Origin: Tomocerus qinae
Taxonomy: Eukaryota > Arthropoda > Collembola > Entomobryomorpha > Tomoceridae
Assembly: GCA_020055645.1 (NCBI GenBank)
Contig: CM034546.1
Location: forward strand, 87,420,001-87,484,000
Length of the DNA stretch: 64,000 nucleotides
Direction of reading: 5' to 3'
Below, one piece after another: positions 1 to 64,000 of the stretch. The notes under the pieces were generated by a model, which searched no databases, was not told where the DNA came from, and was given only the letters and a program-made list of their open reading frames with translations. A program made the position numbers and the translations under genes. Numbering within the stretch: the stretch's first letter is position 1; each line of letters begins with the position of its first letter.

Positions 1-230
1 TTACCTGATTTTCTTGTGTGGCACATTTTTGGAATCCTGAATATATTGTCAACCACCCCATTGTACAAAATATACGATATGTTTACTCAGTAATATATCT
101 TATTGCGATTATAATTTTGTAAACGACAAAATCTGCTAGAAAATTTAAATATCGTATATTTTGTACAATGGGGTGGTTGACAATATATTCAGGATTCCAA
201 AAATGTACCACACAAGAAAATCGGGTAAGA
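1..230. repeat. Foldback inverted repeat at window edge
   Basis: The first 81 bases are the near-perfect reverse complement of 150-230, with a loop of about 70 bases. The arms differ at only a few positions. The left end runs off the window, so any target duplication cannot be seen. This is probably a small hairpin MITE; it holds no coding sequence. The following stretch, 231-529, shows nothing recognisable. Confidence 0.8.
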
Positions 231-540
231 ACTTTAGACAGAATTCCAAGAGTTGTAAAACAATTTTTACATGTATTTTGATAGTCATCAGAGCTTTCCA
301 AATTTAAAGGTACTGGGCCCTTAATTGAAAAAAAGAGACAAAAAATGTCGTGTAAAAAGTGAAGTATTTCAGACAATATTCCATACTTAGTTCTAATTTT
401 AGAGTTTCCTCCAAATATCTAGAACACATTTTTGTCTCTTTCTTTTTTCAATTAAACTATTGGTTGGGAAATTCAGAAATAATATGATAATTCAATGAAA
501 ATGGACCAATTATAAATTTTCCCGCACATGAAATAATGGG

Positions 541-906
541 TTGGAATGCAGCAAACGGTGCGTGAAAGTTAGAGTCCGAAGGCACCTCTATATCTCGGAA
601 TATTTAGACATGACCCCCCAATGTTTCATCGGATCTTTATTGGAAATGACCTGAAGGTCACGTTTACACCCTCCTTACCCCTGACGGGGGTATGGGGAAA
701 ATGACATTCCACCGGTTTTGGACCTCTAATCGGTCATTATGTTTATTTAATTTAGGTTAGGTTAGGGGATGGGGGTTGGAAACGTGACCTCTAGGTCATA
801 TCCGATAAATATCCGATGAAACATTGGGGGGTCATGTCTAAATATTCCGAGATATAGAGGTGGCTTCGGACTCTAACTTTCACGCACCGTTTGCTGCACT
901 CTGACC
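541..906. mobile_element. MULE-like MITE, long TIRs, 11-bp target duplication
   Basis: Two inverted arms of about 120 bp (starting near TGCAGCAAACGGTGCGTG) face each other around a short centre containing TTAGGTTAGG. The 11-bp sequence GAAATAATGGG lies directly outside both ends (530-540 and 907-917), which reads as a target duplication. Long TIRs with a 9-11 bp duplication are typical of Mutator-like elements, so the family assignment is inferred. A related copy lies at 12447-12714. No coding capacity. Confidence 0.75.
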
Positions 907-917
907 GAAATAATGGG

Positions 918-2519
918 ATCCCTGATGAGAGTACTCAGCACTGAGAGCTGGAAAAATTTGCACACAGAATGCATGCACTACTCCTGTTATGAAATATTTC
1001 GCGCCTTGTTGTAAGTCGTAGAAGACTTAACTGACCGCACAGTACACAGAATGGCAACATACAAACGGAATTGGTCACCGCGCATGTCAAACTTTTACCG
1101 TTTATCGCTTACTTCTAATACAGTGGCACGGAAATCTCTTGATACATACATACAACCTACACGAATACCGACACAGATCACATACGGAAATATCTACGCG
1201 CATGTCCCACTTAACACTTATAAGAAGAGATACAATCTTCCATTACAAATTTGCCTCGTTTGTCTGACGAAAACATGAGTAACTGGGACCCTTTGACAAG
1301 TACTCTTAAAACATTGGTGTGTTTACAATAACTCAAGTTTAGCTACTTATACTAAAACTAGGCTCCCAGTAAAATTTGGCAAATTTAGAAAGGTAGGATT
1401 CCATTAGTAACTGTAACCATTAGCAGAATTCATAAATCATTTCAAAAATTCCACCACTTGTCAGCTTGTCACATAACAGAACACTTTTCACACAGATGAG
1501 ATTACAGGCAATTAGGGTGACCTATTTGGTAACTCATTTCGGTGGAAGAGGACGTGGGCATGCGCATTTTGTTATTTTGCCTTTAAGGAAAGTGCATATT
1601 TTACGTGCGCGGTTGATGGGAGGAGGAGGTACCTAAAAGTGTTACAGTCAGCATTTACGTTAATACAGATGTGGTTATAATAATATTAGAATTGATTCAG
1701 TATTTGTAATCACTACTACATATAATCGTGTTGTTCGAGTTGCGCGGAGAAATTCGATATGTCAGTATGTATGTCAGTATGAATGTATCATATCGTGTCC
1801 GTATTACAAAAGTTTCTTTCCCGTTTGCATCAAAGCAAAACGCTGAACTTACTATTACTTGAACTTATTATGCACGGTAACGGTAACTAAGTAGGTATTT
1901 CATAACGGTGTATCGTATAGTGTACGCGTTCTGTGTGCAGTTCCTTTCTCGCTTTCATCACAAATAAACTGTGTTACACACAGGTGTAGGCAATAAGAGG
2001 TTCAAAAAAGGTCAAAGGTTAAAAAAGACGGTAAAATTTTATGTTAAACATCGTGGGGCCCCAGGCGGCTGCTTATTTGGCCCCCACAGACCGGCCCTGA
2101 AGTGTATTTTGAATGCATTCGGTAACATGAAAAGTGAATAGGAGTCAAAAGAAGTGGTTATAATGTACAGATTGAAAGACGGGGATTAAGGTATTTGTCA
2201 TATAGTATTTAAAAAGTTGTTTAAGGAGCTTTTTTCTGAAGAACTATTACACGACTTTATACGATGTACAAAACCGAATTTTGAAAACAGGCGCTGTTGA
2301 ACTAAAAGACCCGAAGGAAATCTAGCCGCATTCCACCTCACTGAGTGAGTGACGAAAACGACGGCAGTGCAGTAGTAATATTTCAAAGTTGACCTAGATG
2401 TTCCACTTTTCTACACCTCTCGTGTTTCCCCATAATGCAGAACTAGATTTCAGTTCATTAGTTTCCCCACTGCCCACATCAATCCCTTTGTCGGTAGATA
2501 GTAGACAGGGACAATGGGA

Positions 2520-2557
<38 letters not shown>

Positions 2558-2885
2558 TATCCATAAGAGAGTCATAGTTACTCCCGCCGTAAATTTGGGT
2601 TTGGTGACTTTCTTACGGTAAATAAATAAGTAAGCAGCTGAGTTTCACACGATTCACTAAAACAGTTTTACGATGACCGTTAAATTGTACGGCTGGTAAT
2701 ACTTGAAATGTAAATATGAAATAATTTTTCAATGACTACCGAATTAGAATGTGATGATACACGGCCACCAAATATCGCAAATCTGAGTTCCGTAATGTCA
2801 ATGTAGCAACATTGCAAAATGATGGAAATGCTGCCCTACACAGTATTTTGTCAGGTGCTGCATAGTTGATGTTTTTATCTTGGAA
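918..2885. other. Non-coding stretch, no recognisable gene
   Basis: Only short unsupported ORFs occur here (for example 1051-1278), without codon structure or motifs. A GC-rich patch at 2055-2097 ends in CCGGCCCTG, like the terminus of the hAT-type elements elsewhere in the window, but no matching start was found upstream. Confidence 0.5.
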
Positions 2886-2889
2886 AACG

Positions 2890-3324
2890 TAGCAACGGCA
2901 TCCTTCTGCTTTCCCGGTGTGCGCACTAGGGGATCCAGTCTTGATCTATTTTATGAGCTATTGCATCCCTCTGCTTTTCTGGTGTACGTATTACTGGATC
3001 CAGTCTTGCATTTTTATGAGCTATTGCATCCCTCGCTTTTCTGGTGAACGGATTGCTGAATCTAGTCTTACTGTTTGATGAGCCATTGCATCCCATTGCT
3101 TTTCTTGTGTTCGCATTACTGGATCATCTTTATAAGTCGTCATACATCTAACATTATTTTTTCGGTGATAATCACGCAGATCTATAGCCTTTCGTTTTGA
3201 TACGTCTTCCCCAGTAATTGAGACTTTAAATAATCACTATCCTTTTTCTGTTTTCGCATTTGTTTCTTTCTCTCTCGGTCTTCTTGCAGGTTTTCTTGTA
3301 CTCTTTCTTTTTTAATTTGGGCAT
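2890..3324 (-). pseudogene. Decayed 21-residue-repeat protein gene, 5' part
   Basis: Read on the minus strand, a start at 3324 gives MPKLKKK followed, after one frame change, by a very basic helical segment (RVQENLQEDRERKKQMRK). Further downstream are degenerate repeats around DPVIRTPEKQRDAIAHK. The repeat spacing is 63 bp, that is 21 residues. The start resembles MPRLRKK at 38608, and the period equals that of the arrays at 4202-4800 and 38608-39312. Several frameshifts and stops make it non-functional. The function is unknown; similar charged repeat proteins are often transposon-associated in arthropods, which is inference here. Confidence 0.55.
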
Positions 3325-3330
3325 GATCTG

Positions 3331-4200
3331 CATTCAAAAGTAAAATTTAATTTTGTAATTCAAGGTGAGTCAAGGTAGAATATGATGATGAGTAATGGAA
3401 TAACAACTGAAGTAAAATAAACTGTTGTAACAGGTGTCAGGAATAAGAAATTATTTAAAGGTCAATGGTCACTATGTAGTGTAACAAGAATAGTATATGG
3501 GGAAGGTGCGGACTTAGTGTATTATAATATTAGACGGAGTTATTATGACGTCAGAGTATTCATCAATTCCATTTCTATAATATCTATTTAGCGCCATATA
3601 TTTGACAACTGCTTAGTGCTTATAAAGTGACATAATATTTTGAGTAGTAAGTGAGTGAACAAGCGGGGGAGTCGCAAAATGATGAAAAGTAAAATAAGAC
3701 AAGCTTCAGTGATGTAAGCAATTCATTTCCGTAAAATACATTCATATTGCGACACTGATTTCCCGTTGATTTTATTCCTTACTTCCTCTGCTGATCATAC
3801 AGTTGCTCACTGATTGATTGTTAACTACCGAGACAACCGAAAACATTTTTGACTTTAACCTAAAATAAACGATACGTCAAATCAGTCAAATCGTAAACAG
3901 TAAAGTCTAATGCGTTATAGTCAATCAAAGTCTAGAAATAACTCTTTGTCTTACTGTATCTCTACCGATACTGCATAAACGATGTTCTTCCTGAGAAATG
4001 TACAAGAATTTTTTTACATCTACTTCTAAAAGTTTCGTTTTCAAATTCTCTGCGGTAGTAGTAGATTGCAAATACTCATAATTAGAACGATTTTTGTTCT
4101 GCTTCTTTTTCGTTTGTGTTCACTACCCCGCTCCTTGTATTTCTAAGCGAAGCCGTGGAATTTTTAGCATTACCCGTTTTGTTTTAGCGTCTCTCTAATT
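3331..4200. other. Non-coding stretch between two repeat-protein relics
   Basis: No open frame, inverted repeat or recognisable element was seen. It could be intron or spacer of the minus-strand repeat-protein relic that lies on both sides, or unrelated filler. Confidence 0.4.
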
Positions 4201-4201
4201 G

Positions 4202-4800
4202 TCAGTAGTCCGTATTTCTGGATTCAGTCTTGGTTTTTGGTAGGCTCTTTTTCGGGTGCGTACTGCTGGATTTAGTCTCTCCTTTGGGTGGGCAATTGCA
4301 TCCTTTGGCTTTGGCAGAGTACGTATTGCTGGATGTAGTTTCGCTTTTCGGTGAGCATTTACATCTTTTACTTTCTGGTATACGAATTACCGGAACCTTT
4401 CTCCTAATAAATTCAGCGATAACAGTTCGATGAAAATCGCGTCGATCGTTGTCTTCCATCACCCTTCGGTTTTATTCGCCGTCAGATTTTTGATGTGATA
4501 CAAGGCGATCAATATGCTTTTCGGTTTGATTTGGCGTCTAATTTTTGATGCGCTGCACGATGACCAATGTTCTCCATTACTTTTCGTTTCAATTCGGCGT
4601 CTGATTTTCGATGCGTTGCACGGCGGTCAACATCCTCCATTGCCTTTCGTTTTGATTCAGCGGCTGATTTTCGATGCGTTGCTCGGCGGTCAACATCATT
4701 CATTGCCTTTCGTTTTGATTCAGCGTCTGATTTTCGATGTTTTTCATTTTAATTTATCGTCTGATTTTTGATGCCTTTCGTTTTGATTCAGCGTCTGAAT
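4202..4800 (-). pseudogene. 21-residue-repeat protein relic, 63-bp tandem array
   Basis: On the minus strand the segment 4509-4800 consists of 63-bp tandem units encoding a charged 21-residue repeat with the core DRRATHRKSAAESKRKAME. A diverged copy of the repeat (MEDNDRRDFHRT) continues in the ORF at 4202-4462, followed by a Cys/Ser/Lys-rich tail with two CxCPPK-like motifs. The unit length is a multiple of three, so other frames are also open. The array is broken between 4462 and 4509. It matches the loci at 2890-3324 and 38608-39312 in period and residue pattern. Function is not recognised. Confidence 0.6.
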
Positions 4801-6180
4801 TGTTGAATTGTGAAAGTAAAACGTAAAATGTGTAAAATAATAAGAAGCAAGTACAATCGAATTGTAAATAAATTGTAATTATAAAAAATTATGTAGTTGT
4901 AAAGTATATAGGTACCTATGTGCTGTTTTAGTAGAGCGAGGCAGTCGAATCATTTGAAATCACAGTACGTTGTCTGTTGAAAAGCGATTACAGGTGAATT
5001 AGCGTAAAATATGAAGTAATCAAAATCACAGTATGGTAATTATTGAAATATATTTACATTTGAATTGTAAAACGGAGTAGAGTAAAGAAACCGAAGTAAA
5101 ATATGTAAGTACTCAAAATCACAGTAGAGCAGTAGAATCAAAAAGGAACAGGCGTGACGATAATGAAAGTAAGTAAAGTAAATACGAGTCAATATGTGAA
5201 TACAAATTGAATATGAACCTTTAAAGTATCTTTGACGTGCGATTTCACAATTATTGAGATAACTGTTAAATTTTGAAGGTAAATGTAATGATGAAATCAA
5301 CGTAAAATAGTTGCGAAATGTAAAATACGCTAAAATTAAAGTACGAATTGTAAAACGACGCTTGACAGGGAAGTAAAGCAGAATACAAAGTGGATATACG
5401 AAAATTTTAGTCAACGTGGAAAGAGATGAACAAGTAAAACACGTGGCGTGTCTGTGGGAAACTTGAATGTTGCATTATATTGTACCACTGGAATGGAATG
5501 TAATGGTAATGGAAATTAAGTTACTCCCCATGACAAGGGGGTGTGACCGATTTGACCCATTAACGAACTTGAACCCATAATTGACCTCTTGGTTTATTGA
5601 ACCCATAATCCGAAGACAGAATTCAAAAATTTTACTTCCGTCAAAAGTTATCATCTAATCTATTAATGCATGGAGAAATGAGTAGATAGATACACAGACA
5701 GACAGAAACGTCCCTTACATAAATAAGAGAAGAATCTCTTATTAATAATTGACGAATTTTACCGCTGAGTAAAACTGTTAACGTCAACGGGAGGAACGAA
5801 ATGTAAAATATGAGAAAAGTAAAATAAAATAAGGGATATTGCTTACGTGTAAAACGAATTCGTCATAAATGGTAGCTCGTGATTACTTCAACGGTTTAGT
5901 TTAGTCAAAATAAAGTACCTAAAGGAATGTACCTTCGATCAGTGATGAAATAACAAACAGAGAGGAGAGAACTGTTGAAATGTGGAAGTAAAATGTAATG
6001 AAATCGAGGTAAAATATGTGTGAAGGAAATGTAATGTAAAAATCGCAGAGAGGAAAGTACCTTTGACGTGTGATACGTGTAACAAACGAAATAGAACAAA
6101 TAATTTTACAATGATTGAGATAACTTTTAAATTGTGAAGGTAAATGTAATGACGAAATCAACGTTAAATAGGTGGAATGA
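4801..6180. repeat. Degenerate internally repeated AT-rich DNA
   Basis: Motifs such as GTAAAATATG and GGTAAATGTAATGA recur irregularly, and a block of about 110 bp at 5225-5330 reappears in diverged form at 6060-6190. The minus-strand ORFs here are composition artefacts. A copy of the CTGTC-type dispersed repeat sits at 5510-5720. Confidence 0.5.
5510..5720 (-). repeat. CTGTC-type dispersed repeat, minus-strand copy
   Basis: On the minus strand this reads as a CTGTCTGTCTGT start, a GATAACTTTTGACGG motif, then GTTCGTTAATGGGTCAAATCGG and a short palindrome in CACACCCCCTTGTCATGGGG, given here in pieces. The same ordered motifs occur at 13190-13330, 28090-28235, 37290-37770 and 47950-48420. No coding capacity. 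Confidence 0.55.
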
Positions 6181-6660
6181 AATGTAAAACAACATAAATA
6201 TATTAATAAATAAATATATTTATATATATTATTATATATTAATTATTATAATAATAATAAATATATAAATTAATATAATAAATATTAATATTAATAATAA
6301 TTATATTATATTATTATTATATAATATAATTATATAATATTAATAATTATGATAATAATATTTTAATATATTAATATCTAATATCATAAATATATCTAAT
6401 ATTTTTATATATTTTTATTATATTATATTATTATATTATTATAATAATATTATAACTATACTATTATTTATAAATAATATTATATATAAAAAATTACGAG
6501 GTTTAATTATATCTTGTATTTATATAAGTTAAAATTTACTAATTATATTAAATTTATCACATTAAAATAAATTAAATGTTTTTATATTATTATATTTTTT
6601 ATAATTAATAACATTAATTAATAACTATTGTGTTTTTGTTCTTTAATATGGTTTTTTTCT
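6181..6660. repeat. AT-rich low-complexity block
   Basis: Almost pure A/T made of ATA, TTA and AAT runs, about 480 bp long, with no internal unit that stays in register. It is followed directly by a 60-bp motif shared with 10936-10993. Confidence 0.85.
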
Positions 6661-6670
6661 TTTCATTTTT

Positions 6671-6729
6671 TTGAAATTTCAAGCACCCTGTTATTAACCC
6701 CGCCCGTAGGACGGGTAACCTTACTCGTA
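6671..6729. repeat. 60-bp dispersed motif with CCCGTCC hairpin, copy 1
   Basis: The segment beginning TTGAAATTTCAAGCACCCTG and ending GGTAACCTTACTCG is nearly identical to 10936-10993. It contains a small palindrome around GTCC-GGAC. Both copies lie within a few hundred bases of the hairpin element at 6749-6846 or 10319-10412, so they may be ends or modules of one larger repeat family. Confidence 0.6.
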
Positions 6730-6748
6730 TGAATAAAATCTTTCCGTA

Positions 6749-6846
6749 GTGTGTTTTAGTGTGTATTTCCATTATCATTTGAGAGCCTGGATTTGGCTCA
6801 GTGGCGTTGGAATGTTACAAACAAATCCAGGCTCTCAACACACACA
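6749..6846. repeat. Hairpin element with tRNA A-box-like core, copy 1
   Basis: GAGAGCCTGGATTT and AAATCCAGGCTCTC form a 14-bp stem around TGGCTCAGTGG, which fits the tRNA A-box pattern (TRGYNNARNGG). No B-box was found, so it is not a tRNA gene. A second copy lies at 10319-10412. It may be a tRNA-derived fragment or a simple foldback. Confidence 0.55.
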
Positions 6847-6973
6847 AGTCACACAGTTCTCCGCTCTTAGCTTATTCCAATTCCACTTCTTTGCTCAAGA
6901 AGTAGCAAAGAAGTGGCATCAAACGGATTTTGAGCGAACAATTTCAAACTGGCGGAGCCAAGTTTTGAAATGA

Positions 6974-8165
6974 AGCGAGATCGTATTCGATCTCCGTCTC
7001 TGCTCCTTCTGCTGTCCGAGTTCTTTATGTAATCTGTGATCTGCTATCTATCAGTTATCCGTTGCCCGTCTGCTGTCAGTGTCAATTGATCTTCGTCTCT
7101 GCTCTTAATGCTTGCTGTCCACGGTCAACTGATCTCCGTCTCTGCTCATACTGCTCTCCGAGTTTATCCTGTATACTACTGTCAATCAGTTATCCGTAGT
7201 CATCTGCTGTCTACTTTCAATTCAGAAAATAAATAAATGCATAAGTAAAATTTAATCTGCTTTCTGAGATTTGCTGCATTGAAGAGGTGGTTGTTGCGCT
7301 TTTCGGTATGTAGACATTATTCAGCCAAAGCTAAAGGAGCCACCCACTTTGCATGTAACTAATACAAAGTTTACTTACGAAAAATTAATAGCAGTAGGAG
7401 CCTGAGTAATTTAGATATTCTGTTATCAAGACTTACTGTATTCTAATCTTTTTCAGCGAGATCGTATTTGATCTCCGTCTTTGATCCTTCTGCTGTCCGA
7501 GTTCTTCATGTAATCTGTGATCTGCTATCTATCAGTTATCCGTTGCCCGTCTGCTGTCAGTGTCAATTGATCTTCGTCTCTGCTCTTACTGCTTGCTGTC
7601 CACCGTCAACTGATCTCCGTCTCTGCTCATACTGCTGTCCGAGTTTATCCTGTTATCTGCTGTCAATCAGTTATCCGTAGTCATCAGCTGTCTACTTTCA
7701 ATTCAGAAAATAAATAAATACGTAAGTAAAATTTATTAACAATTTGTCCGATGTAACTATAACGAAATTTAAATATGAAATATTATGAACTCTAATTCTT
7801 TAACCGCTGCAAAGAGTAGAATGACCATTTCGAGGCTGAATTTAAAATATTTTACTTAAGGGAATCTGACTTATGCTAACTTTTGTGATATCTCTTGGTT
7901 CATTATTGTCGTCTTTGGTAGAATGTATTGTATCATGTCTTTTGCTAGAACTTGATAGGGAATCTGCTTTCTGAGATTTGCTGCATTGAAGAGGTCGTTG
8001 TTGCGCTTTTCGGTATGTAGACATTATTCAGCCAAAGCTAAAGGAGCCACTCACTTTGCATATAACTAATACAAAGTTTACTTACGAAAAATTACGAAAA
8101 GCAGTAGGAGTCTGAGTAATTAAGATATTCTGTTATCAACACTTCCTGTATTCTATTCATTTTCA
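6974..8165. repeat. Segmental duplications (two interleaved modules)
   Basis: A module of about 230 bp (GAGATCGTATTCGATCTCCG onward) at 6978-7225 recurs at 7459-7705. A second module of about 200 bp starting CTGCTTTCTGAGATTTGCTG at 7258-7455 recurs at 7967-8163. The order A-B-A-x-B suggests unequal exchange or tandem duplication of a unit of about 480 bp followed by insertion. The short ORFs at 7468-7680 and 7842-8024 lie in this duplicated DNA and are not supported as genes. Confidence 0.7.
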
Positions 8166-8841
8166 TAATAAGAAAATCAAGAGGCTGAATAAAATTCTTT
8201 GAAAATCGCCTTAGATACGTGGTACCAAGGAGCATGGAGGTTGTCATGGTATAGTAGCGCTTTGTCAGGAGAGTCGAGTAGGGAATTTTACCATAAACGA
8301 ATTTGAGATTTATAAGGGACGTATTTTGGAAAACGTCCCCTACCCCTGTCTTTATCAATCTGCTATAAACATTGCTGTTCCACTTGCTATCCTCTAATAA
8401 TTTAATACGTTTCCAACAGCATAGCAACCAGATATTCACACAAAATTAGGGACAAAATGTCCCTTATAGATCTTCAAAATCCTTTACGGGCAATTCGTTA
8501 CTTGGCTCTCCTTATTAACCGTCCAAGCTCCTTGCGTGGTACTTTAATTTAAAATTTTTCTCCTTAGAATAAATTAAACACAAAACTGTATACCTTACAG
8601 TTCATAGTGATAATCACTATAGAAGAACAAGAAACCTAGAATACAGAAGGAAATGCAAATAATCATATTTTGTTGCTATTGGAAAGTGACGTCATCTGCA
8701 GTACTTTTTAAATGGGAGTTTCGAAATCAATTTTTCGAAATGAGAATTTCCCAATTAAAATGTACTGCAGAGTAAATATTTTTTCATTTATGAGATTTTG
8801 TATGGGGATTTGCCGCGGGCTGATAGAAGAATACTGTAATT

Positions 8842-8953
8842 AACCAATTTATTCTGAAAAGAAGGGGAGGGCAAAATGAAAAATAAGGGAAAATACCTGC
8901 TAGGGTCTTTTCTCTCCTTTTCCCCTCCTCTTCTTTTCAGAATAAATTGGCTC
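8842..8953. repeat. Foldback, CCAATTTATTCTGAAAAG arms
   Basis: CCAATTTATTCTGAAAAGAA at the left is matched by its reverse complement ending at 8953, with arms of about 29 bp and a GGGAGGG/CCCCTCC inner stem. Related ends recur at 9015, 9150 and 9187, so several members of one small family lie side by side. Confidence 0.65.
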
Positions 8954-8997
8954 ACTAAAGCATTCTTCTATAGTAGTTGTCAATATGAACTAATGTA

Positions 8998-9177
8998 GGG
9001 TATACAGTTTTGTGCCAATTCATTCTGAAGAGAAGAGGAGGGATTTTAAATTAAAATTAGCTAAGGTGGTTTTCGAAAAATTTGAATAGAATACAGGAAG
9101 TCTTGCTTATGAGCTTTTTTAATTTCAAATTCCTCCTCTTCTCTTCTCAATAAACTAGCACAAAACTGTATACCCTA
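8998..9177. repeat. Foldback flanked by GTATACAGTTTTGTG ends
   Basis: GGGTATACAGTTTTGTG at 8998 is mirrored by CACAAAACTGTATACCC at 9161-9177. Inside, GTGCCAATTCATTCTGAAGA is mirrored near 9119-9160. A lone copy of the outer motif occurs at 8580-8597. This is a small nested inverted-repeat family without coding sequence. Confidence 0.65.
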
Positions 9178-9410
9178 TAGATTTAGTGTGCCAATTTATT
9201 CTAAAAGGAGAGGAAGCGAGAATGGGGATAAAAATCCTAGAATAATGATTTTAATAGCAAATGGTAATCGATTTTAATTTCCTTTTGATTTTGATAGCCA
9301 ACAGTAATCGATTTTAATTTGATTTTGATAGCCAATATTAACCAATTTTAATTATCTTTTAATTGTGAATATTAAAGCCAATATTAACATGTTATTTTTT
9401 GTGACGGATA

Positions 9411-9994
9411 ATGACTACGAAAAGAAAACACAATTGTGGTCTATCAGCAAATGGAAGAAGTCCAACGGCAAGCTATCAAAGCCAATCATCTACACAATGT
9501 AGTTCAGCTTTAAATTCGCCACAAACTGATATGGGGAAACTACCAGTATCAAAATTTAAGCGATTTTGCTCAAAATGCCGGCTCTGCATCCACGATTTCT
9601 ACAAAGAGGGTAAATGCAAATTATGATTAGGAAAACTTGCGTTTAAATTTAGCTAAGAATTAAGGCTTCGGGAAACTAAACTGTACTTTTTATAATTTCA
9701 GAGAAATGTTCACGATGCCAGTATGTCATTGAGCATGAAATGCCAGAATTGGTGGGAAAGGATGAGGATGAATGGTCGTGGTGTGAAGGTTGTCACATCG
9801 CCCCTGTGAAATCAAATTATATGTGCTGCATGATCTGTAATACTCCAACTCTCCTTGCAGCTCATGCTGAGCATCAAAGGCAGGTAGATGATTTGCGTGA
9901 AAAGTTAACAAAAGAAGATGAAAAGCTTCGTGAAACATTGATAATGACTAAAAAAGTGGTAGTTCCTGTTGATAAGGAAGATTCTATGGAATAA
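9411..9994 (+). CDS. Small zinc-binding, coiled-coil protein of unknown function (two exons)
   Basis: Two exons, 9411-9609 and 9702-9994, join across a 92-bp phase-1 intron (GGTAAAT donor, TTTCAG acceptor) to give 163 residues. The start is the first ATG of the open frame. After a Ser/Gln-rich N-terminus of about 48 residues come four CxxC-type pairs: FCSKCRLC, KCSRCQ, WCEGCH and CCMIC, spaced like a treble-clef, PHD- or RING-type zinc fold. A charged helical segment (HAEHQRQVDDLREKL onward) and an acidic end (VDKEDSME) follow. An AATAAA signal lies about 26 bases past the stop. The frame is intact on both sides of the intron, which argues for a functional or recently functional gene. No TIRs clearly bracket it. 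I do not recognise the family; a nucleic-acid-binding or transposon-cargo protein is possible. Confidence 0.7.
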
Positions 9995-10019
9995 TTTGTC
10001 CATTGGTTTTCAATTTTTG

Positions 10020-10025
10020 AATAAA
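10020..10025 (+). terminator. Polyadenylation signal AATAAA
   Basis: AATAAA followed by a T-run, 26 bases after the stop codon of the zinc-binding gene. Confidence 0.6.
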
Positions 10026-10079
10026 ATTTTTTTTCTCGGAATTTTAAGAGTTACAGAGTATTCAGTTTAATGTTTTATT

Positions 10080-10260
10080 CCTAAAAGTTGTAGCAAAAGT
10101 GGGAGAATTCCAATTCAAATTCCTAAATGGTACAACATAATTGGGAGACGTCCAACTCAAATTTCTAAATGGTGTAGCATGAGTGGGAGACTTCCAACTC
10201 AAATTCCTAAATGGTGTAGCATGATTGGGAGACTTCCAACTCAATTTCGAAACTTAGTAA
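10080..10260 (-). repeat. 42-bp minisatellite, proximal block
   Basis: Four diverged 42-bp units. On the minus strand each encodes 14 residues of the type FRNLSWKSPTHATP with no stops. Separated from the distal block (10440-10800) by inserted DNA containing the hairpin element at 10319-10412. Confidence 0.75.
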
Positions 10261-10318
10261 ACACGGATAGAGTTAAATTCTTAACTTTAAAGGTTTCTTA
10301 TCACTCTTATAAGTTTGG

Positions 10319-10412
10319 TGCATAGTGTGTGCTTCCGTTATCATTTGAAAGCCTGGATTTGGCTCAGTAGCCTTGGAATGTTACAAAAACAATCCAGGCT
10401 CTCAACACACAA
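10319..10412. repeat. Hairpin element with tRNA A-box-like core, copy 2
   Basis: Same layout as 6749-6846: AGCCTGGATTTGGCTCAGTA with the matching AATCCAGGCTCTC arm and flanking GTGTG/CACAC. It sits in the spacer that interrupts the 42-bp array. Confidence 0.6.
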
Positions 10413-10439
10413 ACGAAATAAAATAATATTATTATACTC

Positions 10440-10800
10440 TCGGCTTGCCCAACTTATTTCTAAAAGCATAATTGGGAGACTTCCAATTAAAGTTCACTAA
10501 AGGGGTGAAAGTGGGAGACTTCCAACTCATATTCCTAAATGGTTTAGCATAAGTGGGGGACTTCCAACTCATATTCCTAAAAGGTGTAGCATAAGTGGGG
10601 GACTTCCAACTCATATTCCTAAAAGGTGTAGCATAAGTGGGGGACTTCCAACTCATATTCCTAAAAGGTGTAGCATAAGTGGGGGAGTTCCAACTCATAT
10701 TCCTAAAAGATGTAGCATAAGTGGGAAACATCAAAATCATTTCCTAAATTGTGTAGCATGGTTGGGAGACTTCTAACTCAAATTCCTAAACTTGGTAAAC
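10440..10800 (-). repeat. 42-bp minisatellite, distal block (14-residue repeat frame)
   Basis: About eight units containing AGTGGGGGACTTCCAACTCA. The minus-strand frame at 10432-10740 is open for 102 residues of FRNMSWKSPTYATP repeats. Because 42 is a multiple of three, an open frame is expected once one unit is open. The central units are nearly identical, so homogenisation is recent. No flanking gene structure supports translation. Confidence 0.75.
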
Positions 10801-10935
10801 ACATGGGTATAGAGCTAAATTCATAAAGGTTTGTTATTTAGAAATAAAAAGGGAAATTTAAAAAGTTTTTGTAAACAATAAATTTTTGAATATTTTTTAA
10901 AATACTTTTCAATGGTTTTTGATTTTTTTGGTTTG

Positions 10936-10993
10936 TTGAAATTTCAAGCACCCTGTTATTAACCCCGTCCGTTGGACGGGTAACCTTACTCGT
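10936..10993. repeat. 60-bp dispersed motif with CCCGTCC hairpin, copy 2
   Basis: Near-identical to 6671-6729, with CCCGTCCGTTGGACGGG as the palindromic core. Confidence 0.6.
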
Positions 10994-11026
10994 GTATATA
11001 TATAGAAAATTAGGCGATTCGGCTTT

Positions 11027-11937
11027 GGTCCATATACTCACTAGCTTTATTTATAACAGGGCCTGGGCCCAAAGCTGGTGTAGGCATGGTAAAGTTGGTC
11101 TTTCCGGTCATATTGAAATTGGAATTTCACTTTTTTTCGTCGTGGATCTAAATTGAATGATTTAGATCCACGGCTTATGACCAAGCCATAGTCAAAATTT
11201 GGTTGCTCCTCGGAACGTGACGTCATACATATCTGAGGTGATAATAGCCGTGGATCTAAATCGTTCAATTTAGATCCACGATGAAAAAAAGTGAAATTCC
11301 ATTTTCAATTGCCCGGAACGGTCAACATTATTATGTAAACCATCTCACTATGACTACACAAGCTTTGGCCTGGGCCCTATGACCGGCTAGTCTATATAAA
11401 TAATGTCTTAGAAGCGACTGAATAGTCATGTATCATGAGGCTCAGTTGTATCGCTTTGCCGAAGGCCTCGCAAAGGCTACTCCGGCCCTGTATATAGTGT
11501 TATAAGTAGTAGATGGTAATAGTAGGAGTACTAGTAGTAGTAGTGGATGTATTCTCGGTGCAGACAGAGTAGACAGTTGGAATTGTGTGACAGGAGAGTT
11601 CAAGTATTATTGATGAGTTGCCATAAATAGAGCTATTCATTTCTGTCAGACCTCCGCAGCCTCTACAGATTGCCTCATATTTTATTTTCGTCTTGATACA
11701 TCCATATTACATCCCTCTTCTCATTTGTCACTCTGTCCATACACCAGCACTAGTGATACTCACTCTTCCGTACATCTATCTATTACCTATACCCTCTTGT
11801 CCTTCGATCACCTTTACCCTACCACCGTCTACATTACAAATACCTATTCCCCTATTATTAGATTAAATCCTTATATTATAAGAGCCGGTCACAGGGCCCA
11901 GGCTCTGTTATAAATAAATCTAGTGAATATATGGACC
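11027..11937. mobile_element. Nested foldback element, outer arms about 45 bp
   Basis: GGTCCATATACTCACTAG with TTATAACAGGGCCTGGGCCC at the left is mirrored by GGGCCCAGGCTCTGTTATAA to 11937 at the right. Inside, 11055-11395 is a second imperfect inverted repeat with two GTGGATCTAAAT palindromes and ends AGGGCCTGGGCCCAAAGC / GCTTTGGCCTGGGCCCT. The rest (11400-11880) is a TAG-rich microsatellite and non-coding DNA. A relative of the inner element lies at 33795-33960. Confidence 0.55.
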
Positions 11938-12446
11938 AAATTGTATGATGAGCAATAAGTATACAAATATCCTTTAATTTTCTATATACATGGTGGCCGC
12001 GAATGAATGACTCACACTTTGACCCTAAATAACTTCCAAACGGTTCAACATATTCTAACGAGACATACACCAATCGAAAGACCAAGCGAAAACTTAGAAA
12101 TTAGCTAAATATCAATACTAACAAAAATTTATTACTTGGTAAAATGTTGCTTGGACGAAAAAAGGTGAATTCGTACTCCCGTAAATGCCTCAATGCCACT
12201 TTGATCTTTAATAACGTTAGAATTTTTGGGTTCAGGTCAACGAGGTTAACGGCATCAAAAAGAGTGTGCGAAAGAGATAAGAATACCTTCTTCTGGAAAG
12301 TGACCCGCAAAGAAGAGTAACATTCATTGCAGAATTTTAGCAAAGTCAGATTAAAATCTCGATTTTGTAAGGGATGTGATTTGGAAAGTTGCAATAATAA
12401 TTGTTAGTTTCGACTGTTTTTCTGATTTGGTTACATCCCGGGTCGG

Positions 12447-12714
12447 GGTTGGATTGGACATAACGGTGCGCAAATTTCTAAGTCCCACAGCACCACTATA
12501 TCTCGGAACATTTAGACGTGACCCCCCAATGTTTCATCGGATCTTTATCGGACATGACCTGAAGGTCACGTTTCCACCCTCCCCACACCCGACGGGGGTA
12601 TGAGGAAAAATGACATTCCACCGGTTTTACACCTAAAATTGATCATTATGCTTATTTTATTTAGGTGGGGTTAGGTTAGGAGGTGGGAAATTTGCGCACC
12701 GTTGTCCAATCCCA
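12447..12714. mobile_element. MULE-like MITE, 10-bp target duplication
   Basis: The ends GGTTGGATTGGACATAACGG and CCGTTGTCCAATCCCA face inward, with CCCGGGTCGG repeated outside both (12437-12446 and 12715-12724). The internal sequence (CATGACCTGAAGGTCACGTT) matches the element at 541-906. Target length of 10 bp fits Mutator-like elements; no transposase is encoded. Confidence 0.75.
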
Positions 12715-13683
12715 CCCGGGTCGGTTATCTATCGCTGAAAAGTTTCAACGTTTCAAGGTCCCTCAAAAAAAGGAAGGCGTGAAAATTCCGAGAAAATATC
12801 CCAGAGGAGTAAAAAACAAGCCCTCAAGCACTGACACAGCAGTGTGAGGTTAATTTTAAGGTCCACGTTATTCATAATTTTATATTCGTATTTAATCACG
12901 TGGGATAAGATTTATGAATTGGAAAAACTGTCCAAAAACGTGTCTTAACTGTCCAGATTACCTTCCTTACAAAATCGAGATTTTAGTCTGACTTTGCAAA
13001 AATTCCGCAATGAATGTTACTCTTTTTTGCGGGTCACATTCCAGAAGAAGGTATTCTTATTTTTACACTTTAAAACATTTGGGTTTTACTCAAAATTGCA
13101 CGCTCTTTTCGATGCCGTTAACCTTGTTGACCTGAACCCAATAATTCTAACGTTATTAAGTAGCGGTAGCTGCTTTATAGGAATGACCAATCTGTCTGTC
13201 TGTCTGTCCGTCCGTAAGCACGATAACTTTCGAACGGAATGAAATAATCCGTTCAAACTTTTTTTACGCATTCTAGGGGTTAAAAGACAGGTCAAGTTCG
13301 TGAATGGGCAAAATCGGCCACACCCTCTGACCAGGGGTGGGGTTCGAAAATTAAAACTTAACGTAACTTTCGTTCTGTGCGTCGGAAAAAGTCGTGTAAT
13401 ACCTCGTTCGATATCAGAATGACTTCAGAAACACTATTAAGTAGGTTACAGTCATCCCCTGACAGGGGAAGGGGGTAAAAACATAAAAATTAACGTAACT
13501 TCTGTTACATTCGTCCTAAAAAATCGTTTAATACCTCGTTCGATATCAGAATGATCTAAGGAACACTATTAAGTAGGTTACAGTCATCCCCTGACAGGGG
13601 AAGGGGGTAAAAACATAAAAATTGATGTAATTTCCGTTATATTCATCCTAAAGCATTGTTTAATACCTCGTTCGATATCAGAA

Positions 13684-13859
13684 CAGGGCCGCAGCGAGGG
13701 GGGGGGCCAGGGGGCCCGGGCCCCCCCCGAAATCGAAGAAAAGAAAGGAATTTTTGCCTTAAAACCCAAAATTTTTTCGCGCTACGCGCGAATATAGTAT
13801 ATATTTTCAATTATTATTTGTCGGGCCCCCTCCGAAATTTTTTTCTGGCTGCGGCCCTG
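13684..13859. mobile_element. hAT-type MITE, TSD TATCAGAA
   Basis: Starts CAGGGCCGCAG and ends CTGCGGCCCTG, with TATCAGAA on both sides (13676-13683, 13860-13867). The 8-bp duplication and CAGGG-type ends fit the hAT superfamily. It sits in one of the 124-bp tandem units. The interior has G- and C-homopolymer stems and no gene. A sister copy is at 44911-45049. Confidence 0.85.
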
Positions 13860-14726
13860 TATCAGAATGATCTAAAGAACACTATTAAGTATGTTAAAGT
13901 CATCCCCTGACAGGGGGAGGTTGTAAAAACATAAAAATTGATGTAATTTCCGTTATATTCATCCTAAAACATTGTTTAATACCTCGTTCGATATCAGAAT
14001 GATTTAAGGACGCAGTTTACGTTGGTTGCTAACGAAATAAATATAATTTCCAAAATTTATCCCGTCAATTGTCACATCCGAAACCCCATAGTTAACCTAC
14101 CCGGCCATTCCACTACCTCAAGGGAAAGTTTTGGCAGTTCAATATTGATAAACAAGATGCTATCAAGTCAATAACAAAATGAATTCCATGCGACATAAAC
14201 GGCCGTCTTATGGTATAGTATTTGTAAATCTATTGGTTAGTACTTTGGTTAGTACTATATCACTATGACTACGGCGTCAATGCTTGTACTTGACGGCTGT
14301 TTATGTCACATGGACAATAGACATCCTTGATAGTAGTTATAACAACCATGGTTATAACTTAAACTTATTCAAGTATGAATGCATTAGAGAAAGATGCAAA
14401 CAAAAAAGATTTTGTACTATTACTAAAGTAATAACATTGCCAATGACGACAGGTGGAAATGCTACTACAAGTCAGTATAGAAATCTTTATAATATAATAC
14501 ACTTCCCCGTTTCCTAGAAACTAATTTTTTGGAATTGCATTTACTTATGCCCTCGGTATTCCATCAACAGCAATTCGGGTCAACCTCCATGCATTTAAAA
14601 TTCATCATAATATCTTTACATCGACTGTTATAACTTCCGGAGGATCAGTCTGATTTTTATGGGACCTACATTTTTGGAACCGTGGACTATCAAGGAACAA
14701 AAGTTAGCATTCGGAATTTTGATATA

Positions 14727-15500
14727 CCGTAATAATCGATATAATTCCCCGCATCGAAATAGTTCCCCGGTAGGAGAACTATATCGATTTTCCCCCGTAA
14801 ATGTCAGCCTTTGAAACTATAATTCCCCGTTTCGAAATAATTCCCCGGTCAAAATTTAGGGCATTTGGTACGTGTGTACTAAAACACATGTATTTACAGT
14901 TTAATTACAGGTGTACTTACAGCAAGTACATGTGTACTAAAAGAGAAGGGAAGCAATATAAATATGTTTAGAAAAAAATTGCTGGGGTGGGACATTTTCA
15001 AATGTCACTTGAGTGAGTCCACTAAAAAAGAATTACGCATATTACATGTCGATGCTGCTGTCATTCCTGGAGGTTGCACTAAATATGTACAAGCGGCTGA
15101 TGTGTGTTGGAAAAACCTTTCAAGGACTCCATCCGGGCACAATACAATGAATGGGTGACAACACCTGGAAGCATTGAATTAACCAAAGGAGGAAACCCTA
15201 AGCCACCCCCATTGCTTATTGTCTGCAATTGGATGCCTTTAAACCAGGCAAAGATTGCAGTGCACGTAACCTATGGAAGCATTACTGTCCTCTGATGAAG
15301 AAAATTAATTACATTTTAATAAAACTTTAAATTTTTTTAAAAATAATGCATTGATAATCTAATCAATCTTGACTTTGAAACTATATTTCCCCGTTTCGAA
15401 ATAATTCCCCTTCCGGGGAATTATTTCGATTTTTCTTGCACAAAAGATGGCCATGAAACTATAATTCCCCCGAGGCGAGGTATTAATTCGATTATTACGG
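14727..15500. mobile_element. Tigger/pogo-like element remnant, TA target
   Basis: CCGTAATAATCGA at the left and TCGATTATTACGG-type sequence at the right form short TIRs, each next to TA (14725-14726 and 15501-15502). The subterminal region repeats ATTCCCCG motifs. It carries the 3' part of a pogo-type transposase. The element is internally deleted, at about 0.77 kb. Confidence 0.75.
14964..15295 (+). pseudogene. Tigger/pogo-type DDE transposase, C-terminal fragment
   Basis: Two overlapping frames read as one protein. The first (from 14964) gives GWDIFKCHL and DAAVIPGGCTKYVQAADVCW. The second (from about 15110) continues KPFKDSIRAQYNEW and ends about 60 residues later at 15293. The WDxFxxHL and VIPGGCTKYxQxxDVxxNKPFK segments are hallmarks of the DDE domain of pogo/Tigger transposases around and after the second catalytic Asp. 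A frameshift near 15110 and loss of the N-terminal DNA-binding domains and first catalytic Asp make it non-functional. Confidence 0.8.
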
Positions 15501-16118
15501 TAGTTGTTTTAAATGCATTTAAAAAAATCAAATTCCCAAAAAAATGAGTCATTTTTAGTTTTTTATAAAACGTTGATGTTTATGGTCCATTTAAAGCAAC
15601 CATATCAAAATTCCGAATGCTAACTTTTGTTCCTTGATAGTCCACGGTTCCAAAAATGTAGGTCCCATAAAAATCAGACTGATCCTCCGGAAGTTATAAT
15701 AGTCGATGTAAAAGATTTTTTAACATGCATTTTGATAGTCCCCTGTGGTTGCTATGCAGGTATGAAGTAAAACCTTAAGGAACATTATTAAATTTAAAAT
15801 AGACACTGTTTTACTCTATTGCCGCTAGTTTTTTACATCCATTTGTACATGGTTTATTAAAGATCAAAGTGGCATTGAGGCATTTACGGGAGTACGAATT
15901 AACCTTTTTTCGTCCAAGCAACATTTTACCAAGTAACAAATTTTTGTTAGTATTGATATTTAGCTAATTTCTAAGTTTTCGCTTGGTCTTTCGATTGGTG
16001 TATGTCTCGTTGGAATACGTTGAACCGTTTGGAAAATATTTAGGGTCAAAGTGTGAGTCATTCATTCGCTGCCACCCGTATATCAAACGGAATTGTTAGC
16101 CACCCAGCACTATTTTTG

Positions 16119-16365
16119 CATCTTTTCGGCTCATCCTATCTACCCGACACCAGACAGCCAACTACCCGACTCCTTCCCACCCGACGCCTGACAACGACCA
16201 AATCCTATCTACCCGACAACCGACAGCCAACTACCAGACACCCGATGCCTTCCCACCCGATGGCCGACAGCGGCCAAATCCTTCCCACCCGACGCCCGAC
16301 AACTAACTACCGGACACCCGATGCCTAACCAACCGACACCCGCCGCCTTCCCACCCGACATTTAG
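16119..16365. repeat. CCCGAC-rich minisatellite
   Basis: Irregular tandem motifs of CTACCCGACACC / TTCCCACCCGACGCC type with CCAAATC spacers. The open plus-strand frame (16053-16328) is composition-driven. Confidence 0.75.
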
Positions 16366-16376
16366 ATTGCTTGGAA

Positions 16377-16690
16377 AATTAAAAATTTTTACCCCATGGA
16401 TGTGCAAGTCATACGAAAGTTTGAAGGCATGGACTGTCATGTCATAAGATAGAGACATGAGCTTCCTCTATGCCAATACCAACACTGGTGTTGTAAGCAG
16501 AAAAGAATAGAAAAACGGTTAGCGATTACTGCCACATGGGATAACAGTTCAATACTGGAAATAACAATAAATGCGTGTCAGAGCCGCAGGGAGGGGGCCA
16601 GTAGTATAGAGGGGGGTATACGGCCCATGCATGGATAGATATGGACCTACTCCTTATACATGGATAGGTATGCACCTAAAGCTTGTGTTC
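16377..16690. other. Non-coding stretch with a partial hAT-like end
   Basis: Contains GAGCCGCAGGGAGGGGGCCA near 16579, resembling a decayed CAGGGCCGCAG end. No partner end or target duplication was found. Confidence 0.35.
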
Positions 16691-17149
16691 ATTTCTCCCT
16701 ATGAACTCAGGCACACATGCAGTCTCCCCATGTTCTCAGGCACTACATGCATTCTCCCTTCATTCTCAGGCACACATGCCCCTTTCTTAAACATGGAAGC
16801 AGGTATACAGCTAAAGCTTGCCTTTATTTGTCCCTATGTACTCAGGTACATGCATTATCCCTATGTACTCAGGTACATGCATTATCCCTATGTACTCAGG
16901 CACATGCATTATCCCTATGTACTCCGGTACATGCATTATCCCTATGTACTCCGGTACATGCATTATCCCTATGTACTTAGGCACATGCATTATCCCTACG
17001 CACTCAGGCATATGCATTATCCCTATGTTTTCAGGCACATGCATTATCCCTACGCACTCAGGCATATGCATTATCCCTATGTTTTCAGGCACATGCATTA
17101 TCCCTATGTTTTCAGGCACATGCATTATCCCTATGTTCTTAGGCACATG
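16690..17149. repeat. 27-bp minisatellite
   Basis: At least eleven units of 27 bp containing CATGCATTATCCCTATGT, with variable GTACTC / GTTTTC / GCACTC segments. Diverged, longer-period versions occupy 16690-16830. All frames are open because 27 is divisible by three (for example a 9-residue MHYPYVLRY repeat), so the 246-codon ORF is not evidence of a gene. The array continues at 17938-17990 on the far side of an inserted hAT-type element. Confidence 0.85.
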
Positions 17150-17929
17150 CAGGGCATGAAAAACCCAAAAACCCGGGTTTTTGGGTTATTGGGTGGGTTT
17201 TTGGGTAGCAAAATTAGCAAAAACCCGGGTTTTTGCTATGAAATGGGGCAATGTGAAAACCCAAGGATTAGAGCAGAATACAAGAACCCTAGTTTAAAAC
17301 ATCCGTTATTCCTATTCCTGGTTGGAGTAAGGCAGTGGTTGCACAAATACCTATCAATGTTATTGTTTTAATTAGGTTAGGTTAGGTCCCTCGAAAGCGG
17401 GTCCTGGCATGCCCTGTGTATTTCATGGCGCGATATTTTAAATTTGCAACCACTGTCTTACTTCAACCCTATTCCTTAATCAACGTAATGGGCAACTGAT
17501 ACAAGTAATTATTTGTCCATCCAAAATATTGAGATAAACAAGTTATGTTTATCTCAATATTTTGGAAATAAATGGAATACTTTCAATATTATAGTTGTCA
17601 AGTTCGTCTATATTAAGTCGCCTCCATACCTAATAACTACTTAATAACTTGCCAACCGAATATTTGATCAATATACTTTTGAGATTACCGTCAAATTACT
17701 ACAAATCGAATCGACAAATTCACTTTCATTATAATAAAAGTCTTCTTCCAGATCGCCCAAATAAAGAATCAAAATAAATATTAAGTTTGAATATGGAACA
17801 ATAGTAGAAGTCCAGTGAACCACAGTAGATGGCGGATACTACTGCAAAAACCCAATAACCCCAAAAACCCAGCAAAAACCCAAAAAGGCGGGTTTTTCCT
17901 AGGAAAAACCCTGCCTTTTTCATGCCCTG
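17150..17929. mobile_element. hAT-type non-autonomous element, TSD GGCACATG
   Basis: Begins CAGGGCATGAAAAACCC and ends GTTTTTCATGCCCTG, with GGCACATG on both sides (17142-17149, 17930-17937). Subterminal AAAAACCCGGGTTTTT-type palindromes are strong. It landed inside a 27-bp minisatellite unit. The interior holds an inverted repeat (17310-17346 with 17437-17467), a perfect 19-bp hairpin (17520-17565) and no transposase. A relative with the same subterminal motifs is at 43994-44750. Confidence 0.88.
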
Positions 17930-18027
17930 GGCACATGCATTATCCCTATGTACTCCGGTATATGTATTATGCCTACTTACATATGAATTATCCGCAAGGT
18001 GTCGAAAAACCTTAGTACAACCTAGGG

Positions 18028-18443
18028 CAAGGTGTCGAGTGTGCCGTAAATGCCGTAAATAGAATTTACGGCATTTGGTATTTGGCGGCATGCCGTAAAT
18101 GCCGTAAATTATTTTTTACGTTTTTAGCTGCTTTTATACATAAATTGATGTGGTAAGTGAGTAAAAACACGCTAAAAGTGATTTTATAAATCAATATTGT
18201 GTATTAACATTATTATATGCCACTATTGCCACTCCTTGTGGCTGAAAAGCTTTGAAAAGTAAAAAATTGTTTTATAACTTATGACAGTTGTCATTTATTA
18301 TAAAATGATCAAAATTATATTTTTTGTTCTTCCAGTAGTTGAATATTACTATTAAACTGCCAATGCCGTGTATTATGTATTTTACGGCTTTTACGGCATG
18401 CGGCATCTGAAAATAATTTACGGCATGCCGACTGTATACTCTG
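18028..18443. mobile_element. hAT-type non-autonomous element, TSD ACCTAGGG
   Basis: ACCTAGGG lies at 18020-18027 and 18444-18451. The interior ends are rich in TGCCGTAAATGCCGTAAA and its complement. The terminal bases (CAAGGTGTCG / CTGTATACTCTG) match only loosely, so the TIR has decayed or is short. The 8-bp duplication supports hAT. No gene inside. Confidence 0.75.
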
Positions 18444-18655
18444 ACCTAGGGTCAACTTTTCTGTATTGAAATAGCACTGTGACTATTGGCAACTTTCCAT
18501 GGTCGTCCACCGGGAGTCACAAAATAGTCTAAAACTTGACCGTAGTACAACCTAGGGTCAACTTTTCTGTATTGAAATAGCACTGTAACTATTGGCAACT
18601 GACCATGGTCGTCCACCGGGGTCACATTTTGGACTCGGGGTAAAGGGTTACGTTA
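18444..18655. repeat. Dispersed repeat, two tandem copies
   Basis: A unit of about 100 bp (CTAGGGTCAACTTTTCTGTA onward) occurs at about 18446 and again at about 18549. The second copy and its right flank match 36950-37105, which gives an unoccupied-site reference for the element at 18656-21135. Confidence 0.7.
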
Positions 18656-18951
18656 TTGGAGATTCACGATCACTTTGATCGTATCTAATAACACATAGCA
18701 TAGAAAGGATACAGCAGAAAATTTGTACAGGTGACAGGAGGTATCTGTAACCAATACATTTCTATGGTAATTGCCAGTTTAACATGTGAAGGGTCTGTCC
18801 GCCCGTACTGGCTCGTGTAAAAGTGATTTTGATATCATCACTAGGCTGTTTCCTGCTGTGTGAAAAACAAGGAAATTTCTAGTCCTCTTTCTTGACACGT
18901 TTCGACAATTTTGCAGATTTAATAATTATGCAATAAGTAATGATAATTGTC

Positions 18952-19903
18952 ATTTTACTTTGAAAAGGAACCTATATGAGTGTTCGAATTAATATTATGA
19001 TTAAATAGCCTGTCACCATGGCCATTTTGTAAAATTTCAGTGTTTCGAAATTAAAAGAATAGGGGATAAGTTGGGATTAAGACTACTTTGTGGGAGTTTA
19101 CAATCTGTCTGTCTGTCCATTTTTCTGTAAACAATGCTTACTAAGAATAGTATTATTTTGATTGAGAAAAGATTAAGATAAGCATCCAAACTATTTCAAA
19201 TCTGGTGGTCAAAAGCACTGTTTAGTTTGAAAATCAGCAAAATCAGACATCCTCCCTATGCCTTGTCTTTTGTCTAGGGAGGATTAGAAGATCAAAATAG
19301 ATGTAGATTGTAAATGTAACCCTGTACCGAGCAGGTTTCCTTTCCCAGTGAGGTTCAAACTGGATACCCCACAAACCTAATTTAGTTTGTCACAATATAA
19401 CCTAACCATAGAATAGGGCGGCTGCATACTTTATTAATTTTAGCTTTAGTCCTTTTCCGGCAGACAGAAAGCAAAACAGGCTATTGTCGTACTGTTAACT
19501 GCCAGGGTCTACACAGTTTTCTAAGTTACGTTGAACCAGGCTGCAGACAAAGAGTAAAACAGGAGCTCGTCACTTGAACGACTTGAAGTAACAGGAGCTG
19601 TCACTGTCATAGTAACATTTTTGAAAATCGTGAGCTAGAGCCTGATTTGATTGAAAGTACACTTTTAGATCATGTATCTAAAGGACTAGAGATGTTACAT
19701 CTAAAGATGTTTGCGATCTAGTGACTTAACCTCCGCTACTTTTTTACATCCGTTTGAACAATATTTATAATATTTTGGTTTCTAATTTTACTGGGAAATA
19801 TAGGGGAAACTCCCCCGGGGGAAACCCTGGCTATTTTCCATAGATACAAATTAATATACAATTTCGAAAACTCATGTAGGTTCTTTTTCAAAGTAAAATC
19901 TCA
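18952..19903. mobile_element. Nested TIR element, about 950 bp, AATT target
   Basis: TIRs of about 43 bp (ATTTTACTTTGAAAARGAAC core) face inward. AATT stands on both outer sides and only once at the matching place in the intact right arm of the host element. Inside are a CTGTCTGTCTGTCC motif (about 19105) and CCGCTACTTTTTTACATCCG (about 19733), as in the block at 13156-15861. No gene. Confidence 0.7.
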
Positions 19904-20559
19904 ATTAGGACTCATGAATAGCGCAAAATATGACTTCCCGCCGCAGGAGTAATTTCTCATTCTTATTGTAGTCTACTGAACTACACAATGCACACCCCAA
20001 CACAATTGTTGAAAGTGGAAGATTTCTCCAGATTCTCATGAATTCCCAGACCATGCAAATATTACATTATTGTGATAATATTATCCTATGCACTAGTATG
20101 ATGATTGGCTACAATTTTATTACTAGTAGGCAAAATTGATGCGAAGGAGGGAATTTTAGTCCACGACATTCGACTATATGACTACAGATCATAAAAGCCG
20201 AGAAGAAATTAGACAGGAACGCCGGCTTGCCCGTGAAAAGGTTCTGCTTCAACAAGCGGTATTCATCCCTCCTCCTCTCCTCCTCCAAACAGGATTACTC
20301 TATTAGGACGCTTGAGACGAATGTTCAACAATATTATGAAGTAAAATTACAAAGAAAAATGATCCATAAAATCTATACATAGTTTCTAATCTATACAAAA
20401 TTTTCCAAAACTTTTGAAATATAATGATAAAGGTTGTACCATCCTTTTTATTTGGTTTTGCTTTGTACTATTAAATTAAAAAGAGTTAGTAAAATGTAAT
20501 TTTGTTTTAAATGCTACTTATTCATATGAATAAGAAACCGTAATAATATAACAGCATAA

Positions 20560-20592
20560 TAAAAGTCGACCGTGCACGGTCGACTTTTATTA
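20560..20592. repeat. Perfect palindrome, about 32 bp
   Basis: AAAGTCGACCGTGCACGGTC and its mirror form an uninterrupted palindrome centred on GTGCAC, in the middle of the long-TIR element. It could mark the symmetric centre or a protein-binding site. Confidence 0.7.
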
Positions 20593-21135
20593 GTAAGTAT
20601 TATGCTGGAAAGTTAGATATATTTATATTATAGTTGAATGTCTTGGACTAAAATTCCCTCCTTCGCATCAATTTTGCTTACTAGTAATAAAATTGTAGCC
20701 AATCATCATACTAGTACATAGGATAATATTATCACAATAATATAATATTTGCATCTAATCTTGATTTACCTGGTCTGGGAATTCATGAGAATCTGGAGAA
20801 ATCTTCCACTTTCAGCAATTGTGATGGGGTGTGCAGTAGTTGAGTAGTACTTGAGTCCTAATTATCATTGCATAATTATTAAATCTGTAAAATTGTCGAA
20901 ACTTGTCAAGCAAGAGGACTAGAAATTTCCTTGTTTTTCACACAGCAGGAAATAGACTAGTGATGATATCAAAATCACTTTTACACGAACCAGTACGGGC
21001 GGACAGACCCTTCACATGTTAAACTGGCAATTACCATAGAAATGTATTGGTTACAGATACCTCCTGTACAAATCTGCTGTATCCTTTTTATGCTATGTGT
21101 TATTAGATACGATCAAAGTGATCGTGAATCTCCAA

Positions 21136-21800
21136 TACCCTTACCTGTCATTATGCATACTGCCCAGTTGCCATGGATACTGTCCAAATAATCATTTCAG
21201 ACGCATAAAACAGACTTCTTTTGTTCTCATCCGGCCACGGGATTGGTTAACATTTTTCAAATTTCAACATTTTATTGGTTATTTCCATGGCGAAAATTCT
21301 ATAGGTGACAACTATTTTTTGGAAAGGGATGCATTTCACAATAGAGGTTTCCCACAATTGGTGACCGGTCACTAAAATAACATGAATAGGTATTGAAATG
21401 TCTACAGTACCTGCCTGTGTTATCCTGGAATTGTGGGAAACGTCTATTTATTGTTGCATTGAGCAGACAATGAAGTATTTTGTAAACTAAATCACACTTT
21501 GCTTTTTATTAATTATTGTAATCACAGTTCATTAACACTAAAATTTACAACTGAGTATTCTATGAGTTATTTCTATGATTCTGTATCTTATTTGGTACTG
21601 CTACTAATTATTGATTAGAAACATTGCATGTTTACTTTAGAAGTGTGTTTTTCACTAGTTGCTGATGCTGCTATGTAGGATCTTTAAGCGACTTGTAAAT
21701 TTCTGTAAATTTTTGAGACCCTTTCAATTTCTCAAGTTCGTGTCTTCCCGATATATGTATTTCCAGGTAGGTTACCCCCTACTCATAATTGAGATAGCTT
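21136..21800. other. Non-coding flank
   Basis: No supported ORF or repeat. It begins with CTTACCTGTCATTATGCATACTG, shared in part with 37075-37100, as expected for the target sequence of the upstream element. Confidence 0.4.
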
Positions 21801-22067
21801 ATTAAGCATCACTGAACACGACATCTACCGTTTACTTTTAAAGTTGTTAAATAGAGAAGAAGCAATTTATTGTTCTAAAGCGTGTTAGCATGTGATATGG
21901 GTAGGGAGGAGCAGAGGCGGTAGTAGGAAATGTAAACAAAAACCATGTGGTTAACATTCCTTCAACCATCATTCAATTTTTGTTTTGGTTATCGTCTTTA
22001 CTGTACTTGAATATTGTCCTCGTTCAAGCAATTGTCTTACCGTTGTCGGCTGCGAATCTTGATGTCT

Positions 22068-23246
22068 TGTGCTTTTTTCGACGTGCTCTTTTCGTTGGCG
22101 GTGGTGGTAAGTTTACTATAGACTTTTTTGACCTCTCCTTTTTCGTAAAAGGACAATTCAAAATAAAATTCTTCAATACCACAGTTATTAAAGTTAAATT
22201 TTTTTGTTTGTATGCAGATCTTCTTGCTGGCCCGTCGTTGACGGCGTTCTCTCTTGATTGATTGCTTTTTTCGACGTGCTCTGTTGGTTTGTTGTCGTGG
22301 TAAGTCTGCTATAGACTTTTTTGACCTCTCCTTTTTCGTAAAAGGACAATTTAAAAATAAATTTTTTAATGCCACATATTTTAAAGTTGAAATTTTTTGT
22401 TTGTATGCAGCGTTTCTCTGGCTGGCTCGTCATTGACGGCGTTCTCTCTTGATTATTGTTCTTATTTCGGCTGAATTTTGTCAGCGGTACTGTTTCCTCT
22501 GTCTCCGCTAAGAGGTATGGGGGTTAGGGGCAACAGCATAACAGTGGCAACAGCGGCGACACAGCTATAACCACTAGCGGCAACAGAGACACAATAATAT
22601 TATTTCCTCTGTTGCCGCTAAACCTAATATAACCCAGTGCACTACTGCTCTGAGCTCAATGCTCTATAAGAGCAGCACAACGATATGGATCATATACTGA
22701 TATACCTCTGCCACTTTTACCAGGTTGGTTGGAGACAGCTGAACTTTATTCATGTCGCTGTGTTGCTCTTAGACCATTGAGCTCAGAGCAGCAGTGCACT
22801 GACTTATATTATGTTTAGCAGCAACAGAGGAAATTAGATTAATGTGTCTCTGTTGCCACTGGTCAGTGTCACCGCTAGTAGTTGTAGCATGTTGCCACTG
22901 TGCAGTTATGCTGTTGCCACTAACCCCCGTTATCCCCCAAGAGCAACAGTGGAGACAGTGACAACAAAGTACCGCTGACTAAATTCAACCTTTTTTCGAC
23001 TTGCTCGGTTGGTTGGCTGTCGTGGTAAGTCTGCTATAGACTTATTTCACCTCTCCTTTTTCGTAAAAGGAAAGGACATTTTAAAAATAAATTTTTTAAT
23101 GCCACATATTTTAAAGTTGAAATTTTTTGTTTGTATGCAGCGTTTCTCTGGCTGGCTCGTCGTTGACGGCGTTCTCGCTTGATTGATTGTTTTTTTTCAA
23201 CGTGCTCTGTTGGTTGGCGGTCGTGGTAAATTTGCTGTAGACGGGG
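22068..23246 (+). repeat. Tandem array of exon/intron-like units, about 197 bp
   Basis: Units start TTTTTTCGACGTGCTCTGTT at 22074, 22266 and 22991, plus a partial one from about 23190. Each has a GTAAGT donor-like site followed by CTATAGAC, an internal TTTTTCGTAAAAGGACA hairpin, and a TTTGTTTGTATGCAG acceptor-like end about 110 bases later, then GACGGCGTTCTC. The last, partial unit runs directly into the exonuclease start codon. The array therefore looks like a repeatedly duplicated 5' leader with its intron. A MITE (22470-22989) interrupts it. Confidence 0.7.
22470..22989. mobile_element. MITE inside the leader array, 9-bp target
   Basis: Ends GCTGAATTTTGTCAGCGGTA and the complement of GTTGAATTTAGTCAGCGGTA face inward. 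CTTATTTCG at the left and CTTTTTTCG at the right (8 of 9 identical) are probable target copies. A second inverted repeat (AGTGCACTACTGCTCTGAGC with its complement) is nested within. MULE-like by target length; no gene. Confidence 0.65.
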
Positions 23247-24273
23247 ATGGTGGACGCTGAAATGGATGAAGACACAGTATTTTATGAACCCTCATTTGTT
23301 GTAAGTAAACCGTTTTACAGTTTTCTAATAATTTCTAATAATTTTAATACCAACATTTTTCTAGGGGGAAACCTTGCAATGGTTGAGTGGACCGCACAAA
23401 GATCGTCGAGCTGATTTTTTGAAATGTCTCATCGCTTTATTTCCTGAAGATGAATTCAAGCATATCCAACAAATATTGCACCATGAAACTACGAAATTAG
23501 GAAAAAGACAAAAGAAGGCTGCAGCTGAAATAGCTGCAAAGCAAAGGAAGAATGTGGACCAAAGTTCATCAAAGGCTGTGGTGTACCCTGTGGTATCACA
23601 AGTGGCTTTCCCAGCCCAAGATGAACTCTGGTGGAAACCTTTCGTCGGAAAAACTGTTTCACTTGATGTAGAATTTGTATCCAAGCCCATTGACATCAAA
23701 AATTGCACTATGTTCGTCAGAACCTTGAACCGATTGAAGACAATCTCGTTTAAATTGAACTGTAATTCTCGGATTAAATGCAAGCAATATGCAGCGATAA
23801 TTTCAATTTGCGATGAAGACATGAAAAAAGAAAGCATGAAAGTATTTCATGAACCTGGTAGCTTTTTGGTAAACAAATTCACAGTTCCTATAAACGGAAT
23901 AAAGTGCGAGTCTTTACTAAATGCCTCCAAGATGGAAAAAGTGAGGGAGTGGGTACAGAAGAGTATAGAAGGGAAATTATTGATTTTGTCCGGTGGGGCC
24001 AATGATATTAATACTTTGGGTTTAAGAAAAGGACAGCTTAATGCCTTTGATTTGCAAGACCATTACGTAAGGATGAGTAAGGAAGGAATAGTACCACACA
24101 AATTAAAAAGTCTTGGTCACGGATTATTGGGAGATAAAAACTTTCAAATGGGTACGCATGATTGTTCTGCTGATGCTGAGATGACTATGTGCATATTTAA
24201 AGAACATTATTGTACATTAAATGTCAAACGTTGTGACCAAATAGAATACAATAATATAAGAGTGATGAAATGA
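23247..24273 (+). CDS. DEDDh 3'-5' exonuclease (RNase T/ISG20-REX4 type), transposon-borne
   Basis: Exon 1 (23247-23300) and exon 2 (23365-24273) join in phase 0 across a 64-bp intron (GTAAGT ... CTAG) to give 320 residues. The exonuclease fold follows a charged N-terminus of about 110 residues. Exo I is SLDVEFV (D119, E121), Exo II is GGANDINTLGL (D232), Exo III is HDCSADAEM (H283, D288). All five catalytic residues of the DEDDh class are present with the expected H-x4-D spacing. Such enzymes trim RNA or DNA from the 3' end using two metal ions. No signal peptide or membrane segment is seen. The gene lies inside the P-type element, downstream of the leader array, and has AATAAA 33 bases after the stop. 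The transposase beside it is broken but this frame is intact. Its role in transposition or defence is unknown. Confidence 0.85.
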
Positions 24274-24305
24274 TGTTTGCTGATAACTTCTATTAGAGCA
24301 CAAAT

Positions 24306-24311
24306 AATAAA
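24306..24311 (+). terminator. Polyadenylation signal AATAAA
   Basis: AATAAA 33 bases after the exonuclease stop and about 30 bases before the end of the oppositely transcribed transposase gene. Confidence 0.6.
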
Positions 24312-24341
24312 ATGCAATGACTAATTTGTAAATGATATGAT

Positions 24342-27300
24342 TTATTGATGTCTTAAATCCTCCCTAGTCTGTGTAGAAGATTTTACATCTTTGTAATTTT
24401 CATTTTTTATCCGTATCAATTTAAAAATTTTGGCTCGCAAAAACAATTTCACAGCCAAATCTCTGTGCTCCTTACATTCTTCGTCGGTATTTTTTAGCCA
24501 AGAATAAATCAAGTCATTCCGTTTTAACAAACGGTAAACGCTTCTCAAAACAAACGTACCTTCGTCGTTTAAGGCTTCCCGTAACAAAGGTCTAAATTTT
24601 TTCCCAATTTCAATAAAGACATCTCTTGTTTCCTGGTTCAAAATGTTACTGTAGGACATTTCAACGTTGTCATGAAAATTAAATCTTGCTTTATGCAGTA
24701 GCAATTGGTCCTCATCACTTAAGTTTTTTACGAAGCACAGTAATTGTTTACATACATTGTTTACAGTTTGCCATGTAGACGTTTACGTTTGAATCTTTTA
24801 GTGGAACGTCTTCCATATCCGCCAACTCGAAAAAGTCATTGATCATAATGTCTGTTCTTGTCTCGTCGTTAGACTCTGCTAGTTTCTGAACAGCTGCTTT
24901 CAAATTCATTTTCTGATTATGAAGAATTTTCTATGTTGTTACCTACTTATAAAGTAGTGTTTTTACTAGATTTCTTCTGATACAAGACTTGTTCAAATTT
25001 TTTCATATTTTCAATTAATAGAGTTGTCTTTTCTGTATCCTCGCAGTTTTTTCCCTCTGGATTTCTTACCAAATTAACTATATAACAGGTATCGGGAATT
25101 CTGTCTAAATTGAACTGTCGTTGGATTGTGATTAGTACCTCCCCGTTGCCTTTGAAAACTGAAATAGTTCTCTAGACAGTCTTGCTGTATTCTCCGCGTT
25201 AAAACGTAGCCATAACCTTCCTGCTTTAAATCGGTAATTAAATGACGAATTCCGCAGATTGATTTCACCAACCCAGAAATACAGTCCGGTTTTCTTTTAT
25301 TTCCCGGCATTTCCCAATTTTTAACCCACTTTTGAAGAGTTTGTAGCTTTTCAAGAAACATAAAAATGCTTCTACCTGCTTTCCATGGTTTCAGAAAATC
25401 ATTTTCTGCTGATATATTCAGTAAGTCGAATATAAAATCCATTTTTTGGATCCAATTGGCGGTTGCTAATGTTGCTTTTCTCATGGATCCCAGCTTTACG
25501 CAAGTATAAATTGCTTCTGCCACCGATTTACTTAGCAACTGCGTGGCTAATTTCACCTTTTGTTTAGACAGTGTTTTTACATTCATATGATATTGAGTTA
25601 ACTTTGTCATTCTGTCACTGGTTGCAGAGTCTATGTCGTATAAACGTTGTACGTGAGCCCATCGAACTTTTTTGCCGTTTACATCAAATCCTGACTTTTT
25701 AAAGTGATTTCTTATTAACTTTATTAAATGTGGCGTGTCATATACCATGTAAATTTTACGCCCATTCAATTGAGAGCTTGATTATTAAAACCCATGTCAC
25801 TGACAATTATTCGAACTTTAATTCCCACTTTGTGCAACTTTTCTAGACATTCTTCTAAATTAGTTTGCAAGTCATTAGTCGTAGTGTTGGTTTCGCTGAA
25901 ACCGAAACTCAATGGGAAGATCCAATCTGTATTTAAGCCTCTAATCATAGTTACTGATGCTTGCGTTGCAGGAACAAGTCTTCGACGGTGATTGCCGTGA
26001 TCTTCTATTCCTTCTATTTCGTCAGTATTTTTATTATAGCCAACTAGTTTTTTAATGTGCATTTCATCAAAACATAAGATGGCGTCCTTTTCGTATTCGT
26101 TCATATAACTGGCTCTTGCAGAAATGCACTCTAACAGACAATCATTAAGACCAGGTTTTATTTCGAATTTTCTAATCAATCGCTTCACCGACGACAAGGA
26201 TGGCAGCTTTATCCCTAATTTTTGAAGGGTCCGGTAACCATTTTTGCCACAGGAATAGAATATTGTGAGTGCAAGCGTTTTTTCTTCATAATTGTAAAAC
26301 TTTCTTGGTGATTTGAAACGGGATATTTGGGACAAAATGAGTTGTAATAAAGATGGAGAATCTTTAAATAGATCCGTTACAGAATCTTCGATAGTTTTTT
26401 TTGGCGATGTTAATCTTTTTCTTAGCCTTCTATTTCTTTCCGTTAGAACCTTGTTTTTTCGTTTGAGGGTTGTTTTTGGGGACGGGAACAACACTCCATT
26501 TGGAGGTAACGCCACGTCCCCAAAATCCTCCTCAATTGAAGTGTTTGGTGTTTGACATTCGGTTGAACTGGAAGTAGCTAAGTCGTTGGGTGAGATCTGA
26601 GACGTCAGTGATGTAAATAAGGTGTTCGGTTGCAGTTCCATATCCAAAGGCGAACAGGGATTGTAAGAAAACACAGATTGGCCAATTGATATAAATGTCG
26701 GTGAAAGTAATATTTGTGTCTGTGGACATTGTGGCGGGGTGGAAGTTGAATTTATAAGTGGTTGAGATGGCATTTGCACTGTTGATAACTGTTCGAATGT
26801 TACAACTTGACTATTTGATGTGGGAGTTGCATTTTGATTAGATGACATGTACACAATTGTTTCTGTGTTGAATACGGCACTTTGATCAGCTGGACTTCGT
26901 GATTGAGATGATGAGTTAGTAATTATTGGCTCCTGAATAAGTTAATACAATGTCATATAAATATTCAACATTTATAAAACACTCCACCAAATTTGAAACT
27001 GAATATTGTGGATTTTGATGATAGCATGAATGGTAAAACAGTTACTGAATTTATGAGGAAATTATGTGTTGGGTAAACGGTCGTTGATGGCAAGTTTTCT
27101 ATCGGAAGACTTTGTGGTTGACGTGATAAGTCACTTGCCGTCGGTGGATTTGGTTTCTGAAATTATTAATTGAAAAATTATAATTTTAATATTGTACTTT
27201 TTGATATGCTTGTGGTAGTATTTGGGCTACATTGATAGCTAATGTAAAAATTAATGTTATGTGGCCATACTTCTCAATCAAAAATAATACATAAATTACT

Positions 27301-27800
27301 ATATTACCAACGCAGAGCTATTAACGGGATTTGGAAATGAGTTCTGATTCAATGTTCGAAGTGGCGAATTTTTCTTCATTGGTACCGCAGTTTTAGATAG
27401 TCTAGTTTTCTTTAAATCCGTAAACAGGGTGTTTTCGAAATGGTTTTCACACGCGTAAAAGATCTTATATTGTTGACCACAAGGAAGTCCAAATGATTTG
27501 CACCAAATGTCATATCTTAAATGCAATTATTAGCGTACATTTTGATAATTAAACATAACGTAACACAATAACAAAATATAATTGAAAAAAACATTTCTAT
27601 CACTAATATGCAATGTTGTGGTAAAAACACGCATTTGCGGTAACAACACACAACATTGCATTTGTAATATAAGTTGATTGTTAAAAAAATCCCAGATATT
27701 AACAAACTTACCTGCCAGGTTCTTTAGGAAATTGGAAATAAGATTTTCTGAAATTGTGAGTTGCATTTTTGCATCCCGGAACACAACAAACCCTCGGCAT
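24342..27800 (-). pseudogene. THAP-domain P-element-type transposase, frameshifted
   Basis: Exon 1 (27800-27712), exon 2 (27515-27308), exon 3 (27156-27046) and exon 4 (from 26932) join in phase. The N-terminus is a complete THAP zinc finger: VCCVPGC (C6/C10), W34, C52-x2-H55 and AVP at 73-75. A Ser/Thr/Pro-rich linker and a basic RKNKVLTERNRRLRKRL segment follow. The RNase H-like domain shows LCFDEMHIKK, RGLNTDWIFPLSF, VSDMGFNNQ and YDTPHLIKLIRNHF. Next come QDCLENYFSFQRQRGG and a C-terminal HRDLAVKLFLRAKIFKL, all P-element family signatures. Frame breaks occur near 25775 (probably with a short deletion), near 25078 and near 24752; a 54-bp intron likely lies around 24916-24970. The copy cannot make a full transposase. 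THAP would bind the element ends. Confidence 0.85.
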
Positions 27801-28059
27801 GATGAAATGTTGAATTCTGTGACTGGGATAAAATTTGTGTTTGCCTCAAAGATATTTTAATCCCCGCTCTTCATCAAGATTGGATGGCTGGCATGGTTGT
27901 TAATTGGTTTGCTAGCTGGGTTTAATTATAGGCTGTCGAGGGGGGAAATGGTGGGCTAAGGCGTGTTTAGTTGACCATAGGCTAATGTGCAGAGATAGAC
28001 CTTCTCTATTTAACAACTTTAAAAGTAAACGGTAGATGTCGTGTTCAGTGATTAAGCAT

Positions 28060-28356
28060 CGGTTTGTAACCGACAGCTTTATGCGATCACCCCTGCAGTC
28101 TGTCGGTCTGTCTGTGTATGGCATCAATAACTTCTGAACGGATTGAGATAATCCAATGAAACTTTCAGTATATGTTTTCGAGACAATAAGAAGTTTCAAG
28201 TCCGAGAATGACGTTGACATGACCTTTGACCTCGGAGTAATTAATTGTTTTCTTCTTTATCACTAGTAGTAGAAGCCTAAAGCAACTTTGCATCTCATTG
28301 GGGCGTATTGAAATCAAGTTGCTGTCACCAATCCCAAGCCCGGGAAAACTTTTACG
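28060..28356. repeat. CTGTC-type dispersed repeat at the P-element target
   Basis: Contains CAGTCTGTCGGTCTGTCTGT, then AACTTCTGAACGGATTGAGA and AAGTCCGAGAATGACG, the ordered motifs of the CTGTC family. The minus-strand ORFs here are spurious. Confidence 0.5.
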
Positions 28357-30385
28357 AGACATAATAAACTATGCAATTTGGGTTGTTGACTCTAACATGA
28401 GAATCATTTTCATTTTGTAATTTTCGTAAAGACTAGGAAAGGGTACCTTTTGTCGTTTATCAGAGTGAATCGATATTTGAATAATATTGACCTGTAATCA
28501 GTTTTGTGCCCTTCGTCACAAGTATCATTTTCATTTTGTAATTTTCGTAAAGTAAAGACTAGGAGGGAGCTACTTTAGTCGTTTATCATAGTGAATCATT
28601 ATTTGAATTATATTGACCTGTTATCAGTTTTTCTGCCGTTTGTCATTTCAACTTTATTACTGTGCTGTGGTGATGCTCACACCAGGTAATAGTTTTTGTT
28701 AGTCAATGTCATTCAATACGGGTAATAGTTTTCGTTTGTCACCGTCATTCAATATTATCATGTTTTCAATTTTAACAAATTACTTTATAAAACATAATAA
28801 GCTATGCAATTGTGGTTATTGACCCTAACATGAGAATCATTTTCATTTTGAAATTCGCAGTAAAGACTAGGAAGGAGCTCCTTTAGTTGTTTATCCTAGT
28901 GAATCATTATTTGTATTATATTGACCTGTTATCAGTTTTTCTGCCGTTTGTCATTTCAACTTTATTACTGTGCTGTGGTGATACTCACACCAGGTAATAG
29001 TTTTTGTTAGTCAATGTCATTCAATATTATCATATTTTCAATTTCAACCAATTACTTTACGAGACATAATAAACTATGCAATTGTTGTTGTTAACTCTAT
29101 CCCGAGAATCATTTTGTAATTTTCAGTAAAGACTAGGAGGGATCACCTTTAGTCGTTTATCAGAGTGAATCATTATTTGAATTATATTGATCTGTAACAG
29201 TTTTTTGTGCCATTTGTCATTTCAACTTTATTACTGTGCTGTGATGATACTCGCGCCGGGTAACAGTTTTCGTTAGTCACCGTCTTTCAATATTGTCATA
29301 TTTTCAATTTCAACAAATTACTTTACGTGAAATAATGAATGATGTAATTGTGGTTGTTGACTCTATCATGAGAATCATTTTAATTTTGTAATTTTCAGTA
29401 TAGACTTGGAGGGAGCACCTTTAGTCGTTTATCATAGTGAATCATTATTTCTATTACATTGACCTGTTATCAGTTTCGGCCATTTGTCGTTTGAACTTTA
29501 TTATTGTGCTGTGATGATACTCGCGCCGGGTAATAGTTTTCGTTAGTAGCCGTCTTTCAATATTATCATATTTTTAATTTTAACAAATTACTTTACGAGA
29601 CATAATGAACTATGCAAATGTGGTTGTTGACTTTATCATAAGAATCATTTTCATTTTGTAATTTTCCGTAAAGACTAGGTAGGAGCTCCTTTAGTCGTCT
29701 ATCATAGTAAATCAGTATTTGTATTACATTAACCTGTTATCAGTTTTATGCTATTTGTCATTTCAACTTTTTTACTCTGCTGTGGTGATACTATCGCCGG
29801 GTAATAGTTTTCGTTAGTCCCCTACTTTCAATATTATCATATTTTCAATTTTAACAAATTGCTTTACGATAAAAAATGAATGATGTAATTGTGGTTGTTG
29901 ACTCTATCACGAGAATCATTTTCATTTTATAATTTTCGTAAAGTAACGACTAAGAGCCTTTTTGTCGTTTATCATAGTGAATCATTGTTTGAATTGTTTT
30001 TTGCCAATCCCCATTTCAATTTTATTACTGTGCTGTGGAGACACTCGCACCGGCGTTAGTCACTGTCATTCAATATTAACCTTTTTTCAATTTTAAAAAT
30101 TCTTTACGCAACCTAATGAATTAATTGTAATTTGTTGATTTTATCATTTGGATCATTTTCATTTTGTAATTTTCCTAAAGTAAAGACTAGGTGAGGACAC
30201 CTTGCCATCTTTGCCGTTTATGACTGAATCATTATTTGAACTATACTGACATGTTTTTAAATTTGTGCTATTCGTCATTTCAACTTTATTACTTTGTTGT
30301 GGATATATTCGCACCAGACAATAGACTAGGAGGGGATATGATTGTCGTTTATCACTATTATTATATATTTCAGTATTTTCAATGC
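28357..30385. repeat. Satellite array, unit about 270 bp, about seven diverged copies
   Basis: Unit starts (GAGACATAATRAACTATGCA) occur at about 28357, 28790, 29060, 29328, 29598, 29870 and 30110. Each unit contains TTTTCATTTTGTAATTTTCG, TCGTTTATCATAGTGAATCA and TTTATTACTGTGCTGTGGTG. Divergence between units is visible throughout and grows towards 30380. The first interval is longer, with a partial duplication. No ORF of note. Confidence 0.85.
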
Positions 30386-31160
30386 TTACATTGAAAATGT
30401 AGTGTTCAGATCAGCAATGTGGTACACCAATAATGAAACGTTTCCAATTCATATTCTGAGATTTATGACGTTGAAGACCTGGCTAAACGGAACAACAACG
30501 TGAGTAGGTATTGTGACTATTTTCATGAGGCCATGGAGATGTCATATTTATCCATGTTTTGTGATTCCGGACAACCAGGTCTACTTCGGGCTGATTCTGA
30601 CCATATGTTCTACACTCTCCGTTGAAACCGAATTCTCAACTAATTACTGTACTTGCAAGTTGAAAGATATTTCAATTAAGGATTCTTTCCTATTGATCTC
30701 TATTAAGTTTTACACCATTTAATCTTTATTAGTGTGCTCTGAGATACCGGCACCAGATAGTATTATCGTTTGTCACTGCTTTAATATTTTTGCTTTCAAT
30801 TTTATACTTTTTATATAATACTTTTTGGCATACTTTATTGGCATAAATTTATTGAATAAACAAATAATTAATAGTCATAATACTCAGTCGAAAAATGTGT
30901 AATGTATAGCCTGCAGTGTCAATGAAAATACCGAATCCAGTTATCAAGATAAATTATACAAATCAAAGTTTATCCGCCAAAATATATATCCACTCCGAAT
31001 AGCTCATATTATTAGAACGATTTTTAACAATTTTCAGCAGCATTTTGTCTTATAGCAGAACTTTTTTGTTCTTCTTGTTCGGAAATTTGCTGAGCATCCG
31101 TGCTAAGGTGTTCTCCGAATTATTTCTTACCTCCTAACTTACTGTTTGTGTATGTATCTA
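30386..31160. other. Non-coding stretch
   Basis: No recognisable gene or element. The 69-codon ORF at 30513-30722 lacks any motif. Confidence 0.4.
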
Positions 31161-31163
31161 TCA

Positions 31164-31345
31164 TATAGGAGGATACCTCGTATCCTCCTATAGTTTATGC
31201 CAATTAGTGAAACATATTTTTATGCCAATAAGGAGAAAAAATTATGCCAAAAAGTGAGTTTTTATGCCAAGAAGTGATTTTTTTATTTTATGCCAAGAAG
31301 TGATTTTTTTATTTTATGCCAAAAAGTGTATGCCAATTAGGGGTA
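31164..31345. repeat. Palindrome and TATGCCAA short repeats
   Basis: ATAGGAGGATACCTCGTATCCTCCTAT-type palindrome at about 31165-31191 is followed by at least five irregular repeats of TTATGCCAAGAAGTGATTTT to 31345. Confidence 0.65.
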
Positions 31346-31721
31346 GGATCGTTGTAACATATGTATATTTAATTTATGATTGAACGAAAAACGTCTTAAA
31401 AATAATTTCTTCAGAACTAATGTCATTATTTTTGTCGTGCATTCTCGTTGCGATTATCATAGCCTTTCCCTTATCTTCTACAATTAGACTACAATTACTA
31501 CAATTACAACTAAACTACAATTAGAGAGCCATAGGCGATACGAGGAAGGGCGAACTCCTCTCTATCTTTTGTTTTACATCAGACATCCTTTGATATCACA
31601 GTGAGAACATTTTGAACAATACCCAATTAGAACGTAGTGTAAGTGAGAGAATGTACTCTAATTAAGAGGCAGGGTTACCAAGTAGCTTGACCTGACCTCG
31701 ACTATCAAATCAGCCCTGAAT

Positions 31722-32012
31722 TTTTTTTTGAAAGCTGGAAACTCCTCCGAGAGTACTGGTCATAGAAAGACAAGATTGGTCTCTAAATTTGCATAAAAAC
31801 CTGGTTGAGGTCTGGTATTCAGCGCTAATTCATATTCATCTCCAATTTCGAGATATTGCGAATTTAAAATTAAACCCTTAATAACTCAAAATTGGAGATG
31901 AATATGAATAAGCGCTGAATACCAGACCTCAACCAGGTTTTTATGCGAATTTAAAGACCCATCTTGTCTATCTAAGACCAGTACTCTCTGAGGAGTTTCC
32001 AGCTTTCCAAAA
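31722..32012. mobile_element. Foldback MITE, arms about 120 bp
   Basis: 31722-31846 is the reverse complement of 31887-32012 with few mismatches (GGTTGAGGTCTGGTATTCAG core) around a loop of about 40 bp. This is a long stable hairpin with no coding sequence. A small palindrome around CTATGGCT follows at 32030-32085. Confidence 0.85.
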
Positions 32013-32279
32013 AAGTATTTTTGCGTATTGTCATAGAGTAAATATCTATGGCTCTATGTACTTCTAATGCGTAGCCATAGATACTTTCCCCGTAACCTTT
32101 ACTTGACCTTTATTTATTGATTTCCCCCGTATTTTGAATATACCTGACCCTTAATTCACTGTGAAATTTTATGCATAACATGAAACAAAGTATAAAAGGA
32201 TCCAGAACCATAATAAATGAACAGGTACTAGGTAGTATAGGTAGTCAAACAAAGCCATAATTTGTTGTGGATCTAAATT

Positions 32280-33794
32280 TATTTTTATTTTTTATTTTTT
32301 ATTTATTACTGACGGTCCCTACGGGCTCGCGCCCATGGACGCCAGGACAATTTACAATTACAATGTATATTGTTATGCTTGACATTTGTTTGTTATATTT
32401 TATAGGCTAGTTTATTATATACTATATCTCTGCTCTATATACTATACCTATTTTTAGATTAATACAAGTTTTTGTTTCTTATAATGTTATGTACTAATAA
32501 AATTATTACAATAATATTAGTACGAGTTGCATATTCCTCGTTAAATAATGCTTATGATGTCACATTCACATAATTTCATACTTTATATCTCTAGTTGACC
32601 TGGTACTGTAAATATACATACAATTTATTTTTCCATTAGCAAATTCTTATTATGCACTCACTCAATGAAAATAATTTTGCTGACACATATCCTCACATAT
32701 TCTACCAACACTGGGACTATTTTTTTTTTGTCATGTCAAACTCATCTACATCCACATCATCCAGAATTCCTTACTTATTTGACCCACTTATTTTAAGGCT
32801 GTTACCAATAATTAATTCTGCACCTAGTTTTTACTGTTTTACCATTAATCTTTACGTTGTTAAAACAAAATAAAATTACACTCTTTTAGCAATGTCCACT
32901 CTTATTTGCTGCTTTTCCTATCCTAATTAAAACACATTCACATTTGTTCGTAACCGCCTGCTGGGTATACTGCAGTCAGTCCATTTTTTCAACATGCCCA
33001 TCCTTATTGACTCGGTATTTTTCCTCATTCCCGTTAATTTCCACCGTAAGTGTACCGCCCTTTATTTGTGTTTTTATGCCAGTGTTCCTGTCTTTCCAGA
33101 TTTTTGCTGTGTCGCGTAATAGTTTGTCTTCTTTAGCCTGCTTTGCTGTTTTTTCTGGATCAATGAAAATGTATTTCATGTCTTCTTTTTCCCTTAATAA
33201 TTTCTTTGCCATCAGGATTCTGTTCTTGTCTTTTTTCTTTGTCACTTTTACTATTATTGGTCTAGGTTTTTCCGTTTTTCTGCCAACTCTTCTAGTGTCC
33301 GCTATGTTCACAGATTTTACTGCGATCTTGTCTAACAGTGCCACTACTTTTTTCTCAGTTTCGTCAGGATTTTCGTTTTCATCTTCATCAATTCCCGTAA
33401 TACGGATGTTCATCTGTATCGCTTCACGTCTAAGAAATTCGTTTTCGTTTTCCATATCATCTATTCTTCTTTCTAACCCCTCAATGTCGCTTTTTATTTC
33501 CTTAAATATTTTCTTCACAGCCAAATTATCATCCTTCAGCTCACATATACATATGTACAGTTTAATCATTTTGTCCTCTTTCGATAGTTTTCTAAATTCA
33601 CTCTCCATTGCTTGCACATTATTAACGTTTGCACTTTGTTTTCTGCCACTGGAAAATTTTCTGTTCATTTCGTCTAGTAACGAGCCTCTAAACAAGATCA
33701 CTATTGCTTGGTGTGCGATTATACTGTGCAGTGCTCTAGCTGAAGAGCTAACTAGGTCAACGACTTGCTCTGGTGCTGTCTCAAATGCTACTCC
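32280..33794 (-). mobile_element. ORF1-only (half-LINE) non-LTR element with 15-bp TSD
   Basis: TTGTGGATCTAAATT stands at 32265-32279 and 33795-33809. On the minus strand the element runs from within ORF1 to a 3' end of CCGTAGGGACCGTCAGTAAT followed by an A-rich tail (AATAAATAAAAAAT). The 700-bp region after ORF1 contains no reverse transcriptase. A target duplication plus A-tail shows retroposition of this ORF2-less form, like mammalian HAL1 half-LINEs by analogy. The target is itself a palindromic repeat related to 11140-11290. Confidence 0.8.
32976..33793 (-). CDS. LINE ORF1-type RNA-binding protein, 5'-truncated but open
   Basis: The frame is open from the element's 5' edge to a stop at 32976 (about 270 codons; no ATG before DEMNRKF, so the true start is lost or internal). 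It shows a coiled-coil-like segment (KKIFKEIKSDIEGLERRIDD), then an RRM-like core starting MNIRITGIDEDENENP with RRVGRKTEKPRPIIVKV and a basic C-terminus (KDKNRILMAKKLL, KDRNTGIKTQIKGGTLTVE). This order matches ORF1 of L1- and jockey/CR1-type LINEs. ORF1 proteins bind LINE RNA and chaperone it. It is homologous in layout to 39429-39968. Confidence 0.75.
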
Positions 33795-33960
33795 TTGTGG
33801 ATCTAAATTGTCAAATTCAGATCCACAAATGAAAAAAATGAATTTTCAATTTTCAAATATCCGCTTGAGACTACCTTACTAAAGCACATACACATCGGTC
33901 TCACTATGACTACTACCTAAAACTGCAGCAACTTTGGTACAATCAAGGAGCTTTAACTGG
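33795..33960. repeat. GTGGATCTAAAT palindrome element, right part
   Basis: GTGGATCTAAATTGTCAAAT and CAGATCCAC form a palindrome, followed by ATGAAAAAAATGAATTTTCA and TCTCACTATGACTAC. The same series lies at 11256-11365. The half-LINE inserted into it. Confidence 0.6.
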
Positions 33961-34002
33961 TTAGGTTATCCCTTGGTTTCTCTTTGGCTGTTTTTTCATA
34001 AG

Positions 34003-34137
34003 GAGGGTTCAGTTAGGCACTTTACGTGAATATTCATAGGGGACGTTTTTCGTCCCTTATCCGATGTTGCCAATGACAACTGGTAGGATTTGTCCCTTAT
34101 AGATATTCACGCTAAGTGACCAGCTGAACCCTCCTGT
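34003..34137. mobile_element. Small TIR element (MITE)
   Basis: AGGAGGGTTCAG with GTGAATATTCATAGGGGAC at the left is mirrored by GTCCCTTATAGATATTCACG and CTGAACCCTCCT at the right, about 135 bp overall. No coding sequence. Confidence 0.7.
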
Positions 34138-34149
34138 TAAAGCTGTTGA

Positions 34150-35100
34150 CACTCCTTGGGTACAATATTATTATGGTTTTGTCTAGAATCTATACCCATT
34201 TGCCAGCAAATGGGTCTAGAGAGTTTCCGTTTCCTATTAAAAAATGCATCAGGTTTGTAATGATATTCATTACAAATTAGTTGATGGCCGATGCGGAAAA
34301 TGAGGGGAGGCGGCCAAAATATCCATGGTTATTATAATAAATAATGAATCTGAACACAAGATTTCATTTCAAAATTTTATATGATTTTCATAAACATTCT
34401 CAGGGGGAATATTTATTGCAACATTTGACTTCTGCATTACAGAAGTTTGTTATTAGTATATTGTGGCATTGTAGTAGCATTATAATACCTATAAGCTAGT
34501 AGTAGACTATGTAAATTGTTACACTTCTGTGCCTGGACTCATCGAGCCAATGTGAGGTCGAGATTGGGACGCGAACTCTCGTTGCTTCGACGAGGACATG
34601 CAGCAGCAAGTAGTAGTTAGTTGTAGTGCGCCAGAAAGATTCAGTCTGGCTTGGGAATTCAGTCGGTGCGCCGGAAAAGATTCAGTCTGGTTTGGGAATT
34701 CAGTCGGGCTTGGGCAGTCTGATTTGGGAAGGGAGTCTGGCTTTGGTATTGGGCGAGAGAACTTAAGAATAAATCAAAGTCTACAGAAGATTTGTTGGTG
34801 GTTCACTCAATCATCTTATTGGCATTCCGGATCCGGGCATTGTTGCAGCCCGAATAAACCGTGGCACTGGCACTAACCTTTGAGCTAAGCCATCCCTATA
34901 CAACATCATATTTGCCAATATATTACATACCTTTCAGCATATCATATTATTACCACCATCCTAAGCTACCTTACTACATTGCGTACTCAACTCTATGAAT
35001 AATACAAAAACATAATTATGTTATTGGATTAACTTTCAAACTATAAAAACAACACAATAGACTATCATCTTAATTACTTACTGTAAGGAGCAACTGTAAT
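34150..35100. other. Non-coding; possible LTR-like segment
   Basis: 34520-34870 contains short direct repeats (GGAAAAGATTCAGTCTGG, TTGGGAATTCAGTCGG) and an AATAAA before ACTCAATCATC, reminiscent of a solo LTR or 5' leader. No paired copy or TG...CA boundaries could be fixed. Confidence 0.3.
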
Positions 35101-35727
35101 TTATTCGGAAATTATATAATTTATATTCGGAAATTATATCATTTCTTCGGAAATTATATAATTTATTCGGAAATTATATAATTTATTCGGAAATTATATA
35201 ATTTATTCGGAAATTATATAATTTATTCGGAAATTATATAATTTATTCGGAAATTATATAATTTATTCGGAAATTATATAATTTATTCGGAAATTATATA
35301 ATTTATTCGGAAATTATATAATTTATTCGGAAATTATATAATTTATTCGGAAATTATATAATTTATTCGGAAATTATATAATTTATTCGGAAATTATATA
35401 ATTTATTCGGAAATTATATAATTTATTCGGAAATTATATAATTTATTCGGAAATTATATAATTTATTCGGAAATTATATAATTTATTCGGAAATTATATA
35501 ATTTATTCGGAAATTATATAATTTATTCGGAAATTATATAATTTATTCGGAAATTATATAATTTATTCGGAAATTATATAATTTCTTCGGAAATTATATA
35601 ATTTATTCGGAAATTATATAATTTATTCGGAAATTATATAATTTATTCGGAAATTATATAATTTATTCGGAAATTATATAATTTATTCGGAAATTATATA
35701 ATTTATTCGAAAATTATATAATTTATT
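35101..35727. repeat. 20-bp satellite, about 31 near-identical units
   Basis: ATTCGGAAATTATATAATTT repeats head to tail with only a few changes near the two ends (TTCTTCGG at 35145 and 35584, TTCGAAAA at 35707). Each unit contains the palindrome AATTATATAATT. The extreme uniformity indicates recent expansion. The right edge overlaps the last codons of the interrupted gene at 35703-36553. Confidence 0.97.
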
Positions 35728-36553
35728 AGTGGTTGGTTATTTCTAGCGTTTGGATTTCTTGCCAAAACATTATTGTAGAGAGATTTGATAGTTTTGTTGG
35801 ATTCCAAATACCTTTTATTCGGATTTCTTTCTCTGGAATAGTGACTTTCTCTTGAAGGTAACTCATTCAGGAAATTTCTTACTTGGTTAAGTATATTCTC
35901 TTCGGTAGTTTTATGGTGTCCATGTTTTCCTCTACCATCTGTGATCATTAGGTCTGGTCTTAATACCTTAGGATTGATAATTTAAAACAAACAGCATTTA
36001 ATTAGCGAAAATGAGAAATTCTAATTTTTAATATTTTACATAGTTGAAATTTTTTAGAAAGTACCTTCCGTCGCAACCGAGTTATTTTTATACCGTGAAT
36101 GCCAAGAAAGTATTTTTGACAAACATAGGCTGTTCTGTCGGCTAAACGTAATTTATATCCTACTTGATTATTTTCATCTGGTAAGCACCCTTGCAAATAA
36201 GTGTTTTGAAGTTCATGATTTGCCAATCTATTGAACTTTTGGAATATCCAGTTTTTCTCCTCGTAGGTAATTTCGTTTCGACAGTGGTGTCGACAGTCAT
36301 CATCATTTAATGTCGCTCTGGTTTGAAAGTCACCCCATCATGGCGTAAATGTCAAAACCATGAAGTCAAATTAAAATATGGCATAATATCAATGACTACA
36401 CAATACAAAATCTACCATTACTTAAGTTAGGTAGAAGGTAGAACTAAGACTATTATGGCTAATACCTTCTGCTTTGAGTCGTTTGGTGACACATTTTCTC
36501 CAGTTGGCTTCATTTTTTACTATTTTCTTTGGGCGGAAATCTCTCTCTGCCAT
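35703..36553 (-). pseudogene. Transposase-like gene, N-terminal half, truncated at a satellite
   Basis: Three exons join in exact phase: 36553-36466, 36315-36065 and 35966-35703, giving 200 residues with no internal stop. Visible features are NEANWRKCVTKRLKAEG, a CRHHC motif, a YVCQKYFLGIHGI segment, DGRGKHGHHKT and SRESHYSRERNPNKRYL. I know this arrangement (VCxxxFLxxLGI, DGRGKHxxH, ESHYSR) from insect multicopy genes that are probably transposase-derived; the superfamily name is not certain. The frame ends in satellite-derived codons, so the catalytic C-terminal half is missing. The exon 2 acceptor has a poor pyrimidine tract. Confidence 0.65.
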
Positions 36554-36930
36554 TTTGAACCTTTTTATTTGATACTTTGACTTTATGCACAAGAATGAGG
36601 CAGAATGGCAGATGATGACAATGATATTGATATAGCAGTATAATTTCAATGAAAATGAAGATGAAAATATTTTAAAAATTTGAAGCAGTGAGCATTTTAT
36701 GGTTTTCACGCGGGTCAACTTGTGATGACTGTCGGCATTTGTCGTCACATGACAATATTGTCATTTTAACTGTCCCCCCGGAGACTGAGTATTTTTTTGA
36801 AATAAGTACTTTTAGAAATCAAGTATTCAATTCTACTATTACTTGCAATATTATTACTTCTGATGGTAATACCAAGGTAAGTAATGGCAGTATGCATAAT
36901 GACGAGTCAGAGGTTACTCCTAACCCGGAG
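36554..36930. other. Non-coding stretch upstream of the truncated transposase-like gene
   Basis: Presumed 5' region of the minus-strand gene. The plus-strand 93-codon ORF (36688-36969) runs into dispersed repeat and has no motif. Confidence 0.35.
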
Positions 36931-37165
36931 TCACAAAATAGTCTAAAACTTGACCTTAGTACAACCTAGGGTCAGCTTTTTTGTATTGCAATAGCAAAGT
37001 AACTATTGGCAACTGACCATGGTCGTCTACCGGGGTCACATTTTGGACTCGGGGTAAAGGGTTACGTTACTCTAACCTGTCATTATGCATACTGCCCTAA
37101 GGTAATTTCATGTGGTCGCAAATAAAATCAAGTTTTTCGAGCATGAAATTACCTTATGCCATATC
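36931..37165. repeat. Dispersed repeat copy (empty site of the 2.5-kb long-TIR element) and hairpin
   Basis: Matches 18510-18655 and then continues into sequence that at the other locus lies beyond 21137. At 37100-37158, TAAGGTAATTTCATG and CATGAAATTACCTTA form a hairpin. Confidence 0.7.
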
Positions 37166-37269
37166 ACCTTGACAATCTAAAATTTTACCTACCTTGGGTA
37201 ATACTAAGCAAACAAGTGATTGTTTTCAATATCTAGGTGTTTGGTTAGAAAGTGGATTTTATTCAGAGG

Positions 37270-37785
37270 AGTTTACTCCTATGTATGCGTTTACCCTTTC
37301 TGTCTGTCTGTCTGTCCGTCCGTCCATCCGTCCGTCCGTCCTTATCCGTGATAACTTTAGAACGGTTACACCTACACTACTCAAATTTTCAGGAAACAGT
37401 CTTGGGGTAAAATGTAGGTCTGAGTTCGTATATCAGCACAATCGGCCACATCCCCTGATTGGGGGAAAGGATTGATAATTTCACCGTCCGTCCGTCCTTA
37501 TCCATGATAACTTTAGAACGGTTACACCTACACTACTCAAATTTTCAGGAAACAGTCTTGGGATAAAATGTAGGTCTGAGTTCGTATATCAGCACAATCG
37601 GCCACATCCCCTGATTGGGGGAAAGGATTGAAAATTTCAATCGACGATAACTTTGAAACGATTATACCTAAACTAATCAAATTTTCAGAAAGCAATATTG
37701 AGGTGAAAAGTAAGACCTAGTTCGTATGTGAGCAAGATCGGTCACACCCCCTTACCGGGGGTGGGGTTTGAAATAAACACGCAAA
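37270..37785 (+). repeat. CTGTC-type dispersed repeat with about three internal copies
   Basis: Begins with a run of CTGTCTGTCTGT and CCGTCCGTCC, then three copies of GATAACTTTAGAACGGTTAC ... GAGTTCGTATATCAGCACAA ... CGGCCACATCCCCTGATTGG at 37345, 37505 and 37635. The first two copies are almost identical. Confidence 0.75.
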
Positions 37786-38600
37786 CATTACCAATGCATT
37801 TTACAAGTGTCTGACAGTATATTACTACTATAAAGCTAAGCGGCATGTATGCCTGTATGCTAATTTCTGCGCTGTAAGCCACGCAGCAACAAACGCGCAA
37901 ACATTACCAATGCATTTTACCAATGTCTGACAGTATAAAGTTGTAGTGTGTACTGTATTGACATCCGGCATATTCTGCGTGTAACTGGCAATATTGTTCG
38001 TTAGACGACATATTATGACCAAGCAGTCTTTTTGATTATATATTACCAAACAGTATTTTTGATTATTTACAGTTGACCAATGTGAGTTGTAGATAATACA
38101 ACAAATTCAAAATTCTTGTACTGTTTTATTTGCTCTGTCTGTACAAATGTTTAAATTGACAAACGACATATTCAAAATTGTTGATCTAGTGTTTACTAAG
38201 TAATTGGTAAGGAGATACAGATAAAATTTTTATTATTGCAGTTTACGTACATTCAAAATTAACTTTCTGGTCCATAATAAGTAACGAAATATGATCAAAC
38301 AGTATTTAAACTATTTTTGACTGTTTACAGTTGAACGGTGCGAGTTGAACGTTGAAATATATCTCTGTTTGTACATCTGTTTACATTGACATACGACAAA
38401 TTAAAAATTAACGACCTACTGCACCTACTATTTAATAGGTAACGAAATACAGATGATTTTCATAATTTACGTAAATTCAAAATTAAATTTCTATTCCATA
38501 ATATGTAACGACATATTACCAAACAGTATTAAATCAATTGTATAATCTTTCCAGACAGTTTACATTTTACAGCCACCAGTACTGTTAAAATTTACGTAAA
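37786..38600. repeat. Degenerate repeats with GTAACGACATATTACCAAACAG-type motif
   Basis: ACCAAACAGTATT, TAACGAAATATGAT and TTTACGTAAATTCAAAATTA recur at intervals of about 230 bp (about 38040, 38290, 38510). CAATGCATTTTACAAGTGTC is repeated at 37790 and 37908. No gene. Confidence 0.45.
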
Positions 38601-38607
38601 TTGAAAA

Positions 38608-39312
38608 TGCCAAGACTTAGGAAGAAGAGTGTCGAACAAAAAATGCAAGAAATGCGAATGAGGGCAGAAAGTAAGAGGAACGATCCAAATACAAGAGAAA
38701 AAATTCAAACACTCAATCTCATCAAAAAGCCAGACAAGACCACGGTTATCGTCAATCGGAACAAATTTTAAATACTGACGCCCACAGGAAAGCAAGAAAA
38801 AACCCCCATTGTCGCCAATCTGAACAAGTTGCTAATACTAAGGCCCACAGGGAAGCAAGGAAAGACCCCGGTCGTCGCCAATCTGAACAAATTGGTAATA
38901 CTAAGGCCCACAGGGAAGCAAGGAAAGACCCCGGTCGTCGCATATCTGAACAAGTTGCTAATGCTAAGGCCCACAGGGAAGCAAGGGAAGACCCCGGTCG
39001 TCGCATATCTGAACAAATTGTTAATACTAAGGCCCACAGGGAAGCAAGGGAAGACCCCGGTCGTCGCCAATCTGAACAAATTGCTAATACTAAGGCCCAC
39101 AGGGAAGCAAGGGAAGACCCCGGTCGTCGTATATCTGAACAAATTGCTAATACTAAGGCCCACAGGGAAGCAAGGGAAGACCCCGGTCGTCGCATATCTG
39201 AACAAATCTCTAATACTAAGGCCCACAGGAAAGCAAGGGAAGACCCCGGTCGTCGCCAATCTGAACAAATTGCTAATACTAAGGCCCAAGGGAAGCAAGG
39301 GAAGACCCCGAG
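38608..39312 (+). pseudogene. 21-residue-repeat protein gene, 63-bp tandem array
   Basis: ATG at 38608 opens MPRLRKKSVEQKMQEMRM and a first repeat (AESKRNDPNTREK). After a 1-base frame change near 38724 the reading continues through about ten 63-bp units encoding 21 residues with the core KAHREAREDPGRRQSEQIA. Units alternate Q and I after GRR and are otherwise nearly invariant. All six frames are open over the array because the unit is a multiple of three, but only this one links to the basic MPRLRKK start and matches the relics at 2890-3324 and 4202-4800. The array stops abruptly at a CTGTC-type repeat. Function unknown; it is predicted to be a long charged helix. Confidence 0.6.
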
Positions 39313-39315
39313 TAA

Positions 39316-39425
39316 TTCAGAGGAGTTTACTCCGATGTATGCGTTTACACTTTCTGTCTGTCTGTCCGTCCGTCCGTCCTTATGTGCGATAACTTTCGAA
39401 CGGTTTAAGTTAGACAATTCAAATT
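39316..39425 (+). repeat. CTGTC-type repeat fragment
   Basis: GAGGAGTTTACTCCGATGTA and the CTGTCTGTCTGTCCGTCCGT start, GATAACTTTCGAACGG, then cut by the LINE at about 39425. The same start is at 37265. Confidence 0.65.
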
Positions 39426-39428
39426 ACA

Positions 39429-39968
39429 TTGGCGGAAACTAAAGAGAAAGTGGATCAGCTGGAACATAAAGTCAACAAATATGAAGAAGCGTTGCTGCAA
39501 TTACAGAAAGAAAACCTAAGGCTAAAGACGGAACTCCAGTCGAAAAATCTAATCGTCCAAGGGGTAGAAGACATGGACAGCGAAGACAGCAAAACCTCAA
39601 CCAAAAAAATTGTAGAAATACTAAAAGATATCAATGTTAATGATGTCTCCTTTGATTCAGTTTATAGAATCGGCAAAAGGAAGGGCAACTCAACACGACC
39701 CATAAAGGTAAAGCTGACCAAAGAAGTGGACAAATTCAGAATCATGAGCAATGCAAAAAAACTTAAAAACATGGACAAGCACAAGGGCATCTCCTTCAAG
39801 GACGATCTTCCTGCAGAAGTAAGAAAAAATCGAGCTGTATTAAGGAAAGCTAAAACAGAAGCCGACGCACAAGGACACACTACAAAATTAAGAGGAGATT
39901 CATTGTTTATAGGCAGCGAAAAATACATCGCCGAGAATGGCATTCTTAGGAAGTGCCAAAAGCTATAG
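39429..39968 (+). CDS. LINE ORF1 protein, 5'-truncated
   Basis: About 179 open codons. There is no ATG; the frame opens with TTG after a nearby stop, so the natural start has been lost. It shows a coiled coil (EHKVNKYEEALLQLQKENLR), an RRM-like core (NLIVQGVEDMDSED, VYRIGKRKGNSTRPIKVKL) and a basic C-terminal domain (GISFKDDLPAEVRKNRAVL). This is the typical nucleic-acid chaperone layout of LINE ORF1. It shares the VGRK/IGKRK...RPIxVKxTK block with 32976-33793, so the two LINEs belong to related families. The stop at 39968 is followed by ORF2 after a short gap. Confidence 0.7.
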   Translation: MAETKEKVDQLEHKVNKYEEALLQLQKENLRLKTELQSKNLIVQGVEDMDSEDSKTSTKKIVEILKDINVNDVSFDSVYRIGKRKGNSTRPIKVKLTKEVDKFRIMSNAKKLKNMDKHKGISFKDDLPAEVRKNRAVLRKAKTEADAQGHTTKLRGDSLFIGSEKYIAENGILRKCQKL

Positions 39969-39993
39969 GAACGAGCCAGCAATTCACAAAACA

Positions 39994-42768
39994 TGAAAAA
40001 TCTTCTTATCTGGTACTGGAACGCAGATGGACTGGTAAACAAAAATACTTTTGATAAATTACAACCAAATATATTTTGTATAGCGGAAACTTGGCTTAAT
40101 ACTATAGAAAATATTCTGGCTAAAAATACCTTTAAAAAATTATGTAAATTATATAATATTAAGAGTTAAAACCAGAGTTAAGAGTTAAGAGTTAAGAGTA
40201 AACCAAGAGGCCAAACAAACCAGCCAAGAACAGCAGGTAATCAAACGAATTAGATGGCGGGATGATAAAAGCAAACTTTTCAAACAGGCTCTAAAGGAAA
40301 TACACTCACAATTAAACGAAGAAAAACCTAGCTTGGACTCGATTTGTGCAAGAATATATACTGCAGCGGAAGCATGTGGAATAAAAACTACAAGTTCGGA
40401 TGACATAGTATACCCACAGAAATGGATGGACCTTGAACTGATGAACGCAAAGCGAAAATATAAATCAATGGCAAGAAAGTTCAGAAAATGTAATAAACAT
40501 CATGACTACGGCTACTACTCGGAAATTAAAAAGAGATTCCTCACCGCAAAGACCGACTTTCTCTACCTGTCGAACACTAAAAAAGCAGAGTATTTTAATA
40601 ACATACATAACAAACTATTATCGTCTAGGGACTCAAAGGAATTCTGGGACGCAATAGAAGTTTACAGATGCGGAGACAGACAAAAAATATATGGCGATAT
40701 CGAAATGGAAAAGTGGCAAAACCACTTTAAAACTGTATTTACATCTAAGCAAGAATTCAGCGTAAGAAACCCAACCCAGATAAATATTACAGACGTGAGA
40801 CTTGATGCGGATATCAATATGTTTGAGCTGAATCTGGCACTGAAAAAATTAAACAACAACAAATCCCCCGGGGAAGACGGAATACCAAATGAAATATGGA
40901 AGAACTTACAAACAAACTAAAGGAAGATTTGGTAGAAATTTTCAACGAGATTCTGAAGAAACCAAACTCTATGTCTGAGAACTGGGGCCGTATACTAATT
41001 ATCCCCATATTTAAAAAAGATGACGCCTCTGACCCAAGTAACTATCGCCCAATTTCGCTTATTAACACTGTAGTAAAATTATTTACATCTATATTAACTA
41101 ACAGACTGGATATATGGTGCTCAAAAAACAAAAAAATTAATGAATGTCAAGCTGGATTTAAGAAAAAAACAGGCTGCGAGGAGCAAATATTTGTGCTGCA
41201 TACAGTTATACAGAGCCAACTTAAACTAAAATATGGAAAACTTTTCTGTTTGTTTGTAGACTGTTCCCAGGCCTTTGATTCCACAGAATTCAATCTATTA
41301 TGGAATAAACTAGAAAAAGCAGGACTCAGCACTCAATTTATCAACGTGGTGAAACATTTATATAGTATTGCACAAGCATCAATAAGAGTACATCAGGGAA
41401 GAGGAAAAACTATTATCTCAGAGTCGTTTCCAATCTCACGCTTAGTATTACAGGGCGAGTCAATGAGCCCAAAATTATTTACCCTGTTTCTGGATGACGT
41501 AGTGGATGCCATTAACTCACTAAATGTACCCGGAGTGAAAATTAAAAAATATGAACTGCATATCCTGATGTTTGCCGTTGACATAGCGCTATTTGCATAT
41601 ACAGCACCACAGCTACAAGATAAAATAAACCAATTAAAAATCTTCTTTGAAACCAACTACCTGAAGGTCAACCTATCGAAAACAAATGTTGTAGTTTTCA
41701 GGAAGAGTAACAAGATATCAACGACACATCTTTATTGGGGAGAGGAAAGGATCGAAAACGCTAAATGCTACAGGTACTTATGAGTCGCTTTCTACTCAAA
41801 CGGCATCCTGAAACGGACAAAAGCAAAATTTCTGGAAAAAGCTAACATGGCTCTAGATGCTCTACTATCACTGTTTCGTAAGGTTAAACTCTTTCAAGAA
41901 ACAAGAAGAACTATTCAATTCCTTGGTCCGCTCTGTTCTCTTTTATGGAGTAGCAATTTGGGGAGCAAATTATCTAGATGACTTCGTCTCATTCCAAATA
42001 AAATTCCTAAGAAAAACATTATACGTACCAAATGAAGCCCCGAGATGGAAATTACTACTAGAAACAAATGCTCAACCCATAGAGATAGCATATCTCAACA
42101 TATTATTAAGATTCATAGCTAAGATGAAAATGAAGTCTGAAGGATTAGTCAAGAGTTGCTTTGAATGGCAAGAGGAGAAGCACGAGGAAATGGATACAAA
42201 GTACTGCTGGTACAAACAAACCCAAGCAGTTCTAAATAAATATGGAATACAACACGTAATCAGGAACAAAAGCCCACCCTCAAAACGCGAAATTAAGAAC
42301 ATTCTTGCTGGGGTACGAAGTAATATTGACAACTCAAACATAAATCTAGTGCAAACACATAAAACTTGCCAATATTATAGTATTAAGCCAAAGATAGGAA
42401 CAGAGAGCTATCTTAACTCCAATGTTAATTGGAGAATTACCCGTCTAATGACGCAGTTAAGGTTTAATTTAGGGAACGTTAATTTAGATGGTAAAACACA
42501 TTGGTTAAATGGTTCAAGGGTAGGTAACTATAGAACATGTGAAAATTGTAATACTGGAGAAATGGAAGACTTGCACCATGTTATGTTTAAATGCCCGCAC
42601 TATGGCTTACCTAGAAATAAGTACCTTAAAGATTTTAACCTTAATGTCCTGAAAGACAAAAATGACTTTATAAATATATTCTGCCAAATAGATAAGAAAA
42701 AATCAATTAATTTATATATGTTTTGGAAAATAGTGATAAAGATAAGAACTTTTATAATGGAATTTTGA
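39994..42768 (+). pseudogene. LINE ORF2: endonuclease fragment, reverse transcriptase, zinc knuckle
   Basis: From 39994 the first strand of an APE-type endonuclease is seen (NLLIWYWNADGLVNKN, FCIAETWLN); the rest of that domain is deleted. Reverse transcriptase blocks follow: NNNKSPGEDGIPNEIWK, YRPISLINTVVKLF, GFKKKTGCEEQIF, LFVDCSQAFD, VLQGESMSPKLFTLFLDD. The catalytic box is FAVDIALFA in place of FADD, a lost aspartate. A frameshift near 40900, a TGA at about 41781 (after YRYL) and another frame change near 41885 break the frame. The C-terminal part (41857-42768) holds LFYGVAIWGANY and a CENCNTGEMEDLHHVMFKC zinc knuckle. It is inactive. Confidence 0.88.
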
Positions 42769-42904
42769 GTCTTAAAAGATATTGTAATTGTAAAATTAAT
42801 CATTTATAATATATCTCACAAACTTAAATGCGAATGATTGTGAATTGCTAAAAAACGATCAATAAACACTACTACTACTACTACTAGTACTTTTACATAC
42901 AATG

Positions 42905-43045
42905 GCCATACTATTACAAACTAACATCAAGGACAATAGAAACAAAGGAAACAATGAAACACTATAAAAAATATCCAATTATTGATGGCGCTTCATTGTT
43001 CTATTGTTTCCTTTGTCCTAGATGTTATGTTGTAATACTAATGTC
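42905..43045. repeat. Imperfect foldback
   Basis: TATTACAAACTAACATCAAG with GGACAATAGAAACAAAGGAA is mirrored by TTCCTTTGTCCTAGATGTTA and TTGTAATA, with a 30-base loop. Confidence 0.65.
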
Positions 43046-43139
43046 TGTAATTCAATATGGTATAATAATTTAGTCTGCTACTACAGACACCAATTTAGTT
43101 AAAATTCAATCTGTAGTTGATAATTTCTTGCTAAACAAT

Positions 43140-43515
43140 TTTTACAGCAAAAAAAGTCGCTCGTTTGAAGGCACGAAATCTGCCATGTCCAAATATGTAT
43201 TATTTTTATGAAACTTTTGGTATTCTGTCTGTTATTGAACATGGTAATTATGTCATTCTTACTACTCTTTATCCATTAATTAAAATAAGTGTCTGTATCC
43301 TAAGCAAATTACTGATCTTTGGAGCTATAATGTCAATAGCAAATCTAGCAGACTAAATAATATACCAATGCCTACCTTTAATACTGAATTCTATAAAAAA
43401 TCATATCAGTATCGATCTATTGTGTTATGGAATTCACTTCCAGGTTAAATCAATTCTAAAGACTCGTTAAGCTCATTTAAAATTGCAGTTAAGCAACACA
43501 TTGTTAACTCTCGTA
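43140..43515 (+). pseudogene. LINE ORF2 extreme 3' fragment
   Basis: Three frame-shifted pieces read together resemble the C-terminal end of jockey/CR1-type ORF2. They are ARNLPCPNMYYFYETFGI, NSKSSRLNNIPMPTFNTEFY, and the diagnostic YQYRSIVLWNSLPG followed by SKDSLSSFKIAVKQHIVN. The SRLN...P.F.TEFYKKSY.YR..VLWNSLP pattern is a common LINE terminus. No other part of this LINE is present. Confidence 0.7.
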
Positions 43516-43985
43516 CTTAAAGTTAATTTACCTAGTCACCCCTATTTATGTATTATTAGTATTTCTATTGCATACTAATATGACTGACATTGCATTTTTA
43601 AAAATTGTTGTATTGCTATTACGTTTGGTTTTTGTCCTCTATTGGAAATCAGTTTCATGTGACAATGAATCTGTGCAGTGTTTGACAATAAAGCTATTAC
43701 AATTAAATGCAGCAAATGATAACGCGAGCAAAGAATGTTGGCTAGTTATAGTGGGGATTGGTAGCAGTTATTTATTGACCCGCTGCAGAAGTCTTGTGAC
43801 AGGAGAGGACAGTCAGAGCGACGACATGACAGGAGTTGACAAGCGTAGCCTGATTTCAAGTAAAGCATTTAGACGAGAAAAGAATGCACTATGCTCAGTC
43901 AACTCTCAGACACAAAGAAATAGAGAAAATTACCAAAAATCGTTTTAGCATACAAACACTGGAAAATGTTCATGAGCTCTTGTCT
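43516..43985. other. Non-coding stretch
   Basis: Possible 3' UTR of the LINE fragment, then unassigned DNA. The 126-codon ORF at 43568-43948 has no recognisable motif. Confidence 0.35.
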
Positions 43986-43993
43986 GTACAGTG

Positions 43994-44750
43994 CAGGGTT
44001 GTGGGTCGGGTTTTTTATGGGTTGGGGTTTTTTGGGTTTTTTGGCAAAAAACCCACCCCGCTTTACTTAAAAAACCCCGGGTTTATTGGGTTTTTTACAA
44101 AACATACAAAAATGTGCACTACAGCTCAATCTAGATACGTAATACATACTAATTTCTATTCAAAAATGTAAACAAATGCATAATCAGGTGGAAACAAATA
44201 TAGCTTCTACACTTCTACGCGTAATTAATGTATCGTAATGTGAGGACTATAATAATATTAATTTTATGTATACTTTAGTCATTGCATTGTAAAGATTATG
44301 TTTATAATATTATTGTACTCATAATTTCATTTTATCACTTACATATTCATTACTGTAATGCTTTGCAATTAAAGCTTCAAATTAACAAAGGAATAATATC
44401 ATAAAGTCAATATAATCAGTAAAATATTATAATGCTTAATATTTCACTAGTTGTTATCAAACAGTAATAATAATATAGGTGTTCACAAAAATACTGCATT
44501 TGCTACGTTACAACATAAAATTAAACTTTTATGCTTTAATTTTTCTTTTCCTTCCGTAAGTAATAGTAGTTGACACGGTTGTTGTTGTTGTCAGCTGTAG
44601 TTTTCATATATGGTATAGTATAGGCTTGTATTTATACCTATAGTTATATAAAAAACCCTTAAACCCAAAAAACCCAAAAAACCCTAAAAAACCCAAAAAA
44701 CCCGCGGTCGAGGGTTTTTTCCTAAAAAACCCGGGTTTTTCGATACCTTG
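43994..44750. mobile_element. hAT-type non-autonomous element, TSD GTACAGTG
   Basis: GTACAGTG flanks both ends (43986-43993, 44751-44758). Terminal bases are CAGGGTTGTGGGTCGGG and CGATACCTTG. Subterminal runs of GGGTTTTTT and AAAAAACCC, including AAAAAACCCGGGTTTTT, make it a relative of 17150-17929. The AT-rich interior has no gene. Confidence 0.82.
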
Positions 44751-44910
44751 GTACAGTGCAATTAACTACATCTTACATATTATTATTGTGTAATAAGTAC
44801 ATTTGCATGGCCATGAATTGACCCTCCTCCTGACTTTCGCTAAACACTAAAGTGAAAATAATATACGATGGCTCATAGTAATGGTCTTATTTCTTTGCCT
44901 GTGTCATATG

Positions 44911-45049
44911 CAGGGCCGCAGCCAGAAAAAATTTCGGGAGGGGCACCAAGAAAAAATTTTTTGCGATTTTAAACAAAAATTTCTTTATTTTTCTCGATTT
45001 CGGGGGGGGGGGCACGTGCCCCGGTGCCCCCCCCTTCGCTGCGGCCCTG
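44911..45049. mobile_element. hAT-type MITE, TSD GTCATATG
   Basis: CAGGGCCGCAG...CTGCGGCCCTG, 139 bp, with GTCATATG at 44903-44910 and 45050-45057. Sister of 13684-13859: the two share 11 terminal bases, the AGAAAAAATTT/TTTTTCT subterminal motif and G/C homopolymer stems. Confidence 0.88.
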
Positions 45050-45057
45050 GTCATATG

Positions 45058-47630
45058 TCACACTGGCATGTAAGATAACAATTACGAACACTCTGGACGG
45101 AGTAAACAGAATGCAAGTGCAAAGGGGATTTCTTTATTGTTTTTGTATGGAGCAAAGATCGCTGTATGAGGTCATGTCACGCTGTTCTGTTCGGAGAAAT
45201 GCCGTGCCTCTTAGGGGACTGACGAAATTAAGTAGACTCCCTGCCTTTAGAAGAACACCCAGCTTTGATTCTCTACCTGTCTCTAATAAATATTAATAGG
45301 GACATAATGTCGACCGACCGTAGGCATTTTCTGAGGATTCCATCTGTTCAAAAGTGTATGACATCTCATCTGCACTGGACCTGATTCACTGTATATTGTT
45401 GGATGAGATGGGTTTTGACTGTGCTGGTCTTTGTAGCAAAACATATTGCAGGAGCCATGTTCCCAATGTCTCTGCAGCTTATCTCCATTTCCTTATCCTA
45501 GGCGATCTGCATGTCGCCATCCTTATCTACTTACCTATCTATATCTAACTATCTATTCCTAATACCTATCCCTAATTAATATATAAATCTTAGACTATAT
45601 CTGTGTACCTTAGCTAATTCCACCCACACCAAACACACTCACACAAAACCTATTATACGGAAGATATTGGTAAATCCGATTCATTCTGAATCTGACCAGG
45701 AGACAAAGTCCTGGTCAAATAAACATTCAGTCTCACAATTATTCTGTGCTATTTCACTCATCTCATTTACGCACTCAACCATACTTTCCTAACTACACAA
45801 TCATACCACAATTATACAGTGCATAACCCGTGTATTAGTCTTGCACAGGAGTGACCAGATTACTTCGTACACTCCGGGACTATAACCCACTTGACCATGC
45901 CCGAAACAGGTAAGCATGCTGAAGCTGCTTAGACAAGTCAGGAATGGAGAGAATCGAGACTCAGCAACTACGAGTGTTCGTTTACCTTCTACAATATGAA
46001 TTGGCATCCGAACTACCACATCGTTAAATTATTGGGAAGAGAAACTAACTATTAACTAGTCGTAAATAAGGCGCGCATTGTGCTAGTGGTAAATGGAGGG
46101 CGGTTGTGAGGATGATACACATATGTAACAGCAGAAGAGATAGATATATATAAGAAGGATAGGCGTTAGTGTAAATGGACTATAATCAATTTCCAGAGCG
46201 CATCTGTCTTGACAACCCTTGTCTTCCGCAATGATTTACATCGGCTATAATTTTTCACATACGCGATACGATAACTTGAAAAGAAATACTGCATCCCATT
46301 TACATTACTACATGTCTCATATACAGAGAGCATAGATATATAATATATACTATATCACACAACGAGAGAGATGGAGAGAGATAAATGCATAGAAGAGTAC
46401 TATAATTCAGAGAACCTTGTCCTTTATGCCACCAGATAACTAGAACTATATGTACTCTATAATATTTAGCCTAATATCGATGAGAATCTATAGATAACTA
46501 ATATTAGAATAAAAATGGGTATAGTAGGGTATAGTGAAGTGAGTGTGGTGTGTCGTTGGAGTGTGTCGGAGGAAACCGCAAGAGATGAAATAGTGAGACA
46601 GCGGGAGGCCTTATGATGCCCTCCTGCCCTGACAAAAGCTCAGCAAGAACCCCCATGACTCTTTGTCAGACTGACAATGCAGTCGACATTTGCTGTTGGC
46701 ACTGAGACATCCTTCACACTCCAGGTGTCATGTTCGGCTTCACTTTCCTTCATAGCAACAAACCAGCCTAAATTATCACTAGCATTACGTATACCTTTTC
46801 TATGGATTGGATGGATCTGTCTTCCTACTATTACTATTATGTCTATGTACTACATAGAGATATGAGAGAGGTAGGTAAATAGGCAGCCATTCGTCTAGCT
46901 CAGCTTTATTATCAAAATACTTGACACTCTAATTACACACAGATATAATAGCATATTGTTACAATTTACTGATGACTGAGTGACATTCAATCAATGGACG
47001 TGAAACTGGAACACACGGATATTCATCTCCTCACATCACCTAACGTCATCAACGTAATCCAAAACTCACAACCCACTATTTTACTTTTTCTCTCTCACTT
47101 CCATTTTACTTCTCCTTTTCATATACCGTATTTTCCGAACTAATTCACCCTGTTCAAAATAGTTGACCCCCTCCAGGTCAACTATTATATTTTCACGTTT
47201 ACAAGTGCCTTCAAATATTAGTTGACCCTCTTCGAAATAATTGACCCCGTCCTTTGTATAGTTGGAGATGATATGACGTACTCATACTAGTATACATATA
47301 GTTGAGTATTTGCATGGAAAATATGATGTGGAAACTAGGATTTACTCATGATTATTATAAGGTAAAATGCAATCGCTGCAGGTTAGCTTAAGTCACGATA
47401 CAATCATTTTAGTGAAAATGTCCCCCACAGAAGGTCGTATCTAAACTACCCTTAAACCAGTAAAATACAATTTTCTCATTCGGGATAAATAAGATAGGTG
47501 ATTATACAATACAATTTTAGCGAACTAAACGGTATGTAAATAAAGTAGCAGCAGCATAATTCAATATTTCCCAAAGTTTAGACTTCGAGAACTAAATTAG
47601 TGAAGGCAAAAATGAGAGTGCAACCAGGGC
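45058..47630. other. Non-coding or decayed repeat DNA, unassigned
   Basis: No gene could be supported. A short frame at 45110-45296 (NRMQVQRGFLYC) faintly resembles the region after the LINE reverse transcriptase, but nothing continues it. 45500-45760, 46060-46640 and 46660-46900 have the look of retroelement LTR or leader DNA without paired ends. At 47140-47260 AATTGACCCC-type motifs recur, with a CCGTATTTTCCGAACTAATT start resembling a Tigger-like subterminus. Confidence 0.3.
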
Positions 47631-47765
47631 CGGAAAAAATTGGGGGGGGGGGGGCAACCGGGGCGATGGCACCGGGCATCAAGCTCAAGGGGGCAGCAAA
47701 AAGGCACGAAAAAAATAATTTTTTCCACACATTTGCAAGATGTATTAGTATTCCAAAGAAACTAT
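47631..47765. mobile_element. hAT-like element, one end only
   Basis: CAGGGCCGGAAAAAATT followed by a 13-base G-run and GGGCAACCGGGGC resembles the CAGGGCC family. No 3' TIR or target duplication was found. Confidence 0.4.
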
Positions 47766-47949
47766 AATAACAAAGAACTTCTCGGCTCGAGCACCACTAA
47801 TTAGTTTATTTCCTTTTATTATCAATCACGCAATTCGATTTTAACGTATTGTTTCTAACAATGATCATTATTGAGGGAATTTTTTTCTCAGAATCCGAAT
47901 ACTTTCTGTTGTTAATAGGTAGGTAAACACCTACATAATTTCTGTTGTC

Positions 47950-48430
47950 TCTGTCTACCTGTCCGTTAATCCCTGTGCACGATAATTTTCAAACGGTTTG
48001 AGCTTGGCACTTCAAATTTTCATAGTAGTTTATTCTTGAAGTAAAATGTAAACCAGAATTCGTAAATGAGTAAGATCGGTCACACCCCTTGACCGGAGAA
48101 GTGGTCTCAAATCAAATTTTACTAAAAATCGACGTAACTTTGGTTCTCGTTATCATACAACGTCGTGTAAAAGCTTGTTCGACAGCTGACATGATTTGCC
48201 ACATTGCTGAACAACTTCTAGCCTTCCCCTGTTAGGGGAAGCGGATGCGAAATTGAAAATAATTTCCGTTCTTTCCATACGAAGTCGAGCAATAGCAATA
48301 GCTCAATGGAAAGGTTAGTTATAACCTTCCCCTATGACAGGGGAAGTATGGGTAAAAAACTTAAAGTAATGGAAACTCGTTGTAAATTCCGTTATATTTA
48401 TCTTACAAAGTCGTGCAATAGCTTGTTAGA
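47950..48430 (+). repeat. CTGTC-type dispersed repeat with tandem tail
   Basis: TCTGTCTACCTGTCCGTTAA, CGATAATTTTCAAACGGTTT, ATTCGTAAATGAGTAAGATC and then units with CCTTCCCCTGTTAGGGGAAG, matching 13190-14010 in motif order. Confidence 0.65.
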
Positions 48431-48563
48431 AAGCAAAAAATAACTAATAACAATTGGAACCGAAATACACTATATTTGGCATTGTACGTTTCTTTAAGGT
48501 ATGATATAGCGATACAATTCTCATATTAACAAATTTGGGGATTTCATTTTCCTCTCAAACCAA

Positions 48564-48800
48564 GGCTGCAGTGAGGTGGGCATTGTGGGCAAATGCCCCC
48601 ACCGAAATCTGAGAAAAAGGGACATTTTTTCTCAAAATACCAAAAAAAATTCGCGTTTTTAGGAGATTTTTAGGCTATTTTAGATTTATTTTAGAAAAAA
48701 CAAGCCAAAATTTTTCGTAAGTATATGAATATGAAGTCATTGCCTCCTCCGAAATCGACTTCTAAATATCTCTAAAATACCGTCTCAACCTCAACCCAAA
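48564..48800. mobile_element. Diverged hAT-like element end
   Basis: CAAGGCTGCAGTGAGGTGGG with a GGGCAAATGCCCCC hairpin and CCGAAATC resembles the start of 44911-45049, but no right end was identified. Confidence 0.35.
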
Positions 48801-49019
48801 CGGCTTTCAAACCTTTATAAGGTTCATTTACACTGAAACCTTATTTGACTATCTTTGCTATTAGCAGCTGTGCTGTTAATAGCACAGTTATTGTTATTAT
48901 ATAAATATAGTTATGTACCTACTGGGTAATTTTTGGTTCCATAAGAACCATGTCTAAGACTTTTTGGTTTGTTATCTACTAAAATAACATAAATTAACCT
49001 TTCTGTTAAAAAACAATGC

Positions 49020-49500
49020 ATTTCGGAAACTATAAAAGGAATCCGAATTGCATTGTTCGACACACTTGCCTTCCCTCAGCTAACTGAACAAGTAGCACTT
49101 CCCTATTAGCTGATCAAGCTATTTCCTTCAACTGTCCAAGTTGGCCCTCTGCTCGTCTTAGCGACATCGCACTGTCCCAAGTGTGACATCATCCTCTGCG
49201 GAAGAGGTCAACGGTCACTGTCCAAGTGTCATCGTCGCTGTCCAGTCATCCCCTCCGGTTGTCACTGTCCCAGCAGCAACTGACCAAGTTGTAAGTCCCC
49301 TTTACTCTGTATTCTGTAGTTGTACTTAGTTTGTATTCCAGTATTATTAGTATTAAGGAGTTTGTCTGAGGGCCGTTGCTTAATCGGTACACATAGAAAC
49401 TCCAATTCTCAATTCATACATTGAATTGTTATCATTGTATGTAAAGTCACTTTGACTTGACTGTTTCTTTATTTGAGAATATATACATATGTCTAATACC
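49020..49500 (+). promoter_or_regulatory. Candidate retroelement leader or LTR with TATA box
   Basis: TATAAAAG at 49031-49038 is followed by a C/T-rich transcribed-looking leader with CTGTCCAAGT repeats and GT-rich DNA, about 900 bases before the first ORF (49932). I could not find a second copy to define an LTR; the right copy would lie beyond the window if this is one element with the gag at 63167. Confidence 0.35.
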
Positions 49501-49931
49501 TATAACGACTTTGGCTTATCGTTATCTTATTTCTCGTGAGCTCGAGCTCGCTCGACTCACTTTGCATATACTAATTAGCATACACCAACTCACCTTAACC
49601 TAGCACTATTTACTTAGTTGATAGATATAGCATACAGTAATACCTATAACAGACTCAACTAATCTTATCTCTTTCTCGACTCGCGACTTCGATCGTCCGA
49701 GTCTTATCTAGCATTTGAATAATCCTAATCTGCCTATGCGCACTCACTCTAACCTATTAATATTTACTTAGCCATTTTCTCATAGCTTTTAGATGCATCC
49801 TTAGTAATATTGGCCTAACAGTATATCTTATATACCTATCCTAAGCTATATTACATATTGGCTCTCCGGCGTTATATAAATATTAGGCTGCTTCTAATTG
49901 CTATTTTATAATGTTGTGCTTATAGAAAATC

Positions 49932-50650
49932 ATGGCTTCTTCATCTCGTAACACTACTGACAACTCTGAATTTGGATATCAGATACCGGCTACCTTATCT
50001 AGTGATACTAGTGATCAGGATACGTCTTCGGTACATTAATCCATATGTTTCTATTTGTCTGTCTGTCTATAATCTTAGGGTTTTTTTCTTAAATCTATAG
50101 CTATACTTTATACTAAAATTAGGACTCCGACTCCTCCAGCAGTTCTGACTCTTCGGTAGTAATTGTAGACGAGTTTCCATCCCGTAAAAGGAAACGAAGT
50201 CCGTCACCTGCCATCTCTGAGTCTTCTACACGTAGCATTTCATCTAGTAACTCATCAGTATCTCGTCAATCTCATAGAATTAACGACTTTGACAGCTCTG
50301 ATTCTAATGCTACTACTTACAGAGAGAATAACCCTCCACCTAGGCCTTATCCTGGATTCACCATTCCTACACTAAATTTACCTTCATTTTCATTTGAGAC
50401 TGTATTTGCTGATTACTTCCACACTTTGCCTGCATTACCGATTGCTCTCACTGAAATTATAATAGCTCAAAAGGAATTGTATTGTTCTCGTCATGACCCT
50501 AAAATTTTACAGCTCTGTTGGCACTTTTTAGCACGATTACAAGTAATTTACTGGTACAATAATCAGAATAGATATTCTTTGTCCGTTAATGGTAGGCATA
50601 TTACAGATCGAAATTCTGGTTATGTAGTGTATATTGCCTATACTCATTAA
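49932..50650 (+). CDS. Unrecognised 208-residue protein, spliced, Ser-rich N-terminus
   Basis: Exon 1 (49932-50030) and exon 2 (50123-50650) join in phase 0 across a 92-bp intron (GTACAT ... AAATTAG), giving 208 residues. The N-terminal 100 residues are Ser/Asp-rich with a basic patch (RKRKRSPSP) that could be a nuclear signal. The C-terminal half is a compact, aromatic-rich region (FETVFADYFHTLPALPIALT, CWHFLARLQVIYWYNNQNRY, GYVVYIAYTH). Without splicing the frame closes after three codons. It follows the TATA-containing leader and precedes other small ORFs, so it may be an accessory ORF of a retroelement. No family recognised. Confidence 0.5.
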
Positions 50651-50715
50651 AATTGAAATAAATTGTTACACTGTTTGTGTTCACCAGAAATTAATTATAT
50701 GCTTTTGCTTACATT

Positions 50716-50862
50716 ATGCCATTATTACCTCAAGCACTTGAAAATTTAGTAATATTAGTACAAAATATAAATTGGAATTCATATCCGAGCTTTGAAAGGG
50801 GAGTACCGGGTTTCACTGGGCACATTGGCCTAGGTCAATTGAATTTTGAAAAAATTCCATGA
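50716..50862 (+). CDS. Possible 48-residue ORF
   Basis: ATG at 50716, 66 bases after the preceding stop, encodes 48 residues starting MPLLPQALENLVILVQNINW. The tail may run into unrelated DNA. Kept only because of its spacing to the upstream ORF. Confidence 0.25.
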   Translation: MPLLPQALENLVILVQNINWNSYPSFERGVPGFTGHIGLGQLNFEKIP

Positions 50863-51269
50863 AAATCAAATGGGACATGGGTGGGCCTGAGAATTTTAAC
50901 GAAAATTGCTTAAATTGTCGTAGTAACTGTGTATTATGCAAAAAGAATTAATTGGCTAAGATCCTCCATAATCCATTATGATACTCCTCCGCTAATAATT
51001 CCAAGGTGATTAGGTGATTAGAGCAAATTGAGTTGATGGAGGGAGGATATGAGCCATGGGTAAAATAATCCAGGTGGACCGGAGTTAAAGTTTTACTCCG
51101 AACATGTAGACCCTCAACCCTCTGAGTGTCTCAACCCTTGGCGGTCCATAGAAAAATTATGCTCTTAATGTTAATGTTACTTGAATCGAAAACTTGTGAA
51201 CAACCTACATCTGAACCTAAACCGTATGCTGCCACGCGCAAAGAAAACACTGTAGCAAAGTCAGTTTTC
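50863..51269. other. Non-coding stretch
   Basis: Nothing recognisable; short CCCTCAACCCTCTGAGTG repeats near 51110. Confidence 0.35.
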
Positions 51270-52460
51270 GGATATTTTCGAGTATTTCCGAAACTTTTCG
51301 AGTATTTTCGAAACTTATCGAGTGTTTTCGAAACTTTTCGAGTGTTTTCGAAACTTTTCGAGTGTTTTCGAGTATTTCCGAAACTTTTCGAAACTTTCGA
51401 AGTATTTTCGAGCATTTTCGAGTATTTCCGAAACTTTCGAAGTATTTTCGAGCATTTTCGAAACTTTCGAAGTATTTTCGAATATTTTCGAGTATCTCCG
51501 AAACCAGGCATACAGAAAATATAATTTTACGGAAACCTCATTACCGGGCAGGCAAAAAATCGATTGCCGGGCGGGCAGCGCTTTGCGTTGCCTGCCCGGT
51601 AACCGATTTTTTTCCAGGCCGTAATTTTATAAAACCTACGGCAAGCCGTAACTGAAGCTCGCCTGAGTAAAGGGGACCGTGTACACATTTTTTGGTGGAA
51701 TAATAATAGAAATAGATTTAATTTGATTAGTAAAATTTTATTCAAATTAGTTCAATATTAATCTATTTTGATTTAAATAGATTAATGTTGACTATTTAAA
51801 TCAACAGAAAATCAAAATAAACAAAATATCTAAATTGATTAATATGGAGTATAAACATCAAAGGAAAATCAAAATCTTAAATTCGGTCGAAGTGGCATTT
51901 AATATTTTATACTATCACGCTAACAATCGGTAGGAAGGACAATTGAACTTCTAATGTCCATCTAATGCCATATTTTCATTTTGACTATTAAAATGAAGAC
52001 AAAGTGAGCGCGCGGCATTTCAGCAACCTATGGACCAATGTGGCCCATTTTTAATAGGCTTTGTAACAGGTCCATATGCAATGTTTTTGCCAAGTTTAGT
52101 TGAAATGCATCAATGTCTTCAAAAGCTATCGTGTAAACGGACGGACGGACTGTGCGATTCTATAAGCTGCCTTTTCAGGCGAGCTAAAAAGACGCACAGG
52201 CAGCGGGAAGCGCTTCCCGGCTGAACACATTTTATATTAACAAATGTGGACTTGCGGACCCTAGCCCTAACGTAGTTGCCGGGCAGGCAACAATTTTTGG
52301 CTGCCCTAACCAGCTTTTTGCCTCCCCGAAAAGGGAAGCCCAAAATATTTTGGTTACCGCACAGGAAAAACATTTTCTGTATGCCTGTCCGAAGCTTATC
52401 GAGTATTTCCGAAACTTTTCGATTCCATTCAAGTATTTCCGAAACTTTTGACGAAGTTTT
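51270..52460. repeat. Minisatellite TTTTCGAGTATTTTCGAAAC, split by an insertion
   Basis: Irregular units of about 20 bp built from TTTTCGAGTATTTCCGAAAC at 51270-51504 and again at 52396-52460. The ORFs in this array are all driven by the repeat. Confidence 0.75.
51505..52387. mobile_element. hAT-type non-autonomous element in a minisatellite
   Basis: CAGGCATACAGAAAAT and its exact complement ATTTTCTGTATGCCTG form 16-bp TIRs. The flanks TCCGAAAC and TCCGAAGC (7 of 8 identical) are target copies taken from the minisatellite. The interior has CCGGGCAGGCAA-type palindromes. A stretch containing AGCTCGCCTGAGTAAAGG (about 51655) recurs at about 52602 outside the element. Confidence 0.78.
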
Positions 52461-52774
52461 AATCAATAAAAATTTACGAGTATTTATGAAACTTTTGTAA
52501 CAGTTTTAATTATTTAATACTTCTCGAGTATTTCTGTTTTAACTCATCGTATCTGATGAATTTTAGTCTTACAAAGCATAAAAACCTACAGCAAGCCGTA
52601 AAAGAAGCTCGCCTGAGTAAAGGTTAACGTGTACACATTTTGGTAGACGAAAAGAACTCGCACGTAACACAAAACCGAACGTATGGATTTTAATCTAACT
52701 TTCAGAATTGAGTCTTTATATATGTAGCTACGACATATTAAAAATTCAGACATTGATATTATGAGGAAACGAAG
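52461..52774. other. Non-coding, partial copy of element-internal sequence
   Basis: 52588-52650 repeats GAAGCTCGCCTGAGTAAAGG and GTGTACACATTTT from 51655-51700 in the same orientation; otherwise featureless. Confidence 0.4.
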
Positions 52775-53500
52775 CTATATTATTTGAAAAATCAACAAAA
52801 AATCAAAATTGATAATTGTTGATTAGGAAAATCAACAAAAAACTAAAATTGATAATAGTTGATTAAGAAAATCAACAGAAAATCAAAATTGATAATTGTT
52901 GATTGGGAAAATCAACAGAAAATCAAAATTGATAATTGTTGATTGGGAAAATCAACAGAAAATCAAAATTGATAATTGTTGATTAGGAAAATCAGCAGAA
53001 AATTAAAATTGATTACTGTTGACTATGAAAATAAACAGAAAATCAAAACTAATTAATGTTGACTATGAAAATCCACAGAAAATTAATATTGATTACTGTT
53101 GACTATGAAAATCAACAGACAATCAAAACTGATTAATGTTGACTATGAAAATCAACAGAAATTTGATTATCATAATCAATACAAAATCAAAATTTATTAA
53201 TATTGACTATTAAAATCAACAGAAATTTGATTATCATAATCAATACAAAATCAAAATATATTAATATTGACTATCAAAATCATACATAATGAAAATATAT
53301 GAATATTGACTATCAGAGTCAATACATAATGAAAAAATAATATTGACTACTAAAGTCAATATATAATGAAAATATATTTATATTGACTACTAAAGTCAAT
53401 ACATAATGAAAATATATTAATATTGACTATTTAAGTCAATATATAATGAAAATATATTTATATTGACTACTAAAGTCAATACATAATGAAAATAAATTAA
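52775..53500. repeat. Minisatellite, unit about 40 bp, changing along its length
   Basis: About 18 units. The left part uses AAAATCAACAGAAAATCAAA with ATTGATAATTGTTGATTGGG. The middle has TGTTGACTATGAAAATCAAC, and the right part ATTGACTACTAAAGTCAATA with CATAATGAAAATATATT. The gradual change shows sequential local homogenisation. Fragments also lie at 51730-51860. Confidence 0.85.
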
Positions 53501-53904
53501 TGCACAGAACTGCACAGAACGGTAAGCACCAGTTGAAACACTAGAGGCGTCTTGGGGTGGGAATTGTCCACTGAATCAGCCAACCTGATTGCCAAGTACT
53601 AAACAGTACAGCAACCTTGGTTTGTTTTGTGCTTGTAATGAAGTAATGCTATCCAAGCAAAAAAGTGCATATAGCAACGCATAATACACTATGTATCAGT
53701 ACTTTTTATGGCCAAATGCCTTTACTTGTGGTGTCATCCACTAAAAATTATGACATTTTATTTTTAAAAATCAATATCTCACGAACAAAAAAAAACAACA
53801 TTTTTGAGACTCATTTTGTGTATTCAAAAACGGTTGTTCTAAATATCCTGAGATTTTGGGCTCTCTCGGTTTATGGGCCCAGTGCGTTTTTTAAAGAAAA
53901 CCAT

Positions 53905-54024
53905 ATGAAAGTTGAATTGAGTACTAAATTACATGTTAAAAGCGATAGTGGTTTCAACCGAATATTTCATAAACGAAAAAAACAACATTTACCAGATTCA
54001 AATATGTTATTAAGCATTAACTAA
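53905..54024 (+). CDS. Possible 39-residue basic ORF
   Basis: ATG at 53905 encodes 39 residues with a basic stretch (FHKRKKQHLPDS), ending three bases before the next ORF start. The tight spacing suggests polycistronic retroelement ORFs, but length alone gives little support. Confidence 0.3.
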   Translation: MKVELSTKLHVKSDSGFNRIFHKRKKQHLPDSNMLLSIN

Positions 54025-54027
54025 ACT

Positions 54028-54240
54028 ATGCGTCTTCAAAATTTGGATGCTCTAACTTCATGGGCCCAGTGTCAAATATCCAATTGTAATAATGTGCTCT
54101 TATACGGTTCTCCCCTTTATTCTTTATATTCATATGAATTCTGGCAAAACTTAGTTGGCAATTGGTATTTAAATCAAACTCACTTTGTTTTGTCAGATGA
54201 TCATTCTACCTTAGTATACTACGTTCCAAGTATTGACGCT
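54028..54240 (+). pseudogene. Small ORF interrupted by the palindromic element
   Basis: ATG at 54028 opens 71 codons (SWAQCQISNCNNVLLYGSPL, EFWQNLVGNWYLNQTHFVL) up to the insertion point. Beyond the 8.84-kb element the same frame resumes at 63087 and stops at 63114-63116, 51 bases before the gag start. With one copy of the 6-bp target removed the frame is continuous, so the pre-insertion protein had 80 residues. Family unknown; the position directly before gag suggests an accessory ORF of the same retroelement. Confidence 0.6.
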
Positions 54241-55914
54241 AGTAGGTACTGCAGGGGTGCCAGACGCTCAAAATCTATTATTAGCCTGGGTTTTCATACT
54301 CAACGTTGTTTAGGGTGGAATGTCATGCTCAAAAATTTATTATAAGCCTGAGTATCATACCCAAACCTAACTCTTACGCTTGGATAGTAGCAACCATAGC
54401 CTAAGGCAGCTGTAGAAATACAGGTACTAACCTGGCTCTTACGCTTGGATAGTAGCAACCATCCCCAATTGGAATTTATTAATATATCATTCACAATTTA
54501 TGCTTACATATAATTAACGTCGTACAATATAGGTATATCATATTCATATATGCCTATCTATAAGGGTGATTAATATCTAATTACTATAAAATATAATAAA
54601 TGACAAGGCAAATTGGATCAATACTCAACGATAATGATGAAGGCTAATGTGTGTAGACACGTCCTGATAATAATATTAATTTTATAATTTTAATTAAATA
54701 GAAACAAAGTGTACACACATACAGACACGATAGTGTCAACCAAATTATATTAATTAATTATTATTGATGGTCGATTATTGGTTATTAAGTGTTAAGACGA
54801 ACAAATTATTTTAAAATTTCGCATGGATTTTGCTAAGAATAAAGTACTGTTCATATATAAAACTTTTGCTTGATTAGAGAGACCAATAATCTGGATTGTA
54901 ATTAGTCGGTGGTCAGGCGTTAATTGAAATCCTTAGTATACAATAAATTATATTAAATGTTAAATTATATTAAATTATATTAAACCGCAACAACAATCGC
55001 AACAACCGCACTATCAACCGCTGAAATTTCATCAACAACTGTATCAAATACTGTATCAACAGTGTTATTTACTTGTTATTTTATTGATGTTATGTGCATT
55101 TAGCAAAATAATTTTAAAAGTACACTCGAAAACAAAGTTGTATATCCCTGAGACTACATGTGCTTATGTCATGTACACTCCAATGTCTAGATAGTCAGAA
55201 TAGTAGCCTGTGACAGTTTATTAATAAATCATTGAATGTTTAAATGTATTTTCAAAGTAAGTGTCAGATTATGTGTACATCGCATGCCTATCTATAAAAA
55301 TTGAATGTCAGTAACGATAACATATAATAAACAATAAGCTAAACTATATCCCTTATAGTGTATATCCCTTAGAGTACTTATATTTGATGAACATAATGAA
55401 GGGATATGGAAAGGGGTTAAATACAATGGTATGTAGTGGACAGGGAAGGTACCTGTAAAGATGTATTGCAACATTATACAGACATACACATTTCAGTACT
55501 ATGGAAATACAACATCCAGGTAATGGAAATAAGTTATTTCCTAAACTGGAGTACGTTTGAAACAAAAGAGTTGCTATGACCTTTAGTCAAAAAATCCTTT
55601 CTCAGAAAGGGATTAACATAACTTTTTTTAAAGTTAGTTTCAACTTACGCACCTTATATTTTAATTCTACGACGGTCTTTACTAAGAATATTTTTGTTAT
55701 TAACCATGTGTGATAATAATTCTCACTCTGAGGTAGTAATACAAGTGCAGGTCAGAAATTTAACTCGTGTGATCGTTTAACTTGTATTCATTATTGCTAT
55801 AGATTATATAAATAGATATTATGTGTCAGACATTAGCCTAATTCTTGTACTTAAATAGGAACTATCATACCGCAATGTGAAACTTTTTTCTAATATGTTG
55901 CAAATTTATGACTA

Positions 55915-57071
55915 TTTATTGGCTTCTTTCAAGACGATGTGACCTTTGGCCTTTACGTCCTATACAGTGTTTTTTAACAATGCATGATGATGACAATTTT
56001 GGTATACATTACATTAACAGCAAAAAATTGCATAAAAAAGGCTACTAATATAATATATGGTTTGGAGTTGGGTTGAGGCATGTAGATGAATAGCGTACTG
56101 CACAATAAAAACTAACGGTACGTAATAAAATGTTACATAATGATGAATGTTACATATATCATAATCGGACGTTTTGAATCTTTACAACGACTTACATTTT
56201 AACTCTTTAAAATGACATACATTTAGGATTTTTAAAATGACTTACATTTTGGATCTTTAAAATGACTTACATTTTGGATCTTTAAAATGACTTACATTTT
56301 AGATCTTTAAAATGACTTACATTTTGACTCTTTTAACTGACTTCCTTTTTAACTCTTTAAAATGACTCTTTAAAATGACTTACATTTTGAATCTTTAAAA
56401 TGACTTACATTTTGACTTTTTAAAATGACTTACATTTTGACTCTTTAAATTGGCATAGGTTGCATTTTACGGTTTATAAACTGGTGTTACATTTTGACAT
56501 TTAAAATGCAGGTTTGCTTTTCACGGTGTATAACTGTGTATAATTTTTTGAAGTTAATAGAATTTATCATAGAACTCATGGTTTCTTTGAGAAAATTAAG
56601 AAAGTTGAATGCATCAAATAAAGTATGTAGGTTACCAACTTTATTTCGTTCTCACGACTTCCAATGTTCTGGTGTCAGCAATTCCGGTGTCCTTGTACGG
56701 AATATAATCTCGTCTTGTGTTATTTATATCTTGTGTGTAAGGTTTGCATTGCACTTGCACTCGTTGTTCACATGATAGATTTGTCTGGAGTAGATTTTTT
56801 GCTTATGTAATGATGAGCTGTCGTTTCCGTTACAATAAATGTAAAAATTTATATTTAATTAAATAGAAATCTAACAAAATTTAACATTTTCACAAAACTA
56901 ACAAGAGAAAGACTGTTTATACTATATGATGTTATAGAGTATTAAATTGCGAATAAAATGATATAAATAAATACCAATTAAGTTTAGTTTTAATACTAGA
57001 AATAGCCAATAATTGAAGAGAGTAGTAAAATAGATGTTGGCAGTCACACTGCCTCAACCCAAATTTACCCC
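55915..57071. mobile_element. 1.16-kb insertion in the left arm, 15-bp TSD
   Basis: GCAAATTTATGACTA occurs at 55900-55914 and 57072-57086 and only once at the matching place in the right arm (about 61410). A 15-bp duplication suggests target-primed retroposition, yet no poly-A, reverse transcriptase or tRNA-like head is evident. It contains the minisatellite at 56205-56460. Confidence 0.75.
56205..56460. repeat. Minisatellite of about 24 bp, AAAATGACTTACATTTTGGA
   Basis: About nine units of TTTAAAATGACTTACATTTT with variable GGATC / GACTC spacers. Confidence 0.8.
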
Positions 57072-57718
57072 GCAAATTTATGACTAAATACTCGGAAACT
57101 TTTGCAAACAGTCGACAGACATGGATAAACACAGACATTTAAATAATCTAACATTCAAAAATTCTAGACCTACCTTACTAACCGCACAACTAACCGCAAC
57201 AATAGCGTCAGCAAACGCAGTCAAGACCGCGAAAACCACAACAGAAAGTCTTTAAAAAATCTATGTATAATATTTCACTAGGTTCATTGCGAATAGTGCT
57301 GATTCTGAGACTCTATAATTTGTTCTTTAACACATAGTAAAACTTACAATCAATAAGGCTAATATGAAAGTGGGGTTTAAGACTTGTATACAGCATGTAA
57401 AGATTAAAATTAATAAAGTATCAGTGGATATCTGTTGCCGTGTGTAATAATTAACAATGTAGGTATCTGTATATGTGAAGTTTATGAACTATGCCCTAAG
57501 GACAAGTACCTTAAATTATGCTTCAAGCAATAGCAATACAATACAAAATGTTATTTTCAATACAGTAATGGGATAATCCTTTCTTGAAAAGCTACATTCA
57601 TATTTACGTACATTCTAACTTATACTATTTAAAAAATTGCATCAGGCGTTCAGCAGACGCAAGGTAATCCTTTTCCGAAAATACATGATACATTTACATG
57701 TATGTTCCTACTTATATA

Positions 57719-58314
57719 CAGTGTACAAAATTTACCACTTTTTAGCCTTTTTTACCATCACAGTGGTAAAAATGCACTTAATGGTAAAAATGCATTTAAT
57801 GGTAAAAATGGTAAATTTTAGCGATTGATTATACAGCTGAGTAAAGATACACTAGACTTCCTAAAATATAAGTTTTAAAACTTTATTTTCTGAGATATTT
57901 CTAATTAGCCCCTTAATCAATTAAATTAATCATATTTATTTGATTGTACACCAAAAGTTATAAAAAATGAAGAAAGAAAGATTGTATTTGGTATCGCCCA
58001 TTTAAAATTGATGCTAATTTAATTGCAATTAATTTCTCAATCGGCAAGGGTTGTTAGCGCCCCCATTGGTTGAATCCTACTCTGATTGATGAACACTTGT
58101 CAATTTGTGACAACAATGATCATCTGTTAAGCTATTTCATACTTTGGCACCGAATTTTATTCAAAATTCAAACACGAAATTTAAATGAAACTATTTTTTA
58201 CCATTTTTACCATTTATACCACTAGCCACTACTTTTTCGGTAGTGGTATTTAACGTTAAAAACCATTAAAAACCACTTACCACTGGTAAGTGGTAAATGG
58301 TATTTTGTACACTG
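57719..58314. mobile_element. hAT-type MITE, TSD CTTATATA
   Basis: CAGTGTACAAAAT and ATTTTGTACACTG are 13-bp perfect TIRs with CTTATATA at 57711-57718 and 58315-58322. The subterminal regions repeat ATGGTAAAAATG and ACCACTTACC. No gene inside. Confidence 0.9.
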
Positions 58315-58500
58315 CTTATATAGTTTATTTATATTATCGAATGAAAAGGTGTACTAAGATGTATAAAATGTTTCACTTAAATAAGGGCAGATTGATTGTA
58401 AAAATCAACACATTACAAACAAGTTATTATTAACATCTAATTATCATCAAGTTATTATCAAGTCTTCTGGCATTGCTATGCTGCTACAATAATTCTCTAT

Positions 58501-59490
58501 ATGGAAACTTGTCCAATCTGTGGTGTGTATTTAACTAGTAATTTTGAGCAACATTTTAAGAAAACTCATCAGTGCCAAAACATGTTCGAAGTTTAAAGAA
58601 CCTGGTCGTGGTTCTAGTAAGTGTTTAAACAATATTTCATATATTTTACAAATATATATCAACTTTGAAACGTGAAAATTATAGGATGTATAACTTGATA
58701 AAATAAACCGGATTATATATTTTCAGGATGTTCTAATAGCGATTGTACCAAATGTTTCGAAACAGAAAATGAAAAAAAGCTGTGTCTACGATGTTAGAGA
58801 CAGCGGGGATACCATAGAGCTATATCAGGAAAAGATGACGATGACAATGAAAACGAAGAGATCCAAGAATTTAAACAGGAAGTAAATGAAGGTAGTGGCA
58901 GACAAATCCAGGAAATCTAGATGTTCGACCACGAAGAAATGACGCTGACCAGCAAAGACAGGAAATTGATGAGATCAACCAGGACGAAACAGATGATGAC
59001 GATGAAAATCTTCAGAATGAGGACGACGAATGGGTTAGCGTTAATAATGAATATCGTGATCAGCAGGTCCATTCAAAGGAAGAAATTGAAAACGATGGAT
59101 GATAATCTTGGACATATTTTCAAATTATCCCGATTATTGCGACTTATATCTTCGATATATTAGACGTAATCGAGCATATGAATTGTTTGATTTAGATTAT
59201 ATGTACCTGAATTAAAAGATGAGAAACCAAGTTTATATACTCTTTCCAACAAATTTGCAGCAAATATTCGAAAGTTAGAATTATTTCGAGTGTATCTTGA
59301 GAAAGTTTATTATCAATCATTTCGAAGATATTCTGCGGATCGGAATCTGGAAAAAATGTTCTCATAACTCTAATGGAGCAAAGATTTCTGTATCATCCTT
59401 GTGTCCAGAGTATTACTAACTTTAAAAAGAGTAATGTTGCCTCCATAAAAATTACAGACTACAAACGTGATAAAACTGTCCGACGTTAAG
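58501..59490 (+). pseudogene. Decayed zinc-finger gene in the palindrome centre
   Basis: ATG at 58501 gives METCPICGVYLTSNFEQHFK ending KTH, a C2H2-type finger. After a frame change an intron with a TAAGTG donor (about 58619) and ATTTTCAG acceptor (about 58727) leads to a second Cys cluster (CSNSDCTKC, KKLCLRC). A long acidic, Gln/Asp-rich stretch follows (DDDDNENEEIQEFKQE, NQDETDDDDENLQNEDDEW), then a region with KPSLYTLSNKFAANIRKLEL and VYYQSFRRYSADRNLEKMF. At least five stops or frameshifts break it. It is the only gene-like content that belongs to the palindrome itself and could be its former transposition or regulatory protein; no known family recognised. Confidence 0.5.
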
Positions 59491-60853
59491 GAAGATGCAT
59501 TTATAAGTTGCACACAAATTACACAAAATTTTTAAAACAAAACCAATATTAGGTACTAAATAAAAGTATTTCAATTGTTAAATGCGGTTATTATTGAGTT
59601 TATGTGTACTAAGTCTGAATTCTGCTGTTGTCATAGAAGAAAATCAGCTAACATATAAACATTTACTACGTTCATATTGAAATAAATACTTTTAAAGTTT
59701 ATTGCCGTTTTTTTAATTAATTTTACTAGTTAATAAGCCTAACCTAACCTAAAACATAAGTAAGTTTAATGTAAAAGTATAAAACACTCAAATGAATAGT
59801 CAAATGGAAGTTAGTGTAAATTATTGTCCTTGTTTTTGCTAAATATAATATAATATGACAAATTGCAATTAAATATAGTCTGATATCGAATAAAAATATC
59901 AGTTTTAAATTGATTGTTTAGTTAATGAAAGTATTAAGTAATCATATTTTATTTTAAAATATAAATGAATGACTTTTATTTTCAAAATTACTCTAAAAAC
60001 AAGAACAGTTTTAGAACTGCCAAAGAGATGGTCGGTCTAAAACCATATATTTTAACAGTATAAGTCTAATTAACAAAAGTAAAGCAAAATAATTGTCGGT
60101 TTAGCATTTTGAAAATTGTATTAGAAATCCCTCAAGTCCCTCAAGTACTTTTTGCACATCTACACAAATCGAACCAACAAGAGGACATTTCATTCCAATG
60201 CAAGTGACAGCTTGCTAAACCGACAATTATTATTAATACATAGTAAAAAAGTTGTAGACATAATAATATTACTTACTTGCTGGAAACAGAATGTCTGTGA
60301 TGACTGTCAAAAGTACGAAAACGATTTCTTTGATGTCTCATTATAAGCCAAATGATGTAAGTTTAGGAAAATATCACAATGCTGACTGAATTTGCTTGTA
60401 CTAAGCCAAAGTGGTATTGTTGTGGTAGCAGGAAAACATCTGATATTTATAATAACACAGGAGACTACAGTACAAAGAAAAGATTGAATGGAGTTAGTAG
60501 AAGTGTGGTTGAAAAAACGATATAGTTTTTAATTATTTGGTGGATGCAATGTGCCCAGACAATTCTTTGAATGCTCAAACATTTGATTGATTGAGAGTAG
60601 AAAAAAGGCTACAGATGTAAAAAGATATTCTCCCAATGGGATTGTTACTATAGCATATGGACATAAAAACATTAAATTGTATGAAAAAACGTGTATAATG
60701 TTAATATTGATGTAAATACTCGTGAAAACGATGCACGGCAATTTGCCGTAGATTTTGTTTTTTCGTTTTACTAGTTATGTAACCTAACGTAACCTAATTT
60801 AGTCGAATTTAAAAAGATAAAAATAATTCATTTTCATTTTTTTAAATTTTTCA
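59491..60853. other. Non-coding part of the palindrome centre
   Basis: AT-rich DNA with CCTAACCTAACCTAAAAC near 59738 and GTAACCTAACGTAACCTAA near 60780. CTAAACCGACAATTATT near 60215 mirrors AATTGTCGGTTTAG near 60095, a small inverted repeat. No supported gene. Confidence 0.45.
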
Positions 60854-63080
60854 AATTTTTTAAATAGTATAAGTTAGAATGTACGTAAATATGAATGTAG
60901 CTTTTCAAGAAAGGATTATCCCATTACTGTATTGAAAATAACATTTTGTATTGTATTGCTATTGCTTGAAGCATAATTTAAGGTACTTGTCCTTAGGGCA
61001 TAGTTCATAAACTTCACATATACAGATACCTACATTGTTAATTATTACACACGGCAACAGATATCCACTGATACTTTATTAATTTTAATCTTTACATGCT
61101 GTATACAAGTCTTAAACCCCACTTTCATATTAGCCTTATTGATTGTAAGTTTTACTATGTGTTAAAGAACAAATTATAGAGTCTCAGAATCAGCACTATT
61201 CGCAATGAACCTAGTGAAATATTATACATAGATTTTTTAAAGACTTTCTGTTGTGGTTTTCGCGGTCTTGACTGCGTTTGCTGACGCTATTGTTGCGGTT
61301 AGTTGTGCGGTTAGTAAGGTAGGTCTAGAATTTTTGAATGTTAGATTATTTAAATGTCTGTGTTTATCCATGTCTGTCGACTGTTTGCAAAAGTTTCCGA
61401 GTATTTAGTCATAAATTTGCAACATATTAGAAAAAATTTTCACATTGCGGTATGATAGTTCCTATTTAAGTACAAGAATTAAGCTAATGTCTGACACATA
61501 ATATCTATTTATATAATCTATAGCAATAATGAATACAAGTTAAACGATCACACGAGTTAAATTTCTGACCTGCACTTGTATTACTACCTCAGAGTGAGAA
61601 TTATTATCACACATGGTTAATAACAAAAATATTCTTAGTAAAGACCGTCGTAGAATTAAAATATAAGGTGCGTAAGTTGAAACTAACTTTAAAAAAAGTT
61701 ATGTTAATCCCTTTCTGAGAAAGAATTTTTTGACTAAAGGTCATAGCAACTCTTTTGTTTCAAACGTACTCCAGTTTAGGAAATAACTTATTTCCATTAC
61801 CTGGATGTTGTATTTCCATAGTACTGAAATGTGTATGTCTGTATAATGTTGCAATACATCTTTACAGGTACCTTCCCTGTCCACTACATACCATTGTATT
61901 TAACCCCTTTCCATATCCCTTCATTATGTTCATCAAATATAAGTACTCTAAAGGGATATACACTATAAGGGATATAGTTTAGCTTATTGTTTATTATATG
62001 TTATCGTTACTGACATTCAATTTTTATAGATAGGCATGCGATGTACACATAATCTGACACTTACTTTGAAAATAAATTTAAACATTCAATGATTTATTAA
62101 TAAACTGTCACAGGCTACTATTCTGACTATCTAGACATTTGAGTGTACATGACATAAGCACATGTAGTCTCAGGGATATACAACTTTGTTTTCGAGTGTA
62201 CTTTTAAAATTATTTTGCTAAATGCACATAACATCAATAAAATAACAAGTAAATAACACTGTTGATACAGTATTTGATACAGTTGTTGATGAAATTTCAG
62301 CGGTTGATAGTGCGGTTGTTGCGATTGTTGTTGCGGTTTAATATAATTTAATATAATTTAACATTTAATATAATTTATTGTATACTAAGGATTTCAATTA
62401 ACGCCTGACCACCGACTAATTATAATCCAGATTATTGGTCTCTCTAATCAAGCAAAAGTTTTATATATGAACAGTACTTTATTCTTAGCAAAATCCATGC
62501 GAAATTTTAAAATAATTTGTTCGTCTTAACACTTAATAACCAATAATCGACCATCAATAATAATTAATTAATATAATTTGGTTGACACTATCGTGTCTGT
62601 ATGTGTGTACACTTTGTTTCTATTTAATTAAAATTATAAAATTAATATTATTATCAGGACGTGTCTACACACATTAGCCTTCATCATTATCGTTGAGTAT
62701 TGATCCAATTTGCCTTGTCATTTATTATATTTTATAGTAATTAGATATTAATCACCCTTATAGATAGGCATATATGAATATGATATACCTATATTGTACG
62801 ACGTTAATTATATGTAAGCATAAATTGTGAATGATATATTAATAAATTCCAATTGGGGATGGTTGCTACTATCCAAGCGTAAGAGCCAGGTTAGTACCTG
62901 TATTTCTACAGCTGCCTTAGGCTATGGTTGCTACTATCCAAGCGTAAGAGTTAGGTTTGGGTATGATACTCAGGCTTATAATAAATTTTTGAGCATGACA
63001 TTCCACCCTAAACAACGTTGAGTATGAAAACCCAGGCTAATAATAGATTTTGAGCGTCTGGCACCCCTCCAGTACCTACT
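60854..63080. repeat. Right inverted arm (intact)
   Basis: Uninterrupted 2.2-kb arm. Differences from the left arm are scattered single bases and one- or two-base indels, so the arms are recent or kept alike by conversion. ORFs at 61755-61982 and 62827-63021 are mirror copies of those in the left arm. Confidence 0.9.
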
Positions 63081-63166
63081 GACGCTAACCAAGATTTTTC
63101 TGAAATTGAGGAATAACAATTTTTCTCTACTTTGTTGCTTTATTTATTTTATTCTGGTTATATTGT

Positions 63167-64000
63167 ATGTCTAAAACAAGAACCAAAACCAAAATGGCAG
63201 CAGCAACACCAGACCCAGCTGAGTTAGAAAAACTTATCCAAGACTTGAAAGTAGAATGTCTGTCCTTGCGTAATTCAAATGCAGCGATAATAGCGGAGAT
63301 AGTAACGCTGAAAGCAGCAGTCCCGGCAGTAGTTCCTAACACAGCTTTAGTTATTGACACTGCTGCCTCAATCCCACTTCCTACATACTCCCCTGCTGAA
63401 ACAACACCAGAAGCTTATCTGCTTGAACTTGAGGAATATTTTACTTGGAAAAATGCTCCTCGAGCATCATGGATTACTATGCTATCTAGAATTTTTGATA
63501 AAAACTCGGATATTAGGAATTGGTGGAGAGAATCTAAATCAACTTGCGCAGACTGGAATGCATTTACAGTCTCTTTTGTTGCTTACCATAAGTCAGGCCA
63601 ATCACTTGATTTATTGTCCCAGTAATTATATTCAAGTAAGCAGGGATTTACCGAACCTTTTGAAACATTTTGTTGGAGAATTAAAGCATTATATTCTAAA
63701 GTTGATCCAACTGCTACTAATGCTAAAATTATTGATCGAATCGTAAATTCTTGTTTAGGTGAAATTTCCCCGATTTTACGCCAATCTACTTACACAACGC
63801 TTGTAGATTTAATTATTAAAGGCCGTGAAATTATTTTGGACATAAATAAAACCGAGTCAGATTCAGTCCTCCCTAAGTCCACTCAGAAGAGTAATTTTCG
63901 TTCGAATTACCAGTCTCAGAATACTAACAGCGGAAAGGAGCATAGTGACCAATCGGCCAATTCCACTGAAAAAACTAATGTTTCTGGCAATTCGACAAAA
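63167..64000 (+). pseudogene. Ty3/gypsy-like Gag, in-frame stop, runs off window
   Basis: ATG at 63167 opens a Lys-rich start and a coiled-coil-like segment (ELEKLIQDLKVECLSLRNSN). Next comes a capsid-like domain (EAYLLELEEYFTWKNAPRAS, RNWWRESKSTCADWNAFTVS). A TAA at 63623-63625 interrupts the frame, which then stays open to the window end (FTEPFETFCWRIKALYSKV, LVDLIIKGREIILDINKT) and becomes Ser/Asn/Gln-rich. The W...F and PxEAYLxELExYF pattern is typical of retrotransposon Gag. The stop falls inside the capsid region, so it is probably a mutation and not programmed readthrough. The nucleocapsid and pol would lie beyond the window. Confidence 0.65.

Follow-up and report, generated by a model that had tools for sequence, protein, structure and literature searches.

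Does the exonuclease gene that lies between the ends of a P-type transposon in Tomocerus qinae belong to that transposon, and what could it do there? A cut-and-paste transposon is generally portrayed as consisting of a transposase and ends, whereas here an exonuclease under selection stands beside the transposases of three superfamilies. The locus was analysed within a 64,000-nucleotide stretch of contig CM034546.1, referred to below as the window. We are highly confident of its identity: a P-superfamily lineage with 9-bp target site duplications (TSDs) and a convergent, selection-kept DEDDh gene of ISG20/REX4 type, which has kin beside hAT and Harbinger transposases. The fuller statement, which adds to this identity a single capture with transfer and the trimming in trans of 3' DNA ends, falls in our judgement a little short of an even chance.

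The element in the window

The P-type element occupies positions 21810-28050 of the window (6,241 bp). Its terminal inverted repeats (TIRs) pair with no mismatch over 50 bp, the first falling at base 51, and verification of the coordinates and of the ATTAAGCAT repeats bears out the perfect 50-bp TIRs and 9-bp target duplication reported in the initial annotation. A search with the first 30 bp of the TIR, allowing up to three mismatches, returned only those two sites in the window (0 expected, 100 shuffles). The features are as follows.

21801..21809, no strand: left TSD copy, ATTAAGCAT, 9 bp
21810..21859, plus strand: left TIR, 50 bp
22070..23246, plus strand: exonuclease leader, a repeated unit of ~195 bp, broken up by the nested insert
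22469..22989, no strand: nested short inverted-repeat insert (MITE-like) in the exonuclease leader, flanked by CTTATTTC and CTTTTTTC, placed partly by eye
23247..23300, plus strand: exonuclease exon 1, 18 codons, followed by GTAAGT
23301..23364, plus strand: exonuclease intron, acceptor AG at 23363-23364, splicing predicted
23365..24273, plus strand: exonuclease exon 2, 302 codons, 0 internal stops
24342..26941, minus strand: P-type transposase, catalytic part and C-terminus, five frame segments, pseudogene
27299..27526, minus strand: stop-to-stop frame with the second half of a THAP-like domain
27712..27800, minus strand: first transposase exon with the start of the THAP-like domain (MPRVCCVPGC...), placed partly by eye
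28001..28050, minus strand: right TIR, 50 bp, same sequence as the left TIR
28051..28059, no strand: right TSD copy, ATTAAGCAT, 9 bp

The MITE-like insert does not belong to the original element. Each ~195-bp unit of the leader carries a GTAAGT-like donor and a TATGCAG acceptor, and these units are candidate untranslated exons.

The P-type transposase proposed earlier is confirmed by three Pfam domains (TNP-like RNaseH_N, GBD and RNaseH_C), all scoring over the Pfam cut-offs in the window copy, and by the match of the transposase of a related copy, L012, to the Drosophila P transposase (PDB 6p5a, E=5.7e-50). The THAP domain (PF05485) scored 19.2 bits (E=0.0021), short of the 23.9-bit cut-off, with one exon scanned alone, and its Cys/His pattern was read by eye. 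A point absent from the initial annotation is that the window transposase is a pseudogene with four frame changes. The element is a member of the P superfamily by its transposase, yet no canonical P element, given the 9-bp TSD. In the available portions of their descriptions, the Drosophila P element and zebrafish Pdre2 resemble it in having a related transposase and TIRs, but have 8-bp TSDs and TIRs of 31 and 13 bp, as against 9 bp and 50 bp here (PMC7776569, PMC10983969); the word "exonuclease" is absent from the main texts of both papers. The window element reveals a P lineage with 9-bp TSDs.

The exonuclease was claimed at the outset to be intact and spliced with five catalytic residues, and all five DEDDh residues are indeed present (D101, E103, D214, H265 and D270, exon-2 numbering), with the splicing predicted; they are also kept in a metagenome protein, P0001, at 38% identity. 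A related copy, L023, has a similar end of exon 1 (EEPSFV).

Its kinship is visible with profiles, not with single sequences. Used alone, the window exonuclease matched Pfam RNase_T at E=0.0015 and 19.6 bits (cut-off 24), which is only suggestive; a phmmer search of PDB with it returned no exonuclease, and further single-sequence searches of PDB and Pfam gave no exonuclease or spurious names only. Among PDB chains, the family profile places ISG20L2 (5.2e-12) and ISG20 (1.2e-11) at the top, and ISG20-type chains also come first with profiles built from P copies only (0.0025), Harbinger copies only (9.8e-9) and hAT copies only (2.9e-9). PAN2 is among the matches of the family profile, and no TREX or ERI1 chain appears up to E=1. 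The family consists of ISG20/REX4-like DEDDh exonucleases with predicted 3'-5' activity. Exonucleases of the ISG20, ISG20L2 and REX4 type share the DEDDh domain and are its best solved relatives, but they are host genes, whereas the transposon family has an extra N-terminal region and does not keep both 2'-OH contacts of ISG20. The changes fall at positions that read RNA in the host relatives: in columns matched by eye, Arg53 is Arg in 0/23 rows with letters, and Met14, the other contact, is Met in 11/24 rows, namely those of the main hAT group and of unassigned copies related to it.

Other P copies and selection

Three further elements have TIRs and perfect 9-bp TSDs, and in each of them the two genes stand in the same convergent arrangement, which brings the elements with both genes between such ends to four, the window included. 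The initial annotation had allowed for a separate nested insertion of the exonuclease in this copy; that explanation was dropped, since these other elements hold both genes. The TSD is 9 bp long in 4/4 elements with a clear TSD, and its sequence varies. Among nine genomic loci with a P transposase at least 60% identical to that of the window, eight carry the exonuclease no more than 10 kb away; the ninth (C1:74592941, L011) has suffered an internal deletion, has lost the transposase C-terminus too and shows no clear TSD.

The TIR family of the window has 13 matches at 10 places in the genome, and here the pairing of the two genes stood in part: two places hold both, one holds the transposase only, and seven have neither in the stretches examined. 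Three P copies, about 99.7% alike, have a stop and a frame change of the exonuclease in common. Their likeness stops at the TIR, and they therefore moved after the gene was broken, so the exonuclease is not needed in cis. The exonuclease at C2:69.88M is unbroken.

The exonuclease is nonetheless kept by purifying selection. Between the two closest copies its dN/dS is 0.08 (bootstrap 0.045-0.134), far from the value near 1 that the initial annotation had named as counting against it; that of the transposase is 0.10. Wrong-frame controls, in which the exonuclease alignment was read in its two other frames, gave 1.36 and 7.4, after which a chance reading frame was dropped as an explanation. Close hAT pairs are too alike for a firm value (0.22-0.37, with intervals extending above 1), and in distant hAT and Harbinger pairs dS is saturated for dN/dS.

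One exonuclease family beside P, hAT and Harbinger transposases

The exonuclease family has at least 32 loci in the genome, merged from two match sets of 33 and 37, and the counts of the genome searches are lower bounds. A transposase lies within 10 kb at 25/32 loci (8 P, 12 hAT and 5 PIF/Harbinger), against chance expectations of 0.18 for P and 0.10 for hAT; no transposase was found near the other seven. For P, linkage was counted over 93 loci typed from 106 matches, and for hAT over 52 typed from 67, with second fragments merged; the Harbinger count covers 33 of 146 matches. The order is cleanly convergent (tail-to-tail) at 24 of the 25 linked loci, the remaining one being rearranged. Within every superfamily it is the most closely related transposases that come with the exonuclease gene, remoter ones being without it: with identity thresholds applied, the gene accompanies 8/9 P, 11/11 hAT and 5/5 Harbinger relatives. 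Unlinked hAT fragments of high identity (81% over 64 residues, 63% over 128) and one unlinked Harbinger match (45% over 142 residues) were also seen. This distribution, over one group of hAT and one of PIF/Harbinger elements besides the P lineage, suggests a helper gene common to unrelated DNA transposons. The hAT and Harbinger relatives are absent from the initial annotation.

The hAT relatives include L029, L031, L032, L037, L038, L045, L047 and L048. Their transposase was recognised by Dimer_Tnp_hAT in L029 (E=5e-9) and by DUF659 in L061 (E=1e-8), which adjoins L037, and the remaining hAT loci were assigned by likeness to the L037 transposase. When CAGTG-type hAT ends were sought, 8/8 loci were found to terminate in CAGTGTTCG(A/G)T, with differing DNA beyond; no 8-bp TSD was found at E37, a hAT element directly adjoined by another, short copy. 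The PIF/Harbinger relatives are L030, L036, L044, L046 and C1:8.94M. DDE_Tnp_4 (PF13359) matches in the L030 element at E=2e-19, transposase kin lie beside all five loci, and the Myb/SANT partner PF13873 was found in L030 and L036; a search for the ends of the Harbinger element E30 found none. The copies at C1:80.06M and C1:17.11M are 99.4% alike over 3.4 kb. For E26, a degenerate left end was the only end found.

In a residue comparison with rows from P0001 and from 24 of the 32 loci, the catalytic residues are kept in 24/24 rows with letters, and the ExoII Asp in 25/25. Family copies have a common N-terminal region, which precedes the part aligned to ISG20, and the intron acceptor falls at the same codon in 5/7 copies examined, across all three superfamilies; the position in the window is common to E23, the hAT copies L037 and L031 and the Harbinger copy L030. 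In an unrooted tree of the transposon copies only, the exonucleases group largely by superfamily, with support of 99 for Harbinger and 98 for the main hAT group.

PF00929 gave three matches at two places in the same genome, 0 of them at loci of this family. The metagenome protein database yielded one relative, P0001, both by single sequence and by a two-row profile; a nine-row profile at E<=0.01 gave zero matches there and missed even its own row P0001, making that negative uninformative. Scans of IMG/VR and GTDB with A2 produced 121 and 130 pattern matches, with 0 confirmed. Among the papers listed in searches of the accessible open-access literature, none describes a P, hAT or Harbinger element that contains an exonuclease.

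Possible function and origin

Two precedents for transposon exonucleases are known. KolobokD, as the available text describes it, is a DDE transposon lineage of mollusks, arthropods and cnidarians with an accessory DEDDh (DnaQ-type) exonuclease (PMC9587614), as the window element is a DDE transposon with such a gene. KolobokD belongs to the Kolobok superfamily with TTAA target duplications, in contrast to the P transposase and varied 9-bp TSDs here, and its exonuclease is likened to exuperantia, TREX and ERI1 (PMC9587614), whereas the present family matches ISG20, ISG20L2 and PAN2. Dada of Laccaria and Ectocarpus, in the portion of its description available, has a DnaQ-like 3'-5' exonuclease and a transposase distantly related to those of P and hAT; that exonuclease is a DEDDy domain inside the transposase, unlike the separate, convergent DEDDh gene reported here (PMC3706591). 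In those same texts, the authors of both precedents propose 3'-end processing (PMC9587614, PMC3706591).

We tentatively propose, as a reading that may well be wrong, that the exonuclease processes the 3' ends of transposition DNA. It would act in trans on the single-stranded 3' DNA ends that cut-and-paste exposes, which for P would be the 17-nt 3' extensions, and by trimming them it could steer repair at the donor or the target. The proposals made for the two precedents, the 17-nt 3' extensions described for P cleavage and the Arg53 position that is never Arg speak for DNA ends; the RNA preference described for the closest characterised relatives and the Met14 kept in 11 rows speak against them. 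The ends are cut differently by P, hAT and Harbinger, and one common DNA substrate is therefore not obvious.

An RNase that degrades or trims small RNAs, or RNA duplexes of the convergent genes, and so shields the element from host RNA silencing would likewise act in trans and be useful under any transposase chemistry; we regard this as possible, if doubtful. The kin ISG20, ISG20L2 and PAN2 are all described as RNases, and plant SDN1, a DEDDh enzyme with an ISG20-resembling catalytic domain, is described as trimming Argonaute-bound miRNAs. The convergent order at nearly all linked loci could yield overlapping 3' ends. Sharing across superfamilies is also the pattern of fungal TET/JBP dioxygenase genes, which the available part of their description places in several DNA-transposon superfamilies, hAT and Harbinger included, and which are proposed to counter silencing (PMC12730594). 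That case is alike in joining one accessory gene family to several superfamilies and differs in its enzyme, its hosts and its methylation-based silencing (PMC12730594). Against an RNase stand the ISG20 2'-OH contacts that are not both kept, and the fact that Kolobok and Dada, which are related transposons, recruited other DnaQ-fold subfamilies, in keeping with action on DNA (PMC9587614, PMC3706591, each in part). A narrower version appears unlikely: an ISG20-derived counter-defence gene, lacking the residue pair by which ISG20 reads the 2'-OH of the 3' ribose, would circulate among P, hAT and Harbinger and destroy host small RNAs including those with 2'-O-methylated, piRNA-type 3' ends, which ordinary enzymes of the class spare. 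If true, unrelated transposons would have one common anti-silencing tool. The system allows tests of how accessory genes pass from one transposon superfamily to another, and of whether the target of the exonuclease is transposition DNA or host RNA silencing.

As to origin, a transposon would have captured a host ISG20/REX4-like gene once, and the gene would then have passed between superfamilies. Such movement after one capture is probable, because an ISG20/REX4-like family has the N-terminal region and the intron position in common. Three separate captures of such host genes by P, hAT and Harbinger, with no transfer between them, would agree with exonuclease groups that largely track superfamily in the unrooted tree; given the common N-terminal region, acceptor codon and convergent placement, we consider them quite improbable, although the host gene itself may already have had the N-terminal region and the intron acceptor. 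A host gene carried as passive cargo without benefit to the transposons is very improbable and was dropped, given the transposase-like purifying selection, the catalytic residues kept in distant copies and the gene's presence with each transposase's nearest relatives, although copies in which the exonuclease is broken have nevertheless spread.

P elements carrying the exonuclease

The initial annotation described the P-superfamily element at 21810–28050 as bounded by perfect 50-bp terminal inverted repeats (TIRs), and these are real: ATTAAGCAT adjoins both, and a 30-bp TIR query hit those two sites only in the window (0 expected at ≤3 mismatches).

21810–21859: left TIR, 50 bp, perfect match to the right TIR
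28001–28050: right TIR, 50 bp, perfect match to the left TIR
23247–23300, plus strand: exonuclease exon 1, joined with exon 2
23365–24273, plus strand: exonuclease exon 2, joined with exon 1

The joined exons predict a protein of 320 residues in which all five DEDDh residues were confirmed; Pfam RNase_T scores 19.6 bits on this sequence alone, under the cut-off of 24. The minus strand carries THAP-like exons and three P-transposase Pfam domains; four frame changes split the transposase here, and the equivalent frame in a related copy matches the Drosophila P transposase (PDB 6p5a, E=5.7e-50). Nested within the leader at 22469–22989 is a MITE-like insert whose ends are inverted, flanked by near-identical 8-bp repeats.

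A survey of the assembly (334 Mb, 115 contigs) answered the call for a count of TIR-bounded copies holding both genes: besides the one in the window, three such elements lie on contig C1. The element at C1:40579074–40590088 (11,015 bp, TSD GACGTGAGG) has ~93% DNA identity to the window, one frame change in each gene and ~5.7 kb of other DNA inside its leader; by eye, this nested DNA (~5840–11570 of the joined stretch L012+L013) contains a pair of similar THAP-like frames running in opposite directions. The remaining two elements, near C1:125.58M (7,318 bp, TSD GACCAAGGC) and C1:17.76M (5,291 bp, TSD GTCTTCAAT), belong to a related subfamily and carry broken exonucleases 55–58% identical to that of the window. 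Near C2:69.87M, on a second contig, both frames are unbroken (exonuclease 349 and transposase 814 codons, stop to stop), with an exonuclease 37% identical to the window's. The gene belongs to this transposon lineage as a regular component. A copy of the window's TIR family lacking it, which the initial annotation had set against this reading, does exist (C1:74588290–74595211), but the transposase C-terminus is gone there as well; a 109-bp tandem repeat of ~14 units (L011 3792–5291) partly fills its leader–transposase gap. At seven more places of this family neither gene was found within the fetched stretches.

Comparison of the window and C1:40.58M exonucleases over 301 codons revealed 49 synonymous and 19 nonsynonymous differences (dN 0.027, dS 0.336), and the proposed dN/dS check gave 0.08 (bootstrap 0.045–0.134), not a value near 1. 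The transposase ratio is 0.10 (0.057–0.151), and the exonuclease alignment read in its two remaining frames, as wrong-frame controls, gave 1.36 and 7.4.

Linkage to three transposase superfamilies

Genome-wide searches with the window exonuclease (33 matches) and a distant relative (37) merged into 32 exonuclease loci. Among the remoter loci, many adjoin either hAT transposases (Dimer_Tnp_hAT, DUF659) or a PIF/Harbinger transposase (DDE_Tnp_4, E=2e-19) with a Myb/SANT partner; at seven of the 32 no P, hAT or Harbinger transposase was found nearby. Conversely, an exonuclease lies within 10 kb of 8/93 P loci (0.18 expected by chance), 12/52 hAT loci (0.10 expected) and five of the 33 Harbinger matches tested (146 in all). 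The linked transposases are the query's nearest relatives in each superfamily: 8/9 P loci at least 60% identical to the query, 11/11 hAT loci at least 57% identical over at least 290 residues (a twelfth linked locus being remote) and 5/5 Harbinger loci at least 45% identical over at least 220 residues. With strands read from search outputs, 24 of 25 pairs have a cleanly convergent order; the exception is C2:0.33M, where the nearest transposase piece is convergent and other pieces lie on the opposite strand, so that the locus is rearranged.

Immediately ahead of the exonuclease, eight hAT loci have CAGTGTTCG(A/G)T as a common end, beyond which their DNA differs; this indicates that the gene lies inside the hAT element. 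Harbinger ends were looked for and none found, and that association is therefore one of adjacency only. At one hAT locus (E37, L061+L037+L062, 2095–2881) a short deleted copy abuts the full copy head to tail, with CAGTGTTCG ends on both.

Kinship of the exonucleases

The copies have in common an N-terminal region before the catalytic domain, and in five of seven examined, from P, hAT and Harbinger, an intron acceptor lies six codons before a conserved Trp; it is offset by one extra codon in the hAT copy L034, and the P copy E26 has no intron at that position. All five catalytic residues are kept in 24/24 rows with letters and the ExoII Asp in 25/25, the rows covering 24 of the 32 loci and P0001, a related metagenome protein (38% identity). 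Against the PDB, a joint profile matched ISG20L2 (5.2e-12) and ISG20 (1.2e-11) ahead of PAN2, and neither TREX nor ERI1 chains appeared up to E=1; P-only, Harbinger-only and hAT-only profiles each had ISG20L2 or ISG20 as top match.

In an unrooted tree built without host genes, copies cluster largely by superfamily, with support of 99 for Harbinger, 98 for the main hAT group and 99 for all non-P copies together; L034, the remote hAT copy, stands apart from the hAT group (72), and P0001 joins two P copies with support of only 50. From these sequences we infer an old, rare exchange between superfamilies, probably followed by long residence.

Several P and two Harbinger copies (window 22070–23246, L009, L010, E26 [L053+L026+L054], L036, L044) have tandem repeats of ~193–363 bp upstream of the exonuclease, with exon-like pieces in the units of the window and E26; upstream repeats of at least 60 bp were not found in L012+L013, E22, E23, E30, L031, L034, E37, L038 or L048.

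Precedents and possible function

Accessory DnaQ-type exonucleases are already known from the DNA transposons KolobokD (PMC9587614) and Dada (PMC3706591). In searches of an open-access library, which does not cover Repbase Reports or most subscription papers, we found no such exonuclease in P, hAT or Harbinger elements, no ISG20-type transposon exonuclease and none common to three superfamilies.

The exonuclease may process 3′ DNA ends made in transposition, a tentative reading that draws on three points: the KolobokD and Dada authors put forward 3′-end processing, P cleavage is reported to leave 17-nt 3′ extensions, and the ISG20 contacts to the 2′-OH are not both retained in the family (Met14 kept in 11/24 rows, Arg53 in 0/23). 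It is also possible, and only slightly less likely, that the enzyme acts on RNA and shields the element from host silencing; the RNase kinship of the family, the convergent gene order and the spread of one accessory gene across superfamilies, as in fungal TET/JBP transposons (PMC12730594), all speak for this. In three P copies ~99.7% alike, the exonuclease is broken by the same stop and the same frame change, and the similarity of these copies stops at the exonuclease-side TIR; they therefore moved after the gene broke. Such movement counts against an essential role in cis, and exonuclease supplied in trans would allow it.

Elsewhere in the window, long frames of short repeated peptides (16610–17371, 38675–39442, 51126–51655) are tandem repeats read as protein. 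Judged by eye, 39414–42768 and 32976–33845 (minus strand) appear to comprise LINE-type retrotransposon frames (one coiled-coil first frame with reverse-transcriptase-like ones) along with another first-frame protein.
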